Source of the DNA: Cinnamomum chago
Taxonomy: Eukaryota > Streptophyta > Magnoliopsida > Laurales > Lauraceae
NCBI GenBank assembly: GCA_038049695.1
Contig: CP142451.1
Location: forward strand, 5,082,001 to 5,146,000
Direction of reading: 5' to 3'
DNA: 64,000 nucleotides
A program made the position numbers and the translations under genes. Position 1 is the stretch's first letter. Every line of letters starts with the position of its first letter. Shown one piece after another: positions 1-64,000 of this stretch. The notes under the pieces are model-generated. The model was not told the origin of the DNA and ran no database searches. It saw nothing but the letters and a program-made list of their open reading frames with translations.

Positions 1-140
1 CCAGAGAGAGATAGAGAGAGATGCGAGCGAGATTTGGGAAATCGGGCTTTTTGTGTTGTTTTCTCTCAGTCAGAGAAGTGAATAGAAATGATGGATAGAT
101 GCAGTGTACGATGAAAAGACGCGTCAACTCGGTTATATAG
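1..140 (-). promoter_or_regulatory. Core promoter and 5' leader of a minus-strand gene lying left of the window
   Basis: Read on the minus strand, TATATAA occurs at 139-133. It is followed about 30 nt later by a leader containing CT-rich tracts (CTCTCTCTATCTCTCTCTGG at 20-1), typical of plant 5' untranslated regions. No convincing coding sequence starts within the window, so the gene itself would lie to the left. This is inferred from composition and spacing only. The LTR retrotransposon begins about 260 bp upstream of this TATA box. Confidence 0.45.
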
Positions 141-391
141 AGCTGGGGTTGGGCGGGCTGACATCTAGTGTTGGTCTTCCACCAAAGGGAGGGTTTGGGT
201 ACGGGGTTGGGGTCATGTTTTTAGGGTCGGGAATGGATCCAGTCTGCCTCGGATGGACTGGATTAAGATGCTTGATGATGGAGGGTTTTGAGATGTGGGG
301 ATGATTTGGTTGGGTGTTTTAGGGTTGGTAATGGACCTAGGTTTGGATTGAGTTTGTTATTAATGGAGGATTTGGATTATGGGATGGTTTG
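140..391. other. Flanking DNA between the left promoter and the retrotransposon
   Basis: G/T-rich single-copy-looking DNA. I see no gene or repeat in it. It would be the upstream promoter region of the left-hand gene, continuing after the retrotransposon at 11638. Confidence 0.4.
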
Positions 392-396
392 TGTAG
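392..396. repeat. Target site duplication, left copy (TGTAG)
   Basis: TGTAG at 392-396 is repeated exactly at 11633-11637, directly outside the TG...CA ends of the two LTRs. A 5-bp duplication is the expected footprint of an LTR-retrotransposon integrase. Confidence 0.95.
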
Positions 397-1086
397 TGTG
401 TGGGGTCGTTCGGTGCTCGCAGATGTAGGTGGGGTCACTCTCCAGTCTCGGTTACCATTGGTCTCGGCACCGTTTAAGGTCGGCCGCAATGTCATCTCGA
501 GAGGACCGTAGGGTGAGTCTTGGTGGCTACGTCACGAGTCCCGACCTCGGCCTCAGCCTCTTCTCGGCCTCTTTCCCGATCTCGGCCCCTGTCACTCAGC
601 CATTAATGTGGCCATAAATGCGCTGCCATGACGGGATCGGCAAACTGACAACAGAGCGGGCGCCAGACCCAGATAAGGAGCACGCCTTATCTAAAGTCAT
701 GTCCATAGGCAAGGGGTGCTGGTCCGATGGGACATTCCCTTTTTACCTCCCCCCCATTCAGGAGGTACGAATACACGCTGATGGGACTGTCATCCCTTCA
801 TGTGAGCAGTACTATGATGACTTTCACGACTATATATTGCATGAACGCAAACCAGGTAAGGAGGAGAATCCTTCCTTCTGAGCACTCTCTTCCTTCATTC
901 CCTTTCAATTCTCGCACTGACTTGAGCGTCGGAGGACCTTCGGCTGCCCATAGCCAGGGTCTCTGACTGTTATCTTCTTCCTTTCAGGTCACCGGAGGCT
1001 CGATCCTTTCCCCTTATCTTCCCCAAAACCTCGAATCAGGAGCTTAACCCTCCATTAACTAAGTCCGTAATTTTTAGGCACTTACA
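397..1086 (+). repeat. 5' LTR
   Basis: 690 bp, TG...CA ends. It matches the 3' LTR with about six differences by eye (near 471, 476, 489, 718, 805 and 956), all transitions. It contains a TATA box and GC-rich U3-like sequence. Short open frames inside it are not genes. Confidence 0.95.
831..838 (+). promoter_or_regulatory. TATA box of the 5' LTR
   Basis: TATATATT at 831-838 (copy in the 3' LTR at 11377-11384) is the best core promoter candidate for the genomic transcript. Transcription would start about 25-35 nt downstream. The start site is inferred. Confidence 0.6.
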
Positions 1087-1088
1087 GT

Positions 1089-1106
1089 TGGCGCCGTCTA
1101 TGGGGA
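1089..1106 (+). other. Primer binding site
   Basis: TGGCGCCGTCTATGGGGA begins two bases after the 5' LTR and starts with TGG, the complement of the tRNA 3' CCA. The first nine bases are of the type pairing with tRNA-Asp-like acceptor ends; the exact primer tRNA was not determined. Confidence 0.8.
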
Positions 1107-1138
1107 CTAGGATCTGTGTCAAAACCTCTACTGAAGCC

Positions 1139-2788
1139 ATGCCTCCAAAGACCAGACACGGTGGTGGAGGGCCTTCGAAGTCCCAAAAAGCATCGTCCTT
1201 CCCGCTACAGAAGCAACCTGCATTTCCACCATTTCCGGAACCACCCCCTGGCCTTCACTCTGCTCTGCCTCCCCCTCCGGGCCCGACCGGGCTGCTTCCC
1301 CCTCCGGGGCCGACCGGGATTCCCCCCGTCGGGCAGGAGCCATCGGGGACCTCGCGTCAGAGGAGGTCAGGGATAAAGTCGAGTGCCGCGCACGTAGAGG
1401 GCATCGTCCAGTCGGCTTCTTCGTCTCGGCTCATAACCACGCGCCTGCGCCAAAATAGCCATCGTGAGACTCCTCGCCACACTGGTGAGCGGCCACACGA
1501 GGGTCCTCAGCAAAACGCCTCCACGGCGGGTCTTCGACGACGAGGCAAAACCCCCGTCGGGACGGGTTCCCGACAGTCCCACCAGCGCGTCCTCAACGAC
1601 GGCCAGTCCTTCCATCAAACCCATGGGGCCAGGAGCGACAACCCCCTGCTCAAAGAGCTCAATGCCCAGCACCAGGCCCTCCAAGACAAAGACGAGGTGA
1701 TTCGTCGCCTCGAGGAACGACTCGAGATAAATGAGAGAAAGTCTCGTAGTCCACTTCCTCGGCGACAGCGAGTCCACCCAGACAACCGAGACCTGAGGCA
1801 GGTCCTCGACGGTAGAAGAAGATACCACTGTGAGGAGGAGGGCTCGAGCAGCAGTCATCTGCCCAGTGGCCTCGGGGGATCGCGGCGCGAGCCAGAACCA
1901 CAGAGACCGGATGACCGGGCGGACTTCAAAGAGTTGCTGGATCATTACGTCAAACAGGAGGTCCAGGCCCGCTTGGCCGAGATCGGGTTCGCCCGAGACC
2001 TAGCTGATGAGCATGAAGAGGGCAATCAGGGCATGTCCCCCTTTTCGCAGGAAATCAAAAAATTTTCTCTCCCTGAGAGATTTAACGTCCCGAGGTTCGT
2101 CCTTTATGACGAAGCCTCGGACCCAGAGGCGCATCTGCGGCATTTCACTCAGCGGATGTCGGTCTGGGGGGACGTCGGTCTCTTGAACTGCAGGGTTTTC
2201 TCATCCAGTCTGGGAGACCTCCCCCTCCGGTGGTTCTGCGCGCTCCCCCCCGGATCGGTCTCGAGCTGGCGGCAGCTCCGGAGCTCTTTCTTTGAAAAGT
2301 TTCAGGCACACCACGTCATCCCGAAGACGGGTAGCAATCTTATGGCGATCCGGATGAAAGACGGTGAGAGTATCACTGCCTTTGCTAGGAGATTCTGGAC
2401 AATATACAGTCAGATTACCGACGCCAACGACGAGATCGCCATCATGTGCTTCAGGGAGGGCTTACTCCCAGGAAACGAACTCCGCAGAGACCTAGTCCGG
2501 AACCCTGTGGCGACGATGAAAGCACTAATGGCAAGGGTGAAGCAGTACATTGAACAGGAGGAAGACGAGGCCCATGGCACAGAGCGGTTCGGATTCCAAA
2601 GAAGCACCAGGCCTCCTCCAGGGAAGGGACATTCCCCAGACCGAGGTCGGATAAGAGGAAGTCCGCCTGCTCTCTCTCAATCTCCTCGGATAACAGCAAG
2701 AGACCGAAGTTCCAGCCCCACAAGCCTGCCGGCGACTCCTACAGAGCCATCAGTGTTGTATTCAGGGAACCCATTTACAGAATCCTAA
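1139..2788 (+). pseudogene. gag: gag polyprotein, frame-broken
   Basis: Gag would form the cytoplasmic particle that packages the RNA. I take the ATG at 1139 because an earlier in-frame ATG (1100) lies inside the primer site. The N-terminal part is proline- and arginine-rich and low in complexity. The capsid-like Retrotrans_gag region lies roughly at 2100-2560 and contains segments such as LPLRWFCALP and AFARRFWTIY. The frame ends at a TAA at 2786-2788. The neighbouring frame used by the next segment is already open from about 2600 and reads better there, so a frameshift near 2575-2640 most likely separates capsid from the zinc-knuckle part. This is one of four lesions in the sense coding region. 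Confidence 0.85.
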
Positions 2789-4182
2789 ATAAGATCAAGG
2801 CAGAACCGTACTTCCAGTGGCCGCGGCCGATGATGAGAGACTCGTCCACCCGAGACCAGCAAAAGAACTGCTCCTATCACAAGCAGCATGGGCACATGAC
2901 CGAAGACTGCTTTGCGCTGAAGTCTCACCTTGAGAGGCTCGTCAAAGACGGGCACCTCCAAGAGTACGTTAAGAAGGAAGAAAGGGTTAACCGAACCCAG
3001 CAACTCGCTCTGCCCAATGATGGCCCTGACGACGACGAACCAGCAGGTATCATCAACGTCATCCACCTGGCCCCCTCCCCAAGTAAAGAAAGTGTCCGAG
3101 CTCGAGTAAAGGCCAGGAGGGCTGCCCATGGCAAGCAGGTGATGTCGGCAGAGCTGGAGAGCGCCCCGAAGAGGGCTAAGAGGGAGAGGCCTAAGATTTG
3201 GTTCTCAGATGAGGACCTAAGAGGAGTCCAGCTCCCCCATAATGACGCCCTAATCCTCACCCTGCGGCTCAACAATTACACTACCAAACGCGTCCTTGTG
3301 GATCCGGGGAGCTCCTCCGAGGTCATCTACTACAGCTGTTTTAAGCAGCTTGGCCTAACCGAATCCGACCTACAGGAGGCTCTTGTCCCTCTGATAGGGT
3401 TCAGCGCCAAACCAGTATATCCCAAAGGCAGGATCTCACTCGAAGTCCGGATCGGAGGCGCAACGAAGATGGCAGACTTCATGGTAGTAGACGCGCCATC
3501 CCCCTACAATGTGATCATGGGACGAAGATGGCTGCATGCCATGGAAGCCGTGCCTTCCACCTTACATCAAAAACTCAAGTTTCCATTGGCAACACCTGAC
3601 GGGGCGTTCGAGATTGTGACCGTGTGCGGAAATCAGCAGATGGCCCGAGAATGCCTCGTAGCCATAACACCTGGGGAGGCGAAGCCGAGACAAGTGCATA
3701 TGGCCGAGCTCGAAGCCGAGATTGAGGATGTTGGGCGAACAACAGGGCAGAAAAGCATAGAGGACCTCACCGATGTCAGGATTAATCCTGCAGACCCCGA
3801 GCGCTACTTCATGCTAGGCAGCCAGCTCCCCGACACCGAGAGGGCCGAGCTGCTAGACTTCCTACTTCTGAATAAGGATGTCTTCGCCTGGACTCCATAC
3901 GAGATGACAGGAGTGGACCCCAAGGTCATGTGTCATAAGTTAAATGTGGATCCCGGGCACAAGCCCATAGTGCAGAAGGCTCGCAGAACGGGGATCCCGC
4001 AGACAGAGGCAGTAATCGAAGAGGTGGATAAGCTCCTCGAGGCTGGGGCGATCCGCGAGGTGTACTATCCCCAGTGGCTCGCCAACACGGTGGTGGTAAA
4101 GAAGAAGAGCGGCAAATGGAGGGTCTGCGTCGATTTCACCGACCTCAATAAAGCTTGCCCCTCCCAAAGATCGATCAGATGA
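2789..4182 (+). pseudogene. pol: gag zinc motif, protease and N-terminal RT
   Basis: This segment continues gag-pol in a different frame from the gag capsid. At 2869 it has the Tat-type nucleocapsid motif CSYHKQHGHMTEDC followed by LKSHLERLVKDG. The aspartic protease is centred on VLVDPGSSSEV, with the active-site Asp at 3301. RT begins around 3950 (KARRTGIP, WRVCVDFTDLNKACP). The frame is lost just after NKACP and ends at 4182: relative to the usual family spacing to LPKIDQ, about 16 nt are missing, which shifts the frame. The product would be truncated before the RT catalytic site. The first ATG at 2830 is not expected to be a genuine start. Confidence 0.88.
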
Positions 4183-6062
4183 TCGACGCCACCTCGGGAC
4201 ATGACAGGAATAGTTTCCTAGACGCCTACCGAGGTTACCATCAGATCCCGCTGCACGGACCTGATGAGGAAAAAACTGCATTTATAACACCTCGAGGCAT
4301 CTACTGTTATAAGGTGATGCCCTTCGGACTGAAGAATGCCGGGGCAACGTATCAGCGGCTGGTCACGAGAATGTTCCAGAACCAGCTCGGGAAGACGATG
4401 GAGGTCTATATTGATGACATGGTGGTCAAGTCCAAGGAGTCGCAGAACCACCTGGCGGACCTACGCCAAACATTTGCCATCCTTCGAGAGTTCCAGCTCA
4501 AACTAAACGCTTCCAAGTGTGCGTTTGGCGTCGGTTCTGGCAAATTTCTGGGCAGCTTGGTAACCAGACGAGGGATCGAGGCTAATCCCGAACAGATTGC
4601 AGCCATCCAGTCAATCCAGCGCCCCACCTCGGCCAAGCAAGTTCAGCGACTCACAGGAATGGCTGCTGCACTCAACCGCTTCATCAGCCGAGCCTCGGAC
4701 AAGTGCCGGCCATTCTTTCAGATCCTGAAGAAAAGTTCCAAGTTCCAATGGACTCCTGAATGCGACCTAGCGCTGGAAGCGCTCAAAAGGTACCTCTCCT
4801 CACCGCCCCTTTTGTCTACTCCGTCGCAAGACGATTTTCTCTATCTTTACCTTGCAGTCTCGGACCATGCGGTGAGCTCGGTTCTGGTTCGAGAAAGCGA
4901 CAAGCAGCAGTATCCCATCTATTACACCAGCAAAACCCTGCTCGACGCTGAGACCAGATACCTGCCACTTGAAAAGCTAGCACTAGCACTGATCAGCGCT
5001 TCTCGCAAGCTCTCCCATTACTTCCAGACGCACACGGTGGTGGTCATCACGGAATTCCCGCTCAAATCCCTCTTCCACAAGGCGGACTTTTCTGGTCGCA
5101 TCTCCAAATGGGCCGTCGAACTAGGTCAATTCGATATCCAGTATAAGCCAAGAACGGCAATCAAGGCACAGGTCCTGGCAGACTTCGTCGTCGAGTTCAC
5201 CTCCCCTAGTTCGGCACCGACCTCGCTCGATACCGAACTGGAGGACCCCAAGAGCAATGACGAAACTGAAACCGAGACCGAGGAAGACCAGTCGTGGGAA
5301 AAATTCCTTAAGTCAGCCTGGAAAGTCTTCGTTGACGGATCGTTAACAACCAGAAGAGCAGGCGCCGGCGTTGTCCTTCAATCTCCAGAAGGACTAGTCA
5401 TTGAGCAAGCACTGACCCTGGGCTTCAAGGCATCAAATAATGAAGTAGAATACGAAGCACTGATCGCTGGTCTCGGTAGTGCAAGAATACTGGGGGCACG
5501 CCTGGTGGTAGTCTTTAGTGACTCCCAGTTGGTGACGAGTCAGCTGAGCGGAGATTACCAGGCCAGAGATGAAAGAATGATGGCCTACCTAGCCCACACC
5601 AGGCAGCTCCTCTCCCAGTTTGAAAAAGCTGAAGTCAGGCAGATCGGCAGGGAGTCCAATCGCCATGCGGACGCCCTAGCAAGCTTGGCCTCGGCCGTAG
5701 AAGCTGGAAAGAGAAGGACAGTTGATGTGGGGGCATTGGAAAGACCGAGCATAGAGCCCCTCCCAGTTCGGCAAGTTTTGTGCACTGATCTCGGTCCAAG
5801 CTGGATGGACCCAATCGTGACATTTTTGAAAGAAGATAAGCTCCCTGAAGACAAGACTGAAGCCCACAAGGTCAGGATGAAAGCAGCTCACTTCTGGCTA
5901 TCACTGGACGAGAAGCTCTACAGAAAATCCTATTCAGGACCATACCTCCAATGCGTCCATCCGAGCAAAGTGGAGGACTTCCTCTTTGAAATTCACGAAG
6001 GAATCTGTGGAAGCCACATCGGGGGAATGTCACTGGCTTACAGAGCTATTAGCCAGGGCTAA
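4158..6062 (+). pseudogene. pol: RT palm, RNase H, second RNase H, start of integrase
   Basis: It resumes pol after the RT deletion. The RT catalytic motif YIDD is encoded at 4407-4418, preceded by MPFGLKNAGATYQRLV. The RNase H linked to RT follows (about 4840-5190; YTSKTLLDAETRYLPLEKLA). A second, archaeal-like RNase H lies at about 5320-5700 (VFVDGS, NNEVEYEALIAGL, FSDSQLV, NRHADALASLA), with its acidic residues present. This domain is diagnostic of the Tat clade. The integrase zinc-binding domain begins at HEGICGSHIGG. The frame stops at TAA (6060-6062), which falls where the family has a Tyr codon before WWPYM, so this is a nonsense mutation rather than a natural end. Confidence 0.9.
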
Positions 6063-7025
6063 TGGTGGCCCTACATGCAGAAGGATGCCCAGCTCTACGC
6101 CAGAAAGTGTGAGAAATGCCAGAAGTTCTCCCATTCCCTGCATCAGCCAACTCGGGACCTGAGTCCCCTCTCCAGTCCGTGGGGGCTGGACATCGTGGGT
6201 CCTCTTCACCGCAGTCCAGGGAACAAGAGATGGTTAGTGGTGGGCACTGATTACTTCACAAAATGGATAGAGGCAGAGGCCTTGTCCTCCATCACCGAAC
6301 ACGACACAAAGAATTTTGTATGGAAAAACATCATCATAAGGTTCGGAATCCCTAGGGCTCTGGTCTCGGATAACGGGACCCAATTCGATTCAAAACTCTT
6401 CAGAACTTTCTGCCAAGAGCACGGTATCAGAAACCTTTATGCGACTCCGGCCTACCCACAGAGCAACGGGCAGGCAGAAATCTCAAACAAGGTGGTGCTG
6501 GATGGACTCAAAAAGAGACTCGATAAAGCTAAAGGCAGGTGGGTAGAAGAATTGCCAAGTGTCCTCTGGGCATACAGAACCACTCCGAGGCGGTCCACTT
6601 CAGCGACTCCTTTTTCACTGGCCTATGGGATGGAGGCCGTGATCCCTCTCGAAGTTGGCCTCCCAACATTGAGGACGAACCTCTTTGATCAAGGGCAGAA
6701 CGAAATAAACCTCCCCAGATAGCTCGACCTGGCCGAGGAACGAAGGGAAGCAGCGTCCGTACGCCTGGCAGCCTATCAACGGCAGTTGTCTCGAGGATAT
6801 AATCAGAAGGTTAGAGAAAGAAGGTTCTCGGTTGGAGAACTAGTCTTGAAGAAAGCGCTCCCAGCTGATAAAGATCCTAACGAAGGTAAACTTGCGCCAA
6901 ACTGGCTTGGCCCCTACAAAGTGGTCTCAGTCTCAGGAAGATCGGCCTACAGACTTGAAGGGATGAACGGCAGGGAGTTGCCGCGACCGTGGAACGCTAC
7001 ACACCTCAAGAAATATTACTTCTAG
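6063..7025 (+). pseudogene. pol: Integrase core and C-terminal domain with internal stop
   Basis: The same frame continues after the TAA. It completes the zinc finger (CEKCQKFS) and contains the DDE core: Asp in GLDIVGPL, Asp in VSDNGTQFDS, Glu in SNGQAEISNK. A second nonsense codon, TAG at 6720-6722, interrupts it. Beyond that the frame stays open to the natural-looking stop at 7023-7025, with a C-terminal module containing WLGPYKV and the conserved ending RPWNATHLKKYYF. The integrase would insert the cDNA copy into the genome; here it is unlikely to be made intact. Confidence 0.9.
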
Positions 7026-7100
7026 TTGTATTCAAAATGGTTGATCAATAAAGAGGAACCTTTTCACAAAGATCTGCCTTATATCTTTCCAGTTGTAAAC

Positions 7101-7640
7101 AAGGCTCCGGCCCTCGTGCCAGCCTCTTTGAGCTCGGTCACAGGACCAACTCTCCAAGGCTCCGGCCCTCGCGCCAGCCTCTTTGAGTTTGGTCACAGGA
7201 CCAACTCCCCAAGGCTCCGGCCCTCGCGCCAGCCTCTTTGAGTTCGGTCACAGGACCAACTCCCCAAGGCCAGCCTCTTTGAGCTCGGTCACAGGACCAA
7301 CTCCCCAAGGCTCCGGCCCTCGCGCCAGCCTCTTTGAGTTCGGTCACAGGACCAACTCCCCAAGGCTCCGGCCCTCGTGCCAACCTCTTTGAGTTCGGTC
7401 ACAGGACCAACTCCCCAAGGCTCCGGCCCTCGCGCCAGCCTTTTTGAGTTCGGTCACAGGACCAACTCCCCAAGGCCAGCCTCTTTGAGTTCGGTCACAG
7501 GACCAACTCCCCAAGGCTCCGGCCCTCGCGCCAGCCTCTTTGAGTTCGGTCACAGGACCAACCCCCCCAAGGCTCCGGCCCTTGCGCCAGCCCCCTAGAA
7601 ACCAGTCGCAGGGCCAAGGCTTTGTCCCTCGCAGCAACAC
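7101..7640. repeat. Nested tandem repeat, 55/41-bp units in a 206-bp higher-order array
   Basis: Units starting AAGGCTCCGGCCCTCG begin at 7101, 7156, 7211, 7307, 7362, 7417, 7513 and 7569. Shortened 41-bp units lacking the 14-bp CTCCGGCCCTCGCG segment begin at 7266 and 7472. The order 55-55-55-41 is repeated twice (7101-7306 and 7307-7512), giving a 206-bp higher-order period, before a degenerate end. It lies between integrase and the antisense gene. The array is free of stops in several frames on both strands, which explains the open frames across it; I do not regard those as genes. Confidence 0.95.
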
Positions 7641-7947
7641 CGAGCAACAATCGCCACGGAATGCGAGTACAACCAAGGAATGCTCACCAAAAATAAAGAT
7701 ACGCCCCCAGCTCTCCAGCGAATGGGCCGTATCTCAGGGTATGGGCCCAAACTAACTGCAAATTCCTTCCTGAGACGGAAGAGAGGGTTAAAGCCTAGAT
7801 ATGTTTTACCGACCTCAAAGACTTGCAAGTTTTTGCACCAAAAAGAAAGAGATATGGAAACAGTTGAAGAATCAAAAAGAAAAATTCGTCTTTTCATTAA
7901 TGAAAGGATAATACAGAGTTTTTTGTACAATCCATAGAAACAAAATC
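7641..7947. other. Spacer after the tandem repeat, 3' side of the antisense gene
   Basis: No gene is supported here. It would hold the 3' untranslated region of the antisense transcript. I did not find a clear AATAAA on the minus strand. Confidence 0.4.
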
Positions 7948-10330
7948 CTATTGCTTCTCGGCCGCTGCTTCTGTATTTTTTGGGGCTGGAGGATGTGACG
8001 GGGCAGAAGCGTCAGATGGAGGAGCCAGAGAAGGAGCCTGGGTCGCTTCGGCCTCGGCGAGGGTCGGAGAAGGAGGGGGCATGTCTGGAACTTCGATAGG
8101 GGTCCCAGGAGGATTGGAGCCAGACTCTGATCCTGAACTCGGCACTGCAGGCTGAAACTTGGGAAGATCCGCGAATATGGGATCGTCCTCAGAAACCCCG
8201 TATTTGCGGAGAGCCTCCTTGCACCCCATCTCGAACAGCACCGGGCTCAAATCCGTAATTTGAGCCACATACTCCTCCGATGCCCAGTCCACTCCATCTT
8301 GATAAGCTTTCGCAGCCTAGGCCCTCAGGGTGGACTCGACATCGGCCCTCTCTTTCCTGGAGGCCTCGAGCTCGGTCTCCTTCTTGGCCAGTTCATTCCG
8401 CTTTTCAGCAAGCTCGGCCTCCCTCTTCGCGAGCTCGGCCCCCTTCGCTGCAAGCTCGGCCTCCAGTTCAGCCGTCCTCCTCGCCTTATCATCAGCGGCA
8501 CCCCTCAGGTTTTTGTTCTCGCCCCGCAACTTGATAATTTCGGTCTTTGCCGCCTGTTGCTCCGTTGCGTGTTGGGCGAGTTTCTCCTCCGACTTCTTTA
8601 TTTCAGCTGCACTCACCTCCAGCGCAGTCCCCATTTTCTTCTTCTCCTTCTCCAAGGCGGCGATGTAGGCAATTCTTTCTTCCAGCCTATCCATCAGTAC
8701 TTGAGTCCTCTGTACATTCTGCAAAAAGATAAAAATAGTAAGGGGATCAAGTCGAGCAACCAGGAGTCAGAAAATTGAAACCAGAAGGAGGAAAAAGCTA
8801 CCTCAAGCGACGCCCTCATCGTCTGATGAAGTAGACCCGATGACCCAACTTTCTTATGCTTTTCCATGTCCAGGGGGAGGGCACATCCCCGGGCTAGGGC
8901 CACAACCGACTCCCAGCCGCTCTCCCATGGTCATGGGCTCGTTCGGGTTGAGGTCAAAGTTGGGCCTCCAGGGTGCCGGCACGGAAGGTTCGGCATGCAC
9001 CTCCGCTCCTTGGGGCCTCCCCTCCGCGCCCTCCAGGCGAGGCCTCTTCTCGGGAGGGGGCCCCCTGCCCTCCTTTCCGGCCTCGACGGTTCGAGACCGA
9101 GTCTCCCTCTGCGGCTGCGGCGGAGGCAGCAGAGCCTCCTTCGCAGGTTCGACCACCCGTGGCCTGCTGTCCTTAAGCGGACGAGGTTCCTTGGGCTGTC
9201 GGACGTCCTTGGGGTGTTCCACCGACCTCCCCTTAGCTTTGACGGGGGTGGCCCCAGCCGCTACCGACGCTGCTCCTGATGAGCCGGAGGAGGCGCTAAC
9301 AACGGAGCCCGGGCCGGCACTTGACCCACCGGGGGCGCGCTTGGGGGCAGGGGGAGCTCGGCCCCCGAAGATAGCAGCACCCAAGTTCTTCAAGGTGGGG
9401 CGCTGTCCTTCCATCTCTTCTTCTTCTCCTCCTTTTTGACTTCGGGAGGGAGGGCTGTCAGTAATGACAATCGGATCTTGGGACTCCGTGGCTTGGCCGT
9501 TGGTCTCGGCAAGCCCGAGTACGACCTCCCCTACCGGTGCGAGGGGGACCTCGGCAGTCTTGCTAGTATAAGACCGGTACCGCGGTTTGTACCCAAGAAG
9601 AGAGAAGGCAGCTCGGTCGTGGTGATCGTGGTAATTACTAATCTTCTCCAACCACGCGTCGTTCCTCTTCCACTTGTCGAAATTGGCCTCCCTCCTCCTC
9701 TTCTGAATGCCTGCGTAAGAAAACAGCAAGGGCGTCAGCTCGGCATAAAGAAAAGAGCAAAAACAGCACGAAGGACAGGTATTTACTGGGAGGGGCCCCA
9801 AGTTTCCGTGGGACCTGGATTCTCCTCTCCACTTCGGTCTCGGTACCCTTGAACTCCCAATTCCCCGAGACCAAGATCCGTTCGTATCCGGCGTACTTAT
9901 TCGAGTCCTCTAGGGCATTCACCAAGGGCTGACGCCTGGGCTTCACCCGGAGATAGTAAAAATCCTCACCCCCTGCAGCTTTGCAGATGTCATAAACATC
10001 TTCTATGTCATGTACCCCGAGATCGATGTCGAGGATCCAGTTTAGCTCCGCCACGCCCATTATAATCTTGAAACCATTTGGCATCAACTGGAAGGGGCAG
10101 ATGTGCCACGCATTGAGGCAGGACCGGAGGAGCTGATGGATGGGGAACCGGACCCCCCCTTCGCACACCGACATCAGGGTGAAAGGCATCCAGTTGTTAT
10201 ACCGGGAAAGGCCACCAGGAAGGTCCCCGAGGTCGTCAGGTTTAACCAAGACGTCGGCCGGGATCTTAAACGACAATCTAAAGGCTTCCAAGGCTGCAGG
10301 ACCCTCTAACCAGTGGCTATAAATCCCCAT
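7948..10330 (-). pseudogene. Antisense extra gene of the retrotransposon (Transposase_28-like plus coiled coil), spliced and broken
   Basis: Three exons run opposite to gag-pol. Exon 1 (10330-9788, plus one base at 9787) starts at an ATG and resembles the plant 'putative gypsy type transposon' domain (PF04195-like; FPIHQLLRSCLNAWHICPFQLMPNG). Intron 1 is 9786-9711 (76 bp, GTAAAT...TTACGCAG) and keeps frame. Exon 2 (9710-8802) is basic, then Pro/Ser-rich. Intron 2 is 8801-8719 (83 bp, GTAGCT...TTTTGCAG). Exon 3 (8718-7948) is a long coiled coil rich in Glu, Lys and Ala, followed by a Pro/Ser tail. Two lesions are visible: a frameshift within about 8911-8930, and an in-frame TAG at 8319-8317 after which the same frame reopens to 7948. 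Function is unknown; related antisense ORFs exist in other Tat elements such as Grande. Confidence 0.8.
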
Positions 10331-10600
10331 TTCTTAGAAGGATGGGAGGCAGGCGACTAAGAATGAAAAACTGGAAAAACCCTAAAAGGACCTAAACCTT
10401 CTGAAAGCGAAGAGAAGAAAGGAGGCACAAAGAAATAGCAGAGAGAGAAGACTCACAGAAAGGATGCTGAGGATTACTGAGGACGGAGAAGCAGAAGGCT
10501 AGGGAGAATTCGTGTTTCAGCAAAATCTGTGGCAGAACTTCGTCTTCAACAGAGCTCTCCTTCTCAGACAAACGGCCAAGGTAAAAGAGAGAGGGAAGGG

Positions 10601-10775
10601 GGCGCTTCCATTTTTATAGAGGGAACGCCCCTCTTCATTACCCTGCCACGTGTCGTTTCGATCCCGGCGACCGACCAGACAGGAGACTCCACGTGGCGGC
10701 AACGGGTCGCCTTCCCCCACGCCTCTGGTACGATATATTATCACCTCGGGCATACGGAACGGCGTCCCACGTGCT
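10601..10775 (-). promoter_or_regulatory. Promoter of the antisense gene: TATA box and three G-boxes
   Basis: On the minus strand TATAAAAA occurs at 10618-10611, about 280 nt upstream of the antisense ATG. Farther upstream lie three palindromic CACGTG G-boxes at 10647-10652, 10690-10695 and 10768-10773, two of them within ACGTGGC/ACGTGTC contexts that resemble ABA-response elements. G-boxes bind plant bZIP and bHLH factors. Activity is inferred. Confidence 0.6.
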
Positions 10776-10925
10776 TGACAAAGCGAAGTCATTATGGTGC
10801 CCTATTTATTGCCTAGGGCAGACGGAGGCGCGTCATGATGAGAATCTCATAAAAGCAAGATACGAAAGGACGGCCCCATCGCTTCCGAATCGTATCTCCC
10901 GACCCCGGACTAAGCCCAAGGGGTC

Positions 10926-10942
10926 GAGAGATAGGGGGCAAT
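10926..10942 (+). other. Polypurine tract
   Basis: GAGAGATAGGGGGCAAT lies directly before the 3' LTR, where plus-strand DNA synthesis is primed during reverse transcription. Confidence 0.85.
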
Positions 10943-11632
10943 TGTGTGGGGTCGTTCGGTGCTCGCAGATGTAGGTGGGGTCACTCTCCAGTCTCGGTTA
11001 CCATTGGTCTCGGCATCGTTCAAGGTCGGCCGCAACGTCATCTCGAGAGGACCGTAGGGTGAGTCTTGGTGGCTACGTCACGAGTCCCGACCTCGGCCTC
11101 AGCCTCTTCTCGGCCTCTTTCCCGATCTCGGCCCCTGTCACTCAGCCATTAATGTGGCCATAAATGCGCTGCCATGACGGGATCGGCAAACTGACAACAG
11201 AGCGGGCGCCAGACCCAGATAAGGAGCACGCCTTATCTAAAGTCATGTCCATAGGCAAGGGGCGCTGGTCCGATGGGACATTCCCTTTTTACCTCCCCCC
11301 CATTCAGGAGGTACGAATACACGCTGATGGGACTGTCATCCCTTCATGTGGGCAGTACTATGATGACTTTCACGACTATATATTGCATGAACGCAAACCA
11401 GGTAAGGAGGAGAATCCTTCCTTCTGAGCACTCTCTTCCTTCATTCCCTTTCAATTCTCGCACTGACTTGAGCGTCGGAGGACCTTCGGCTGCCCATAGT
11501 CAGGGTCTCTGACTGTTATCTTCTTCCTTTCAGGTCACCGGAGGCTCGATCCTTTCCCCTTATCTTCCCCAAAACCTCGAATCAGGAGCTTAACCCTCCA
11601 TTAACTAAGTCCGTAATTTTTAGGCACTTACA
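10943..11632 (+). repeat. 3' LTR
   Basis: 690 bp, same ends and length as the 5' LTR, followed directly by the TGTAG duplication at 11633-11637. Confidence 0.95.
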
Positions 11633-11637
11633 TGTAG
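11633..11637. repeat. Target site duplication, right copy (TGTAG)
   Basis: Exact match to 392-396. Confidence 0.95.
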
Positions 11638-11719
11638 GATGGACCCGGAGCCACTTTTCGGGTCTATCATTGGCTATATCGGGCAATGGATTTAATCCTA
11701 TTTCACTTTACGTAATTTC

Positions 11720-12910
11720 TATATATATTTGAAATCTTTAGATCATCATCATCAAAGTTTTGTTAGTTGTTGTGGAATCTTATAATGTCTTTGACAGAAA
11801 ATGAAAGTGAGTTTTATTATATCGGTTATTAGGTTGATAGATGGAGTGGGCTTACCCTTGTGCACGATGAGACCTTTTATGTCTCTTGTCACCTCTATTT
11901 GTAGGGTGTGGATTAGGATAATAGATGAAGTTGGGCAAACCTAGTGCATGATGAGACATTTCCATCTCCTTTACTTTTATTTATGTAGGCAGAGATCCTA
12001 ATGGGAACCACGAATAAGACGGTAAGGCATATCAATAATATATCATCAGTTGACGAGTAAAGTTTGGAGCATGTGTCTATTTATATGTATTTTATCCTAT
12101 ATTATTTGGATTCACGAACTCATATATAATGAGACCTTGATTTGGATTCGAGTCTATTGACATTTATTATTTATTCACAATCTCTAGATCATCGTCATCA
12201 TTAAAGCCTTGTCAGAGTTAAGTTATGAAATCTTAAAACGTCTTTATTTAGTGAACAGCCTTGTCAGAGTTAAGTTATGAAATCTTAAAACGTCTTTATT
12301 TAGTGAACTTCATTATAACAATTACAAGGATAATAGAGGGAGTTGCCTATCATCCTATGTGATGAGACATTTTTATCTCATTTAACCTATATTTATAGGC
12401 ATGGATCTCAATGGGAACCACGAATAAGACCACGATAGCATATCAACAAATGTCACTCGTTGACGGATATATATTCTCCAACATGTGTTTATTTATATGT
12501 ATAATATCCTATATCATTTCAAGTCATCAACTCGGATATAACGAGACCTTTATATGGAGTGAGGCCTGTTAACATTTACTATTTATTCACAATTTTTAGA
12601 TAATTGTTATCATTAAAGCCTTATCAAAGCTATGTTATGGAATTTTAAAATATCTTTGTCTAAAAACGTAGGGAACTTCATCAAAACAATTAGGAGTATG
12701 TGATAAGACATTTCTATATGCATGAACTAGGGTAAATAGATGAGGTTCATCGATCCTCGTACATGATGAGACCTTTCTATCCTCTTAACCTTTATTCATA
12801 GGGATGGTCGGATGGATCTTGATGTGAACCATTAATGGTAGGGCCAGTCCGCTAATGGGTAAAAATTCTCCAACACGTGTTAATGTATATTTATAGTATC
12901 CAATATCATA
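11720..12910. repeat. Degenerate tandem repeat with about 405-bp period
   Basis: Blocks beginning GATGAGACATTT...TATTTATAGGCA near 11952, 12355 and 12762 recur with the same following order: GGGAACCACGAATAAGAC, a CATATCAACAATATGTC-like segment, GTGTTTATTTATATGTAT, then ACGAGACCTT and TTTATTATTTATTCACAATCT. A partial first copy precedes them. The copies have diverged. No coding sequence was recognised. Confidence 0.75.
12205..12308. repeat. Exact 52-bp tandem duplication
   Basis: 12205-12256 is repeated exactly at 12257-12308 (unit starts AGCCTTGTCAGAG, ends TTTAGTGAAC). It sits inside the 405-bp repeat and is recent, as no difference has accumulated. Confidence 0.95.
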
Positions 12911-12989
12911 GGATTCATAAAAAGAATATACAAGATTATTATTTCCAATTATGACACAATAAAGCGGAGGCTTTTGAATTCAATGTTGA

Positions 12990-13070
12990 CCGGTTTCTAT
13001 AGAAAGTAAGATTCAAACTCATGACTACTCGTTTTTTTAAATAACTAACCTAACCACTACACCACATAAT
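12990..13070 (-). mobile_element. SINE-like relic (tRNA-related)
   Basis: On the minus strand a GTGTAGTGGTTAGG segment (A-box-like, near 13062-13049) is followed by ATGAGTTTGAATCTT (B-box-like, 13022-13008). No target duplication was identified. Confidence 0.4.
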
Positions 13071-13287
13071 ATTTATAAAAAAACATCAAAAGAAATTAGA
13101 TGAAGGGGGGTCCCTAGGCACGTGGGTCATGCCCATACTTAGCACGGGTTATTGTGCTAGTAATTAAATTAAACGGTATAACAAGAGCTCTTCGATTGAA
13201 ATGATTTTTTTAAAGGATTCAAGTCCCTTTGAACTTGGGCCTTTAACAATGTGGGCTCTAGCATTCTATATATCATAACCGTTTGAA

Positions 13288-13473
13288 TTTTTTATTTTTT
13301 TATTTTTTGCTATCGGAGGGTTTTCAACCATTTGGACTAAACTAATCCCTCCGGGCCCAGAGAGAAGCCGGGTAAACTCTCCTATAGCCCTAGTGTGGTG
13401 GTGCAGTTTCGAACCTACAACCTCCGGGTATAAACCGTGGTCTTAGAGGCCAATTGACCTACCCCTTGGGGTT
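13288..13473 (-). mobile_element. tRNA-derived SINE, copy 1
   Basis: 186 bp flanked by the 13-bp duplication ATAACCGTTTGAA (13275-13287 and 13474-13486). On the minus strand it starts AACCCCAAGGGGTAGG, has an A-box-like segment and the B box GGTTCGAAAC, contains the common block TCTCTGGGCCCGGAGGGATT and ends in an A-rich tail. It shares its sequence with 35487-35664 and 59042-59216. It resembles Au-type plant SINEs in the 3' half, but this was not checked. Confidence 0.88.
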
Positions 13474-13486
13474 ATAACCGTTTGAA

Positions 13487-16400
13487 CTTAAGGTCTAGGG
13501 AATTGAATGGTCCTGAACTCAAATGCAGGTCCTTCAAACCTTATTAAGCTCAAACTCTCACCTAATTAGGTCCAATCCAAATGGCCCATTGACACCTCTA
13601 CTCCTCTAGCATGTTTATTTAATTTGTTAGGTAAACACAATTAATGGGTTGAACAGTTTGGGCTAACACATGGGCTATTTTTAAAAGACCTATCTCTAGT
13701 GGTGGCAGTGATTCAAGGAGGATTCAGACTTGTTGGATTCAAACAAAGATTTTCAAACCTTACATTTAGCATCTAGAAATGATTAGATCCAAGTCCAGAC
13801 CCTACAATGCAGACCCAAGGATGTGAATCCACATAGAACCATGTATGAAAATAGCATTAAATCCTAAAATCTAATTGCATCTTCGTGACAAGGTTCCTTT
13901 CCATGCGTCATCACGAAAATTAGAAAGTTTCTTGCCACCTTGGTCCATTGATTGATGATTAGGAGAATGGAGATGTTTGTTTTGCAATCATTCCAGATAA
14001 GAGTCTTGGTTGATGGGGACTTCTTATACCATATTAGTAGCTGTCCTCAGGCATTTGGGATTTCTTAATTAATTTACAAGTTTTCAAATTTTCATCCTTG
14101 TGGATTAGCATTTTGGCTTATAAACAACTTTAAAACTCCAACTTCTAAAGTGCTTAGAGTCTTCGAGCATTTGTCAATCCAATTGGAGGGTGACATTTGG
14201 GGAATTCAAATGTCCCCAAGCAGAAATTCTCGGATATTCTACAAACAATCGTATACTTTATCATCAAAGCTTTGTTCTAATTGCATTTAGTTGCATGAAT
14301 TCTATCTCTTCATTCCGATATATCCGAGAAATGAACATACACTCAACTTAACAAACAAATTGTGACCATTTCACACGACCGTAACAAACATAAATAGTGT
14401 GAAGTTTCATAACTTAGATTCTCTTAGTGCTAACCTCCACCCCCATCTTCTCTAGATCCTCTGGACTTTCTGATGGGGAGGTTGTTCCATCGAACCATCA
14501 AGCACCAACAATGCTCTTTCAAAATGGAGAAGTTTTTTTAAATTTGTAAAAATGCAAGTTGTAAACTATTTTGTAAACATCTCAAGATTTCTAGTTGTTT
14601 CCTTCAAGGCTTAATAGGAACATAGTAAATGCATCTGTAATGTTCTCCATTTCATTGAGTATTGATTGAGAGCCAATTTTCACCATCATTTACGACAAAT
14701 GTGGCAGTCGTCTGTTGTAGGGGATGCTATAAAATCAACTTTATTCTGAGTTCCAAAAACATGTAGAAAATCATTGCAATGGCCAACGGGTATAAAGATA
14801 TAATAATCGCTAGCATGTTTGGATGTGTGGTGAATTGAAGTAAAGTGAGGTACACTCTCCATTATGCAAACAATATAAGACAATGGGTCATATCAAAAGT
14901 ACATAAATTCAAAATTCTCATATTAAAAAAAAAAGGTTATAAAGCAACCTCCTTTCTCGTAAAAAAAAAATCATTTCTTTACACAAAAAGTCAAAGAGAT
15001 TCTTCATCAAGTCATTATAAACAAAAGACTATCATAATCCATTATATTTTATTATCTCTTGATTTGATACTTCACCTTACTTTATTCTCTCTTTAATCTT
15101 CATTTGGAAAATGCTTTCACTATTATTAGAGCTACTTTATATGGTCATCATATGTGGGTCACATGCCCACATGCCAACATCTCTCATCTGGCTAAAATGA
15201 GCCAAAACCATCTAATGAGCTTTTCACAACTTATATTATAACTTCAACAAATGACAACATAGGAGATTGTAACTCCCACTATTCTCTGATTTTAATTATT
15301 ATCATTATGTTATAACAACTATTCCCACTACACAATAGAATACTCTTTTATTTTGAGATTTTTAATACTTATGCAGATCAGCTTCATTTGAAGAACTCTA
15401 AGAACTTCTATCATGAGGGTATCAATGCTTTCCATGGATATGCCACTCATGAATTTTATTAGAGCTATTTTTTTATTTTTAAATTGAGACTTTTCACTGT
15501 ATTATGGTAAAAGAAATTCATGCTTTTTCTCAGACATGACACTTTTGAATTAAGAGTCCATTTGATCATCATAAGGTATTTTCTGCAGATGCACTTTTCA
15601 TAATGGATAAATGCATATTTGGCTTGATCACAGGTGTTCCCATCACACGGAGTATGACTTTTGGGGTTTGAATTGGGTTATAGTGTGATTTAGGGATTGA
15701 CCAAATATAACTCAAACGCTATCATCCAATCCTCATTTTTAAGACCTCAAGACTATAGTGATCTTGTAATTGCATTTTTTCAAAATTAACTTTACTTCAC
15801 TTGACTCTATTAGTAGAGTTGCAAAACTTGCCGTTGATCTTGTAAGTGCATTTTTTCAACATTGATCTCGTCCAACGGTGGATAACATTGATGGGGACAG
15901 TGTTGTATTGGGATGGGTGTCAATTTACAGTGGCAAGTTTGTTCTAGGGGAGTTACCCCGACATGAGGGCACCTAGATCGGTCGAGCCCTTAAAAAGCCC
16001 ACAAAATGAGGGCTTTCGCTTTTGTTAGAAACCTCACTGCTGAACTTAGATAAAAATTTTACAGGTGAGCCAATTCAAGGGCCGGGCTCGGACAGTACTA
16101 ATAAGTCTGGCCCGACCTTCTTATTTATATATAAGTGGATTTTTATATGAGTTCTTACATGATTCTTATATTTAACATTTTTCATGATTCTTACGTGGAT
16201 TTTCAATAGCATGGGATCACTTCTCTTTAATTATTGAGTCTAACATATAGCCTCCAATGGCCCACCTTTTGGATGGGCCACAACCTTGAAAACAAAGTGT
16301 TGGATAGTAAATGATTACCTAGCCATCACCCTACTATAAATCATATTCATATTCTAATAATGTGAGATTTCCATCTACCCCCATATTTGTACATGGTTCC

Positions 16401-16738
16401 CCAAGGTTCAACGCTACTCTTTTACCTTATGTCAAAATCACAACATAAACGTCATCACATCATTCAGGAAAAATCAGGGTCAGATCAAAGTCTTCTACTC
16501 AAGAGGAGATATTATAAAAACTTACAAACAAAGTTGTACAAGGACTCTCTCTCTCTCTCTCTCTCTCAATATAAGTTTCATCATTTTGTTTCTGTTGAGA
16601 TCAGAGTACAAGAATGTGGGATAAATTTACAGATATGAAGGGAATGATTTCCAAAGCGACCTATATGTTTACAAGAGAGCAGAAAATTGACTAAAAATGA
16701 GGAGACCTGATTTGGTCACAATTGAATGATAGAATGAA
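13487..16738. other. Intergenic, AT-rich, up to the kelch gene
   Basis: No coding sequence is supported; open frames here are short and unlike known proteins. A (CT)n run lies at 16546-16567, inside the likely 3' flank of the kelch gene. The part from about 16600 to 16738 may be its 3' untranslated region. Confidence 0.5.
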
Positions 16739-19700
16739 TCAAAACTCATAAGTTAGCTTAGTTCTCCATGTACTTCCGATAACCTTCTTGGGCGATGGAT
16801 CATTCGGTCCCCTGTCACGTTGTCCAGACGTGAAATACAGCCATCCATTCCAGAATCCAACAAGCGTAGTTTTAATACGGAAAGGCATCTTCCCAAGGAC
16901 TGACCACTCCTGTATACAGATAAAGTTCCAATCAGACTAGTCATCAAAACCAGAAAACATAAGCATTTGTAAGGGCACAGGCAATGAAAGAATGGGATCG
17001 AGAAAACTACATGAACCAAATACACAAATAATTGACAACTAAATTAAAGGACTATAGGCACCCTACAGAATTAGTTCATAAGATAGCCGATAATTATGCC
17101 TATATTATAAAAATTTATTATTAAAATGAAAATTTTTAGAACCACAATCTGCATAGAGCCTGTTGAGAGATGTTTCACCAAACCATGGGCCCAAAATGCA
17201 CTTGATTAGAATCATCAGCAACCATACATTAGCTGTGTGGTGCATGATACTTAAATTACTGATGAAGCAAAGTACATAAAGCTGTGAGATCAAGCTGACC
17301 TTGATCCAACACATAAAACATAAGCCAGATTTCAGCACAACAAACGCAATTCATATTTGAGTAAGAAAAACATATTTGAACTATGAAGCATTTCTGTTTC
17401 ATGGTTGAACTGGATGGCAAATCCCATTTGCTTAAACTTCTCTTTTAGGAATGAGATGCAATCACAAAAAGCAAAACATTGTTTCGTTTGTCCAGACTGT
17501 AATTAAGAAGTCTCCTTTCCAGTTTGAGATTTTAGCCAAATTTTAGTAGAAGGGAGCACTTCTCATCTTCATCATTTGATAATTCTTTGTACATGCATAG
17601 GAAGGGAAATTACCTGATGATTACAATGAACTATGACATTATATATTTTGGTAAAACCAAGGTATTCACACGTTAGTCAAAGCTCAAATTGCATTGGATT
17701 GAGCTCACAAAAAAGTGTGAGAACAAAGAAAAGAGCAACTCATTGAAATAACATCCAAGAATCCCTAACTCTGGGAAAAAAACCAAAATCAAAATTGTAA
17801 ATAGCACCTTGATGCCAGCAACGAAAGGCCATATGATGTAATAGAAGATGATGCGCCAATCTGTTGATAATTCACCCAACCTATTTTTAATTTTGGTTGC
17901 AGCTACTTAGTATATGTAGTTTCATAGAGATTTTTCCAGAGCCTATTCTAATTTTTTTTCTTGGGGGTTGATGGGATGTGGGAGGGGTGTTTCATACTTT
18001 TATGAGGAGGGTTATAGGTTGGGGAGTGTTTTTTTTTTTTTTTTTTGAGAGCGTTATGGTTTGGGGAGAAGAGGTTATACAATTTTCCATATGCTGTCCC
18101 CTAGTAGGATTCCCAAATGCTCAAGTACAATCTAGCATTTAAGAAACAGGAATTTAGAGAATTCCAAAAGCAAGAGTGAAATTTCAAAAGGTACGATTTT
18201 GAATTCCACTTTTCCAAAAGGGGATTCCAAAAGATCCATATACAGCTACTGACAATGCTGCCAGAAATTCTAACACATGGAATGCCAGTCAGAAATTCCT
18301 CTAAACAAACAGGCCCCAAGGCTATAAGCCACTACCATCTTTGAAAATTTATTTTAGTACGAAGACCATCTGATAGGTTAGACAATAGAAGGGTTTTAGA
18401 GGTCTCTTTAGAAAAAGGTACGTGTAACAAATGTTATCTTTCAGGAATATTTGCATGAAAGTGAAACTGTATGATGAGTTTTGCTTTATGGGTATGATTA
18501 TTAAGACATTTTTTCATCTAGTGGGTATGAAGCCCACCTATGCTGGTGTGAAGACAATATATACTGATTATACAATGTACCATGTATAATGCATAATTTA
18601 TTTCCTTTTTTTTTTCCCGTGACCCTATACAATCTAATGTGTTGCGTATTTAATTAGAAAGGGTTGAACTAAGTTGAATCTGCATCACATCTAGAGAGAC
18701 AAGCTTCAAGTAAGTGTCGAGCATTATTTATAATAATAAAGGTTTCTAGCAAGCATTTAAATGGAGCTTCCGTGGAAATTCATGTGGAAGATGGGACATG
18801 ACAATGGTTAAAAGAATCATGAGAGAAAATTTATATGTGATAGCATGGGAGGGTCATGTTTTAGATCAATATTAGCAGGATTTCCACCAAAATAAATATA
18901 TCACATTTCACCAGAAGTTCATTAGTAATCACTATGTAAACTATTGGAAAGCATTAGTACCAATGTATCCAAATGAAACTGTAACAGTTCTCCAACTAGC
19001 ACCATCCTTTTGGTCACAGGATGCTTTTCCGTCGTTCCACCCGCAATAATTAAGGAATTGTTGACAATAACCCATGCAAACTCTATATGGGAGTCGGGTT
19101 TTGGCATGGGAGGCAATTGTTTCCACTTCATCTCATCATCCAGCATGTAAACATCACTGTAGACTACCTGAAACAAAGGATAACATTCAGCTATGTTTTG
19201 AAAAAGAGCACAAGTTACACTAGCTTGGCTACTTCTGTAGCCATGAAGTAGTAGTATCCAGAGAATATGATCATGATATACAAAGGCATTGTAGCTTTAT
19301 CCAACTATATCTTGAACACAGTTTAATTATTAAGTATGCTGCAATATTGTAGTCCATTATATATTATGTGTTTATTGTAAATAAACAGAAATAATAATAA
19401 AACACAGTATGGAAATCTAGTTACTTGTTCATCTTAAATGTTGCAGGACATGATTTGACTGTCATATTAATATATGGCACGATGCATACTACCATACAGC
19501 ATCATTTGGTTTATTACAAAAAGCTTATTCTTCTATTTAATTTCTGGACTTGGCATCAGAGCAATGTTCCATGAATCTAGCCAGATCCAATTGTATCTTT
19601 TTTCGTGGGGACCACTTACTAGTCCATAAGGTCAGTGTAAGGATGAAGTACATCCTAATTGATGGAAACTTGGTGATTTGTGGAGGTTTTTGGCACTTTA

Positions 19701-22700
19701 ATGATAGTTTCGATGGGATATAAGGTGTGATTGTCAAGGGAAAAAAAATCAATTTAAGGTTCTCTTGATTTGGTTTGCATCGGCTTTCTGCATGATTCAA
19801 ATCGTATCTCATTGATAGAAGTTCATTCATCGGAGTTCTTTGAAGAACTGCTACTGAGGTTTTTCACTCAGCCCATTCTTCAATAATATTTTTTATGATA
19901 ATATAAAACTAGCACAAGAACTTGTGTTGAGCACGAGTCTGTCCATGCAATGCAAACTAAATATTCATGCAATTGGAAAATAATTATTGACTTGAGTGGC
20001 GGCCCAAATACATTGCACAACAGTAAGTAAATTTTTCGAAAGACAGCAAAAACAGAAAATATATGACCGTACTTATTTTTGCAATTGAGAGTAGATAGAG
20101 CAGAGAGCAAATAGGAGAAGTGAGGTAAAAAAAAAAAAGAAAAAATATGTAGAAATGAGAAAAGGAAATGTGAGCAGAAAGGCACCTTTGCAGAGAAACG
20201 AAAAAGGAAAAACAAGTAAGTTACAAGAGACATGGGTAGTTACATGAGATGAGATGGGTATCGCATGGGATAAGAAGTGGGCAGTTACAAGAGATGGGGA
20301 GGAGGGAATAACTAACAGTCAAAATCACAACTGAAGGTCCAAATTAGATTAAAAAGGCTTAGCTTTAATATAGTATAATTGCATCGATAGGGATAGGGAT
20401 AGGTTTTTTTTTTTTTGGGAATAGGGGTAGTGTTGTTATGATGCCCAAGACTTATCAGATCACACTTTCGGGAAAATTGGTAGTTGTGATATTGTTTAAA
20501 GGAATTCTGGTGTTCCAAGGGGCCGATTTTGTTCAAAGGAAGATTATTTGGTACAACAGCTACAAGGATGGTTTCAGAAATTCCATTAAACCATGATGAG
20601 GTTTGGATATAGGTGAAACCATGTGAATCATACCTTATCATCTTAAAAGCGGTGGAGGCATAAAATTCCTAATTTTATACCTTGATGAATCATGGTTAAG
20701 AGTGATGATCTTCTTGACAGGTAAAACAATAAAAAATTTAGGGCCAACATTTTGTTCACTGGTCTCTATCAGAATACTAAAGGTGTTGTATGCTGTTCCA
20801 GTGCAGCTCACAGACAGTTGAGGTGCAGTCTACATGTATCGAATACATTTCTATCAAGAGGTTGGGCTGAAATAATCTCAGATGGTATCTTCAGTTCCTA
20901 TGAAACCAACCAAGGGGTCTATGAAGTTGATGAGGGACTATACATATACATACATTTCAGCAAGTAGGTAATGTCTGTTCCGTTCTTTGTTCATCAACCT
21001 TAGTGCTGAAGAAGGGCCGTGAAAGGTGTTCGGGTTTTACAATAGAATAGTTGTAAGGCTCTTGGTATTTGGTAGACACTGTATTGTCTTCTCCATAATG
21101 GCAACATCCGCTTCTTTTGACATTTTGTCCATAGGTAGAAGTAATAGTGTCTGGTACAGATATTAGGATTATCTGTATACTTCCCTTCCACTAAAGGGAC
21201 CAAATTACATGTAATGGTTCAAAGAAGTGGAAATGCACGTCTATGGAAAACATAAGTGACGAGTCATATATGGTAGCATCTAAGAGAAAAGTGAAGATTC
21301 ATATATGCGAGTTAGTTCAATCTATTGTCTGGATGGTTTTGGAATGGGCAAGTAGGCATCAGATTCTGTTGGGATTCCTATGGAAGATCTTCATAAATCA
21401 TGGGCAGCTTGTTTTAATGGCGGAAGAAGCTCTAGACTGGTTCGTACAGTTAGTTGGCATTCTCCTCCAAAAGGTGTTTTGAAGCTGAATTTTTATGGTA
21501 GTTTTGTTCATCAAATTTGTATGGGAGGAATTGGTGGTGTTATCCGTAATTGAGAAGGGAAGGTTGTGAAGAATTTTTCAGGACCGATTAATTCATTAGA
21601 TGCAAACGGTGCTGAAATGTTTGTGTTGTTGGTGGGTTGCCGTGAGTTGCAGAATTTGGGATGTTATAATGCAATTATTGAAGGAAACTCCTTTTTCTGC
21701 TATTCAATGGGGCTCAAGAAAAACTTCTTTTCCTTGGAGATTGGTGGATTGGGTGGAGGAGGTGCAAGCTATTTCTTCTCAAATGAGGTTTACTTTTTGT
21801 CACATCTTCAGAGAAGTGAATGATATGGCGGATGCTCTTGCTACGGAAGGAGTCTTTCGTTTACACATTTCATTTAATGTTTAATTTCTTGAGTTGTTAA
21901 TCTTCTTGTTTTTTCATCCGATGTTTGTTTTTCTTTTCCTGTTGTTTTCGGCTCTTCTTAATAAAATTTACTGTTATAAAAAAAATAAAAATAAAAAAAG
22001 TCAGGTGAGGATGATCATAAACATCTATATTGGAAGGTCAATAATTCAATGGTTTATGTCAATGCTTTTGGATGCTATGGAAGGATATGTTAGAGGGGTT
22101 TGTAAATATCCAAGAATCTTTCTCCATGATTGATAGAAAGGGAAGCTACACAGTCTGCGGTTTTATATACATGGAATTGTGGATACCACTCCATTCATTT
22201 CTCTTGGGAGTTGGGAAAGGACTGTTGGGAGTGAAATGTGAGCCCAAACAAGTATTGGTTACGCCTTACAAAGCTTGACTAACTCCCCAGAAGAAGTCTA
22301 AAACCTTGCTAATAAAAAAAAGAGAAAAAAAATGCTCTTTCGTCTTTCGAGATATGGACTTCTAAAACCTTGCTAACAAGAAAAGAGCAAAATAAATGCT
22401 CTTCTTCTCCCAAGATAAAGATCTGGAAGCTTCTTCTCCTTGCTTGCTTCCACTACAACTGACGAACTATAGCATTTACCCCTTCTTAACACCTTCCCAT
22501 AGGAGTCCTCTCAGTCCAAAAGGCTATTCCAAGTAGCAGAGGAGGAGGTCAACAGGGCCCAAAGCAAACGGTGGATTTTCACATTAAATGGATTGCCTGT
22601 CGGCCCTGCCCTGCCACATTTAATGAAAATGGAGGCCTTCCTGAGGCCGGTTTGTTTACATGAAAGGAGTATAAGAGGAATAGGGGACGAATCATAAATA

Positions 22701-22918
22701 AAGTTAAAGATGAGGTTTAAAGTAAAAAGGCACTACAAGACAACTTTTACTTGAAAAGCGGGGAAAACCCCTACTTTATGTAACTTCATCAGCGCCCCCC
22801 CCCCCCCCCCCCCCAAAAAAAAAAAAAAAAGGATATTTCCACTTGGCCCGACCTTGGGGACCGGGCCAAAATCCGGTCCCTAAGTCGGGCTACCTAGCAC
22901 GGTTGAAAAAAAAAAAAC

Positions 22919-22955
<37 letters not shown>

Positions 22956-24722
22956 ATTCAAATAACTTAAGGGCACGTTTGTGTACATGTAATTTTTGTG
23001 GAAATTGTCACATCAGCAAAATCCATGGGTTCTAAATTCTTTGGAAAAGTTTTTCCGCAGAAGTCAAAATTTTATGCTTGGTGCAAAAAGGTTTTCCTAG
23101 ATGAATTAGTGCTAATGTTGTTTGGTGCAGCTATGGATTTCTTTAGTGAAAACCACTTTTTAGTGAAAACTATTGGGTGGGTGGGTTGGTATGTGTGTGA
23201 GTGGGTGGGTTGGTGTGTGTGTGTGTGTGGGTGGGTGGGGTTGGGAGGGGAAGAGGAAGAAAGTGGGTGGCTGGGTGGAGTGAGGGTGAGAGAGAGGAAA
23301 TTAGGGGGTCAATTTTTCGTGGAAATGAACTTCCCATACACCCCCATAGGAAGTCTATTTCCATGCCTAAGAAGGAAAAAGCTGACGTGACGAAAAAGCA
23401 TTTCCGCAGAAAACTGCCACTAAATACATAAAAAAGAAGTTTTCCGCAGAAAACTACAACCTTTTCCGCGGAAATGGGCTACACAAACATGCCCTAAGAG
23501 TAAAACTTTATGTCACATCAATTTTAATTCTTCGATCCAAACACCAAGAAGTAAAACTGTCACATCAGCCCCTTTTTACTCCTCTTCTACTCTACTTCCT
23601 GCGTACGAATAGGGTAGAAGGCTCCGCGTAGGAACCCTTACATCACATAATTTCCCCACATCTTCCCCTTTTTGCCTATTTCTCCTTTTGGTATTTGTTC
23701 TGGTCTTCCTGTTTCCAAGAACTCATGTTCCAACCACTTGGAAATGTGAGAGCCTTTGTTGCCTCTTCATCTTCCCTGCCACACACACCGTCACAAGTCC
23801 ATGCCTGGAAAAGAGACTACCGAGTATTTGCATGGTGGGTTCCTGTTTATCAGCTTCCAAACTACCGTTGAAACCCATACCTTATCCGACCTGTCTTCTC
23901 CTCACAGGCTGTTGCTGTCCTCCAGATGTTCAAAAGAAAATTGGAGTAGACTGGCATTGAACTATGAAATAAAATTGGCATTGAACTATAAAATAAAATT
24001 CATCTCTAGTATTTGAAGAAATCCAATTTTAAATTGGTTGAGCAAAAAAGAAGTGAAGACCTATATGGATGAAAGTTGAAACAAATTGGTGAACTATGAA
24101 AAATACCAAATTGTGAAATCCAGACTCGATTACCAATTGGTTGATAGTGAATCAAGTAAGAATGAAATAAATAATAGCTATAATTCACTATATTCACTTG
24201 TTCATACAATTTGTCACTCTTCACTTTCTTTCCAGTTGATTTTACCCAAAAGATGCTCCCCAAAGGCTACGTCATAAGAAGAAATGTGTTGCAAGTGCAA
24301 GGTACTGCAAGAAAGCGGAGACTAAAAAAGACTTGAAACTTGGAAGGCAATTGTTTGATGCCAACACATAAGGTTGTAAGGCGAGCTCAATAACCACAGT
24401 AGGAGACTTTAAGGCAAGTCTCTTGTGCCGTTTGTTTTAATAAATTTTAAATATTAAAAAAAAAAAAAGGTTGTAAGGCGAGCTGATAAAGAACTTGGCA
24501 CCAAGAAGGGGTGGCATCGTGACAGAGCAATTATTACAAATGCTATTATAATACTAAAGTTTCCATTTGTTGGATGGACACATTTGAGCAGTGAATTGAC
24601 ATGTCGGCACCTTCGTTTTCAGTGTGTGTGTGTGTGTGTGTTTGTGTGTTTTCAGTGTGTGTCTCTGTGTGTGTGTGTGTGTGTGTGTTTTCAGTGTGTG
24701 TTTTCATGTGTGTGCGTGTTTT

Positions 24723-24775
<53 letters not shown>

Positions 24776-27700
24776 GAGCTACAATCTTTCCTTGATGCTG
24801 TTTACTGCCAAGAAATGAAAATAGAGAAGTTAGCTCAAGCACCTCGCTCCTTCGAGCACACTTGAAAATAGGTGATCCTGGTTTTGCCATAAAATCACCC
24901 TCTTGACCACCAATTGCAAGAAGACGATCATTAACTACAACGCACGCCCTGCAAGTGAACCTTGAGAATTAGGTAGAGAACAACATTGTATATGAAGTTT
25001 TAAACAAAGGGTCAGTTTTAACCCTCACTCAATTTACATCCTACATGTTCTTTACCCACTGTATACTTGAGAGGCACACATATGAATGGAACTTCAGTAA
25101 AGACTCAAGGCCATAAACTATAACCAAATTTATAATGATTGTTATGCACTGTAAGACAGTTTTTGTTTTTTTTTTTAGCCAATCCAGACCTCTAGGATCC
25201 TTCATATGGAAGTCTTCTCCTACTGTGGATACTTTGATACTGTGTTAAGGCATCTACAAAGGGTCAGTTTTTGCTAGCTGCAGTTTACTTAATCAATTCA
25301 ACAAATTATAAAAAGAAAGATATTAATGCTTGAGAAAAAGGAAGACATTCAAAGAGGCCATTTTATGAAAAAAGCAAATCATTCTCCTCTTTCTTTCCTT
25401 TTTCCCCCTGCAACAACTTATCCAGGGTCCAACTACCAAAACAATTAACAGATATATATATATATATATCATATCAAAGAAACTTCCAAAACAATTGAAG
25501 TGTGATGGTAGGAACAAATTAGAAGAGGATAAGTCCAGTTATTGTAAGCCTCACAAGTCACATCAATAACCTTTCACTTGATAGCTTCCAGATTGTCCAG
25601 ATTGATAAACATGAATGAGACCGATATTCATGCATGGGAACCAGAGAAGACTAATTTTATGCATTAAAACTATCCAACCTTAAAGAGCCAAAAAAATCAA
25701 TCTGATTTTATAACAAACCTGTGAGGTCCACCACGAGGAATGGGTATTTCAGGTCGCCACTCTTTCTCCAATGCATTGCCATTCTTTACAGCAAGACTCC
25801 AATGCTCTAATGCAGGTTCATGCCGATCCTCCTTACTGCCACCCATTACATGTAGTCTACCTCTCCAAAGTTGGGTTGCTGGGGCATATCTGGAAATTCC
25901 AATGTAACAACAACAACATGGAAAAAACATTCCAGCTCAAGTCACTACAGTAATCCCTAGGAGGTCTGCAGGGGAGAAATATGAATAGAGACAATAACTA
26001 GCTTATTAAATTCAATATGCCTTGTTTTCTTTTTCTCTTTTCTTCTTTTTTCTTTTTTTGAATATTAACATTCATAAGCCTTGTAATTTTCCATGTGAAG
26101 AAAGCTAAACCCAATAAGATCTAACAGAGTGAAAAATAATAAAAGAGGTAGAACAAGGTTGTATTCAGGACCAAAACGTATCATTTATTATACAATACTC
26201 ATACCAGATAACTATTTCTTGTACTTTAGGAAGCACTTTAACCATATCATGGTGCATCGTTGTTCATTAAACTCATATAACAGTTTACACAATTTTAATA
26301 AAGCAGCAGCAGCAGCAATCATAGTTTTTCAACTTAGTGAGCCAACCAGATCAGCAAGTTTCTGGGTTGAGTTGACCAAAACATCTAGTTAATCAACCAG
26401 ATAAGTAAAAAAAAAAAAAATTAATTTTTAAGTATCCTTCTTACACATATATAGATTTTATAATAACAAAAATATAGATAAATGTATAAAAGATGAAATA
26501 TATCTTCCCTAAACAAACTTATATAAATTTCATATGAAGTGTAATTTCAATTTTCAGTTTACATAACATTTATATACAATTTTCATCTGGTTTTAATATT
26601 TTTCTTTACTTTATTTTTTTATATGTAACGTCTGCAACCTCATTGTTGCAACAATCAGCACTTCCAACTATGCTATGGCTTGATTAGGCAGGTCGATCAG
26701 GTTTTAGCCATACTTCTTCAAACTGAGTTGAACCAGACCCAATTGCCCTGTGATTGAATTGGTCCAGAGGACTTGATCAAGTTCCAACATCCAAGTCTGC
26801 CCACCGATCAAAAAGTAAATAAATAAAACCTATGCTTTGACAGGCGCTGACAGCAGCAGTGTTTAACCAAAAATAGAAATAAAAAATGACATGGCAACAA
26901 GCACTTTCAATAAAATCTTGCTATAATATTTGGGCATCATAAACTCAAGCATTTTAGATTAAAAATGCTACTCACAACTGGCACCTATGACGCTCAGATA
27001 CTTCAAAAAGGGCAACGTATCGTGTCCGATACTTTACTTTTAATGTGTAAAATTCGTGCCCCTGCTGTGTCCAATGCGTGTCCTTATCACATCCCAGCCG
27101 TATCTCGGCATCATAAACTGGCACCCTAAGGACCTGTTTGGATAAATGAGGAGTGGAGTAAAATGAAGTGGATTTCACATGTGAAGTGGAGTGAAGAGAA
27201 GTAGGTTGAAATTAAAGTAGAGTACTTCACTTCACTCCATTTGGATGCTTATTTTGAAGTTAAGGTTTGGAGTTGAATACACTTTTACTCAAGGAAATTT
27301 AAGTATTTTGGGTTGAAGTAAAATGGAGTACATGTGGCTTCACAACATTACTTCATCTATTGGGCCAGACTCATCCAAACAAGGTAGAGTTGAAATTTTA
27401 GACTGTTAGGGCCCATTTAACTTCACTCTACTCTATCTTTTGGCTATTCAAACAGGCCCTAAAGGTATTAGGTAAGCCATGCTCTGCACTGCAGCAACTT
27501 TACTGTTGTTTTGACACCCAATTCCATACGTGCAGACTCTTGGTTCATAGATTAAGAGCACTGATGTGATGGTTCCATAGAGCTAGAGTGCATCCAAAAG
27601 TGACCCTAAAAAGAATCCTAGCTCCTCAACTGGTGGCTTATAAATTAACATAAAAAAAAAATTGTTGCAGTCGAGGAAAAAAGGGATAGAGAATGGATCA

Positions 27701-30700
27701 ATATTCACTACACTTCCAATTTGATATGGTACATCCTCCATGGTGGGACCCATCGTATCAACAGTCTCTATCACTAAATCATCAACCCATCATATACATT
27801 GTACAGAAAAGGGAGGCACATCAACTATACATTTGCAGATGATCAACCGTACATAGCAAGAACCAATAATTATTCCCAAAAGTACATTAGAAGCACCAGT
27901 CTCAATTAATCCAGAATGACAGATATGACTTTTTTTTCTTTGCTTTATTGGCACAAAGTAAAAGGTCGGTTATTTTTATTTTTTTGGTAAAACAGTTGTG
28001 TTTAGAATAACTATATAAACGTAGCTTTTTTAATGAAAGTAATTATTCAATATATATATATATATAAATGTAAACATAAAAGCAAAAAGTTAAATGGGAA
28101 CATAAAATTGCGTCCAAGAAAAGCACATTGTCCCGTACCCACAACTGTCACATACCTAGGAACAGGTAATGGGGGCAAGTCCCTCCACTGTTTAGTCTCT
28201 GTGTCCAGCACAAAGTTACGAGCAGTAGGCCCTCTGCACTGTGGACCATATTGTCCTGTGACCACATAAATGTATCTTCCATCGGTTACCATACCCAAAT
28301 GAGAATGTGCCATTTCTTTTGGCATATCGAACCGGCCACCCCAAGTATTGTCTGTAAAGTTATAAATATCAACATGAGAATGTACCTGAAAATAAAGATG
28401 ACATCAAAGAAAACCAATAAGATAAATCAAAGTTGGAGAAAACAGATATTTGCCTCACTCGTTCGAAAACGAAACTTGGGATCTAGAGAATTGCTCATAG
28501 TTAGTATGGTCAAGCATAATATTTAATCAAATAGGATAGTATTTCTAAGTTCTCCTCTTCAAAAAGAAAAAGTTTCACAAACAAGTTTCATAAGAAAAAT
28601 GGAAGTCATTTGAGCTCGTCAAGGTTCTTACATAATCAATAGTACCATATCCAGCAAACACATAAAGAAGATTCTTAATCTGTATTGCAGCCCCATCTAG
28701 ACGAGGTACAGGTGCCTCTGCCATCTCCTCCCATTGTAACTGCGGTGCAGGTAAATCTGCAAATGTTGCATTGACTCCATCTGTATTTGGAGCTTTATGA
28801 TCTTTAATAGCTTCCACCTACACATGACAGAAAGTTGGTCGTTGGTACACCTAATCTAAAGTGGCATGACAGCCTGCACTATTAGCAATCCATTGTATTA
28901 AGTAGATCTTAAGACGGACAGCAACAACTTAAGGTATCAAATGTTAAGAGAAGCACAGAGCCCAAATGAAAAATCATATCAGATCCAGCAACCAAAATAA
29001 GTGACTAGATAATAACATGCTAAGTTTCGATCCAAAGTCACAAAAAGCAAAGTGCAAGACAACAAAAAAAAAAAAGATTTTCATACAAAGAAAAGGACAG
29101 AGAATTAAACCACAACCATTCAATAAAATAAAATAAACCGCAAATTATTAATTTATGTCTGCCAATGGATTTCTACTTGATTAGCTTATTGGCCCATCTT
29201 ATAACTAAGCCTGAGTTGAACGTGCATGATCCAAACCTCAATGGAAGGAACCTTTGACTTGAAGTGCCACTCTCGCTTAAAATCAAGTTGTGGAATCTTG
29301 CTCTTTCACCCAACTCCTTTGTATTTATGCTTAGTATGAAAACATGGGATTGGAGGAACCAAAAGGAGGGGCATGCCCACATGTGGATAAAGCTAATTTA
29401 ATATGAAAACCCTTGAGAGAGATCCATTTAGGTAAAAGTTCCTCACTTTTCTAGCAAATTCCTATTAGTTAGTCCTAGTTAGGAATTCTCCATTTTTAGA
29501 TCCTATGCGGATATCCTGCAAGAATCATGTATGTTTAGAATAAAAATAAAGCTGGTATTTTTCAAAAATCAAAGTTTTAGGGAAGAGTCCAAGTTGTAAC
29601 AGTCTTAAAAGAGTCTTTTTAGTAATTGTTTGTGAATTGGCATAGGCATACCACAATAAGGCGGACGACCTGGCCCAATCCCCCACTCTCACGGTTGGTG
29701 TTCCACTCCCAGAGAGAGAGAGAGAGAGAGTTGTTTGTGAAGAACAAAGACGCAAAGTGGCCGACCATTTTCAAGTGACCAAATCCCCTGCATGATTCTC
29801 TTTTAAGTGTATCAGGCGACCACTCTAATCATATTCAGTTTATTCTTGTGTGAAAATTTCCAGTTTCCCCCTCTATCCTCGAGATGGCATGAAGCCAACT
29901 TCCCCTACTTCCTCCTGCCTAATCATGAGTTTACTCATTCAAAACAATACAAGGCATGAGTCATGAGTGCAAAGCACCCCTGCATGACTAATAATTGAAA
30001 CTGCTGCTTCTATGCCTCCAAACTCAATTCCCCTCCAACTCACAAAAATCCAAACTTTTTTGAGTAGTAGGAAACAGAAATCATCTCAGTGTTCAACATG
30101 TGGCAGAGAAGCTAAACATGGTATCCTATGACCACCTTGATTAATTCATCCTTTGTAGCATCTCTAAAACTGTGTAATAGGGATAGGCATTATGTCTGTG
30201 AGTTACTTTAAAAATCAACAGTTTACTTTTGAAAAAATTCACGCTTTCAACCTGGTTGGAAACCCCAGTACTCAGCTCTGCTTTCCATGCATTCAAACAA
30301 CCCTAAATGCAAACACAACCATCCATCTCCTTGCAAGCAAATTGTCATATGGGCAATAGCAACATCGTCCAGCTGAAGTGGTTCTAATTTCTAAACATCC
30401 AAAAAGGCTTCAACAACAGTTTCGAGGGAACCCCAGTTCCCAGCTAAGTATGACATTGCCTAAATGCTCACACAATCGTCCATCCAAGCAAATGGTCAAA
30501 TGAGTCCCACCAGATGACCAATCAAGATCATGGAGCAACGGCCCCAAAGCATTAGCATGGCTTGAACTCAAAACCCAAATTCAATGCAGCATTATCTCAA
30601 AGAAAACTCAAATCATTACACAAAATGGTAACATTCGCATCGAAAGGGAGAATACGAAGGGGAGAGAGGAGGTGGGGTGGGGTGAGATCTGACATACCTT

Positions 30701-30889
30701 TTTTTCGATCTTTGGTACGATCCGATCTATGGGCTTATCGACCGACCAATCTGATGTTATGTACATGGAAGATGAAGAAGAAGAAGAAGCCCAGAGGAAA
30801 TCTGCAATGAATGCGACTGCTAGCAACCCTATACACCAACCAAGGACGAAATATTTCTTCGATCCGGGCTTTCCACTAGCTCTCGCCAT
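16739..30889 (-). CDS. Kelch-repeat membrane protein, 7 exons, 420 aa
   Basis: Exons on the minus strand: 30889-30698, 28817-28632, 28385-28156, 25889-25719, 24948-24843, 19167-18961 and 16909-16739. All joints are GT-AG and keep frame (1263 nt, 421 codons with stop). The protein has a short basic N-terminus, one membrane segment (about residues 13-33, YFVLGWCIGLLAVAFIADFLW region) and a Ser-rich linker, then kelch repeats of a beta-propeller (APVPRLDGAA, NLLYVFAGYG, HVMGGSKEDRHEP, SLIIAGGTTEKHP, YFTSGQRDRGPNDPSP). It closely resembles the plant galactose oxidase/kelch superfamily proteins of the Arabidopsis At3g27220 type in length and order, probably a type II endomembrane protein. Its biochemical role is not established. 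The donor after exon 5 (GAG|GTGCTT) is weak. Introns, especially intron 5 (19168-24842), are swollen by mobile elements. Confidence 0.92.
21250..22000 (+). mobile_element. LINE 3' fragment with RNase H domain, decayed
   Basis: Antisense to the kelch gene, the sequence from about 21466 reads as a plant LINE RNase H domain (PPKGVLKLNFYGS; later FCHIFREVNDMADALA). The first catalytic Asp of the usual LNFDGS is Tyr, the Asp of IEGDS is Asn, a TGA interrupts the frame near 21553, and a frameshift in a T-run lies near 21695. The end has AATAAA and an A-rich tail at 21977-22000. The 5' limit and target duplication were not found. It is inactive. Confidence 0.75.
22795..22830. repeat. C20/A16 homopolymer junction
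   Basis: About 20 C at 22795-22814 followed by about 16 A at 22815-22830. The exact length is prone to assembly error. Confidence 0.9.
22921..22951. repeat. (CT)n microsatellite
   Basis: Uninterrupted CT repeat directly before the Tourist-like MITE. Confidence 0.9.
22971..23494 (+). mobile_element. Tourist-like (PIF/Harbinger) MITE, copy 1
   Basis: 524 bp with ends GGGCACGTTTGTGTAC and GTACACAAACATGCCC-like complement, flanked by the 3-bp duplication TAA (22968-22970, 23495-23497). It is nearly the same as 54719-55222. The centre (23171-23260) is a G-rich GGGTGGGTGGG and (GT)n stretch, longer than in copy 2. TWA duplications and GGGCNYGTTTG ends fit the PIF/Harbinger superfamily. It encodes no protein. 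It lies in kelch intron 5. Confidence 0.88.
24388..24467 (+). mobile_element. 5'-truncated LINE insertion, 80 bp, with 17-bp target duplication
   Basis: AGGTTGTAAGGCGAGCT at 24371-24387 is repeated exactly at 24468-24484. The 80 bp between them end in TTTTAATAAATTTTAAATA and a poly(A) tail. This is the signature of target-primed reverse transcription of a severely truncated non-LTR element. Confidence 0.88.
24620..24775. repeat. Compound (GT)n microsatellite with TTTTCAGTGTG interruptions
   Basis: GT runs are broken at several points by TTTTCAGTGTGTG or TTTTCATGTG, with the longest uninterrupted run at about 24725-24772. It begins about 70 nt downstream of the exon 5 donor on the kelch transcript, where it reads (CA)n. 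Confidence 0.92.
27130..27459. mobile_element. Tourist-like MITE in kelch intron 3
   Basis: 330 bp with inverted ends GGACCTGTTTGGATA / GGGCCTGTTTGAATA (as read inward) and a TAA duplication at 27127-27129 and 27460-27462. The interior is rich in GTGGAGTGAAGTG-like motifs. It belongs to a different family from the 22971 and 54719 copies. Confidence 0.8.
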
Positions 30890-31240
30890 CCTGTTTCAGA
30901 AAAACCCTAGAATCATATAGAGAGAGGTAGGATTTAGGAAGAAGAAGAAGAAGGATCTACGCGCGACCGATGTGTTTGATAAAATGCCAGACAGACACAT
31001 GACGCGCAGGAGGGAATGAGGTGGCACTGGTGCAGTAGTGCCTATTAAGAGGAAGAAATCCCGCGTTTGCTTTTTACAGGAAGTAGGCCCTAGTTTGTGT
31101 GGGGCCCACCTGACCTGGCTAGCTCTAATCACAGGATCAGGGCTTAGGGTTTGGCCAGCCCTTGGTTTTGGGTGGTCCCACAAGTTAAAAGGCTCTCTGT
31201 TCAGTATAGAAGGGCATCCGGCATCTTTGAAAACCAATTA
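30890..31240. promoter_or_regulatory. 5' leader and promoter region of the kelch gene
   Basis: Upstream of the ATG the minus strand has CTAGGGTTTTTC and CTTCTTCTTC/CTCTCTC tracts, common in plant leaders. I see no clear TATA box. Confidence 0.4.
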
Positions 31241-31385
31241 AATTTTGGGTCTATTTAAAATCTGATCTTCCTCATGCACCCAATAAATCAGGATTTTGCA
31301 GGGACATGTGGTAGTAAGAGCGGGCATGCAAGTTTGAAACCACAACCTCTTGAGTCTTGATTCTAAGCCAACTGTGTTATTTCTT
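31240..31385 (-). mobile_element. SINE-like relic
   Basis: The minus strand has TAACACAGTTGGCTTAG (31378-31362, A-box-like) and GTGGTTTCAAACTTG (31345-31331, B-box-like). No target duplication was found. Confidence 0.4.
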
Positions 31386-31645
31386 GGAGTTAAGTGAGTG
31401 TTATATTGTAAAACTAGTGTAAAAGACCTGCACCCAACGCGGGTCAAGATAATAAATAATTATATTTTTAAATTAAAGAAATTGTAAATGAATATTAACA
31501 TATAAATAATAATATAATCACAATTAAAGTAGAACTGTAAACTACCAATCCTAACTGTCTTTATGGAGGGCCATATTGCAAAGCTTATTTTTTATTAGAT
31601 AGATGCTATGGTAAGCGCTGAATGGCTACAATGGAAATCACAAAA

Positions 31646-31988
31646 GGGCATGTTTGGGTAATGTCGTCAAAGAGAAATCATCTATGATTTTTCTTGATTT
31701 CGAGGAACATCCAAATTTGGATGTAGAGAGGAAAAGTGAGAGAGAATTTTCTAAATCCTCCAAACCCATCAATAATCCTCTCTTCGATTTATTCCTCAAT
31801 CTCCATCTTCCCTATCGAAGTTTGTACTCCACGAGGCAAAGAACCACCTCAGTCACAAAGAGTGACTCTTCCCCAAACCTATAATGTAATGACCCATCTC
31901 CTCAAAAATCCTTAGAGAGGATAGCATGATTTCTGGAAAAGAAAGAATCCTTTGGATAGAGAATTACTCTCTTTTACCAAACATGATC
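31646..31988. mobile_element. Possible Tourist-like MITE
   Basis: Starts GGGCATGTTTGGGTAA and ends TTACCAAACATGATC followed by TAA; the left flank is AAA rather than TAA. The ends are imperfect inverted repeats. An ORF inside is not a gene. Confidence 0.5.
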
Positions 31989-31989
31989 T

Positions 31990-33240
31990 AAGAACAGTGC
32001 ACTGATCTTGATAGTTTTTCATTTCCGATCTAGATAGTTCCCCATCCGACCATGGATTGTGCAATCTTAGCCATTTGGTTTGTGGGTCTCACAATGTGAC
32101 GGTAAATCAGTTGGATAAAGGTCATATTAATGTGAGTAGCCTGCATTCATTTTCTTAAATTTTAAAGATTTCTCGACAAGAATAGGAAGAGTCAAAAATG
32201 GAAATATTAGAATAGATGATCCAATATGCTAGATGAGGTGTATATTGAATTAGATATTTTAGAGAATTATAATATGAAACTATGATAGATTTGAAGGAAG
32301 CCTATTAGTTTGGATTTTAATTTGAATTTCAAGTTTCTAATTTAGTCAGGAAATTTAGGAAATTGAAGATTAAATTAGCTCTGCAATCACTAGATTAAAT
32401 TAGAGGATCTTGATGCTTTTATAGAGTTATATTTTAGATCTCATTGTTTATTAGATTTCTAACTATTTAGGGATCCCGAGATGATTTGTCAACTCAAAGA
32501 TTGGGTGCACCACATATCATTGCGAAACTCCAAAGCAAAATGGCAGGTGTCGCTCTCCTACGAAAGGGGGTTGCTGCTTTAATATATATATATATATTAT
32601 ATATATAATTTAATTTAATCCAACAATGGATTTTTTACCAAAAAATACCCAACAAAGGATTATGGTCAAACTGATCCCCATGCCAATTCAAAAAATATGG
32701 TGCATGGGAGAAAGAGGTTTATGATTAATCATATATGCATCCCACTGTGCAAAATAGATTTTTCTTGTGCATGATGACAAGATCTTGACAAAATTCAACT
32801 GAAATCTATTTTTTTTGTAATTTATTGAGATGTGTAGTTTCATATCTTGAAATTTTATAGAATTTAAAAATTATGTAAAAACACCTAAAAATCCCAATTT
32901 ATAGATCTGTGTTTTTATGGGCCTCAATTCATGATCAAAACTGTTCAACACTCTTGGATTAAAAAGCTCATTATACAAAGGGTGGAATTAGCATCGTGTC
33001 ATTCGGATGTTCCTATGTTCCCATAAGATAAGGCAGTAAAAAATATATTTGGCATGTGCAAATCACTGTTCCGAATTTTGATATCACAAGAAATAATTTA
33101 AAAATCTTAACCCGTTTGCATAGAGAAAGTTGGAACGAAAAAACTTTGTCTATTTAAGAATTAACTTGCTGACATAATTGTTTCTTATTTATCTATTGCC
33201 TTTTAAAGAATGTCATTTAAGGACTACAAATTCTCTCACT
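31990..33240. other. Intergenic, AT-rich
   Basis: No gene recognised. A (TA)n run lies at 32581-32606. Confidence 0.5.
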
Positions 33241-33830
33241 TATCCTAAAGGTAAACCTTATGTTCACAGTCTCAAAGAATGTGACTCCACTTTACAATTC
33301 CTAAAAGTGGGTCATATGGTCATAATCATAAAAAGTGGGTCCATATTATAATTCCTATAATCGTGGGCCCACATTATAAACCCTTTGAATGTGGGTCGTA
33401 TCTTCTAATTTCTAAAGGTGGGCATCACGTTGTAATTTCTAAATGCCCGTGTCCACGGTCGCAAAAAATGTGACCATACTTTAGATTTCTTAAAGGTGAG
33501 TCATATGGTTACAACCACAAAAGGTAGAGCCACATTGTAAATCCTATGAATGTGGCCCTATGTTCGGATTTTCCAAAATGTGGGTACCACATTGTAAATC
33601 TTATTTAATGTGGGCTTTATATTCTAATTTCTAAAGGTGACACCATTTTGTAATTTCTAAAAGTGGATTCTATATTTACATTCACAAAAAGGTGTCACTA
33701 CATTAAAATTCCTATAAATATGGACCGACATTGTTGTTCCTATGAATATGAGCTCCAAGTTCTAATTTTTAACAGTGGGTACCACATTGTAATTTTTACA
33801 GGTGAGTCTCATGTACGATAATAATAAAGT
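33240..33830. repeat. Degenerate short-unit repeat (AAAGTGGGTC...ATTGTAATTCCTA)
   Basis: Variants of 'TAAAAGTGGGTCCACATTGTAATTCCTA' recur every 30-45 bp, grouped in about three larger blocks near 33315, 33505 and 33680. Too diverged to set exact borders. Confidence 0.6.
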
Positions 33831-34827
33831 ATCACAAACAATAAAAGGTGGGTCCAACATTATAGATCTTATACCCGCTCTTTAAAGCGAAACTTTTATA
33901 ATATTACAAAACAAGCTCCGTACATCATATTCAGAATAGAGTCATTTAATATAATGTTGTCAAACAAGTTTTGCATTGTGTAGTCTCGGCACAACCTAGT
34001 CTTGGCATAACTTGATACAAGCACAAAATTAAAAACAACACGAGAATGATGCCAAATGTGCCCGAAGCTTCTTATCTTTAATCCTGATGAGTTTTGAGAA
34101 AATGTGTAAAAATATAATAGCAATTAAATGAAATTTCATTTACTCTTGTGAAAATGGTGCTCCCAAATAATAATATATTATGCTTATGTAAATCGTATAA
34201 ATGTTAAGTAGTTAGTTTTTCGCATCTTTAACGCGTATGCATTTTGGGTGTATTGGGTAGCAACTTGGACGGTATGACATGAGAGTGAGTAACCTTGTAA
34301 TTTGTGAAAGCAACTGAATTGGATATTTGGATTTGGTCTTATTCTTTGGGCATGTGGCATCTTGGTAGGTTCTTTTCCATAAACATAAATTGGATGAGGC
34401 TGAGAAAAGGCCAAGCCAATCAAAGAGACAGACGTAAAAGAATAATTCTAAATGCAGATGCATTCTTCCTGCAGGCAGATGCACAGTTTTTTAAAGTTTT
34501 ACGTTGAAAGTTTTGATTTGACTTTAGAGTACAATTTTTCTCTAGGTGAGAGAAAAATAAATTAATATTATATTTGTCTTTCCCTTCCCTTGTTTGATGA
34601 GGAGAGAGGGAAGTCACATCAATCCTCTCACTTTTTTAGTAAACGAAAAATGAGGACAGTCAAGGATGGGAGAGGTCACGTGATGGTCTTTGCTGCCTTT
34701 TGAAGTTTGAAGTGACATTACATGGCAATGCTTCCTCCATATTCACATCTGAAAAAATAAAATAAAATGGCTCCATCACACCTTCAATTATCTGAGTGGG
34801 CCCCACCCAAAAGAATACAGCCTTCTA
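33831..34827. other. Intergenic between degenerate repeat and Mutator-like element
   Basis: No gene or repeat recognised. Open frames overlap on both strands near 34200-34500 and look like chance. Confidence 0.45.
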
Positions 34828-34836
34828 AATAATTTA
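34828..34836. repeat. 9-bp target duplication of the Mutator-like element, left
   Basis: AATAATTTA, repeated exactly at 38710-38718. Confidence 0.92.
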
Positions 34837-34864
34837 GGGAAAACTACGGGAAAAATCCCCATAG
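34837..34864 (+). repeat. MULE terminal inverted repeat, left
   Basis: 28 bp starting GGGAAAACTACGG and ending CCCCATAG; two mismatches to the right copy. Confidence 0.9.
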
Positions 34865-34958
34865 CACACCTAAAGTAATTAGAGGCCCCAGCATCAGTTT
34901 AGAGACGGGACAAGTCCTTTGGGTGGGTTTTTGTATTTTTTTTTTATCGTTTAGCAAT

Positions 34959-34976
34959 GTTGTCGATATCAACAAC
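34959..34976. other. Subterminal palindrome, left (GTTGTCGATATCAACAAC)
   Basis: Near-perfect palindrome, 122 nt from the left end of the MULE, mirrored at 38570-38587. Candidate binding site for transposase or host factors (inference). Confidence 0.75.
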
Positions 34977-35486
34977 TATGCGTAAATCATTTAAACATCG
35001 CTCCGTATCTGCAGTTCTTTGTCAGAACTTTTTCATCGACTGCAACCTGTGTTGTGGTGAATTTCCTTCTCAGAAAGCACCGCAAAAATTACTCTCAATG
35101 GTGGTTGGATTCCATTAATAGGTTGGTACACACAATAAACATCTTCCTATATTGCATCATCTACCCTAAAATGTCATAAGTTTGAATCATTTTCAATAAT
35201 GACTTCTTTCAGCTGTGGTCTGAACCCTAAATAGAGTCATTTTAAAAATGTACCATTTTGTGTAAATGCATATCTTTATGTAGCTTTGCGTAAAGATTAC
35301 CATTTGTGTAGTAAATATCATTTTTTGTTTTGGGCTTGGTTAATATCACTTTCGTTTTGGGTTTTTAGGGTTTGAAAATGTTTTTTTTTTATTTTATAGG
35401 CGTTGTTTTTCTCTATTGCATTCTTTCACTAAGTGGCACTTAGTATAGTTTTTTTTATTACCACATTACATAGCTCTAATATGACT

Positions 35487-35664
35487 TTTTTTTTTTTTGC
35501 TATCGGAGGGTTCCCAACCCTTTGGGCTGGACTAATCCCTCCGGGCCCAGAGGGAAGCCGGGTAAATCCCCTGTAGCCCTAGTGTGGTAGCGGAGTTTCG
35601 AACTCACAACCTCCGGCAGCAAACCGTAGTCCTAGGCCAACTAAGCTACCCCTTGGGGTTCTAA
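35487..35664 (-). mobile_element. tRNA-derived SINE, copy 2, nested in the MULE
   Basis: 178 bp flanked by the exact 13-bp duplication CTCTAATATGACT (35474-35486, 35665-35677). On the minus strand it has the A box TAGCTTAGTTGG, the B box GAGTTCGAAAC and an A tail next to the left duplication. It shares sequence throughout with 13288-13473 and 59042-59216. Confidence 0.93.
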
Positions 35665-35849
35665 CTCTAATATGACTATAAACCTAATTTTATGATCAAA
35701 TAAGGCCCAGCATGGGCATTTTAATAGTGGCTAATGGTTTAGAAATACATACTTGCTCTGTTTTTCAAAATGTATGTATCTTTCATATTTCTCTAAATTA
35801 TGTTCTTGTGATTTGACGATAGCATGTCAGTTAGCGAGGTGTTGGTTAT

Positions 35850-36160
35850 ATTCCACTATGATGGTGACTTTTAATTCGATATAATCCGTTCGGTGTACAA
35901 TGGAGGAAATCAGAAGATAAGATATTTACCGACATATATAACATATGACTCACTGGTTAACGAAGCAACTGAGCATCTAATTGGAACTCATACATCCAGA
36001 GATTAAACATACAATACCTTCATCGCAATGGATGGGCATTTTCAATGGCAAGCATCGACGACGACAATGATTTGAAGATAATGTTCAAAGCATCGGGGAA
36101 TGATGTGAATGAGATATATCTATATGTCTTCAAAGAGCCCAAGGAGAACAATGAAGGTAT
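35850..36160 (+). pseudogene. Remnant of MURA-like transposase N-terminal domain
   Basis: Reading across frames, the segment encodes YNGGNQKIRYLPTYITYDSLV and, farther on, a DDDNDLKIMFKASGN...IYLYV-like stretch. This order (GG...ITY..LV...D..DL..M...) is that of the PB1-like N-terminal domain of plant MULE transposases. Internal stops and frame changes show it is decayed. No zinc finger or catalytic core follows. Confidence 0.55.
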
Positions 36161-36580
36161 GTGCATTGGTTGTATTTGCAGGAATTGGTTGCTAATGTAT
36201 ATGGGTTCCATGTTGGCTTGAAGATTGCATAAACTTTTTGGTTCGGTTGGTGATGTAAATAGGTTGTTCAAGGCTTGAACAGTGCAGTTCATTCTTTGGG
36301 TTGGCTGCTGATGTAAATGGCCTGGTTGGACGTAAATGGGTTGCGCATAACATATTTTCAACATTGAAAAATGGGCTGGTTGGTGATGTAATGTTGAAAT
36401 GTAAATGGTGATATAAATGAGGTTTAACTAAATTTAGATTAAGTTGTATTCAATTGCTCCATGTTATTTGTGCTTAAGTATTTACTTTCACCATAAGTGC
36501 AACTTTATGTTTGGGTTCACACTTATTTTTAAACACAACCTTTCAAGCAGCTATAAACTTATAAGTTTTAATTCATCACA

Positions 36581-36970
36581 CTGACAAAACTAGTCGATAC
36601 CAACAGCTTTAAGTTGTCGATATCGACAACGTTTATACAATACAACAGCTGCTGACTTACAACTTTTAATTCATCCCACTGACGAAACTAGTCGATATCG
36701 ACAACTTAAAGATGTCGATATCGATAATTTTTTTTCATTCTAGTAGCTCCTGAATTACACTTTTAATTTATCTCACTGACGAAACTAGTCGATACCGACA
36801 ACTTAAAGTAGTTGATATCGACAACTTTTATCCATTGCAGTAGTTTCTGACTTACAACTTTTAATTCATACCCCTGACGAAACTAGTCGATATCAACAAC
36901 TTTAAGTTGTCAATATCGACAACGTTTATACATTCGAGCAGAAACTTTCTTATAACTTTTAATTCATCAC
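36581..36970. repeat. Four-copy 98-bp tandem repeat carrying paired palindromes
   Basis: Units start CTGACRAAACTAGTCGATA at 36581, 36679, 36776 and 36874. Each holds two GTCGATATCGAC-type palindromes about 27 bp apart, then TTTTAATTCATC. 36613-36630 is a perfect 18-bp palindrome (GTTGTCGATATCGACAAC). Confidence 0.93.
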
Positions 36971-37859
36971 ACATCACTTCATGAAAGCCTGTGGCAATAA
37001 TAGCAACAACATCATGAATATTCCTGCAAAAAAAAAGGCAAACAACTCCTTTATCAATCCACCCCAAACATAGCAACAAAACCACCGCCATCCCTTCTTC
37101 TCAAACCAAAACAACTCTCCCCATTTCAGTATCAGTTCTTGTCATACAAATTGCAAGTACTTTTTTCAAGCAGTTACTCTCAACTGCAGATTCATAATAA
37201 AACATACAAGTGCCATCAATGAAAATGTATTGGATGCTTTCAACTTAGAGAACATGAAGCAGTATATCAAGTGGATCCCCAACAGATTGCATTCATTAAA
37301 CCTGTGGAACCCTAACATGCATTCAACCATTCTATTGACAATATGCTAACAGTAAAGAAAAAAAATCAGTATGAGGCAAAGCATATGTACTCCAACAAAA
37401 TGATTCTATATACAAGTATAATTCATTATGCACAATGGCAAAAGGAGACAAAGTATAAGTCTATCAACCTGATAGACTGATGAAACACCATATCAAAGGC
37501 AATATTGCAATTTACAACAGAAAAGTACAACCAAAATAGAAGCCCCGTAAGCACCATCCAACAAACATTTTCCAAAACAAACCATAGAATATCTTTCCTG
37601 CGCTCCACTCTTTGTTGGAAATCACCATCAAAGCCATCATGGAAAGTCATTCAAGTTGGTCAAACCCAGTCTATTGGCATTCAACCGCCAGCTCATTTTG
37701 AATATCTCTATAATGATTTTGCTGTGAAAGTAGGGAATGTCTTCTTGAGTGAAGTTGAAATCTGCCCCCTTTTCAGCACTTCAAACGGTCAATATGCTCT
37801 GTTGACTTTGTAGATCCCGTCAATGCGAATCTGTAGGAAGAAACGGAGCACAATTCGGA

Positions 37860-38560
37860 GTCCGGATGGCTTCAGAAACTGTTGGGCTTCTGAACTGGGT
37901 TAGGTTGAACCTAACCGAATTCGAACTGGCCTGGACAATAACCCAAAATGATTCTTCTTCTTCCCCACCCTGTTCCAGATTCTGGTTCTGCAACGAAAAA
38001 ACAGGGACATCGCATGCTGCCTTCTTCTCCTTCAGTGTCGGTGAATGGAGATCTGCTGTTGCGCAGATGGATTCCGGCAACTTGTGGCCTGGCGATGTGT
38101 TGTGCACAAGATCAGCGGCGATTTGCGTGGCCCACCTTCTGCAGGACAGGGATCGAGACGCTGCCTTTCAGGGGAAAAGCTGGCGGCGTGTACTCCTCTA
38201 GTTCCGGCGACGATGAACGGCTGGAATCCGGTATTTTCGAGGGTGTTGGCGCGAATCTCCTTTTTCTCCGGTTCGGTTCTGTGATAGAACCTGGTTCTGT
38301 GACAGAACCTGGTTCTGCAAGAGGCAACTGGCAGCGAAACTGGAGATCGATTCGATCCTCTGATTCTGCTCCGGTTGCGATTTCTCTGAGTGCAGAGATC
38401 CGCTGGCCCGCCATCATCGTTTTAGAATCCCTGAGTCCTCTTCTTGTCTTTGATCAAGAGAGAAACACGGTGTCAATAGGTAAAGGCACTATGGAAGAGG
38501 ATAAGGGAAAAAGGAGGACGGTGAAATGGGGAAGAAGGGGGTTTCTTGCGGTTTTTGTAT
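37860..38560. other. GC-richer MULE interior, possibly captured DNA
   Basis: Open in overlapping frames on both strands (a 204-codon frame on plus at 37948-38562). It includes the short repeat GAACCTGGTTCTGTGA. I recognise no protein domain; the composition contrast with the rest of the MULE is the only hint of capture. Confidence 0.4.
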
Positions 38561-38569
38561 AACCGCATT

Positions 38570-38587
38570 ATTGTCGATATCGACAAT
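38570..38587. other. Subterminal palindrome, right (ATTGTCGATATCGACAAT)
   Basis: Perfect 18-bp palindrome, ending 122 nt from the right end of the MULE. Confidence 0.8.
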
Positions 38588-38681
38588 ATCAAGAAACATG
38601 TAAAAAAAAAAAACGGAAGGGGCCCAGAGGGCCCTTTCCGTCTCTATATTCCTATCAGGCCGTCCACCTACTCATGGCTCA

Positions 38682-38709
38682 CTATGGGGGTTTTTTCCGT
38701 AGTTTTCCC
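38682..38709 (-). repeat. MULE terminal inverted repeat, right
   Basis: Inverted match to 34837-34864, followed by the AATAATTTA duplication at 38710-38718. Confidence 0.9.
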
Positions 38710-38718
38710 AATAATTTA

Positions 38719-41700
38719 TCACATTAGGCCTTTCCTTTGAAAAAAAGAGACCCTTTCTTTGTAAAATAAATAGAGGCGCCAAGATTTACTTGAAACCGGT
38801 AGTAAGGCTTGATCTAATCAACATGGTTTTACACTATTAGGTGATCTAATCAACATGAAACGAATGGGTGTAAGAGATTACTGGCTAGGGTGATCTAATC
38901 AACATGGTTTTACACTATTAGGTTCAATTTGCACCAATTCCGATGAGTCGATGATGGTCCAGATTGGTGTGGATAAGTTGTATGTGATACTTAAAATCAT
39001 CCCTATTCCTTGCTACATATGAAGATGGATACTCATTTACATAATACCAGAGATATAAGTGAAAAGGATCCGCTGGGATGAATTCACTGGATGTAGAATG
39101 GTGGCATCAAAGTGCTTTCCATTTTTTTTTTTTTTAATGAATTGGTCAGAAGATCACTCCAAATATATGCAGGAGAGGACTTTGATTCATGTGAACTAAT
39201 TTTGGCTTGGTCCAGAAGTGCAGAGTAATACATTTTAATTGCCATTATTTCAGCACACAATCTATACATAGGGTGATAGAGGATCACCTTGACATCACCC
39301 ACTATATCATGAAATCTGCTGGCTAAGATTTAATCATAATTTCACAAGTAGTAAAAAAAATTTTTTGGGGTAAAAGTTCACAAGTAGTTGTGACAAAATG
39401 AAACTATATGGCTGGAAACATGCCTAATATGATTGGGTTGGGTTGGGTCGGGTCGGGGTTGGGTCGGAGGGCCATTGGCAGATTGAATTAAAAAACAAGC
39501 ATGGACTCAACGACTCAACCTCAAGCCAACTCATTTGTTATTATTAGGTTGAAAATGGGCCCCTGATCCCAAAATTACAAGGGTCGGATTGACAGGTCAG
39601 GTCAGACATTGTCACATTGCCACCCCTAGAAGTAAACATAGTCCCACACCCATGTATTTAGGCACAAATGCTATATGCTGAGTATTTATTACGTGGGATG
39701 TAAAAACTACGAGCACGGAGTATGTACAAAGTACATAATTTGTATAATATAGTAGGGATGGTAGACAGTTCCTCATCCTTTATTACTTTGTCTGTCCTAT
39801 AAGGATTTCTCTATTATGCCAAAAAAAACGAAGAATCCTACTTTCCTCCCTTCAAATAGTAAATTGGAATCTTCTTTATAAAAAAAAATATGTTCATTTT
39901 CCCCTTTTCCACAAGTTAAATATATTGCACCAAAGGATGAAATTGTATGCTACAAGAAAATGCAAAACAACTTTCCTCTCCATTTTATGATCTTATCTTT
40001 CACACAAATGCTCCCTTAATATTATCTAACTGTAGCTTAAGGTTGCACTTAGACCAAACCTTAATTGTATCTTGTGTCTTGCACTTTTAATTCAGGTTGG
40101 CTTGGGTTAAGTCATGGGGCAACCCTCATGATTCAAACCCAACTCCAATCAGGCCGTTTTAACTGTTCCACACTCCCCTTCAAATGGTTAAAAGAAGGAT
40201 AGAGATTCCAGGTGACGGTTGAAACTTGATCCGAGGATTTAAAAATGACGAACCACTCTAGTCTACTAATGAAACAAGGCATGTCAATTTCTCAAAAAAA
40301 CTTCTTAACGTTCGTTTATCCGGGTTGTTGGTAGTGTATTTCACATTTTTTCATTTGCCGATTTTAATGTTAGTTTATCTTTGTAATAATGGGATGTGCC
40401 CCATTTGGAGCCTCTAAGACCAAATTTGGGTTTTTATAGCTCATTTTCTGTATATTATTGTTTTAGAAGAAATGAAGAAATAATTAAATCTTTTTTAAAA
40501 AATATATATATTCTCGAAAAAACTGGAAGGCGGAAAGAATTCAGGAAAATAATAAAATTCTGTGTAATTGGAATCAAATTTTTGGAAAGCCACTGTAGCT
40601 TATTTGGTAGTCACTTTACTTCAAAAACCTGTGGAAACTTGGTAGATGTAATGGGTAAAAGATATAAAGTATAAATGATGACTAGACAGACCTATCTTAC
40701 ATTTAATTTAGGTCATATTTAGCAATCAAATCCTTGAATAATAGATTACATTTTTTTACAAAGAGGCATTGAAAACTCGTGTTTGATTATTGTAAATCCC
40801 CAACTTGGACCAATAGAAATCCTCAAATTTTCAGGTTCAACCACCACCCCCATATGATTTGGAAATTCTCACTTTCACATATTCACGCACTAAAACAGAA
40901 TTTTCTCAACAATCTGCATCCATACACACTGGCATCAATGACAAATCATCAAGTATACAATCCTCAACAAGGAATCCTTATTCCAGCAATGAGTAAACTT
41001 CAGGTTTATAGATTCCTCATCTATCACCAAATGTGTTCTATGGGATACCTTGGGTTTAATTTAATAGTAGTGGCCAGTACTCATTTTCCATCTTCCTTCA
41101 ATTGATTTTCAATTAAAGAAACGATCATTTGTTTTCCCAATTTTAGACACATCTAGGAATACATTTAGAATTCCTATGAATTCAATTTCATTTAGACAAA
41201 TGGGACGTTTTTTTCCTCACAATATGTGAGAATCGAACTGATGAACTCAAACGTACCCTTAGCTTATACAGTCACCTGGGACATGCATAAGCAGGTTCAT
41301 TTTCGGTCTCGCAACTTGCCTATTCTATATCTGTGCGGTCCACCTGCGACGTACACGACCAGGTTCATTTATTTCATTCTGGCCCAGCCCATCCTGACCC
41401 AAATTTGAAAATTATGGAGGCTCATCGGGTTAAAACTTGGGCTCAGTCAAAATTTGGGACCCAAGTTGCAGCCCCTGTTTGCTACATCTAAACAATACAA
41501 CACCCAAAAAGCTCTGTAGATTGAAAGGTTTACTCTTACTACTCTCTGCTTACACATTAGTCAAAACAAGATTTTGAAAAATAAGATGAAACATGCAATG
41601 CAAAAATGGCTACAGCACATGCCATTGCCGAGTCCAATTATAAGAAAACTAACAAAATGGATAGTAATAGGCTAATAGCCTACAAAAGGCAACGCATTCA

Positions 41701-41779
41701 AACTAGGACCTATAAAACTACCATTAAAATACCTTACAATGTCCCTGGATAACACATAACGGCACCAATCAAACCTTAC
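38719..41779. other. Intergenic between MULE and RPS19
   Basis: No gene supported. It contains a 32-bp direct repeat (TGATCTAATCAACATGG..., near 38811 and 38890) and a GGGTYGGGTYGGG run at 39434-39471. The last 200-300 bases are probably the RPS19 3' untranslated region. Confidence 0.5.
39434..39471 (+). other. Potential G-quadruplex (GGGTTGGGTTGGGTCGGG...)
   Basis: Six G-runs of three or more with 2-nt loops on the plus strand. Confidence 0.6.
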
Positions 41780-44700
41780 TCAGGGAGCAAGAGCAACAAC
41801 AATCCGACCAGCAACTTGATCGAGATCTCTTTGACCGCTTGATGTAATTCTCCTCCCACTGAATACAACAGCAAACAGAAAATAAACAGAGTAAAGCAGC
41901 AGCATCATGATGTTCCAAAAGATTATCTCTAAGGCTGCATTTAGGTCCCCAGCAATTTGGAAGCATAAAAAGTGCTTGCCCGGTTTCATTTTCCTTTTTT
42001 TTTTTTTTTTTCTTGTCACTGATCCAAATAACAAAATCATGGGAAACTATACCAAAAAAAAAAAAAGAATTAATCTAATAAGGTGTAAGAAAATAACATG
42101 TTATTTGTGATTCTTAATAGACATAAATACTGACTGCTTCGGACATCTTCACAGGCTTGTAAAAGCAATAGATGACACCTCTTATGCCCCATTTTTAAGA
42201 ATGTGACTAAGTGTATTAAATACCATGTATCGGGTGGGACCAACTATGTCAATCATCACCTGCCACAGAAATAGGCAATCCACTCATAACGCAGCCCAGC
42301 ATGTGCATTCAATGTGTACTACTAGTCTCATAAGCAGCTATCATTAATTTAGACACTGTTAAGTCTGTAACCCAACAAATGAGTTATGCATGCTAATTAC
42401 TGTGGAGCATGCACATAAGCAAGGCTCTCAAGCAAGATCATTAAACTGTGTGAGTGTTGGGTCTTATGAGCCGAAGGTCGTGGGTTCGAGACCCGCCGGG
42501 ATCATCTTAACTTTTAAATTTTACCTTTCAAATAATAATAATAATATTTTGCAGTCCATCATTGCTTCAAAGAAATGACACATGAATGAAGTGACACACT
42601 TACCCCTTTGGATCAATGTCAATAATGTTCATTTTCTGGAGTTGTTGAAGGATATTGCGAGCAACAGAACCACTGCTCTTGCAGAAGTGTGGGGGGCGAC
42701 TTCCATTTCTCTTGCGCCCACCATAGATCTTCTGGAAAGCACCAACTCCAATACCCTGCCTCAAGTAGATCTTTCTTGCCATGGAAGCTGCGGCACAGAA
42801 TTAATCAGGCAATATATGGGAGAATGCCAGATCCTTCCATGCAAAATTTGGACAAGTAAAACAAAAAGGATAGAACCAATACCAGCTCTAATATAATACC
42901 AATCAGGGTCATAAGGAGCAAGTTCCTTAAAAGTACCAGTCTTCACGATATCAGTCCAATAAGGAAGCTCCATCTATTTACAAAAGAACAATATATTCAG
43001 TAGAAGTTGGCCAGAACCAGAGTGGTGAAAAAATTCCCTCCAGATTACATACAGAAAGATGTTGAATTGAAAACAGTAAGGGGCTCTTTGAATCTTAATA
43101 AAAGAAAATCTTCCTGCAGAATATGATGCGTATTATCACACCAGATAACAAACTATCATCATCACTGAAGATTATTCATAATTTCCAATATTCTCAGCAA
43201 ACGTTCTTTTAAACAGATCTGATCATAGATATATACTTAAAATGATTGAATGCTTCGATAGAATCTATCCATATGGAAGCTTTTTAAGTCTGGATTTGCA
43301 CATCCCAAACAATACTTAAAGCTTCAATCAGAGGAACAAAGGCACATTTGCAATAAAATTATGTCCCAATGTTGAAAACTTTGTGGGGGAACTATCTTTG
43401 TTACTGACACAAGCTGACCCCAAATGGACAGAACAGGGCTGTTATGGTGATGATCTTCATTGTTGACAAAATACACAAAGCCACAAACAATTCTTTATTG
43501 GAGCATAATGTGCTTCATATTGAATATACTGAGGATTTTTCGTTAATTCTTGATTGGTTGTTGAAAATTTATTGAATCTTTCCCATTTCAAAATTTTCTA
43601 AAATGATCTCCTGACATTTGGGGTTATACTCAGAAAATGATCAAATGATTAGATCCATCTGAGCAACATTTTGAACCATCTTTTCAGTTTTCCTCCTATC
43701 TGATGAATTTAGGATATCTGATGATGCCAAATCCTCCAAGTGACAAGCACAGGTTGGGTTGAGTTACAGCCTTACAGGATGGGTCAAGTTTGATTTGGGT
43801 TTGTCTCCTGTTCTTTCAGATGTTGAAGAAATAATAAACATTTTGATGGAGAAAATATTTTTATAAATACCTTTCATCAACAGATATTCAAATAGGTAAT
43901 AAATATAGTGTGGATTGCCATCCTAAATCGTTAAAGTAAATGATCCCTAAAATCCAACTCAGCTAATTAAAACTTTGACCTCCAAATATAAAAGGTCACA
44001 TCTAGATGCATGTCAACCGAGTTTGGGTAACTTGTTTATATGTAGCTTTCAGATAATGGATTGAGTTGAGTTACATGTAAACTTAGTTAGTCTCATCAGT
44101 TTACATGTAACTCAACTCAATCCATGATCTGAACATCAAGACCAGAGAACACTGCCAAGAAAAATTCATCAGTTTACATGTAACTCAACTCAATCCATTA
44201 GAAGATCCGCTTAACGAAATCCAAAACGCTCAAATCCTGTCCAAATTTCACCCTGATGCGAGTTCTCGCCTAGTGTTAGATTGATCATGCCTAAAACAAG
44301 TCATGAGAAGACAAACAAGCCAGAAGCAGCAACATTGTTTGAGAAGTGATCAATCTGAATGTGGGACCAACACCCATAAGAGTGAAATTCTGCTCTGAGC
44401 ATTTATTTGTAGGCGGTTTGGATTTAGCAGGCAATGGTATCCTTTTGCCCACTGGGTTTCTCTAATATTGGAATCATAAGATCGGAATCAGTAACCTATC
44501 TCAATCCTGTTCACATGGGAGGCAAATTAATGCAAAACACAAGAACGAGTGTTTTGACGCACAAACGCCTCTCAATCTGAAGACATTGAACTTGATAAAT
44601 CATCCAAACGCATCCAAAACACGTAAAAAAAGGTTATATAGAGAATGACCCATGTCCTAAAAACTAATACAAGAGAAAACCCAATTCTCAAATGAAGAAT

Positions 44701-44871
44701 TTAAAAGGCCAACATCAACAACATCAAATCTCTGTTTAAAAAAGACCAAAAAAGAGGGAGAGAGAGAGAGGAGGGAAGGGAGCAGACCTTTCCAGATCGC
44801 TTGAGATGGGCAGAGTAGGCTTTCACGAAATCATGAGGCGATACATCTTTCACTGTTCTCGCTGCCTCCAT
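41780..44871 (-). CDS. RPS19: Small ribosomal subunit protein eS19, 4 exons, 145 aa
   Basis: Exons on minus: 44871-44788, 42973-42883, 42787-42604 and 41858-41780 (438 nt, 146 codons with stop). All introns are GT-AG and keep frame. The protein is a cytosolic 40S component needed for 18S rRNA maturation and small-subunit assembly. Diagnostic segments are [13 protein letters not shown] and HLKRSGK (exon 1), [14 protein letters not shown] (exons 2-3), [34 protein letters not shown] (exon 3) and [20 protein letters not shown] (exon 4). Length fits the roughly 143-aa plant family. The start is the first ATG after a pyrimidine-rich leader. Intron 1 (42974-44787) holds a 27-bp perfect inverted repeat; intron 3 holds a SINE-like relic. 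No defect is seen, so it is probably functional. Confidence 0.96.
42400..42550 (+). mobile_element. SINE-like relic in RPS19 intron 3
   Basis: Contains TCGTGGGTTCGAGACCCG (42478-42495), a good pol III B box, and an (AAT)n tail at 42533-42547. The A box is poor. It does not fold as a complete tRNA as far as I can see. Confidence 0.45.
44056..44125. repeat. 27-bp perfect inverted repeat (hairpin) in RPS19 intron 1
   Basis: Arms 44056-44082 and 44099-44125 with a 16-nt loop; arms start ATGGATTGAGTTGAG. A third copy of the right arm is at 44172-44198 in direct orientation. Confidence 0.95.
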
Positions 44872-44889
44872 GGCTGCCTCCTCCTCCTG

Positions 44890-44965
44890 CAGATGCTAGA
44901 GAGAGAGAGTGCTTGAACTCGATTTAGGGTTTATCAGATTCCGAGCGCAAATTATATATAGAGGA
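44890..44965 (-). promoter_or_regulatory. RPS19 promoter: TATA box, telo-box, CT-rich leader
   Basis: On the minus strand CTATATATAAT lies at about 44962-44952, the telo-box AAACCCTAA at 44932-44924 and a CTCTCTCTCTCTAG tract at 44910-44897, all within 95 bp of the ATG. Telo-boxes are characteristic of plant ribosomal protein gene promoters. Confidence 0.75.
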
Positions 44966-44999
44966 ACGTTTTACAAAAAAGACCTTGATAGTTAAGTTT

Positions 45000-45500
45000 A
45001 ATGTTAAAAAACTTCCCGAAAAGTAGGGATGTAAATGGGTACCCGATTCTCCAATTACACGGATGTTCCGACTCATTAAAAATCGGGTCTTGGTCCTTAT
45101 TTAGGCCCTGATAAGTAAATGGGTATGGGTCTGGTTCCACCTTGGTTTGGACCTGTGAACCCGAGACCCAACATATTACCTCAATTTTAGAAAATATCTC
45201 ATAAAAATTATATTTTTTTAATATCATTGTCTAGCTAAACCAGGACCCGGATCCAGACCCGTCCCATATATGGTTCTGGTTCCGGATCCAAGAAACCGAT
45301 TCCGAAGTGATTCCGGATCCGGTTCCACCTTCTCCTTAACGGTTCCGGGTCCACCACCATGGACCCGGACCGGAACCGACTCATTTACAACCCTACTGAA
45401 AAGTAGGCCTATAAATGGGCAGGGACGGGCCGACCGGGCCGGGCTTGGAACGTCCAATCCTGTCTCGAATATTGGGTGAGCTTGCGGGGGGTTGTCCACC
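45000..45500. other. Intergenic, GGGTC/CCGGACCC-rich low-complexity segment
   Basis: Repeated GGGTACCCG, GGATCCGG and GGGCCGGG words, a composition seen in decayed plant repeats. Related words occur at 39430, 48360 and 55560. No gene. Confidence 0.45.
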
Positions 45501-45602
45501 CCCCGGCCCCAAATTGAATGGGCCTACGTAAAATCTTGTTCCGTACAAGCCCAAGTTGGGTCAAGCTTAGCATGATCTTAATATATAAGATAAACATTCT
45601 CT

Positions 45603-45690
45603 AATTATTCCTATCTTTTCACCATAGGCCGAGTGTGAACTGGACTAATTATTCCTATCTTTTCACCATAGGCCGAGTGTGAACTGGACT
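45603..45690. repeat. Exact 44-bp tandem duplication
   Basis: 45603-45646 is repeated without change at 45647-45690 (unit AATTATTCCTATC...GAACTGGACT). Confidence 0.95.
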
Positions 45691-45975
45691 TTAAACCCTC
45701 ATTTTTTTCGTATTTTTTTTTCTTTTTTCAATAACAGAGTAAAAAAATTGAAAGTTAATGGAAACTAACAGAAATCAGCTAAGTATCCTACGTAGGTCAA
45801 GTAATACCTAAAAGAACTTAGCAAAAATCAATAGAAAGCATTTATCTTTAATACGTCTAAAAAATAATCTAATGCATTCCCATCATTATATGAATTATTA
45901 TTACTAGTTGGGTTGTGACTTAACCAATTCCGAACACAAACTAATGCTTCTACAGGTTTAAAAAAATTCCTATTA

Positions 45976-46175
45976 CGGCATGTTTGTGTAGGTCCTTGAA
46001 AAAAAGAATTTCCAAACCCCATCAAAAATGTTTTTCCATTGAATCGTATAAAATTTAACTCATTTTTTATTCTTTTGTTTATAGAAAATATCGGCTTTGA
46101 AAATCTCTTGTGGCAGGAAAACAGCCAAAATCTTTATACCTTTTTCCATATAAATGGGGCTGCACAAACTTGCCC
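45976..46175 (+). mobile_element. Short Tourist-like MITE, diverged relative of the 22971/54719 family
   Basis: 200 bp, ends CGGCATGTTTGTGTAG and inverted CTGCACAAACTTGCCC, with TTA duplication at 45973-45975 and 46176-46178. Confidence 0.7.
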
Positions 46176-46178
46176 TTA

Positions 46179-48879
46179 GATCAACCTTATCAGTCCGCTC
46201 AAAGACTGTGTTTTTTAATTGTTATTGATTTACATTTATACATTGCAAGAGCTAAATAATAAGCTACTTGTTGGACAATAGGTAATCCAGATCAATTAAC
46301 CAGTATTTTATACTACAACGATTTATGTGGGTTGAGTCAACTCGAAGACTAGGTCATGTCCTAGGTCGAGCTTGTTGGTATGTTGCATGGCTTATGATAT
46401 ATGGGGCTATTGTCAACCCAAGCCATCCAAGATCTCTACTGAAGGCTGACACTAGACCCAAGTAATGATCATGGTAGATGGCAGCTGATCAAGGATTGAG
46501 ATCAACCCATCATGCTTCCAAAACTAAGATTTGGTGCTAACATTTCTTTAACCTATGATTCCTCGCTCTCTTCGAGAATGCATCTGTGCAACACTGAAAA
46601 TTCCTTAGTAGTATAAAAAACCTCTAATTTTCTCAAATTTCCACTCATTAGATGTTTGGTGTTATGCTTTTATGGATAAAAAGAGAGAAAAGTTGAACTA
46701 TTTTTGTCTAGAGAAAACCACTTCCTGTGAGACTGGTTGGAATCCTTTTCCATTGTGATGAGGAATTCCATATTGCACAAAAAAAGGGATCTATTGCCTA
46801 TTGTACTCCTTTATTTTCAGCCAACACTTTTTTTTTATTTTTATCTTTACTTCATTAACACAAACAAGTCCTAAAAATCATTCCGACCAACCTTCATAGA
46901 AGGGGTTAGAGGTAGTTTCCACAAAATCCATCATCGAGGCCACCGGCTGCATTGTGGTACTGCACTTTTTGGATGTATAAGTAAATGATGAGCGGGGGAT
47001 CTTATGAGAATTCAAATAATTCATGTTTGGAGATTTTAGGAATTTTCCAAATCTTGTATTCCACATGGCCAAACTCATCCTCGCCAACGACGAATCTTGA
47101 AATGCTAAAGAGGTTGAAATTATGAGAATTTAAAAGGATATTTGTGACTTTTCATATGCTTGGAATTCAGAATTCTAGAGAAAAGAAACATGACATTTTG
47201 AAATGCCAAAGGATAATCATCATATTTATGTCATAATTTTCCAAAACCACAAATTCTTGTCATAAGTTCTGCTTGAGAAATAGGCTTGATTTTGAGGAGA
47301 GGAAAATCCCCACTCATCTTTTAGTAGTTACTAGTGCAGCAAGCTTGCGTTGATAAAATAAATAAATAAAGTTTTAATTAATTAAAAATGTTTATAAGTA
47401 TTTAAAATGATCTAAATGTGAATTTTGAAACCAATCGGCTTTGAAAGTGAGCACCACAGATTAATAAAAAAACAATAAAGGTGAAGTCAACTCTGATCTA
47501 TAAGTGGGCCTTAGATCTTTATAATTTGGATTTGGTATTAGGGTCCCCCAAATTGATCTACATTAAAATTTAATATATACATATCCACCTATCATAAAAG
47601 TCATTACCAACTTGATATCTATATTTCTCATTAATTTATAGGGCCTACTATCAAAGCCAAATAACCTTTCTTCTTCTGTTTAGTAATATGTGGGACCCAT
47701 TGAATGTAACGTGTGTATAAGGAGAGAAATTATGTGATAAGGTAGAGATTTTAGGGGTAGAAGGAGAATTTTTGGGGATTACTTAAGAGAAATTGTGTGT
47801 AGAAAGAGATATTATTAGGGGGAGTAAATGAAATTGATTAGACAGGCATACGAGATATTTTAGGGGAAATAAATGGAATATATTAGAGAGATGTGAGTTG
47901 GAGCCTTGGAGGCAGTAGAATTAAAGGTGATGTTAGAAAGTTTAAAATCGAATGGGCGAAATTTTAGGGGAGTTGGAGAAGATTTATGATTTTTATTTGT
48001 GATGACACGCGTCATTTTTTTGGGCTGCCCACATGGTTCCCTTGCAAAATAAAAAAAATTGATGATGCGCCATGTGTTGCACTCTCGCAAAAAGGCTGTT
48101 GCTTTTATATATATAATTCTCTACTGTGTTTGGACATTTTTTGGATTTAAAGTGAGAAAATTACGAAGAAAAAATCATTTTAAAAAGATTAATAAGTAAA
48201 ATACTGACTTTTGAAGAGTTAGATGTCAATTTTCACTAATGAAAAAAAAATACTCAGTGTCAATAGATAATAGTATCATATGATATGATAAATAAATATA
48301 TGTAATAACATAGTGGTATGTTAGTAATAAGTAATAAAATCCTTGGGCTTTGGGTCTGTCCAAACCCGGGTCCGGGTCCGATCGGGTTGATCAGAGTGAG
48401 GTTCAGGTCCTATTCATTAAATGCTAGTAGGTTCCAGGTAGACAAAACATTAATAAAGGCCTGATCCGGATCACCCAGGGACCTCACCCAACCCAAGTAC
48501 CCAACCCTTTTACATCCCTACTGTTGAACTATGAACTAGTAACTACTTTCATAAGCAAGATATTTTTCTCTTTTTTTTTTTTCTCTTCTTTCTCTATATA
48601 TATATATATTTTTTAATATTTATAACATGATTCAGACCTGCAATCTCATGGTTGAGACCATGAACATGATGATGATAAAATATTAATTATAACAAATTAC
48701 TGCAATGGTAGGCTAATCAGATGCATCACTAATGGAAAATCTTATTAAGGAGGTGACAATGATTCAGAAATACAGAATGCTAAATGCTTCCATCATTGGA
48801 GATCAGAATTTACTTTAAAATGAGAAATACATGCAACAGGAATAACCAACAGATACTAAAAGAAGTACATTGCACAGTA
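46179..48879. other. Intergenic between MITE and remorin gene
   Basis: No gene supported. AT-rich; a (TA)n run lies near 48595-48609. The last few hundred bases would hold the remorin 3' untranslated region. Confidence 0.45.
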
Positions 48880-50940
48880 CTACCAGCAGAGGGTAGGGAG
48901 CTTGAAGGGGAAGAAGGAAGAAGGCAAATGGCCAGTTCTTCGAATATAATCCGCTCTTTCAGAGGTCCTTGAAGCCCTCTCATTCAATTTGGCTTCTGCA
49001 TTAGCCCGTTTCTCTTCTGCTATTCTTCGCGCGGACGACACCTTATTTGTCAGCCTCTCTTGCGCTCGAGATTTCAATCTATCTGCCTTCAGCTGCATGA
49101 AGAAAATGTTTTTTGGTTTTCATCAAAATGGAAAAAGAAATCTGCAATGAATTAGGGAAATGAAAAGAGCCCATGACAGAGTGGAAGATGCAGCTATTGC
49201 AAACTTGAGGTCATGGGTTCAAATTTGATGCCCCTAGATGGGTTCACTGGCCACATTTAAGTGCCCGTTTATAAGATTCTGGGAAGTCTCTTTTTTTTTT
49301 TCCTTTCATCCAATCACTCCCAACAGATTCTCCACATGTCTAATTAGGATAGGAATACTTAAGACACACACTGGAGTTCGATCTCCTCCAAACTCCAGGG
49401 ATTAGAATTAGGGTTACGATTGAGAGATTAACTCTAATAGGCTGCATAAACTCTACCAAATATGATGTTATGCTGATTAGTACGACACGGATAAGTATCC
49501 CATCCAATACTGTGAGAAAAAGGCTAGGATTATAATGACCTACAAATTGCTATGACAGGACACTAATTAAACTTAGACCTTAGAAGCATGTATACAATCA
49601 GTTTTTGTATACACTATATGAAAAATGTATGAAGTGGCAGTGTTGAATGTGAAAACTGCTTGTGGATAATGTTTGAGTTCTCAGTTGGAGTGGAATTATA
49701 TCAAGGCTCTGCTTGAGCCCCTTTCTATCCGCAACAGAACAACAGATCTCCAAGATGAAGTTCTATGATCTATGTTGTTTGCATGTGACATGCTATTTAT
49801 TAGTTAGACAAGAAAGAAAGCAGATGATAAGCTTGGACTTCGGGGGAAGGCATGTGAATCAAATGAGTTTAAAATTAGCACATCAAAGACATAATATATG
49901 GAGTTCAAGTTTAATGGATATAAGAATCTAAATTGCAAGTTGCTAAGATAAGCATGCTACGCTAATGATGATGTAACTGATGTGCATGTGACAAAATGTA
50001 GATGTGTGATTGACTACTTGTATGCGAGAGGGAGCTTCAACTCGGACATGAGTTTTTGGTGCAGCCTTTCCTTTTAATAAAAATCGGCTACCATTAAAAA
50101 AAGAAGAAGTTCTATATGATGTTTGTAATCAAGAAACTAGTCTGCTTCAAACCAACATTATCAGAGTATTTTCCAAGTACACAGTAGTAAAACTGATCGG
50201 AATAGTACTCCTAGAGTATTGGGGTACACCCAAATGCACCCCAAGTGTTCCAAAACAATGCACTTAACTGCCTCAACAGCCACAAAAAAAACTGGACTGT
50301 ACAACTACATGAAACCAAAACTTTCTTACAACCACAGGAATATGATGCTATGAACACAATCCATGGCATACTGGTGTCAATTACCTAAAAAGAAAAATGG
50401 TAGAGTAACTGGTGGGAAGCATGCTGCCGTATTCCTACATACGAGAAGCATTTCAAGGATGTAAAGTTAAAGGGTTGAAACTGGCAATGGGCCAGCCTGG
50501 TCTAGGCCCTGCAGTATGGTCAACTCAGATTGAGTTGAGTTGTCAGTAGATCGGCCCAGGCCTGAGATTCTAGCTTAGTAATTTGACCTCATCCATGAAT
50601 GGTAAAAACTGGAAAAAAACCGATCTGACTTGGTTCAACTTAGCTAAATATAGCATGCCTAGTAAATTTGTAATGGCTAATAAGTTGGTCTTGGGTCTGA
50701 CTTTCAGCCGTGGACTGAGCTCGGTTTTGAATATCAGTCCCACTAAATTAACAGGTTTAACTTTCACTATTTTGAGCTCAGCCCAGCCAGATGGAGTTGC
50801 AGCTCCTACCAATTTCAGTCTTCAGTTCATTAGGAGGGAGCTAGCAGCCACTATAACTCATGTCTCAGTTTTATGAAAACAAAAGCATGGCATGATAATG
50901 CCTCCATTACACAAGATATAGCCATAAAATGGAAACATAA

Positions 50941-51010
<70 letters not shown>

Positions 51011-53125
51011 CAACATATGTGTGCTCGACAAGTACCTCTATCCTCTTCATTTCCTTTTCAGCTTTTCTTTTCTCATGATTTTCCCAGGCTTGTATCTTCA
51101 CCTCTTCTCTCTTGTACCTGCAAGCACATATCACATCATTTGTAAGGAATTGCCATTACAGTCCTGAGTCTACTGATGCCCTGTCGTGCCCACCTTTAAC
51201 AAGTGAAAAGATTACAGTTTGAAAATAGTGGCAAAAAAATTTACAAATGGGTAAAAGGGGGCACCACATAATTTAAAAAGGAGTTGCATGTTCGAAGATC
51301 TTGGATAAAATCCAGAAGAAAAAGGTTTAAGACCCTGACATGTTGCACTATGGATTTAAAATTTATCAGATGGAGTAGTGATGGACTGCTGGCTGGTGAC
51401 TTATTTCTGCAATTTTCATGATCCCTTGTTTCCAATAAAATGGCCCTATATATACGGAAAAATTAGTGACCACAACACCTTTAAATCAATAAGAGAAGTC
51501 AGTTTCCTTCTTCAACTTGTACAACATGAAGCAATATATTTGGTGAAGATTGTTTTTAGCAATGTCGCTAAAACCATCTGCTTTCTTTTTCGACTATGCA
51601 ACTTTGGATAAGGCAATGGACAAAGAAACACATGGTGCATCAATGTAACTAGACAATACATCTTGGTGTTAGTATGACACGAGGAGTGAACTCAAAAGGA
51701 AAAACAATAACCACCACAACAACGAGGACAACTTCATGATTGTACAGATACATATAATATGATGACATTGAAAATTATTGCTCAAGTTCTATTCACAAAA
51801 GCATTGAACAGAGAATGTAACAAAATATCTAGAAACTCACCATATCTAATAACTAGAAATTTTATGGTAAGTAGTTCACATATTTGCTAACATGAAATAA
51901 AGCATAGATTAAGGATTCATATAGATGTTGGCCTGGAAACATCTGATACAGGATTTAGGAATAGAGAAGTTCTAGGAATTTCAGTGTTCTTTTCAAAATG
52001 AGCTGCCATAATGGAAAGACTAAAATGTACAGTTCAAATCAAACTTGATAGCTATCGAAATAAAACAAAATGTAAGAGAATGATGGACTGAAATCTTTAA
52101 AAACTCATTGATCAAATTTCATGAGACAGAACTTTCAACAATTTTACATATGTGAGATACTAAATAGAACTCAGCTGTCATATGTGAGACAGTAAGCCTT
52201 CTTAAACGACATCACTGGAGAGGAAAAGGGAGATTTCGGAAAAAAAAAAGGGTAAAAAAAGGAAGAACGAGAAAAGGTAAGGGAAGAGCAAAGTGCAAGC
52301 AAACCACCTTGCCATGTATTTTGCACGCTCTGCTTCGTCCCAAGCCATGGCTCTGGTCTCCAAGGAGTTGGGTTGTCCAGGCTGACCCAAATTGTTGTTC
52401 ACAAATATCTTGTGAGCATCTGGATCTTCTCTCTCCCTGTTTGACCAGCTATTTGGAGGTGTCCCACTGAAAAGTATGGCTTCATTTTTGCTCTCTGATG
52501 ACTTAAGACTTGTTTGGTAGCTTTCACGGGCCTGAGATCCTTGACGACATCTTCCAGGAGTGGATGATCTAGAAGAGATAGGACTCCTCAAAGATGGTGT
52601 TGTTGCTCTGAGTGGAGTACCTGTCCTTGAAGGTTCTTGACTAGCTATGGGAGTCATCTCTGTTCCCATGTCTCTCAGACAAACTGATCTCATAGCTGGT
52701 AATGTATCTTCCAAAGGATTATCAGCTTGCCAGAATGAATCACTGCAATCAATCGTTTTTGTCTCCCCTTCATCTTGATTTGTAGTTTCTGAGTCTCCAT
52801 TTTCTCCTCCTTCCTCACCACTGGTGTAGTAGTCCTTCTCCTTTGGGGGAATGGGGGCAATTAATCTCCGATCTTCGGCATCTGAAGCTCGAGGTTTGGT
52901 CATGGCACCACTCATATCTCCCCCATTTGACAGGCCAACCACCCACTTCTGGGCATCATCCCATTTTGATGGAGTTGGTTTTTTAAGCGAACCCAAGATC
53001 GCCCGGTGATGAGAACCATTGCTTGCTCCATTTCCTTTGTGAAACTCAAAACTACAATTGCTGCTGCTTGAGTTTCCCTTTCCAGATTTATGATTGTAGG
53101 ACCCCTTACTGTCCACAGACCTCAT
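48880..53125 (-). CDS. Remorin family protein, long N-terminal type, 370 aa
   Basis: Coding exons on minus: 53125-52308 (818 nt), 51117-51036 (82 nt) and 49092-48880 (213 nt), together 371 codons with stop. The ATG at 53125 begins MRSVDSKGSYN, matching how long remorins start; an in-frame GTG upstream is not used. The N-terminal 270 residues are Ser/Pro-rich and disordered, with TPSKWDDAQKWVVGL and RRLIAP motifs of the long (group 6-like) plant remorins. The C-terminal Remorin_C coiled coil begins AWDEAERAKYMARYKREE and runs to the end, closing with YIRRTGHLPSSFF...PTLCW, the membrane-anchoring tail with a Cys suited to S-acylation. Remorins organise plasma-membrane nanodomains and affect plasmodesmata and immunity. 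An intron of 1.9 kb contains a (GA)n microsatellite. It appears intact. Confidence 0.93.
49170..49315 (+). mobile_element. SINE-like relic in remorin intron
   Basis: AGGTCATGGGTTCAAATTTG (B-box-like, near 49208-49227) follows an AGTGGAAGATG segment. No duplication found. Confidence 0.35.
50944..51007. repeat. (GA)n microsatellite, about 32 units
   Basis: Uninterrupted GA repeat 29 nt downstream of the end of remorin exon 2 (51036) on the transcript, where it reads (CT)n. Confidence 0.95.
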
Positions 53126-54446
53126 TCTCTCCCTTTTCTGATCAGAATGCACAGCCCTTACTCCTATTCTAATTTGCAGATTAGCTCCTAAAACATCACT
53201 CTCTTCCTAGCATGATTTGATAACCATCCCTAACAACTAATCATTCTAGAATCTATAACAGCTGACAGACCTCTACTCCAAGAAGCTTCTTTTTAAGTAC
53301 TATGTTCTACCTGGTCATCTAGCTAGATTATCTCAGAAGATGGAGAACTTGGCTACCTACTAGGGGAGATAAGACAAATGCAGTTATAGATTAGATCTAG
53401 GGAGACAGGTGAATGATTCTCTAGATCATAGTTCTAAAGATCTAAAAACCATACTAACATGACGGCTACCTAATCCTCTATCTAGATTAATTATAAGAGA
53501 TTGGATCCTCTCAACTATAACTCACACAAGTCCTTCAGTCTGCTAAAAATCCAAGAAAAGAGATGCTATGAAAAACAAAGCAAAGTATTTACAACTTCAC
53601 TGTAGAATCACAGACACATGGGATTTGCATAGCTAAATTTAGAACTCCAAAAGAGAACCGAAACCTCTCCAGAAAATTAACACCGAAAACATCCAAACCA
53701 TCAACTAAGATTCTTCTCAAAAGCCATATGATTCTTGCATAGACAAAAATCAGTAGCTTCTTCACTAAATTGTAAAACCCTTTTTTTAGTTCTCTACCAC
53801 CAATGCATATCCAAATCAAAAGATAACCTCTGAATCTCTATGCCCACTACAAATGACAGATTACTCAGTTCACAGCAAACTACAACCTGATCTTTGATGG
53901 GTTTTGCAAGAAATGGTTGTTTGACCATAAAAATCAAAGTATTTCACATAACAAAACCAAAAGAACCACCTAAATGACTATAGCCACCACAAAATGAAAA
54001 CAGAATCCTAAGTTCATATAGCTAAAAGTAGGACATTATTCCCTGAAGTTATCTGGAAGAAATGATGAATAAAACTGTCAACACTGGATCTCACCTAACA
54101 AAAGCCACACATCTGTACACCCACCTCACTGAAAGAAACACATCTCACAATACATGGCTAACCTCAGAACTAAATCCAAAATGGGTGCTGCAAGAAATGC
54201 TCTTCTACTGGGAAGAAAACCATAAAATCATAAATGTCAGTTAACTGCCAGAGAAACCTATGTTGGGTTTTGCAGGAGATGCTTGTCCTGAGAGAATAAA
54301 ACCATCACACCATGAGACCATGGGTGTTTGGGACTTGCAGAGATCGGAAGGGAAGATCAATATGTAACTATAAATATAAACTAGAAAAGGTTTTGGAGAA
54401 AAGGAACAGTTCCCAGTGGTAAAAGATATATATAAAAGAATACTAC

Positions 54447-54600
54447 CTGGGAAATGGTGTCCTTTTCCTCCTCAATGCAGATGGGAAGCACCTCCTCAAG
54501 AGAGGAATCTAGGGAAGTAGTTGAGATGTCAAAAGAAAACAAGCACTGGACTGCTGGCACTGCTCTTTTCAGTGAGGGAGAGAGGGTCCGGGTTTTCTGA
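54447..54600 (-). other. Likely non-coding leader exon of the remorin gene
   Basis: On minus, a CT-rich segment (CTCTCTCCCTCACTG) leads to TTTCCCAG|GTAGTATTC, a good donor at 54447/54446. It has no ATG in a useful frame, so I take it as a 5' untranslated exon spliced to the exon containing 53125. The intermediate acceptor was not fixed. Confidence 0.5.
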
Positions 54601-54718
54601 TCTAGACTCCCTTGTTAGTCTCTCACACAACAAAATAATAGGGTAAATCATCCACCAATCTTGTACCCTCTTATTTACCAGAAAAAAAATTAAATCATAT
54701 CCTCTGAGATCCTCTTTA

Positions 54719-55222
54719 GGGCACGTTTGTGTACATGTAATTTTCGTGAAAATTGAAAATTGTCACATCAGCAAAATCCATGGGTTTCAAATTCTTTAGA
54801 AATTTTTTTCCGCGGAAGTCAAAATTTTATGTTTTGTGCAAAAAGGTTTTCCTCGATGAATTAGTGCTAATGTTGTTTGGTGCAACTATGGATTTCTTTA
54901 GTGAAAACCATTTTTTAGTGAAAACTATTGGGTGGGTGGGTTGGTATATGTGCGGGGTGGGTGGGGTTGGGAGGGGAAGAGGAAGAAAGAGGGTGGTTGG
55001 GTGGAGTGAGGGTAAGAGAGAGGAAATTGGGGGGTCGATTTTCCGTGGAAATGGACTTCCCATACCCCCCATAAGGAAATCTATTTCCATGGTTAGGAAG
55101 GAAAAAGCTGACGTGGCGAAAAAGCATTTCCGCGGAAAACTGCTGCACCAAACACATGAAAAAGAAGTTTTCCACAGAAAACTACAACCTTTTCCGCGGA
55201 AATGGGCTACACAAACATGCCC
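54719..55222 (+). mobile_element. Tourist-like (PIF/Harbinger) MITE, copy 2, in remorin promoter
   Basis: 504 bp, ends GGGCACGTTTGTGTAC / inverted, with TTA duplication at 54716-54718 and 55223-55225. Nearly the same as 22971-23494 except for a shorter G-rich core. It lies just over 100 bp upstream of the remorin leader exon. Confidence 0.88.
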
Positions 55223-55225
55223 TTA

Positions 55226-55803
55226 TAAATTCAGTGGGAGGGCCTAATTAGGGGTGGCAACTGTTTTTTTTTTTTTTTTTTTTTTCTTTTCTTCTTTTTT
55301 TTTGGGGGTTAAATGAAAGAAAACATATTTCTTAGGGAGCAGGAGGTGTATTTATTGAAGAAAAATTATTAAATTACCTATAATGTTAGAGGGTGTTCGA
55401 AACTTCTTAGGCGGCCATGACACCCACAATGCTGCCCATGTTTGTGATTAAAGCCTTGCGCGTGTTTGACTTGTTTTAAGCAGCAGGCAATCTTAGCCGA
55501 CATCTGATGTGAGTCAATTTGGTTCAACCCATGTAACTTGCATTCAATGTGGATCCATCCATTTAACCCGATCCGACCTAACCCTACTTGTAGATACTTT
55601 GGCTCAAGACTAATTCATTTCAACTATTTAGGCCAAATATAGTGATTGTTTCCACGCCAAAAAAATCGCATTACCGCAATCATTCCAAGTTAACTCTACA
55701 TTTTAAATCCTATGAACTTTAAAATTGAGCAAATGCAAGTAGATGAGCCATATGAGCGACCCTAATTTAACTGGTTTATATGCAAGTTAAGTTATATGAA
55801 CTT
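55226..55803. other. Intergenic with poly(T) tract
   Basis: A T-run of about 21 lies at 55265-55285. No gene. Confidence 0.45.
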
Positions 55804-56040
55804 GTGACAGATCTGTATGTTCTATGGATCAGGTTTAGCAAGTCAAATTAGAGTAGGGTTAAGGCTTGGGTTAGGTTTTACCACCCTTCAAATCATTGAA
55901 AGTTGAGACACATTGAGTTGGTGTGACAGATCTGTATGTTCTATGGATCAGGTTTAGCAAGTCAAATTAGAGTAGGGTTAAGGCCGGGTTAGGTTTTACC
56001 ACCCTTCAAATCATTGAAAGTTGAGACACATTGAGTTGGT
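55804..56040. repeat. 119-bp tandem duplication
   Basis: 55804-55922 is repeated at 55923-56040 with about two differences (CTTGGGTT against CCGGGTT region). Unit starts GTGACAGATCTGTATG. Confidence 0.95.
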
Positions 56041-58409
56041 GAGGTAGGAAAACTTTATTGTAACCATCAAATGGGCTGTGTGCAAAAGATGTGATTATGG
56101 TCCCATGGTTTATATTTTAATCGTGTGTTTTATGACTACCGGATCCAATTCCGATTGAAGTGAAGTTTACCTTGTGCTAATCAACTGGAGTGCAATGATT
56201 TTGAGGTTTGTGCATTTAATGTGGGCCAAAATGAAGGATTTGGGACCTTAGGTCCGCCTTAGAGATTTCCTATCTCGCCTAAAAGCATCTAGATTCATCA
56301 ACCACCATGCTAATTGACATTTTTCACAAATCTTGTTCTTAATAGTTTCTTGTCAAAACAAATTATTAAATGATTTGGTTTTCTTCTTGACATAAATGAG
56401 GAAAATTGGTTTATTAAAAGTGATAATATAAAAAAACTATAACTATTGCTTAGGAGATATACTGGTCTACAATATTAGAAAAACCTCATAAAATAACATT
56501 AGATTCTTAGAATTTGGTCTTCTTCATCATTTTCATCGACCCCATTTGAATAAGCAACATTCTTGTAAATCTTAACCATTATGTAGATAGTGAAGGCAGT
56601 GACCTTTCAATGCCTTGTGGAGAGGATCAGTGGTTTAGATGAAAAATGACTATTAAATGAATTTCCTTTTGATGTAAAATAATCACTCAACCATCTCCAT
56701 AATATTTAAATATTAGGGAAAAAAAGTCTCATTCAAGTCGCAACCTTGTATACTTTACCCTTAATATTCTTTTTGTTGAAATCTATTTTACCTTAAGTAC
56801 CTAAAAATCCAATTATTTGCAATTTATAAGTGTGCCATTTTGGGAGAGGTCAACAAATTCATGATTGGGTGATGTTGACACATTTGTAATACACACATGT
56901 GTGACTATCAATTCCTCTGTGTTAAGTTTAAATTATTACTCCAGCCTGTGGTATAACTTATAGTAAAAAAAAATTAATAATAATAATATGAAAGGAAAAA
57001 AAATTCTAAGAATTATAAAGATCAACATGAGCTTTTAAAAGGATGGTGAGGGAGAAAATTATCAAAATTTGGAATCCACGGTCAGATAAGATTACAAAGA
57101 TCACAGGATCCAATCAAAATCATCCAGTTTGTTGGTACATCAGAATCAGATAAATGTACTGCCAGTAGAATAATATGGCTTTTGACGGTTGACAATCTGC
57201 CGGGAGGTTCTGTTTGGTGAAAGACTAGCATGGGAACCACAGCTAAGACGCTTTTAACGGATAGCTGCAAGGTGTCGACAATAGCTTATAAAAGTGACAC
57301 GTGGACGAATGGGATTGGAGCTGATGTCAGGGCGCTACTTCCAAAGTATAGAGTTTTACTCTGTGCGTCACGTGGTGGGCATGGAATGGATCGCATGAGG
57401 GAGACGGTTAGTTACAAAGAGTCACGTCCTTAAAATAGAAACACATCTTCTTGTGGGCCCCTCCTGAATGAACGACAATGATGGAGACTGATGGATGGAT
57501 GGATGGGGGACATGCATTAATTCAGGGTGACCCACTATCATCTTCATTTTGAAAGCCTGTTTTCAATAATTCAGTTTGGTCCTGTTTGATAACCAAATTC
57601 ACTAAGAAAAATATTTCTGCTTTTCACCTATTCACGTAATATTCATATTTGACAATTGTAAATTTTCAAGGATTCAGACCCATGGAAATCCCCATTTTAT
57701 TTGGATTTTTAAATCTAACCTCCCCTATAGAATTTAGGAATCATCACTTATACAGATTTGTGCTTAAATCAAAATTTTCTAAGATATATGCATCGATATG
57801 CATCAATATTGATGTGAAATCTTTAGCTATACAAATCTTCAGCAGGGAATCCTTGTCTCAAGGGTAGTATGGAATCCTCACATCTGTGGATTCCTGTCGT
57901 GTTGAAAAACATGCTCTTAGTGTTTGATAGATTAATTGTTTGGTATGTCTGATTCAATTAAAATAAGTAAATTGTTCTATAATAAGAAAAAATATATAGT
58001 ACGGTGAAACTTGTTTTGTATGAAAATTTGTCAGAAAGAAATTGAGATTTGTCTAAAAATTTATTCTTTTGTTACATTTTTATTTTTGGTAAAAGAGGCG
58101 AAATATTTTAAAACTGGTTCGCTGAGATTCAAGTCAGCTATCTTAAACTATTTAAAGCATTTGGCTTAATTCAAATAGACCCAAAAGATAGAGTTGTCAA
58201 ATGACACCTTAGTCTCTAATTAGTCATATCACATTTTTTCTTTTGTTTTTGTTTTTGACGACTCATACAGATTTTATGGTGATAAAATTATGATTGTGGT
58301 CAGTGTCTAATTGTAATTCAATGCCAAATTAGAATCATTAGCAGTTGAAGAGGATAGGTAACTTTAAAAGGAATTGGATTCATAAAACGCTACACCCAGA
58401 CATACATAA
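56041..58409. other. Intergenic
   Basis: No gene supported. Around 57270-57310 the plus strand has CTTATAAAAGTGACACGTGG (TATA-like plus G-box-like), but no convincing coding sequence follows. Confidence 0.4.
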
Positions 58410-58492
58410 ATTGTCACCACAGCTCAATTGGTTAGGAATATGGACACGTGAGTTTAAATTCTTGATGTAGCCCAAAAAAAAAAAGGAAAAAG
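58410..58492 (+). mobile_element. Short SINE or tRNA-like relic with A tail
   Basis: AGCTCAATTGGTTAGG (58421-58436) matches a pol III A box, GTGAGTTTAAATTC (58449-58462) a B box, and an A-tail follows at 58473-58484. It cannot form a full tRNA cloverleaf of normal sequence. Confidence 0.5.
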
Positions 58493-59041
58493 ACGCCAAT
58501 CAAAGAGGCCTCTAATGGAATTTTTTTCCGGGAACAAAATGGATAAAGAGTAGACCCATGAGTAAAACTTGCTAATAATGTGTGGGGCCCACCTCTATGA
58601 ATGCTATGCACATGTTAGCATACGATTAGAAAGTTCAAACACCATTAGAGCCACGGCCATTAAATACCGATAAGGTCTCAAACTTTTAACACCTATTGTC
58701 ATCATCTAATCCACATTAAACTTACCAATTCCAAACTGTATCTATAATTGGCATGCAATAGGTCAGCCCCACAAGATGGTTTTAAGTAACTTCATGTCTG
58801 TCTATAGCCTAATTTTCATCATTGGAAAAGTCCTATCACACTTTTTGTGTACACTTTATTCTAGGTACTCGTGGACATGACAAAGTTGATTTGCTAAGCA
58901 GCGTCCAAATTTGAGTGAGAATCTGATCATTTGTGAAAAATAAAGGTTTCGACCAATCTCACACATGCTGCTACTTATTTAGACATTTCTAGGCTTCATA
59001 AAAAAATAAAGGTTCCTACCAGTCTCACACATAGCGACACT

Positions 59042-59216
59042 TTTTTTTCCCCCTTCTATGATAGGTTCCCGACCCTTTGGATTTGACTAATTCTTCTGGG
59101 CCCAGAGGGAAGCCGGGTAAACTCCCTTGTAGCCCCAGTGTGGTAGTGCAGTTTCGAACCTACAATCTCCGGATGCAAACCGTGATTCTAGGCAAACTGA
59201 GTTACCCCTTGGGCTT
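59042..59216 (-). mobile_element. tRNA-derived SINE, copy 3
   Basis: About 175 bp, same family as 13288 and 35487, flanked by a 15-bp duplication with two mismatches (ACACATAGCGACACT at 59027-59041 and ACACACAGTGACACT at 59217-59231). B box GGTTCGAAAC on minus. The mismatches suggest an older insertion. Confidence 0.85.
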
Positions 59217-59340
59217 ACACACAGTGACACTTACTTATGCATTTCTAACTTTTATCAGTGCAAACCGTGATTTTAGGCTAACTGAGCTACCCCTTGGGCT
59301 TACACACAGTGACACTTACGCATTTCTAGCCTTTATCAAG
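59176..59340. repeat. Tandem duplication of SINE end plus flank, about 84-bp unit
   Basis: The SINE head with its right flank (GCAAACCGTGATT...CTTACACACAGTGACACTTA...CATTTCTA) is present at about 59176-59258 and again, diverged, at about 59259-59340. Confidence 0.8.
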
Positions 59341-60736
59341 GGGCGCAGGAAAGTCCTGCCGAGGACTTTAAACTCATAAACACTCCATTGGAGCGTAGTT
59401 TAAATTCATGAACTTAATTTAATGCTATACATTTTGCAATGGTGAATAAAATCCATAATTTGACAAAAGTCCAAATTTGACACCCACCTAATCATTACTC
59501 ACTGCCAGATTAAAATATTAAAAAAAATTAATGCATGCTAAAACCATTAAACTTGAGGGCAGTAGATAAAAGACTTAGGATGGTCTGATGGATTTGATAT
59601 TTTGTACATCCCTAGCCTCATTTAGATTTTTCAATGCCTCACCTCCCCCATGATTAGCATGACCCCAGGTTGGCCCTACAAGGGGGCCCATATATACATA
59701 TTTATGTATTTATATTGTATATACAAAATATAAATGAACCTAATGAAAATCCATCAGGCTTAAGATCCGAGGCCCAGGTCTATCTCACAAAGGTTGCAGA
59801 CCCTACACATGGATCTAGGTCCAGCCTGTCAGAATATAAGAATTTCCCCATCAGTCTCTGATTCCACCTCTTTTGTTCAATACTTTGAACAGGTTCAGGA
59901 CTTGTTTATCACTCTCCACCACCTTCAAAGGCAGCTGAAACATGATTGATTCTTCTATTGGTAACACATTAGTCTGACTTTCTTTCAAAATCTGCATCCT
60001 GACCAATCATTTTCTATGGTTTAGCAAATGATTTAGCCCCGCGAAAGATGGACCTCACATCGGTCAGATCAAGTAGTCTTCCGCTATATTTATGTTAATA
60101 ACTCTGATTGTCATTAGTGTTAACAATATGGCAATGGTCAAAATTGCGGTCATGGTGGGTGTCACAGTCAACCCCTAAAACCAACACACTGCAGGCCAAT
60201 TTGCGAAATGAGAGCAACTAACATACCTGTTGTATCTGGCTAAATACAGTCCTAGATACCAGTCATGTGCATGATCAGTTACTTCCAGGGAAATCTAATC
60301 TAAAAGATTAATATAAGATAAAAGAAACTACAAAAACCTATTTATTTCTATACTGGAAAGTGAGCATAGCCAGAGCTCCAAAACAAAAGTACCAGTCAGG
60401 ATGCCATGTTCATACATAATAAACTACAATTGATTGGATGTGAAGAACAGAGTTTTCACATGAATGATTCATACAGCATCTAAAATAATATACACATTGA
60501 GCATCAGTGCATTTAGCAAATACTATTAAGCAACAGAAAAGAATTTCCAATTGTGGAAGGAATGTCAATCTTTCATAATAGCATTACAGACACAATGGTT
60601 CTCAATATCAGACTCAAAACAACTACTACTATGGGGCATATACCCAGTGCTTTCCTTACTTCAGGTGATTTGAGAATTGGGTTTGTTGAATGAGGGTTGA
60701 AGACAACAATGGAAGTTATCCATGCCAAGGTGTGCT
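59341..60736. other. Intergenic up to the DUF212 gene
   Basis: No gene recognised. The last 300-400 bases probably contain the 3' untranslated region of the DUF212 gene. Confidence 0.45.
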
Positions 60737-62788
60737 TCACTCTTCAATGGACTTTTTGATCAAGTAAGCAATGCCAGCAGTGATAAATCCCAACACTCCA
60801 CCAGCAACAACCTGTAGAAAAAATTGTAAAAATTCAAATGTTGAATGCAGGCCCCTAGAGGAGTATTTCATCAGATAAGACAGCCTTACAGACTTGCAGT
60901 GCAAACCTAACTTGTCAAGTGTTCCAAAAAATGAGGAACTATGGGCCTCATTCTATATTTCGCGGAATCTACATTTCCATAATTGTGAGAATTGAGCTCA
61001 TAAGCCCCACCGTGGTTGGCCAATCCAAAAATACTTCACTAGAATATCCTAACCACATGAAGACCTAAGTTGCATATGGCTTCTGTAATTCATTAGGTTA
61101 TTAAACAGATACATCACGGACTTTTGTTTAACTAATTTAGACATTTTTGTTCGCTAGATTGGGTGAGTGGTACCATACTCGTGATGACCTACCTGCTTAG
61201 ATTGGCTGTTGTGAGACAAGATACCCTTGCCACCGGGGTGTCTTGCGTTTCTCAACATTGTTATGTAGTTGATAAAATATTATTCCATGTTTCATTCTTT
61301 TGAAATCTAACTATTACACTGAAATAGTTATTAATTGATTATTTATTATAAGAATTGTACATAGCGTTCTTAAATCATCTAGGCAAGCTTTTCAATTCAG
61401 AATCTCATTTAAAGCACTCCTGTTATTGCCATAACTAGAAAAAGGCGAAGATCCCCTCTTACATGGAAAATGATTAATCAGCCATCACCCTATAGTAAAT
61501 CAAATCATAGGAAAGTGAGGATCCCACGACACCTCCACCTTACATCATTCTTACCTCTGATCTTCTCTTCAACATTCCTTTGTTATGAATTCAATGCAAT
61601 ATAGGCAACAAAACCCGAACAAAATGACATACAGGTAAAAGGTTGATTAACTAGGTTGGTAAACTCAATTCCTACATGTCCTTGCATTGTAGGGTCAATT
61701 TCCACTACTAATAAGTGCTGATTAATTTAGTGGTATTCATTGGCTGTGGCGGCCTGAGTGTGAGCTGAGTGTGGCCCAATTCGTACTGGATTTAGTCTCT
61801 ACTTTTGGGCCCTGGGCTGCACTCAGTCCCAACTTTCTGGCCTGGCTGTCAAATGGCCTGGGCCTAAATACGCTTAACAGCCCAGGCTGGCTGACATATT
61901 TAATACTATCATGGTGCATATATTTTGCAAATAGATTGGGCTTGGAATGGGAATAAATAGGCCTGGCTTGGACAAGCTCTGGCCCGGCCCATGAGAACCG
62001 CTGGATTATTACGTCTAGGCCAGGTTTAGTGGTTGACAGACACTGTTACCTGTTGTACTTGAGGACTAGCGCGTCCCACTAGACAAGAGCTCGTGGCAAT
62101 GGACGGTGCACACTAGTGCAACCTTGAAGTTGTGGGTTCAAGTCATGTTACCAATTAAAAGAAAAAGAAATTAGTGCATCCTACTACCAGCTTGAAAAAC
62201 CAGCTTGAAAAAGGAACAAACTAGACCCATCATTTTCTAGGGTAGATGTGTGCTTCTAATAGAATGCCCATATTGTCATCAAGTACTACAATTATGAGGA
62301 CTACTGACCATCAATAAAGGCCATAGGAAAGCATAAGATGGAAAACATTGGATACAACTGTTCTCTTTTGATGGTTATTAAAATAAAAAAAAAAGCTACA
62401 GCTACTTCTGATTTAATCAAAATAGCTTGACATCTTATTCATCTAAAATCTTAACAAAACTCAGCTGAAACAATCAGGTAAGATTTTACTGAAGGAACTC
62501 AATGGTTTCTGTTATCAATTATAAGACAAGTGATGTCCTGCCAACAAGAAGTTCCCTTAAACATTTCTTAGACAAAAGTATCCATAATGTACCAGAAAAA
62601 TCAATGATGGAATCTCAGTAAATAGAAATGAGGCTATATAACTAGATCTTTTTTTTTTTCTATAAAGAAGTAATTGAAAGGAAAATCAATCAAACCTGAG
62701 GAGGAGTGTGACCAAGAAGTTCACGCAGTGGTCTTGTGTCAGCCAAAGGATGCTCGGCTGGAAGTTCATATACAATTTGATTCAAGAC
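60737..62788 (-). CDS. DUF212 membrane protein (acid phosphatase/vanadium haloperoxidase-related), last two exons
   Basis: Two exons on minus: 62788-62696 (31 codons) and 60811-60737 (24 codons plus TGA). Frame is kept and splice sites are GT-AG. The first reads VLNQIVYELPAEHPLADTRP and RELLGHTPPQ, the conserved end of plant and bacterial DUF212 (PF02681) proteins; the second is VVAGGVLGFITAGIAYLIKK and SIEE, a terminal membrane helix with a charged tail. The family is a small membrane protein distantly related to PAP2 phosphatases; its reaction is not established. The N-terminal part, expected to hold the GGMPSSHSA motif, must lie beyond the right edge, since I find none of it up to 64000. 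Confidence 0.88.
60812..62695 (-). other. Last intron of the DUF212 gene
   Basis: 1.9 kb with no exon visible. It contains a SINE-like relic near 62085-62172. Confidence 0.75.
62085..62172 (+). mobile_element. SINE-like relic
   Basis: CGTGGCAATGGACGG (A-box-like, 62091-62105), GTTGTGGGTTCAAGTC (B box, 62129-62144) and an A/G-rich tail at 62156-62170. Confidence 0.45.
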
Positions 62789-64000
62789 CTGCAGACAGCC
62801 ATGTTGAAGAAGAAATCAGATTAAGAACAAACCTAACTCTACAAAGAAAGTGAAAATGCAATTAAGCCTCAAATTTATGCTGCATGGTGAGGCACAAATC
62901 ATATCATAGATTTAAATGATATGTCATATGGTTTAAGCAGAATAATAAAGCCAACTCCATATTACCATAGTTCCTGAAAACCAATAATTTGTTGGTTGAA
63001 TAATGAATTTTGCATTTCTATTTGAAAGTAAAGGAATTCCTTTTCTACTCAAAAGGATGTTTATAATTCCAAGGGGTTCCATCCTGGAAATTTGCTACTA
63101 GCAAGAGAATAGTTTTACAGATTTGATTTTCAGCACTTAATCTATTTAAATTTTGGACCACCCAGAACCCAGACTTGTCTCAAATACTTGGTTAAGTCTC
63201 TGTAAGACCTGTCTAAATAACAATTATTACTTCAAAATTTAATGATATTAATTTTTTTAAAATATTACTAGTCTAAAAAATATAGAAACAAATAGGAGTA
63301 TGGTCCAAAATAAACCTTTACTTACAAGTTACTTGATCAAAAGGAGAGAGACACGACTAGATTGAGTCTTTACTAGGAAGGTCTAGTTGAGCCTTGGCCA
63401 AATAGACCTGTTGGTTCTAGTTGGCCTGAAATGTAAGCACATTGGGTGGAGTTCTTCTGAAATTCTCAAAATCATTTTCCCAAGCAACCATTGTCTTCAA
63501 TTTGAAAGAGACATAAATCTTTTGTCAGTTTATTCATTGCTTCACATTAACCAAAACCCTTACAAAGATAAATTCATAATTCTAAACTATATAGATAAAG
63601 ATTACAGATTTTTTTTATAAAAAAAAAGAAGGGGCTTCTCATTTTGGTTCCGGTGTTAGCAATGCCATTCTAATTTTTATTCAGGGCTCACAAAGAAGAA
63701 GTTCAAGAGCAACAACAGTACTTCATGAAGACAGTAAGCTGCAGATACAAATAGTAATGCTAAGAAATGGATGACGAAAGTGGTAAGGTAAAATCCACCC
63801 TCATCAGCACTCCACTGAATTTAGGACGTGCTTCACAAAAGCACTTTCTTTGTTGGGTTAGCTACTGAGCCATAGAGGAGATAAAAGACCAGATTCTTTA
63901 CCAACATGTTGTTACTATTTCTAAAGAGAAAAAGGGATATGAGGTAAAAATATGCTCTGTGATTTTCTTTTAATTTTTTATTTTTAAACTAGAAATAGTT
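62789..64000. other. Probable further intron sequence of the DUF212 gene
   Basis: AT-rich with no recognised exon. It is bounded on the left by a good 3' splice site, so at least part must be intron. Confidence 0.5.

What the first reader, a model, noticed from the sequence alone, without database searches (positions are those of the whole stretch)
7948..10775. Spliced antisense gene inside a Tat retrotransposon, with its own promoter
Seen: three exons on the minus strand with two frame-keeping short introns (76 and 83 bp, good plant donors and acceptors), an ATG, and a TATA box about 280 nt upstream. Known: antisense extra ORFs occur in some Tat elements (for example Grande), and PF04195-like domains are widespread in plant genomes. 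Inferred: the gene is expressed from its own promoter, and because spliced introns in an antisense gene would survive retrotransposition (the genomic RNA is sense), the element can carry a normal intron-bearing gene indefinitely. A domain-plus-coiled-coil architecture suggests a structural or RNA/protein-binding role for the element.
Basis: partly seen in the sequence, partly recalled or inferred. Interest (0 to 1): 0.8.

Follow-up and report, generated by a model that had tools for sequence, protein, structure and literature searches.

The report
Broken spliced antisense retrotransposon gene
A plant jumping element carries, on its opposite strand, an extra gene that appears to be split by two short introns; this kind of antisense gene is already known, but its intron-split, one-protein structure is not described in the papers I could read, and this particular copy is broken.

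Summary
Window 397-11632 is a complete Retand-type Tat (Ty3/gypsy) retrotransposon: 690-bp LTRs with 6 differences and a perfect 5-bp target duplication. Cinnamomum gene models (577-688 aa) match the exons; for 4 of 6, similarity stops at the intron 1 donor and resumes at its acceptor. Intron 2 is supported more weakly. A TATA box and three G-boxes stand upstream, and no ATG lies in the 260 nt before the start. Pol is broken too. Antisense "Transposase_28" ORFs are a published hallmark of the Retand lineage, and Grande's gene23 is published as having its own promoter. What may be new is that the N-terminal-domain ORF and the coiled-coil ORF are exons of one spliced gene. Expression, splicing in RNA, dN/dS and the genomic setting of the relatives could not be tested.

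The parts
392..396 (.). target-site duplication TGTAG, left
397..1086 (+). 5' LTR, 690 bp, TG..CA
   Evidence: 99.13% identical to 10943-11632, 6 differences, all transitions
1087..1101 (+). primer-binding-site-like sequence just after the 5' LTR
   Evidence: sequence; the PBS label is recalled, not matched to a tRNA
926..2788 (+). stop-to-stop frame holding gag (PF03732); begins inside the LTR, first ATG not assigned
   Evidence: E 2.2e-11
2554..4182 (+). open stretch in another frame holding the protease (PF13650)
4152..6062 (+). open stretch holding most of RT (profile from position 61 on), RNase H and a second RNase H (RVT_3)
6063..6722 (+). integrase, separated from the former by an in-frame stop at 6060-6062
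7100..7617 (.). tandem repeat array, mainly 41 and 55-bp units, between pol and the antisense gene
9787..10330 (-). antisense gene exon 1: ATG, Transposase_28-like (PF04195-like) domain, 181 codons plus 1 nt, open
9711..9786 (-). intron 1, 76 nt, phase 1, GTAAAT..TTACGCAG
8802..9710 (-). exon 2: conserved start, Pro/Ser/basic low-complexity middle, conserved end; broken by a frame change
8900..8920 (-). place of the frame change inside exon 2
   Evidence: P0019 matches 8979-8920 in frame -2, then 8900-8799 in frame -3
8854..8856 (-). premature TAA that follows from the frame change
8719..8801 (-). intron 2, 83 nt, GTAGCT..TTTTTGCAG (weaker support than intron 1)
7948..8718 (-). exon 3: coiled coil, conserved C-terminal block and stop; interrupted by TAG at 8317-8319
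10613..10618 (-). TATAAA of the antisense gene, 288 nt before the ATG
10647..10773 (.). three G-boxes (CACGTG at 10647, 10690, 10768), 29-150 nt from the TATA box on its upstream side; 3 of the 9 in the whole window
10331..10590 (-). assumed 5' leader: 67% pyrimidine, no ATG in 260 nt
   Evidence: the start of transcription is assumed
10926..10942 (+). polypurine-tract-like sequence before the 3' LTR
   Evidence: sequence; label by position
10943..11632 (+). 3' LTR
11633..11637 (.). target-site duplication TGTAG, right

Best explanation
The feature is a decayed copy of the antisense accessory gene of a Retand-lineage (Tat, Ty3/gypsy) retrotransposon in a flowering plant, probably a magnoliid. 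In intact relatives the gene makes one protein of about 640-690 aa from three exons: an N-terminal Transposase_28-like domain (exon 1 and the start of exon 2), a disordered basic/proline-rich linker (exon 2), and a coiled coil with a conserved tail (exon 3). It would be transcribed from a TATA/G-box promoter lying between its ATG and the 3' LTR, apart from the LTR promoter. Its introns would be spliced only from the antisense mRNA, so the sense genomic RNA carries them unspliced into new copies. Most likely the protein oligomerises through its coiled coil and acts in the nucleus for the element, as a regulator or scaffold at element DNA. Supported here by sequence: element anatomy, exon-intron structure (intron 1 well, intron 2 less), conservation in relatives, damage in this copy. 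Inferred: transcription, splicing in RNA, promoter use, nuclear action and function.
For: Complete element with 99.1% identical LTRs and a perfect TSD. Domain order gag, protease, RT, RNase H, second RNase H, integrase. Gene models P0017, P0018 and P0021 match exon 1 to 9788-9791 and resume at 9708 after 1-2 residues; P0019 ends and resumes one codon further on. Of 10 unspliced relatives that reach the site in frame, 9 have S-K or S-N there, as A|GTAA would read. P0005 reads through 26 intron-like residues into EIGQRRSEA, which a phase-1 splice would turn into KIGQRRSEA, against KVGQRKSEA in P0018 and KIRQRRREA in P0021 (inferred from protein letters, DNA not seen). Helices predicted at residues 443-632 of P0017, with block pLDDT of 70 or more mainly in 491-530 and 551-590. 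Three G-boxes in 612 nt upstream, 0 of 2000 shuffles reach three; one TATAAA, present in 105 of 2000 shuffles. No ATG in the 260-nt assumed leader. Published: antisense Transposase_28 ORFs in all but two of 63 Retand clusters; gene23 of Grande transcribed from its own upstream promoter, protein nuclear.
Against: This copy has a frame change and two early stops. No RNA data were available. The Cinnamomum proteins are annotation models; neither RNA support for their introns nor their genomic setting (in a Retand element or not) was seen. Two of the 6 models (P0020, P0022) lack the end of exon 1 and do not show the junction cleanly. Similarity around intron 2 is patchy. Several unspliced relatives simply end near the donor, so the end of their alignment says little by itself. 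The PF04195 match is below its cut-off (17.3 against 26.2 bits); 16 of 20 aligned members match at E<=0.05, the best at 9e-5. Neumann et al. 2019 found Transposase_28 in 23% of Retand elements, call the extra ORFs highly divergent and question whether they have a function (passage). The donors are not strong. The N-terminal domain was not resolved (mean pLDDT 48.7).
Confidence: 0.7

Rival explanations
1. There is no splicing: the antisense strand holds separate ORFs (a Transposase_28 ORF and a coiled-coil or SMC-like ORF) translated on their own, as the published ORF-finder annotation lists them.
For: Vicient 2025 lists 104 antisense ORFs, 57 with TRP28 and others with Smc-like matches, and the word intron does not occur in its text. 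Donors here are middling. Several relatives end within a few residues of the donor.
Against: Long gene models join the blocks at the predicted intron 1 sites and phase (4 of 6), and P0005 shows the intron-like stretch in place. Whether the exon 2 and exon 3 blocks have starts of their own was not tested.
Confidence: 0.12
2. The antisense transcript matters, not the protein: it pairs with the genomic RNA and triggers or tunes silencing; the ORF is incidental.
For: Raised as a possibility for these elements in the 2020 review (passage). This copy is coding-dead but keeps its promoter-like region.
Against: Identity of 48-69% to 16 relatives in one frame and long open models only 40% identical to each other (P0017 and P0019) point to selection on the protein. 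The two roles can coexist.
Confidence: 0.15
3. A host gene inserted or captured recently in this one element.
For: It has introns and promoter-like motifs, like a host gene. The setting of the Cinnamomum relatives was not seen.
Against: An antisense gene with this kind of domain at the same place is a hallmark of the lineage in eudicots and monocots.
Confidence: 0.03
4. A chance open frame opposite a non-coding region.
For: The exons are GC-rich (37-45% AT), where long open frames arise more easily.
Against: 351 aa exceeds all 500 shuffles; homologues with E down to 2.4e-70 in this frame.
Confidence: 0.01

Closest known systems
Antisense TRP28 (Transposase_28, PF04195) ORF of Retand-lineage elements (Vicient 2025, PMC11963269; Silene Retand ORF4)
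   Same: Place (pol to 3' LTR), antisense strand, Transposase_28-like domain, tandem repeats nearby, long pol-3'LTR region.
   Different: Published as separate ORFs found by ORF Finder, the word intron absent; here one gene of three exons joining that domain to a coiled coil. Window match is below the Pfam cut-off; host probably a magnoliid, a group without elements in that survey of recent copies; this copy is broken.
gene23 of maize Grande (as described in PMC7264820, passages; original paper not held)
   Same: Antisense gene between pol and 3' LTR; own promoter upstream.
   Different: Sequence relation and intron content of gene23 were not compared here; promoter activity is published there, only inferred here.
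HBZ / APH-2 of HTLV-1 / HTLV-2 (passages of PMC3736048)
   Same: Spliced antisense gene in an LTR element, expressed apart from the sense genes.
   Different: Their transcripts start in the 3' LTR; here the promoter-like region is outside the LTR. The proteins were not compared. An analogy of working, not a claim of descent.
Ogre (Tat) sense-strand intron (passage of PMC6317226)
   Same: Intron in a Tat-clade element.
   Different: Ogre's intron lies in the sense RNA between the gag-protease and RT-integrase ORFs; these lie in the antisense gene.

Membership tests
Retand lineage (Tat, Ty3/gypsy) | gag, protease, RT, RNase H, second (archaeal-type) RNase H between RNase H and integrase | tested here: met
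   PF03732; PF13650; PF00078, PF17917/PF17919, PF13456; PF00665 in that order. Shared with Ogre
Retand lineage (Tat, Ty3/gypsy) | pol-3'LTR region of 2.9-6.6 kb with antisense ORF(s) | tested here: met
   6722 to 10943 is about 4.2 kb; antisense gene inside it; published range
Retand lineage (Tat, Ty3/gypsy) | RT groups with Retand RTs in a tree | not tested
   no reference RT set was fetched
Plant LTR retrotransposon | TG..CA LTRs and a target-site duplication, usually 5 bp | tested here: met
   TGTAG on both sides; usual length as stated
PF04195 Transposase_28 | score at or above Pfam's cut-off (26.2 bits) | tested here: not met
   window exon 1 17.3 bits, E 0.0056; 16 of 20 aligned members match at E<=0.05, best 9e-5. 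Called Transposase_28-like, not filed as a member
Recently active Retand element (PRARE of Vicient 2025) | identical LTRs | tested here: not met
   6 differences in 690
Spliced antisense accessory gene | intron 1 conserved in relatives | tested here: met
   4 of 6 gene models; P0005 read-through
Spliced antisense accessory gene | intron 2 conserved in relatives | tested here: inconclusive
   exon 2's end matches P0019 to 8799 and P0021 to 8796 in frame -3; P0017-P0020 run on into the exon 3 block without room for it; similarity is patchy, so this only leans to yes
Spliced antisense accessory gene | spliced antisense RNA | not testable with these tools
   no RNA reads at hand
Spliced antisense accessory gene | intact reading frame in this copy | tested here: not met
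   frame change about 8920-8900, TAA 8854-8856, TAG 8317-8319

The most novel reading that the evidence does not exclude
Across the Retand lineage the separate antisense 'TRP28' and 'Smc-like' ORFs are exons of one ancient, intron-bearing gene for a nuclear coiled-coil protein. It was taken in as unspliced sequence and has been carried with its introns since early flowering plants, because only the antisense mRNA is spliced. The introns would then bear on the open question of the gene's origin.
Probability: 0.3. Interest if true: 0.65.

Novelty: new variant of a known kind. Interest (0 to 1): 0.4.

Why it matters
The function and origin of the antisense genes of Retand elements are open questions in print, and the 2020 review asks for antisense and spliced transcripts to be looked for. 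A conserved intron-split structure would unify ORFs so far listed apart, correct how these genes are searched for (ORF finders miss spliced genes), and show that LTR elements can keep ordinary introns for long on the antisense strand.

Tried and rejected
Own-genome search for siblings did not complete (10 attempts), so no sibling DNA, copy number or dN/dS. Scans of viral contigs with the exon 1 alignment (68 pattern matches) and with pol (1) and of prokaryote contigs (26) gave no confirmed relative. A protein search with the exon 2 frame alone (residues 64-190) found none at E<=0.01 among 344 candidates. No solved structure matched the exon 1 profile at E<=1. Both structure predictions were poor for the N-terminal domain, so no fold search was made. 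A possible short intron in the 5' leader was seen by eye and left aside (untested). A scan for basic clusters printed only positions and was not used. The papers on Grande gene23 (2013) and on extra ORFs (2011) are not held, so I cannot say whether they describe introns.

Full report
What is there. Window 397-11632 is a complete LTR retrotransposon. Two 690-bp direct repeats (397-1086 and 10943-11632) are 99.13% identical, with 6 differences, all transitions. They start TG, end CA, and are flanked by the same five bases, TGTAG. Inside, on the plus strand, stand gag (PF03732), an aspartic protease, reverse transcriptase, RNase H, a second RNase H of the RVT_3 type, and integrase, in that order. 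A second RNase H between RNase H and integrase is the arrangement that Neumann et al. 2019 give for the Ogre and Retand clades (passages). The pol-3'LTR stretch of about 4.2 kb, its tandem array (7100-7617) and the antisense gene fit Retand as described by Vicient 2025 (parts 1-3 of 5 of its text read). I did not build an RT tree, so the lineage rests on these features.

The antisense gene. On the minus strand an ATG at 10330 opens a 181-codon exon, followed by a 76-nt GT..AG intron (9786-9711), a 909-nt exon, an 83-nt GT..AG intron (8801-8719) and a 771-nt exon ending in TAG at 7948.

Is it real? Exon 1 with its run-on has 16 relatives at E<=0.001 among 354 candidates, 45-66% identical in the alignment. 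A search with exon 1 plus the start of exon 2 found 6 long proteins (577-688 aa), all from Cinnamomum micranthum, among 581 candidates. Placed back on the window by tblastn, P0017, P0018 and P0021 match exon 1 down to 9788-9791 and resume at 9708, leaving one or two residues for the split codon; P0019 ends and resumes one codon further on. P0020 and P0022 lack the end of exon 1. So 4 of 6 models show the junction as predicted. These are annotation models: I saw neither RNA support for their introns nor whether they lie in Retand elements.

The unspliced relatives give a second line of evidence. Of the 10 that reach the site in frame, 9 have serine followed by lysine or asparagine, which is how A|GTAA reads as protein; P0011 differs. 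In 8 of the 10 the alignment to the window ends within 14 nt beyond the last exon base, but most of these proteins themselves end within a few residues of that point, so this count is weak by itself. P0005 is the most telling. It reads straight through 26 intron-like residues and re-enters exon 2 at EIGQRRSEA; a phase-1 splice would give KIGQRRSEA, close to the KVGQRKSEA and KIRQRRREA of the models P0018 and P0021. I saw only its protein letters, so this step is inference.

Intron 2 is weaker. Exon 2's end matches P0019 to 8799 and P0021 to 8796 in frame -3, with modest identity, and P0017-P0020 run on into the block that matches exon 3 without room for the 83 nt. I count this as leaning to yes.

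P0019 matches 8979-8920 in one frame and 8900-8799 in another, so exon 2 changes frame in between; the upstream frame ends at a TAA at 8854-8856, before intron 2. Exon 3 has an in-frame TAG at 8317-8319. Relatives such as P0017 and P0018 continue through these places. Gag-pol is split over four open stretches in three frames, with RT divided between two of them and an in-frame stop at 6060-6062 before integrase; a division between gag and pol is normal in part of the lineage. So this copy is dead for pol and for the antisense protein, although its LTRs are nearly identical.

Promoter. TATAAA lies 288 nt before the ATG. One TATAAA in these 612 nt is only mildly unusual (105 of 2000 shuffles hold at least one), but three G-boxes (CACGTG) within 127 nt are striking: 0 of 2000 shuffles reach three, mean 0.03, and the whole window has 9. 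They lie 29-150 nt from the TATA box on its upstream side. The 260 nt before the ATG hold no ATG and are 67% pyrimidine. All this lies between the gene and the 3' LTR, not in the LTR. It is consistent with an own promoter, as published for Grande gene23 (passages of the 2020 review), but is not proof of use.

Protein. The N-terminal part resembles Pfam Transposase_28, below its cut-off (17.3 of 26.2 bits); 16 of 20 aligned members match at E<=0.05, the best at 9e-5. AlphaFold did not resolve it (mean pLDDT 48.7). In P0017 helices are predicted at 443-632, with block means of 70 or more mainly in 491-530 and 551-590, and 544 of 688 residues below 50, in line with a coiled coil after a disordered linker.

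Selection. No DNA of siblings could be fetched, so dN/dS was not computed. Indirectly, P0017 (688 aa) and P0019 (639 aa) are both open while only 40% identical, which a neutral frame would hardly survive. Gene models can skip stops, so this is suggestive only. Against it, Neumann et al. 2019 found Transposase_28 in 23% of Retand elements, call the extra ORFs highly divergent and question their function (passage).

What is known. Vicient 2025 reports antisense TRP28 ORFs in all but two of 63 Retand clusters and lists other antisense ORFs with Smc-like matches apart; the words intron and coiled do not occur in its text. The 2020 review describes own-promoter antisense transcription in Grande and asks for antisense and spliced transcripts to be looked for; the word intron does not occur in it (passages). 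Eight paper searches showed no title or abstract start that describes introns in this gene; apart from the papers named I saw listings only, and those were capped at 12-20 of 58-8,218 papers. The key Grande and extra-ORF papers are not held. HTLV HBZ and APH-2 are a precedent for spliced antisense genes (passages).

Host. The named relatives are Cinnamomum and Persea, so the host is probably a magnoliid; this is inference. Vicient 2025 found no recently active Retand elements outside eudicots and Liliopsida.

Verdict. The kind of gene is known, the intron-split one-gene structure is a variant I did not find in print, and function remains inferred.

Noticed in passing
window 18922-28403, minus strand: Kelch-motif exons of a host gene (Kelch_1 E 7.9e-9 at 28050-28403; weaker, below cut-off, at 18925-19296 and 24549-24968), on the same strand as the antisense gene; the element ends 7 kb away.
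   Followed up: partly
window 397-1086 and 10943-11632: All 6 LTR differences are transitions, as decay of methylated cytosines would give (inference).
   Followed up: no
window 7100-7617: Tandem array of 41- and 55-bp units between pol and the antisense gene, as published for about half of recent Retand elements.
   Followed up: partly
window 54750-55247 and 22971-23390: Two similar open frames on the plus strand sharing a stretch like KKVFLDELVLMLFGA..DFFSENHFLVKTIGWVGWY, so a dispersed repeat of some kind occurs twice in the window.
   Followed up: no
window 12070-12662: Direct repeat of 181 nt, 80% identical, just outside the element, overlapped by a perfect 52-bp tandem pair at 12205-12308.
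   Followed up: no
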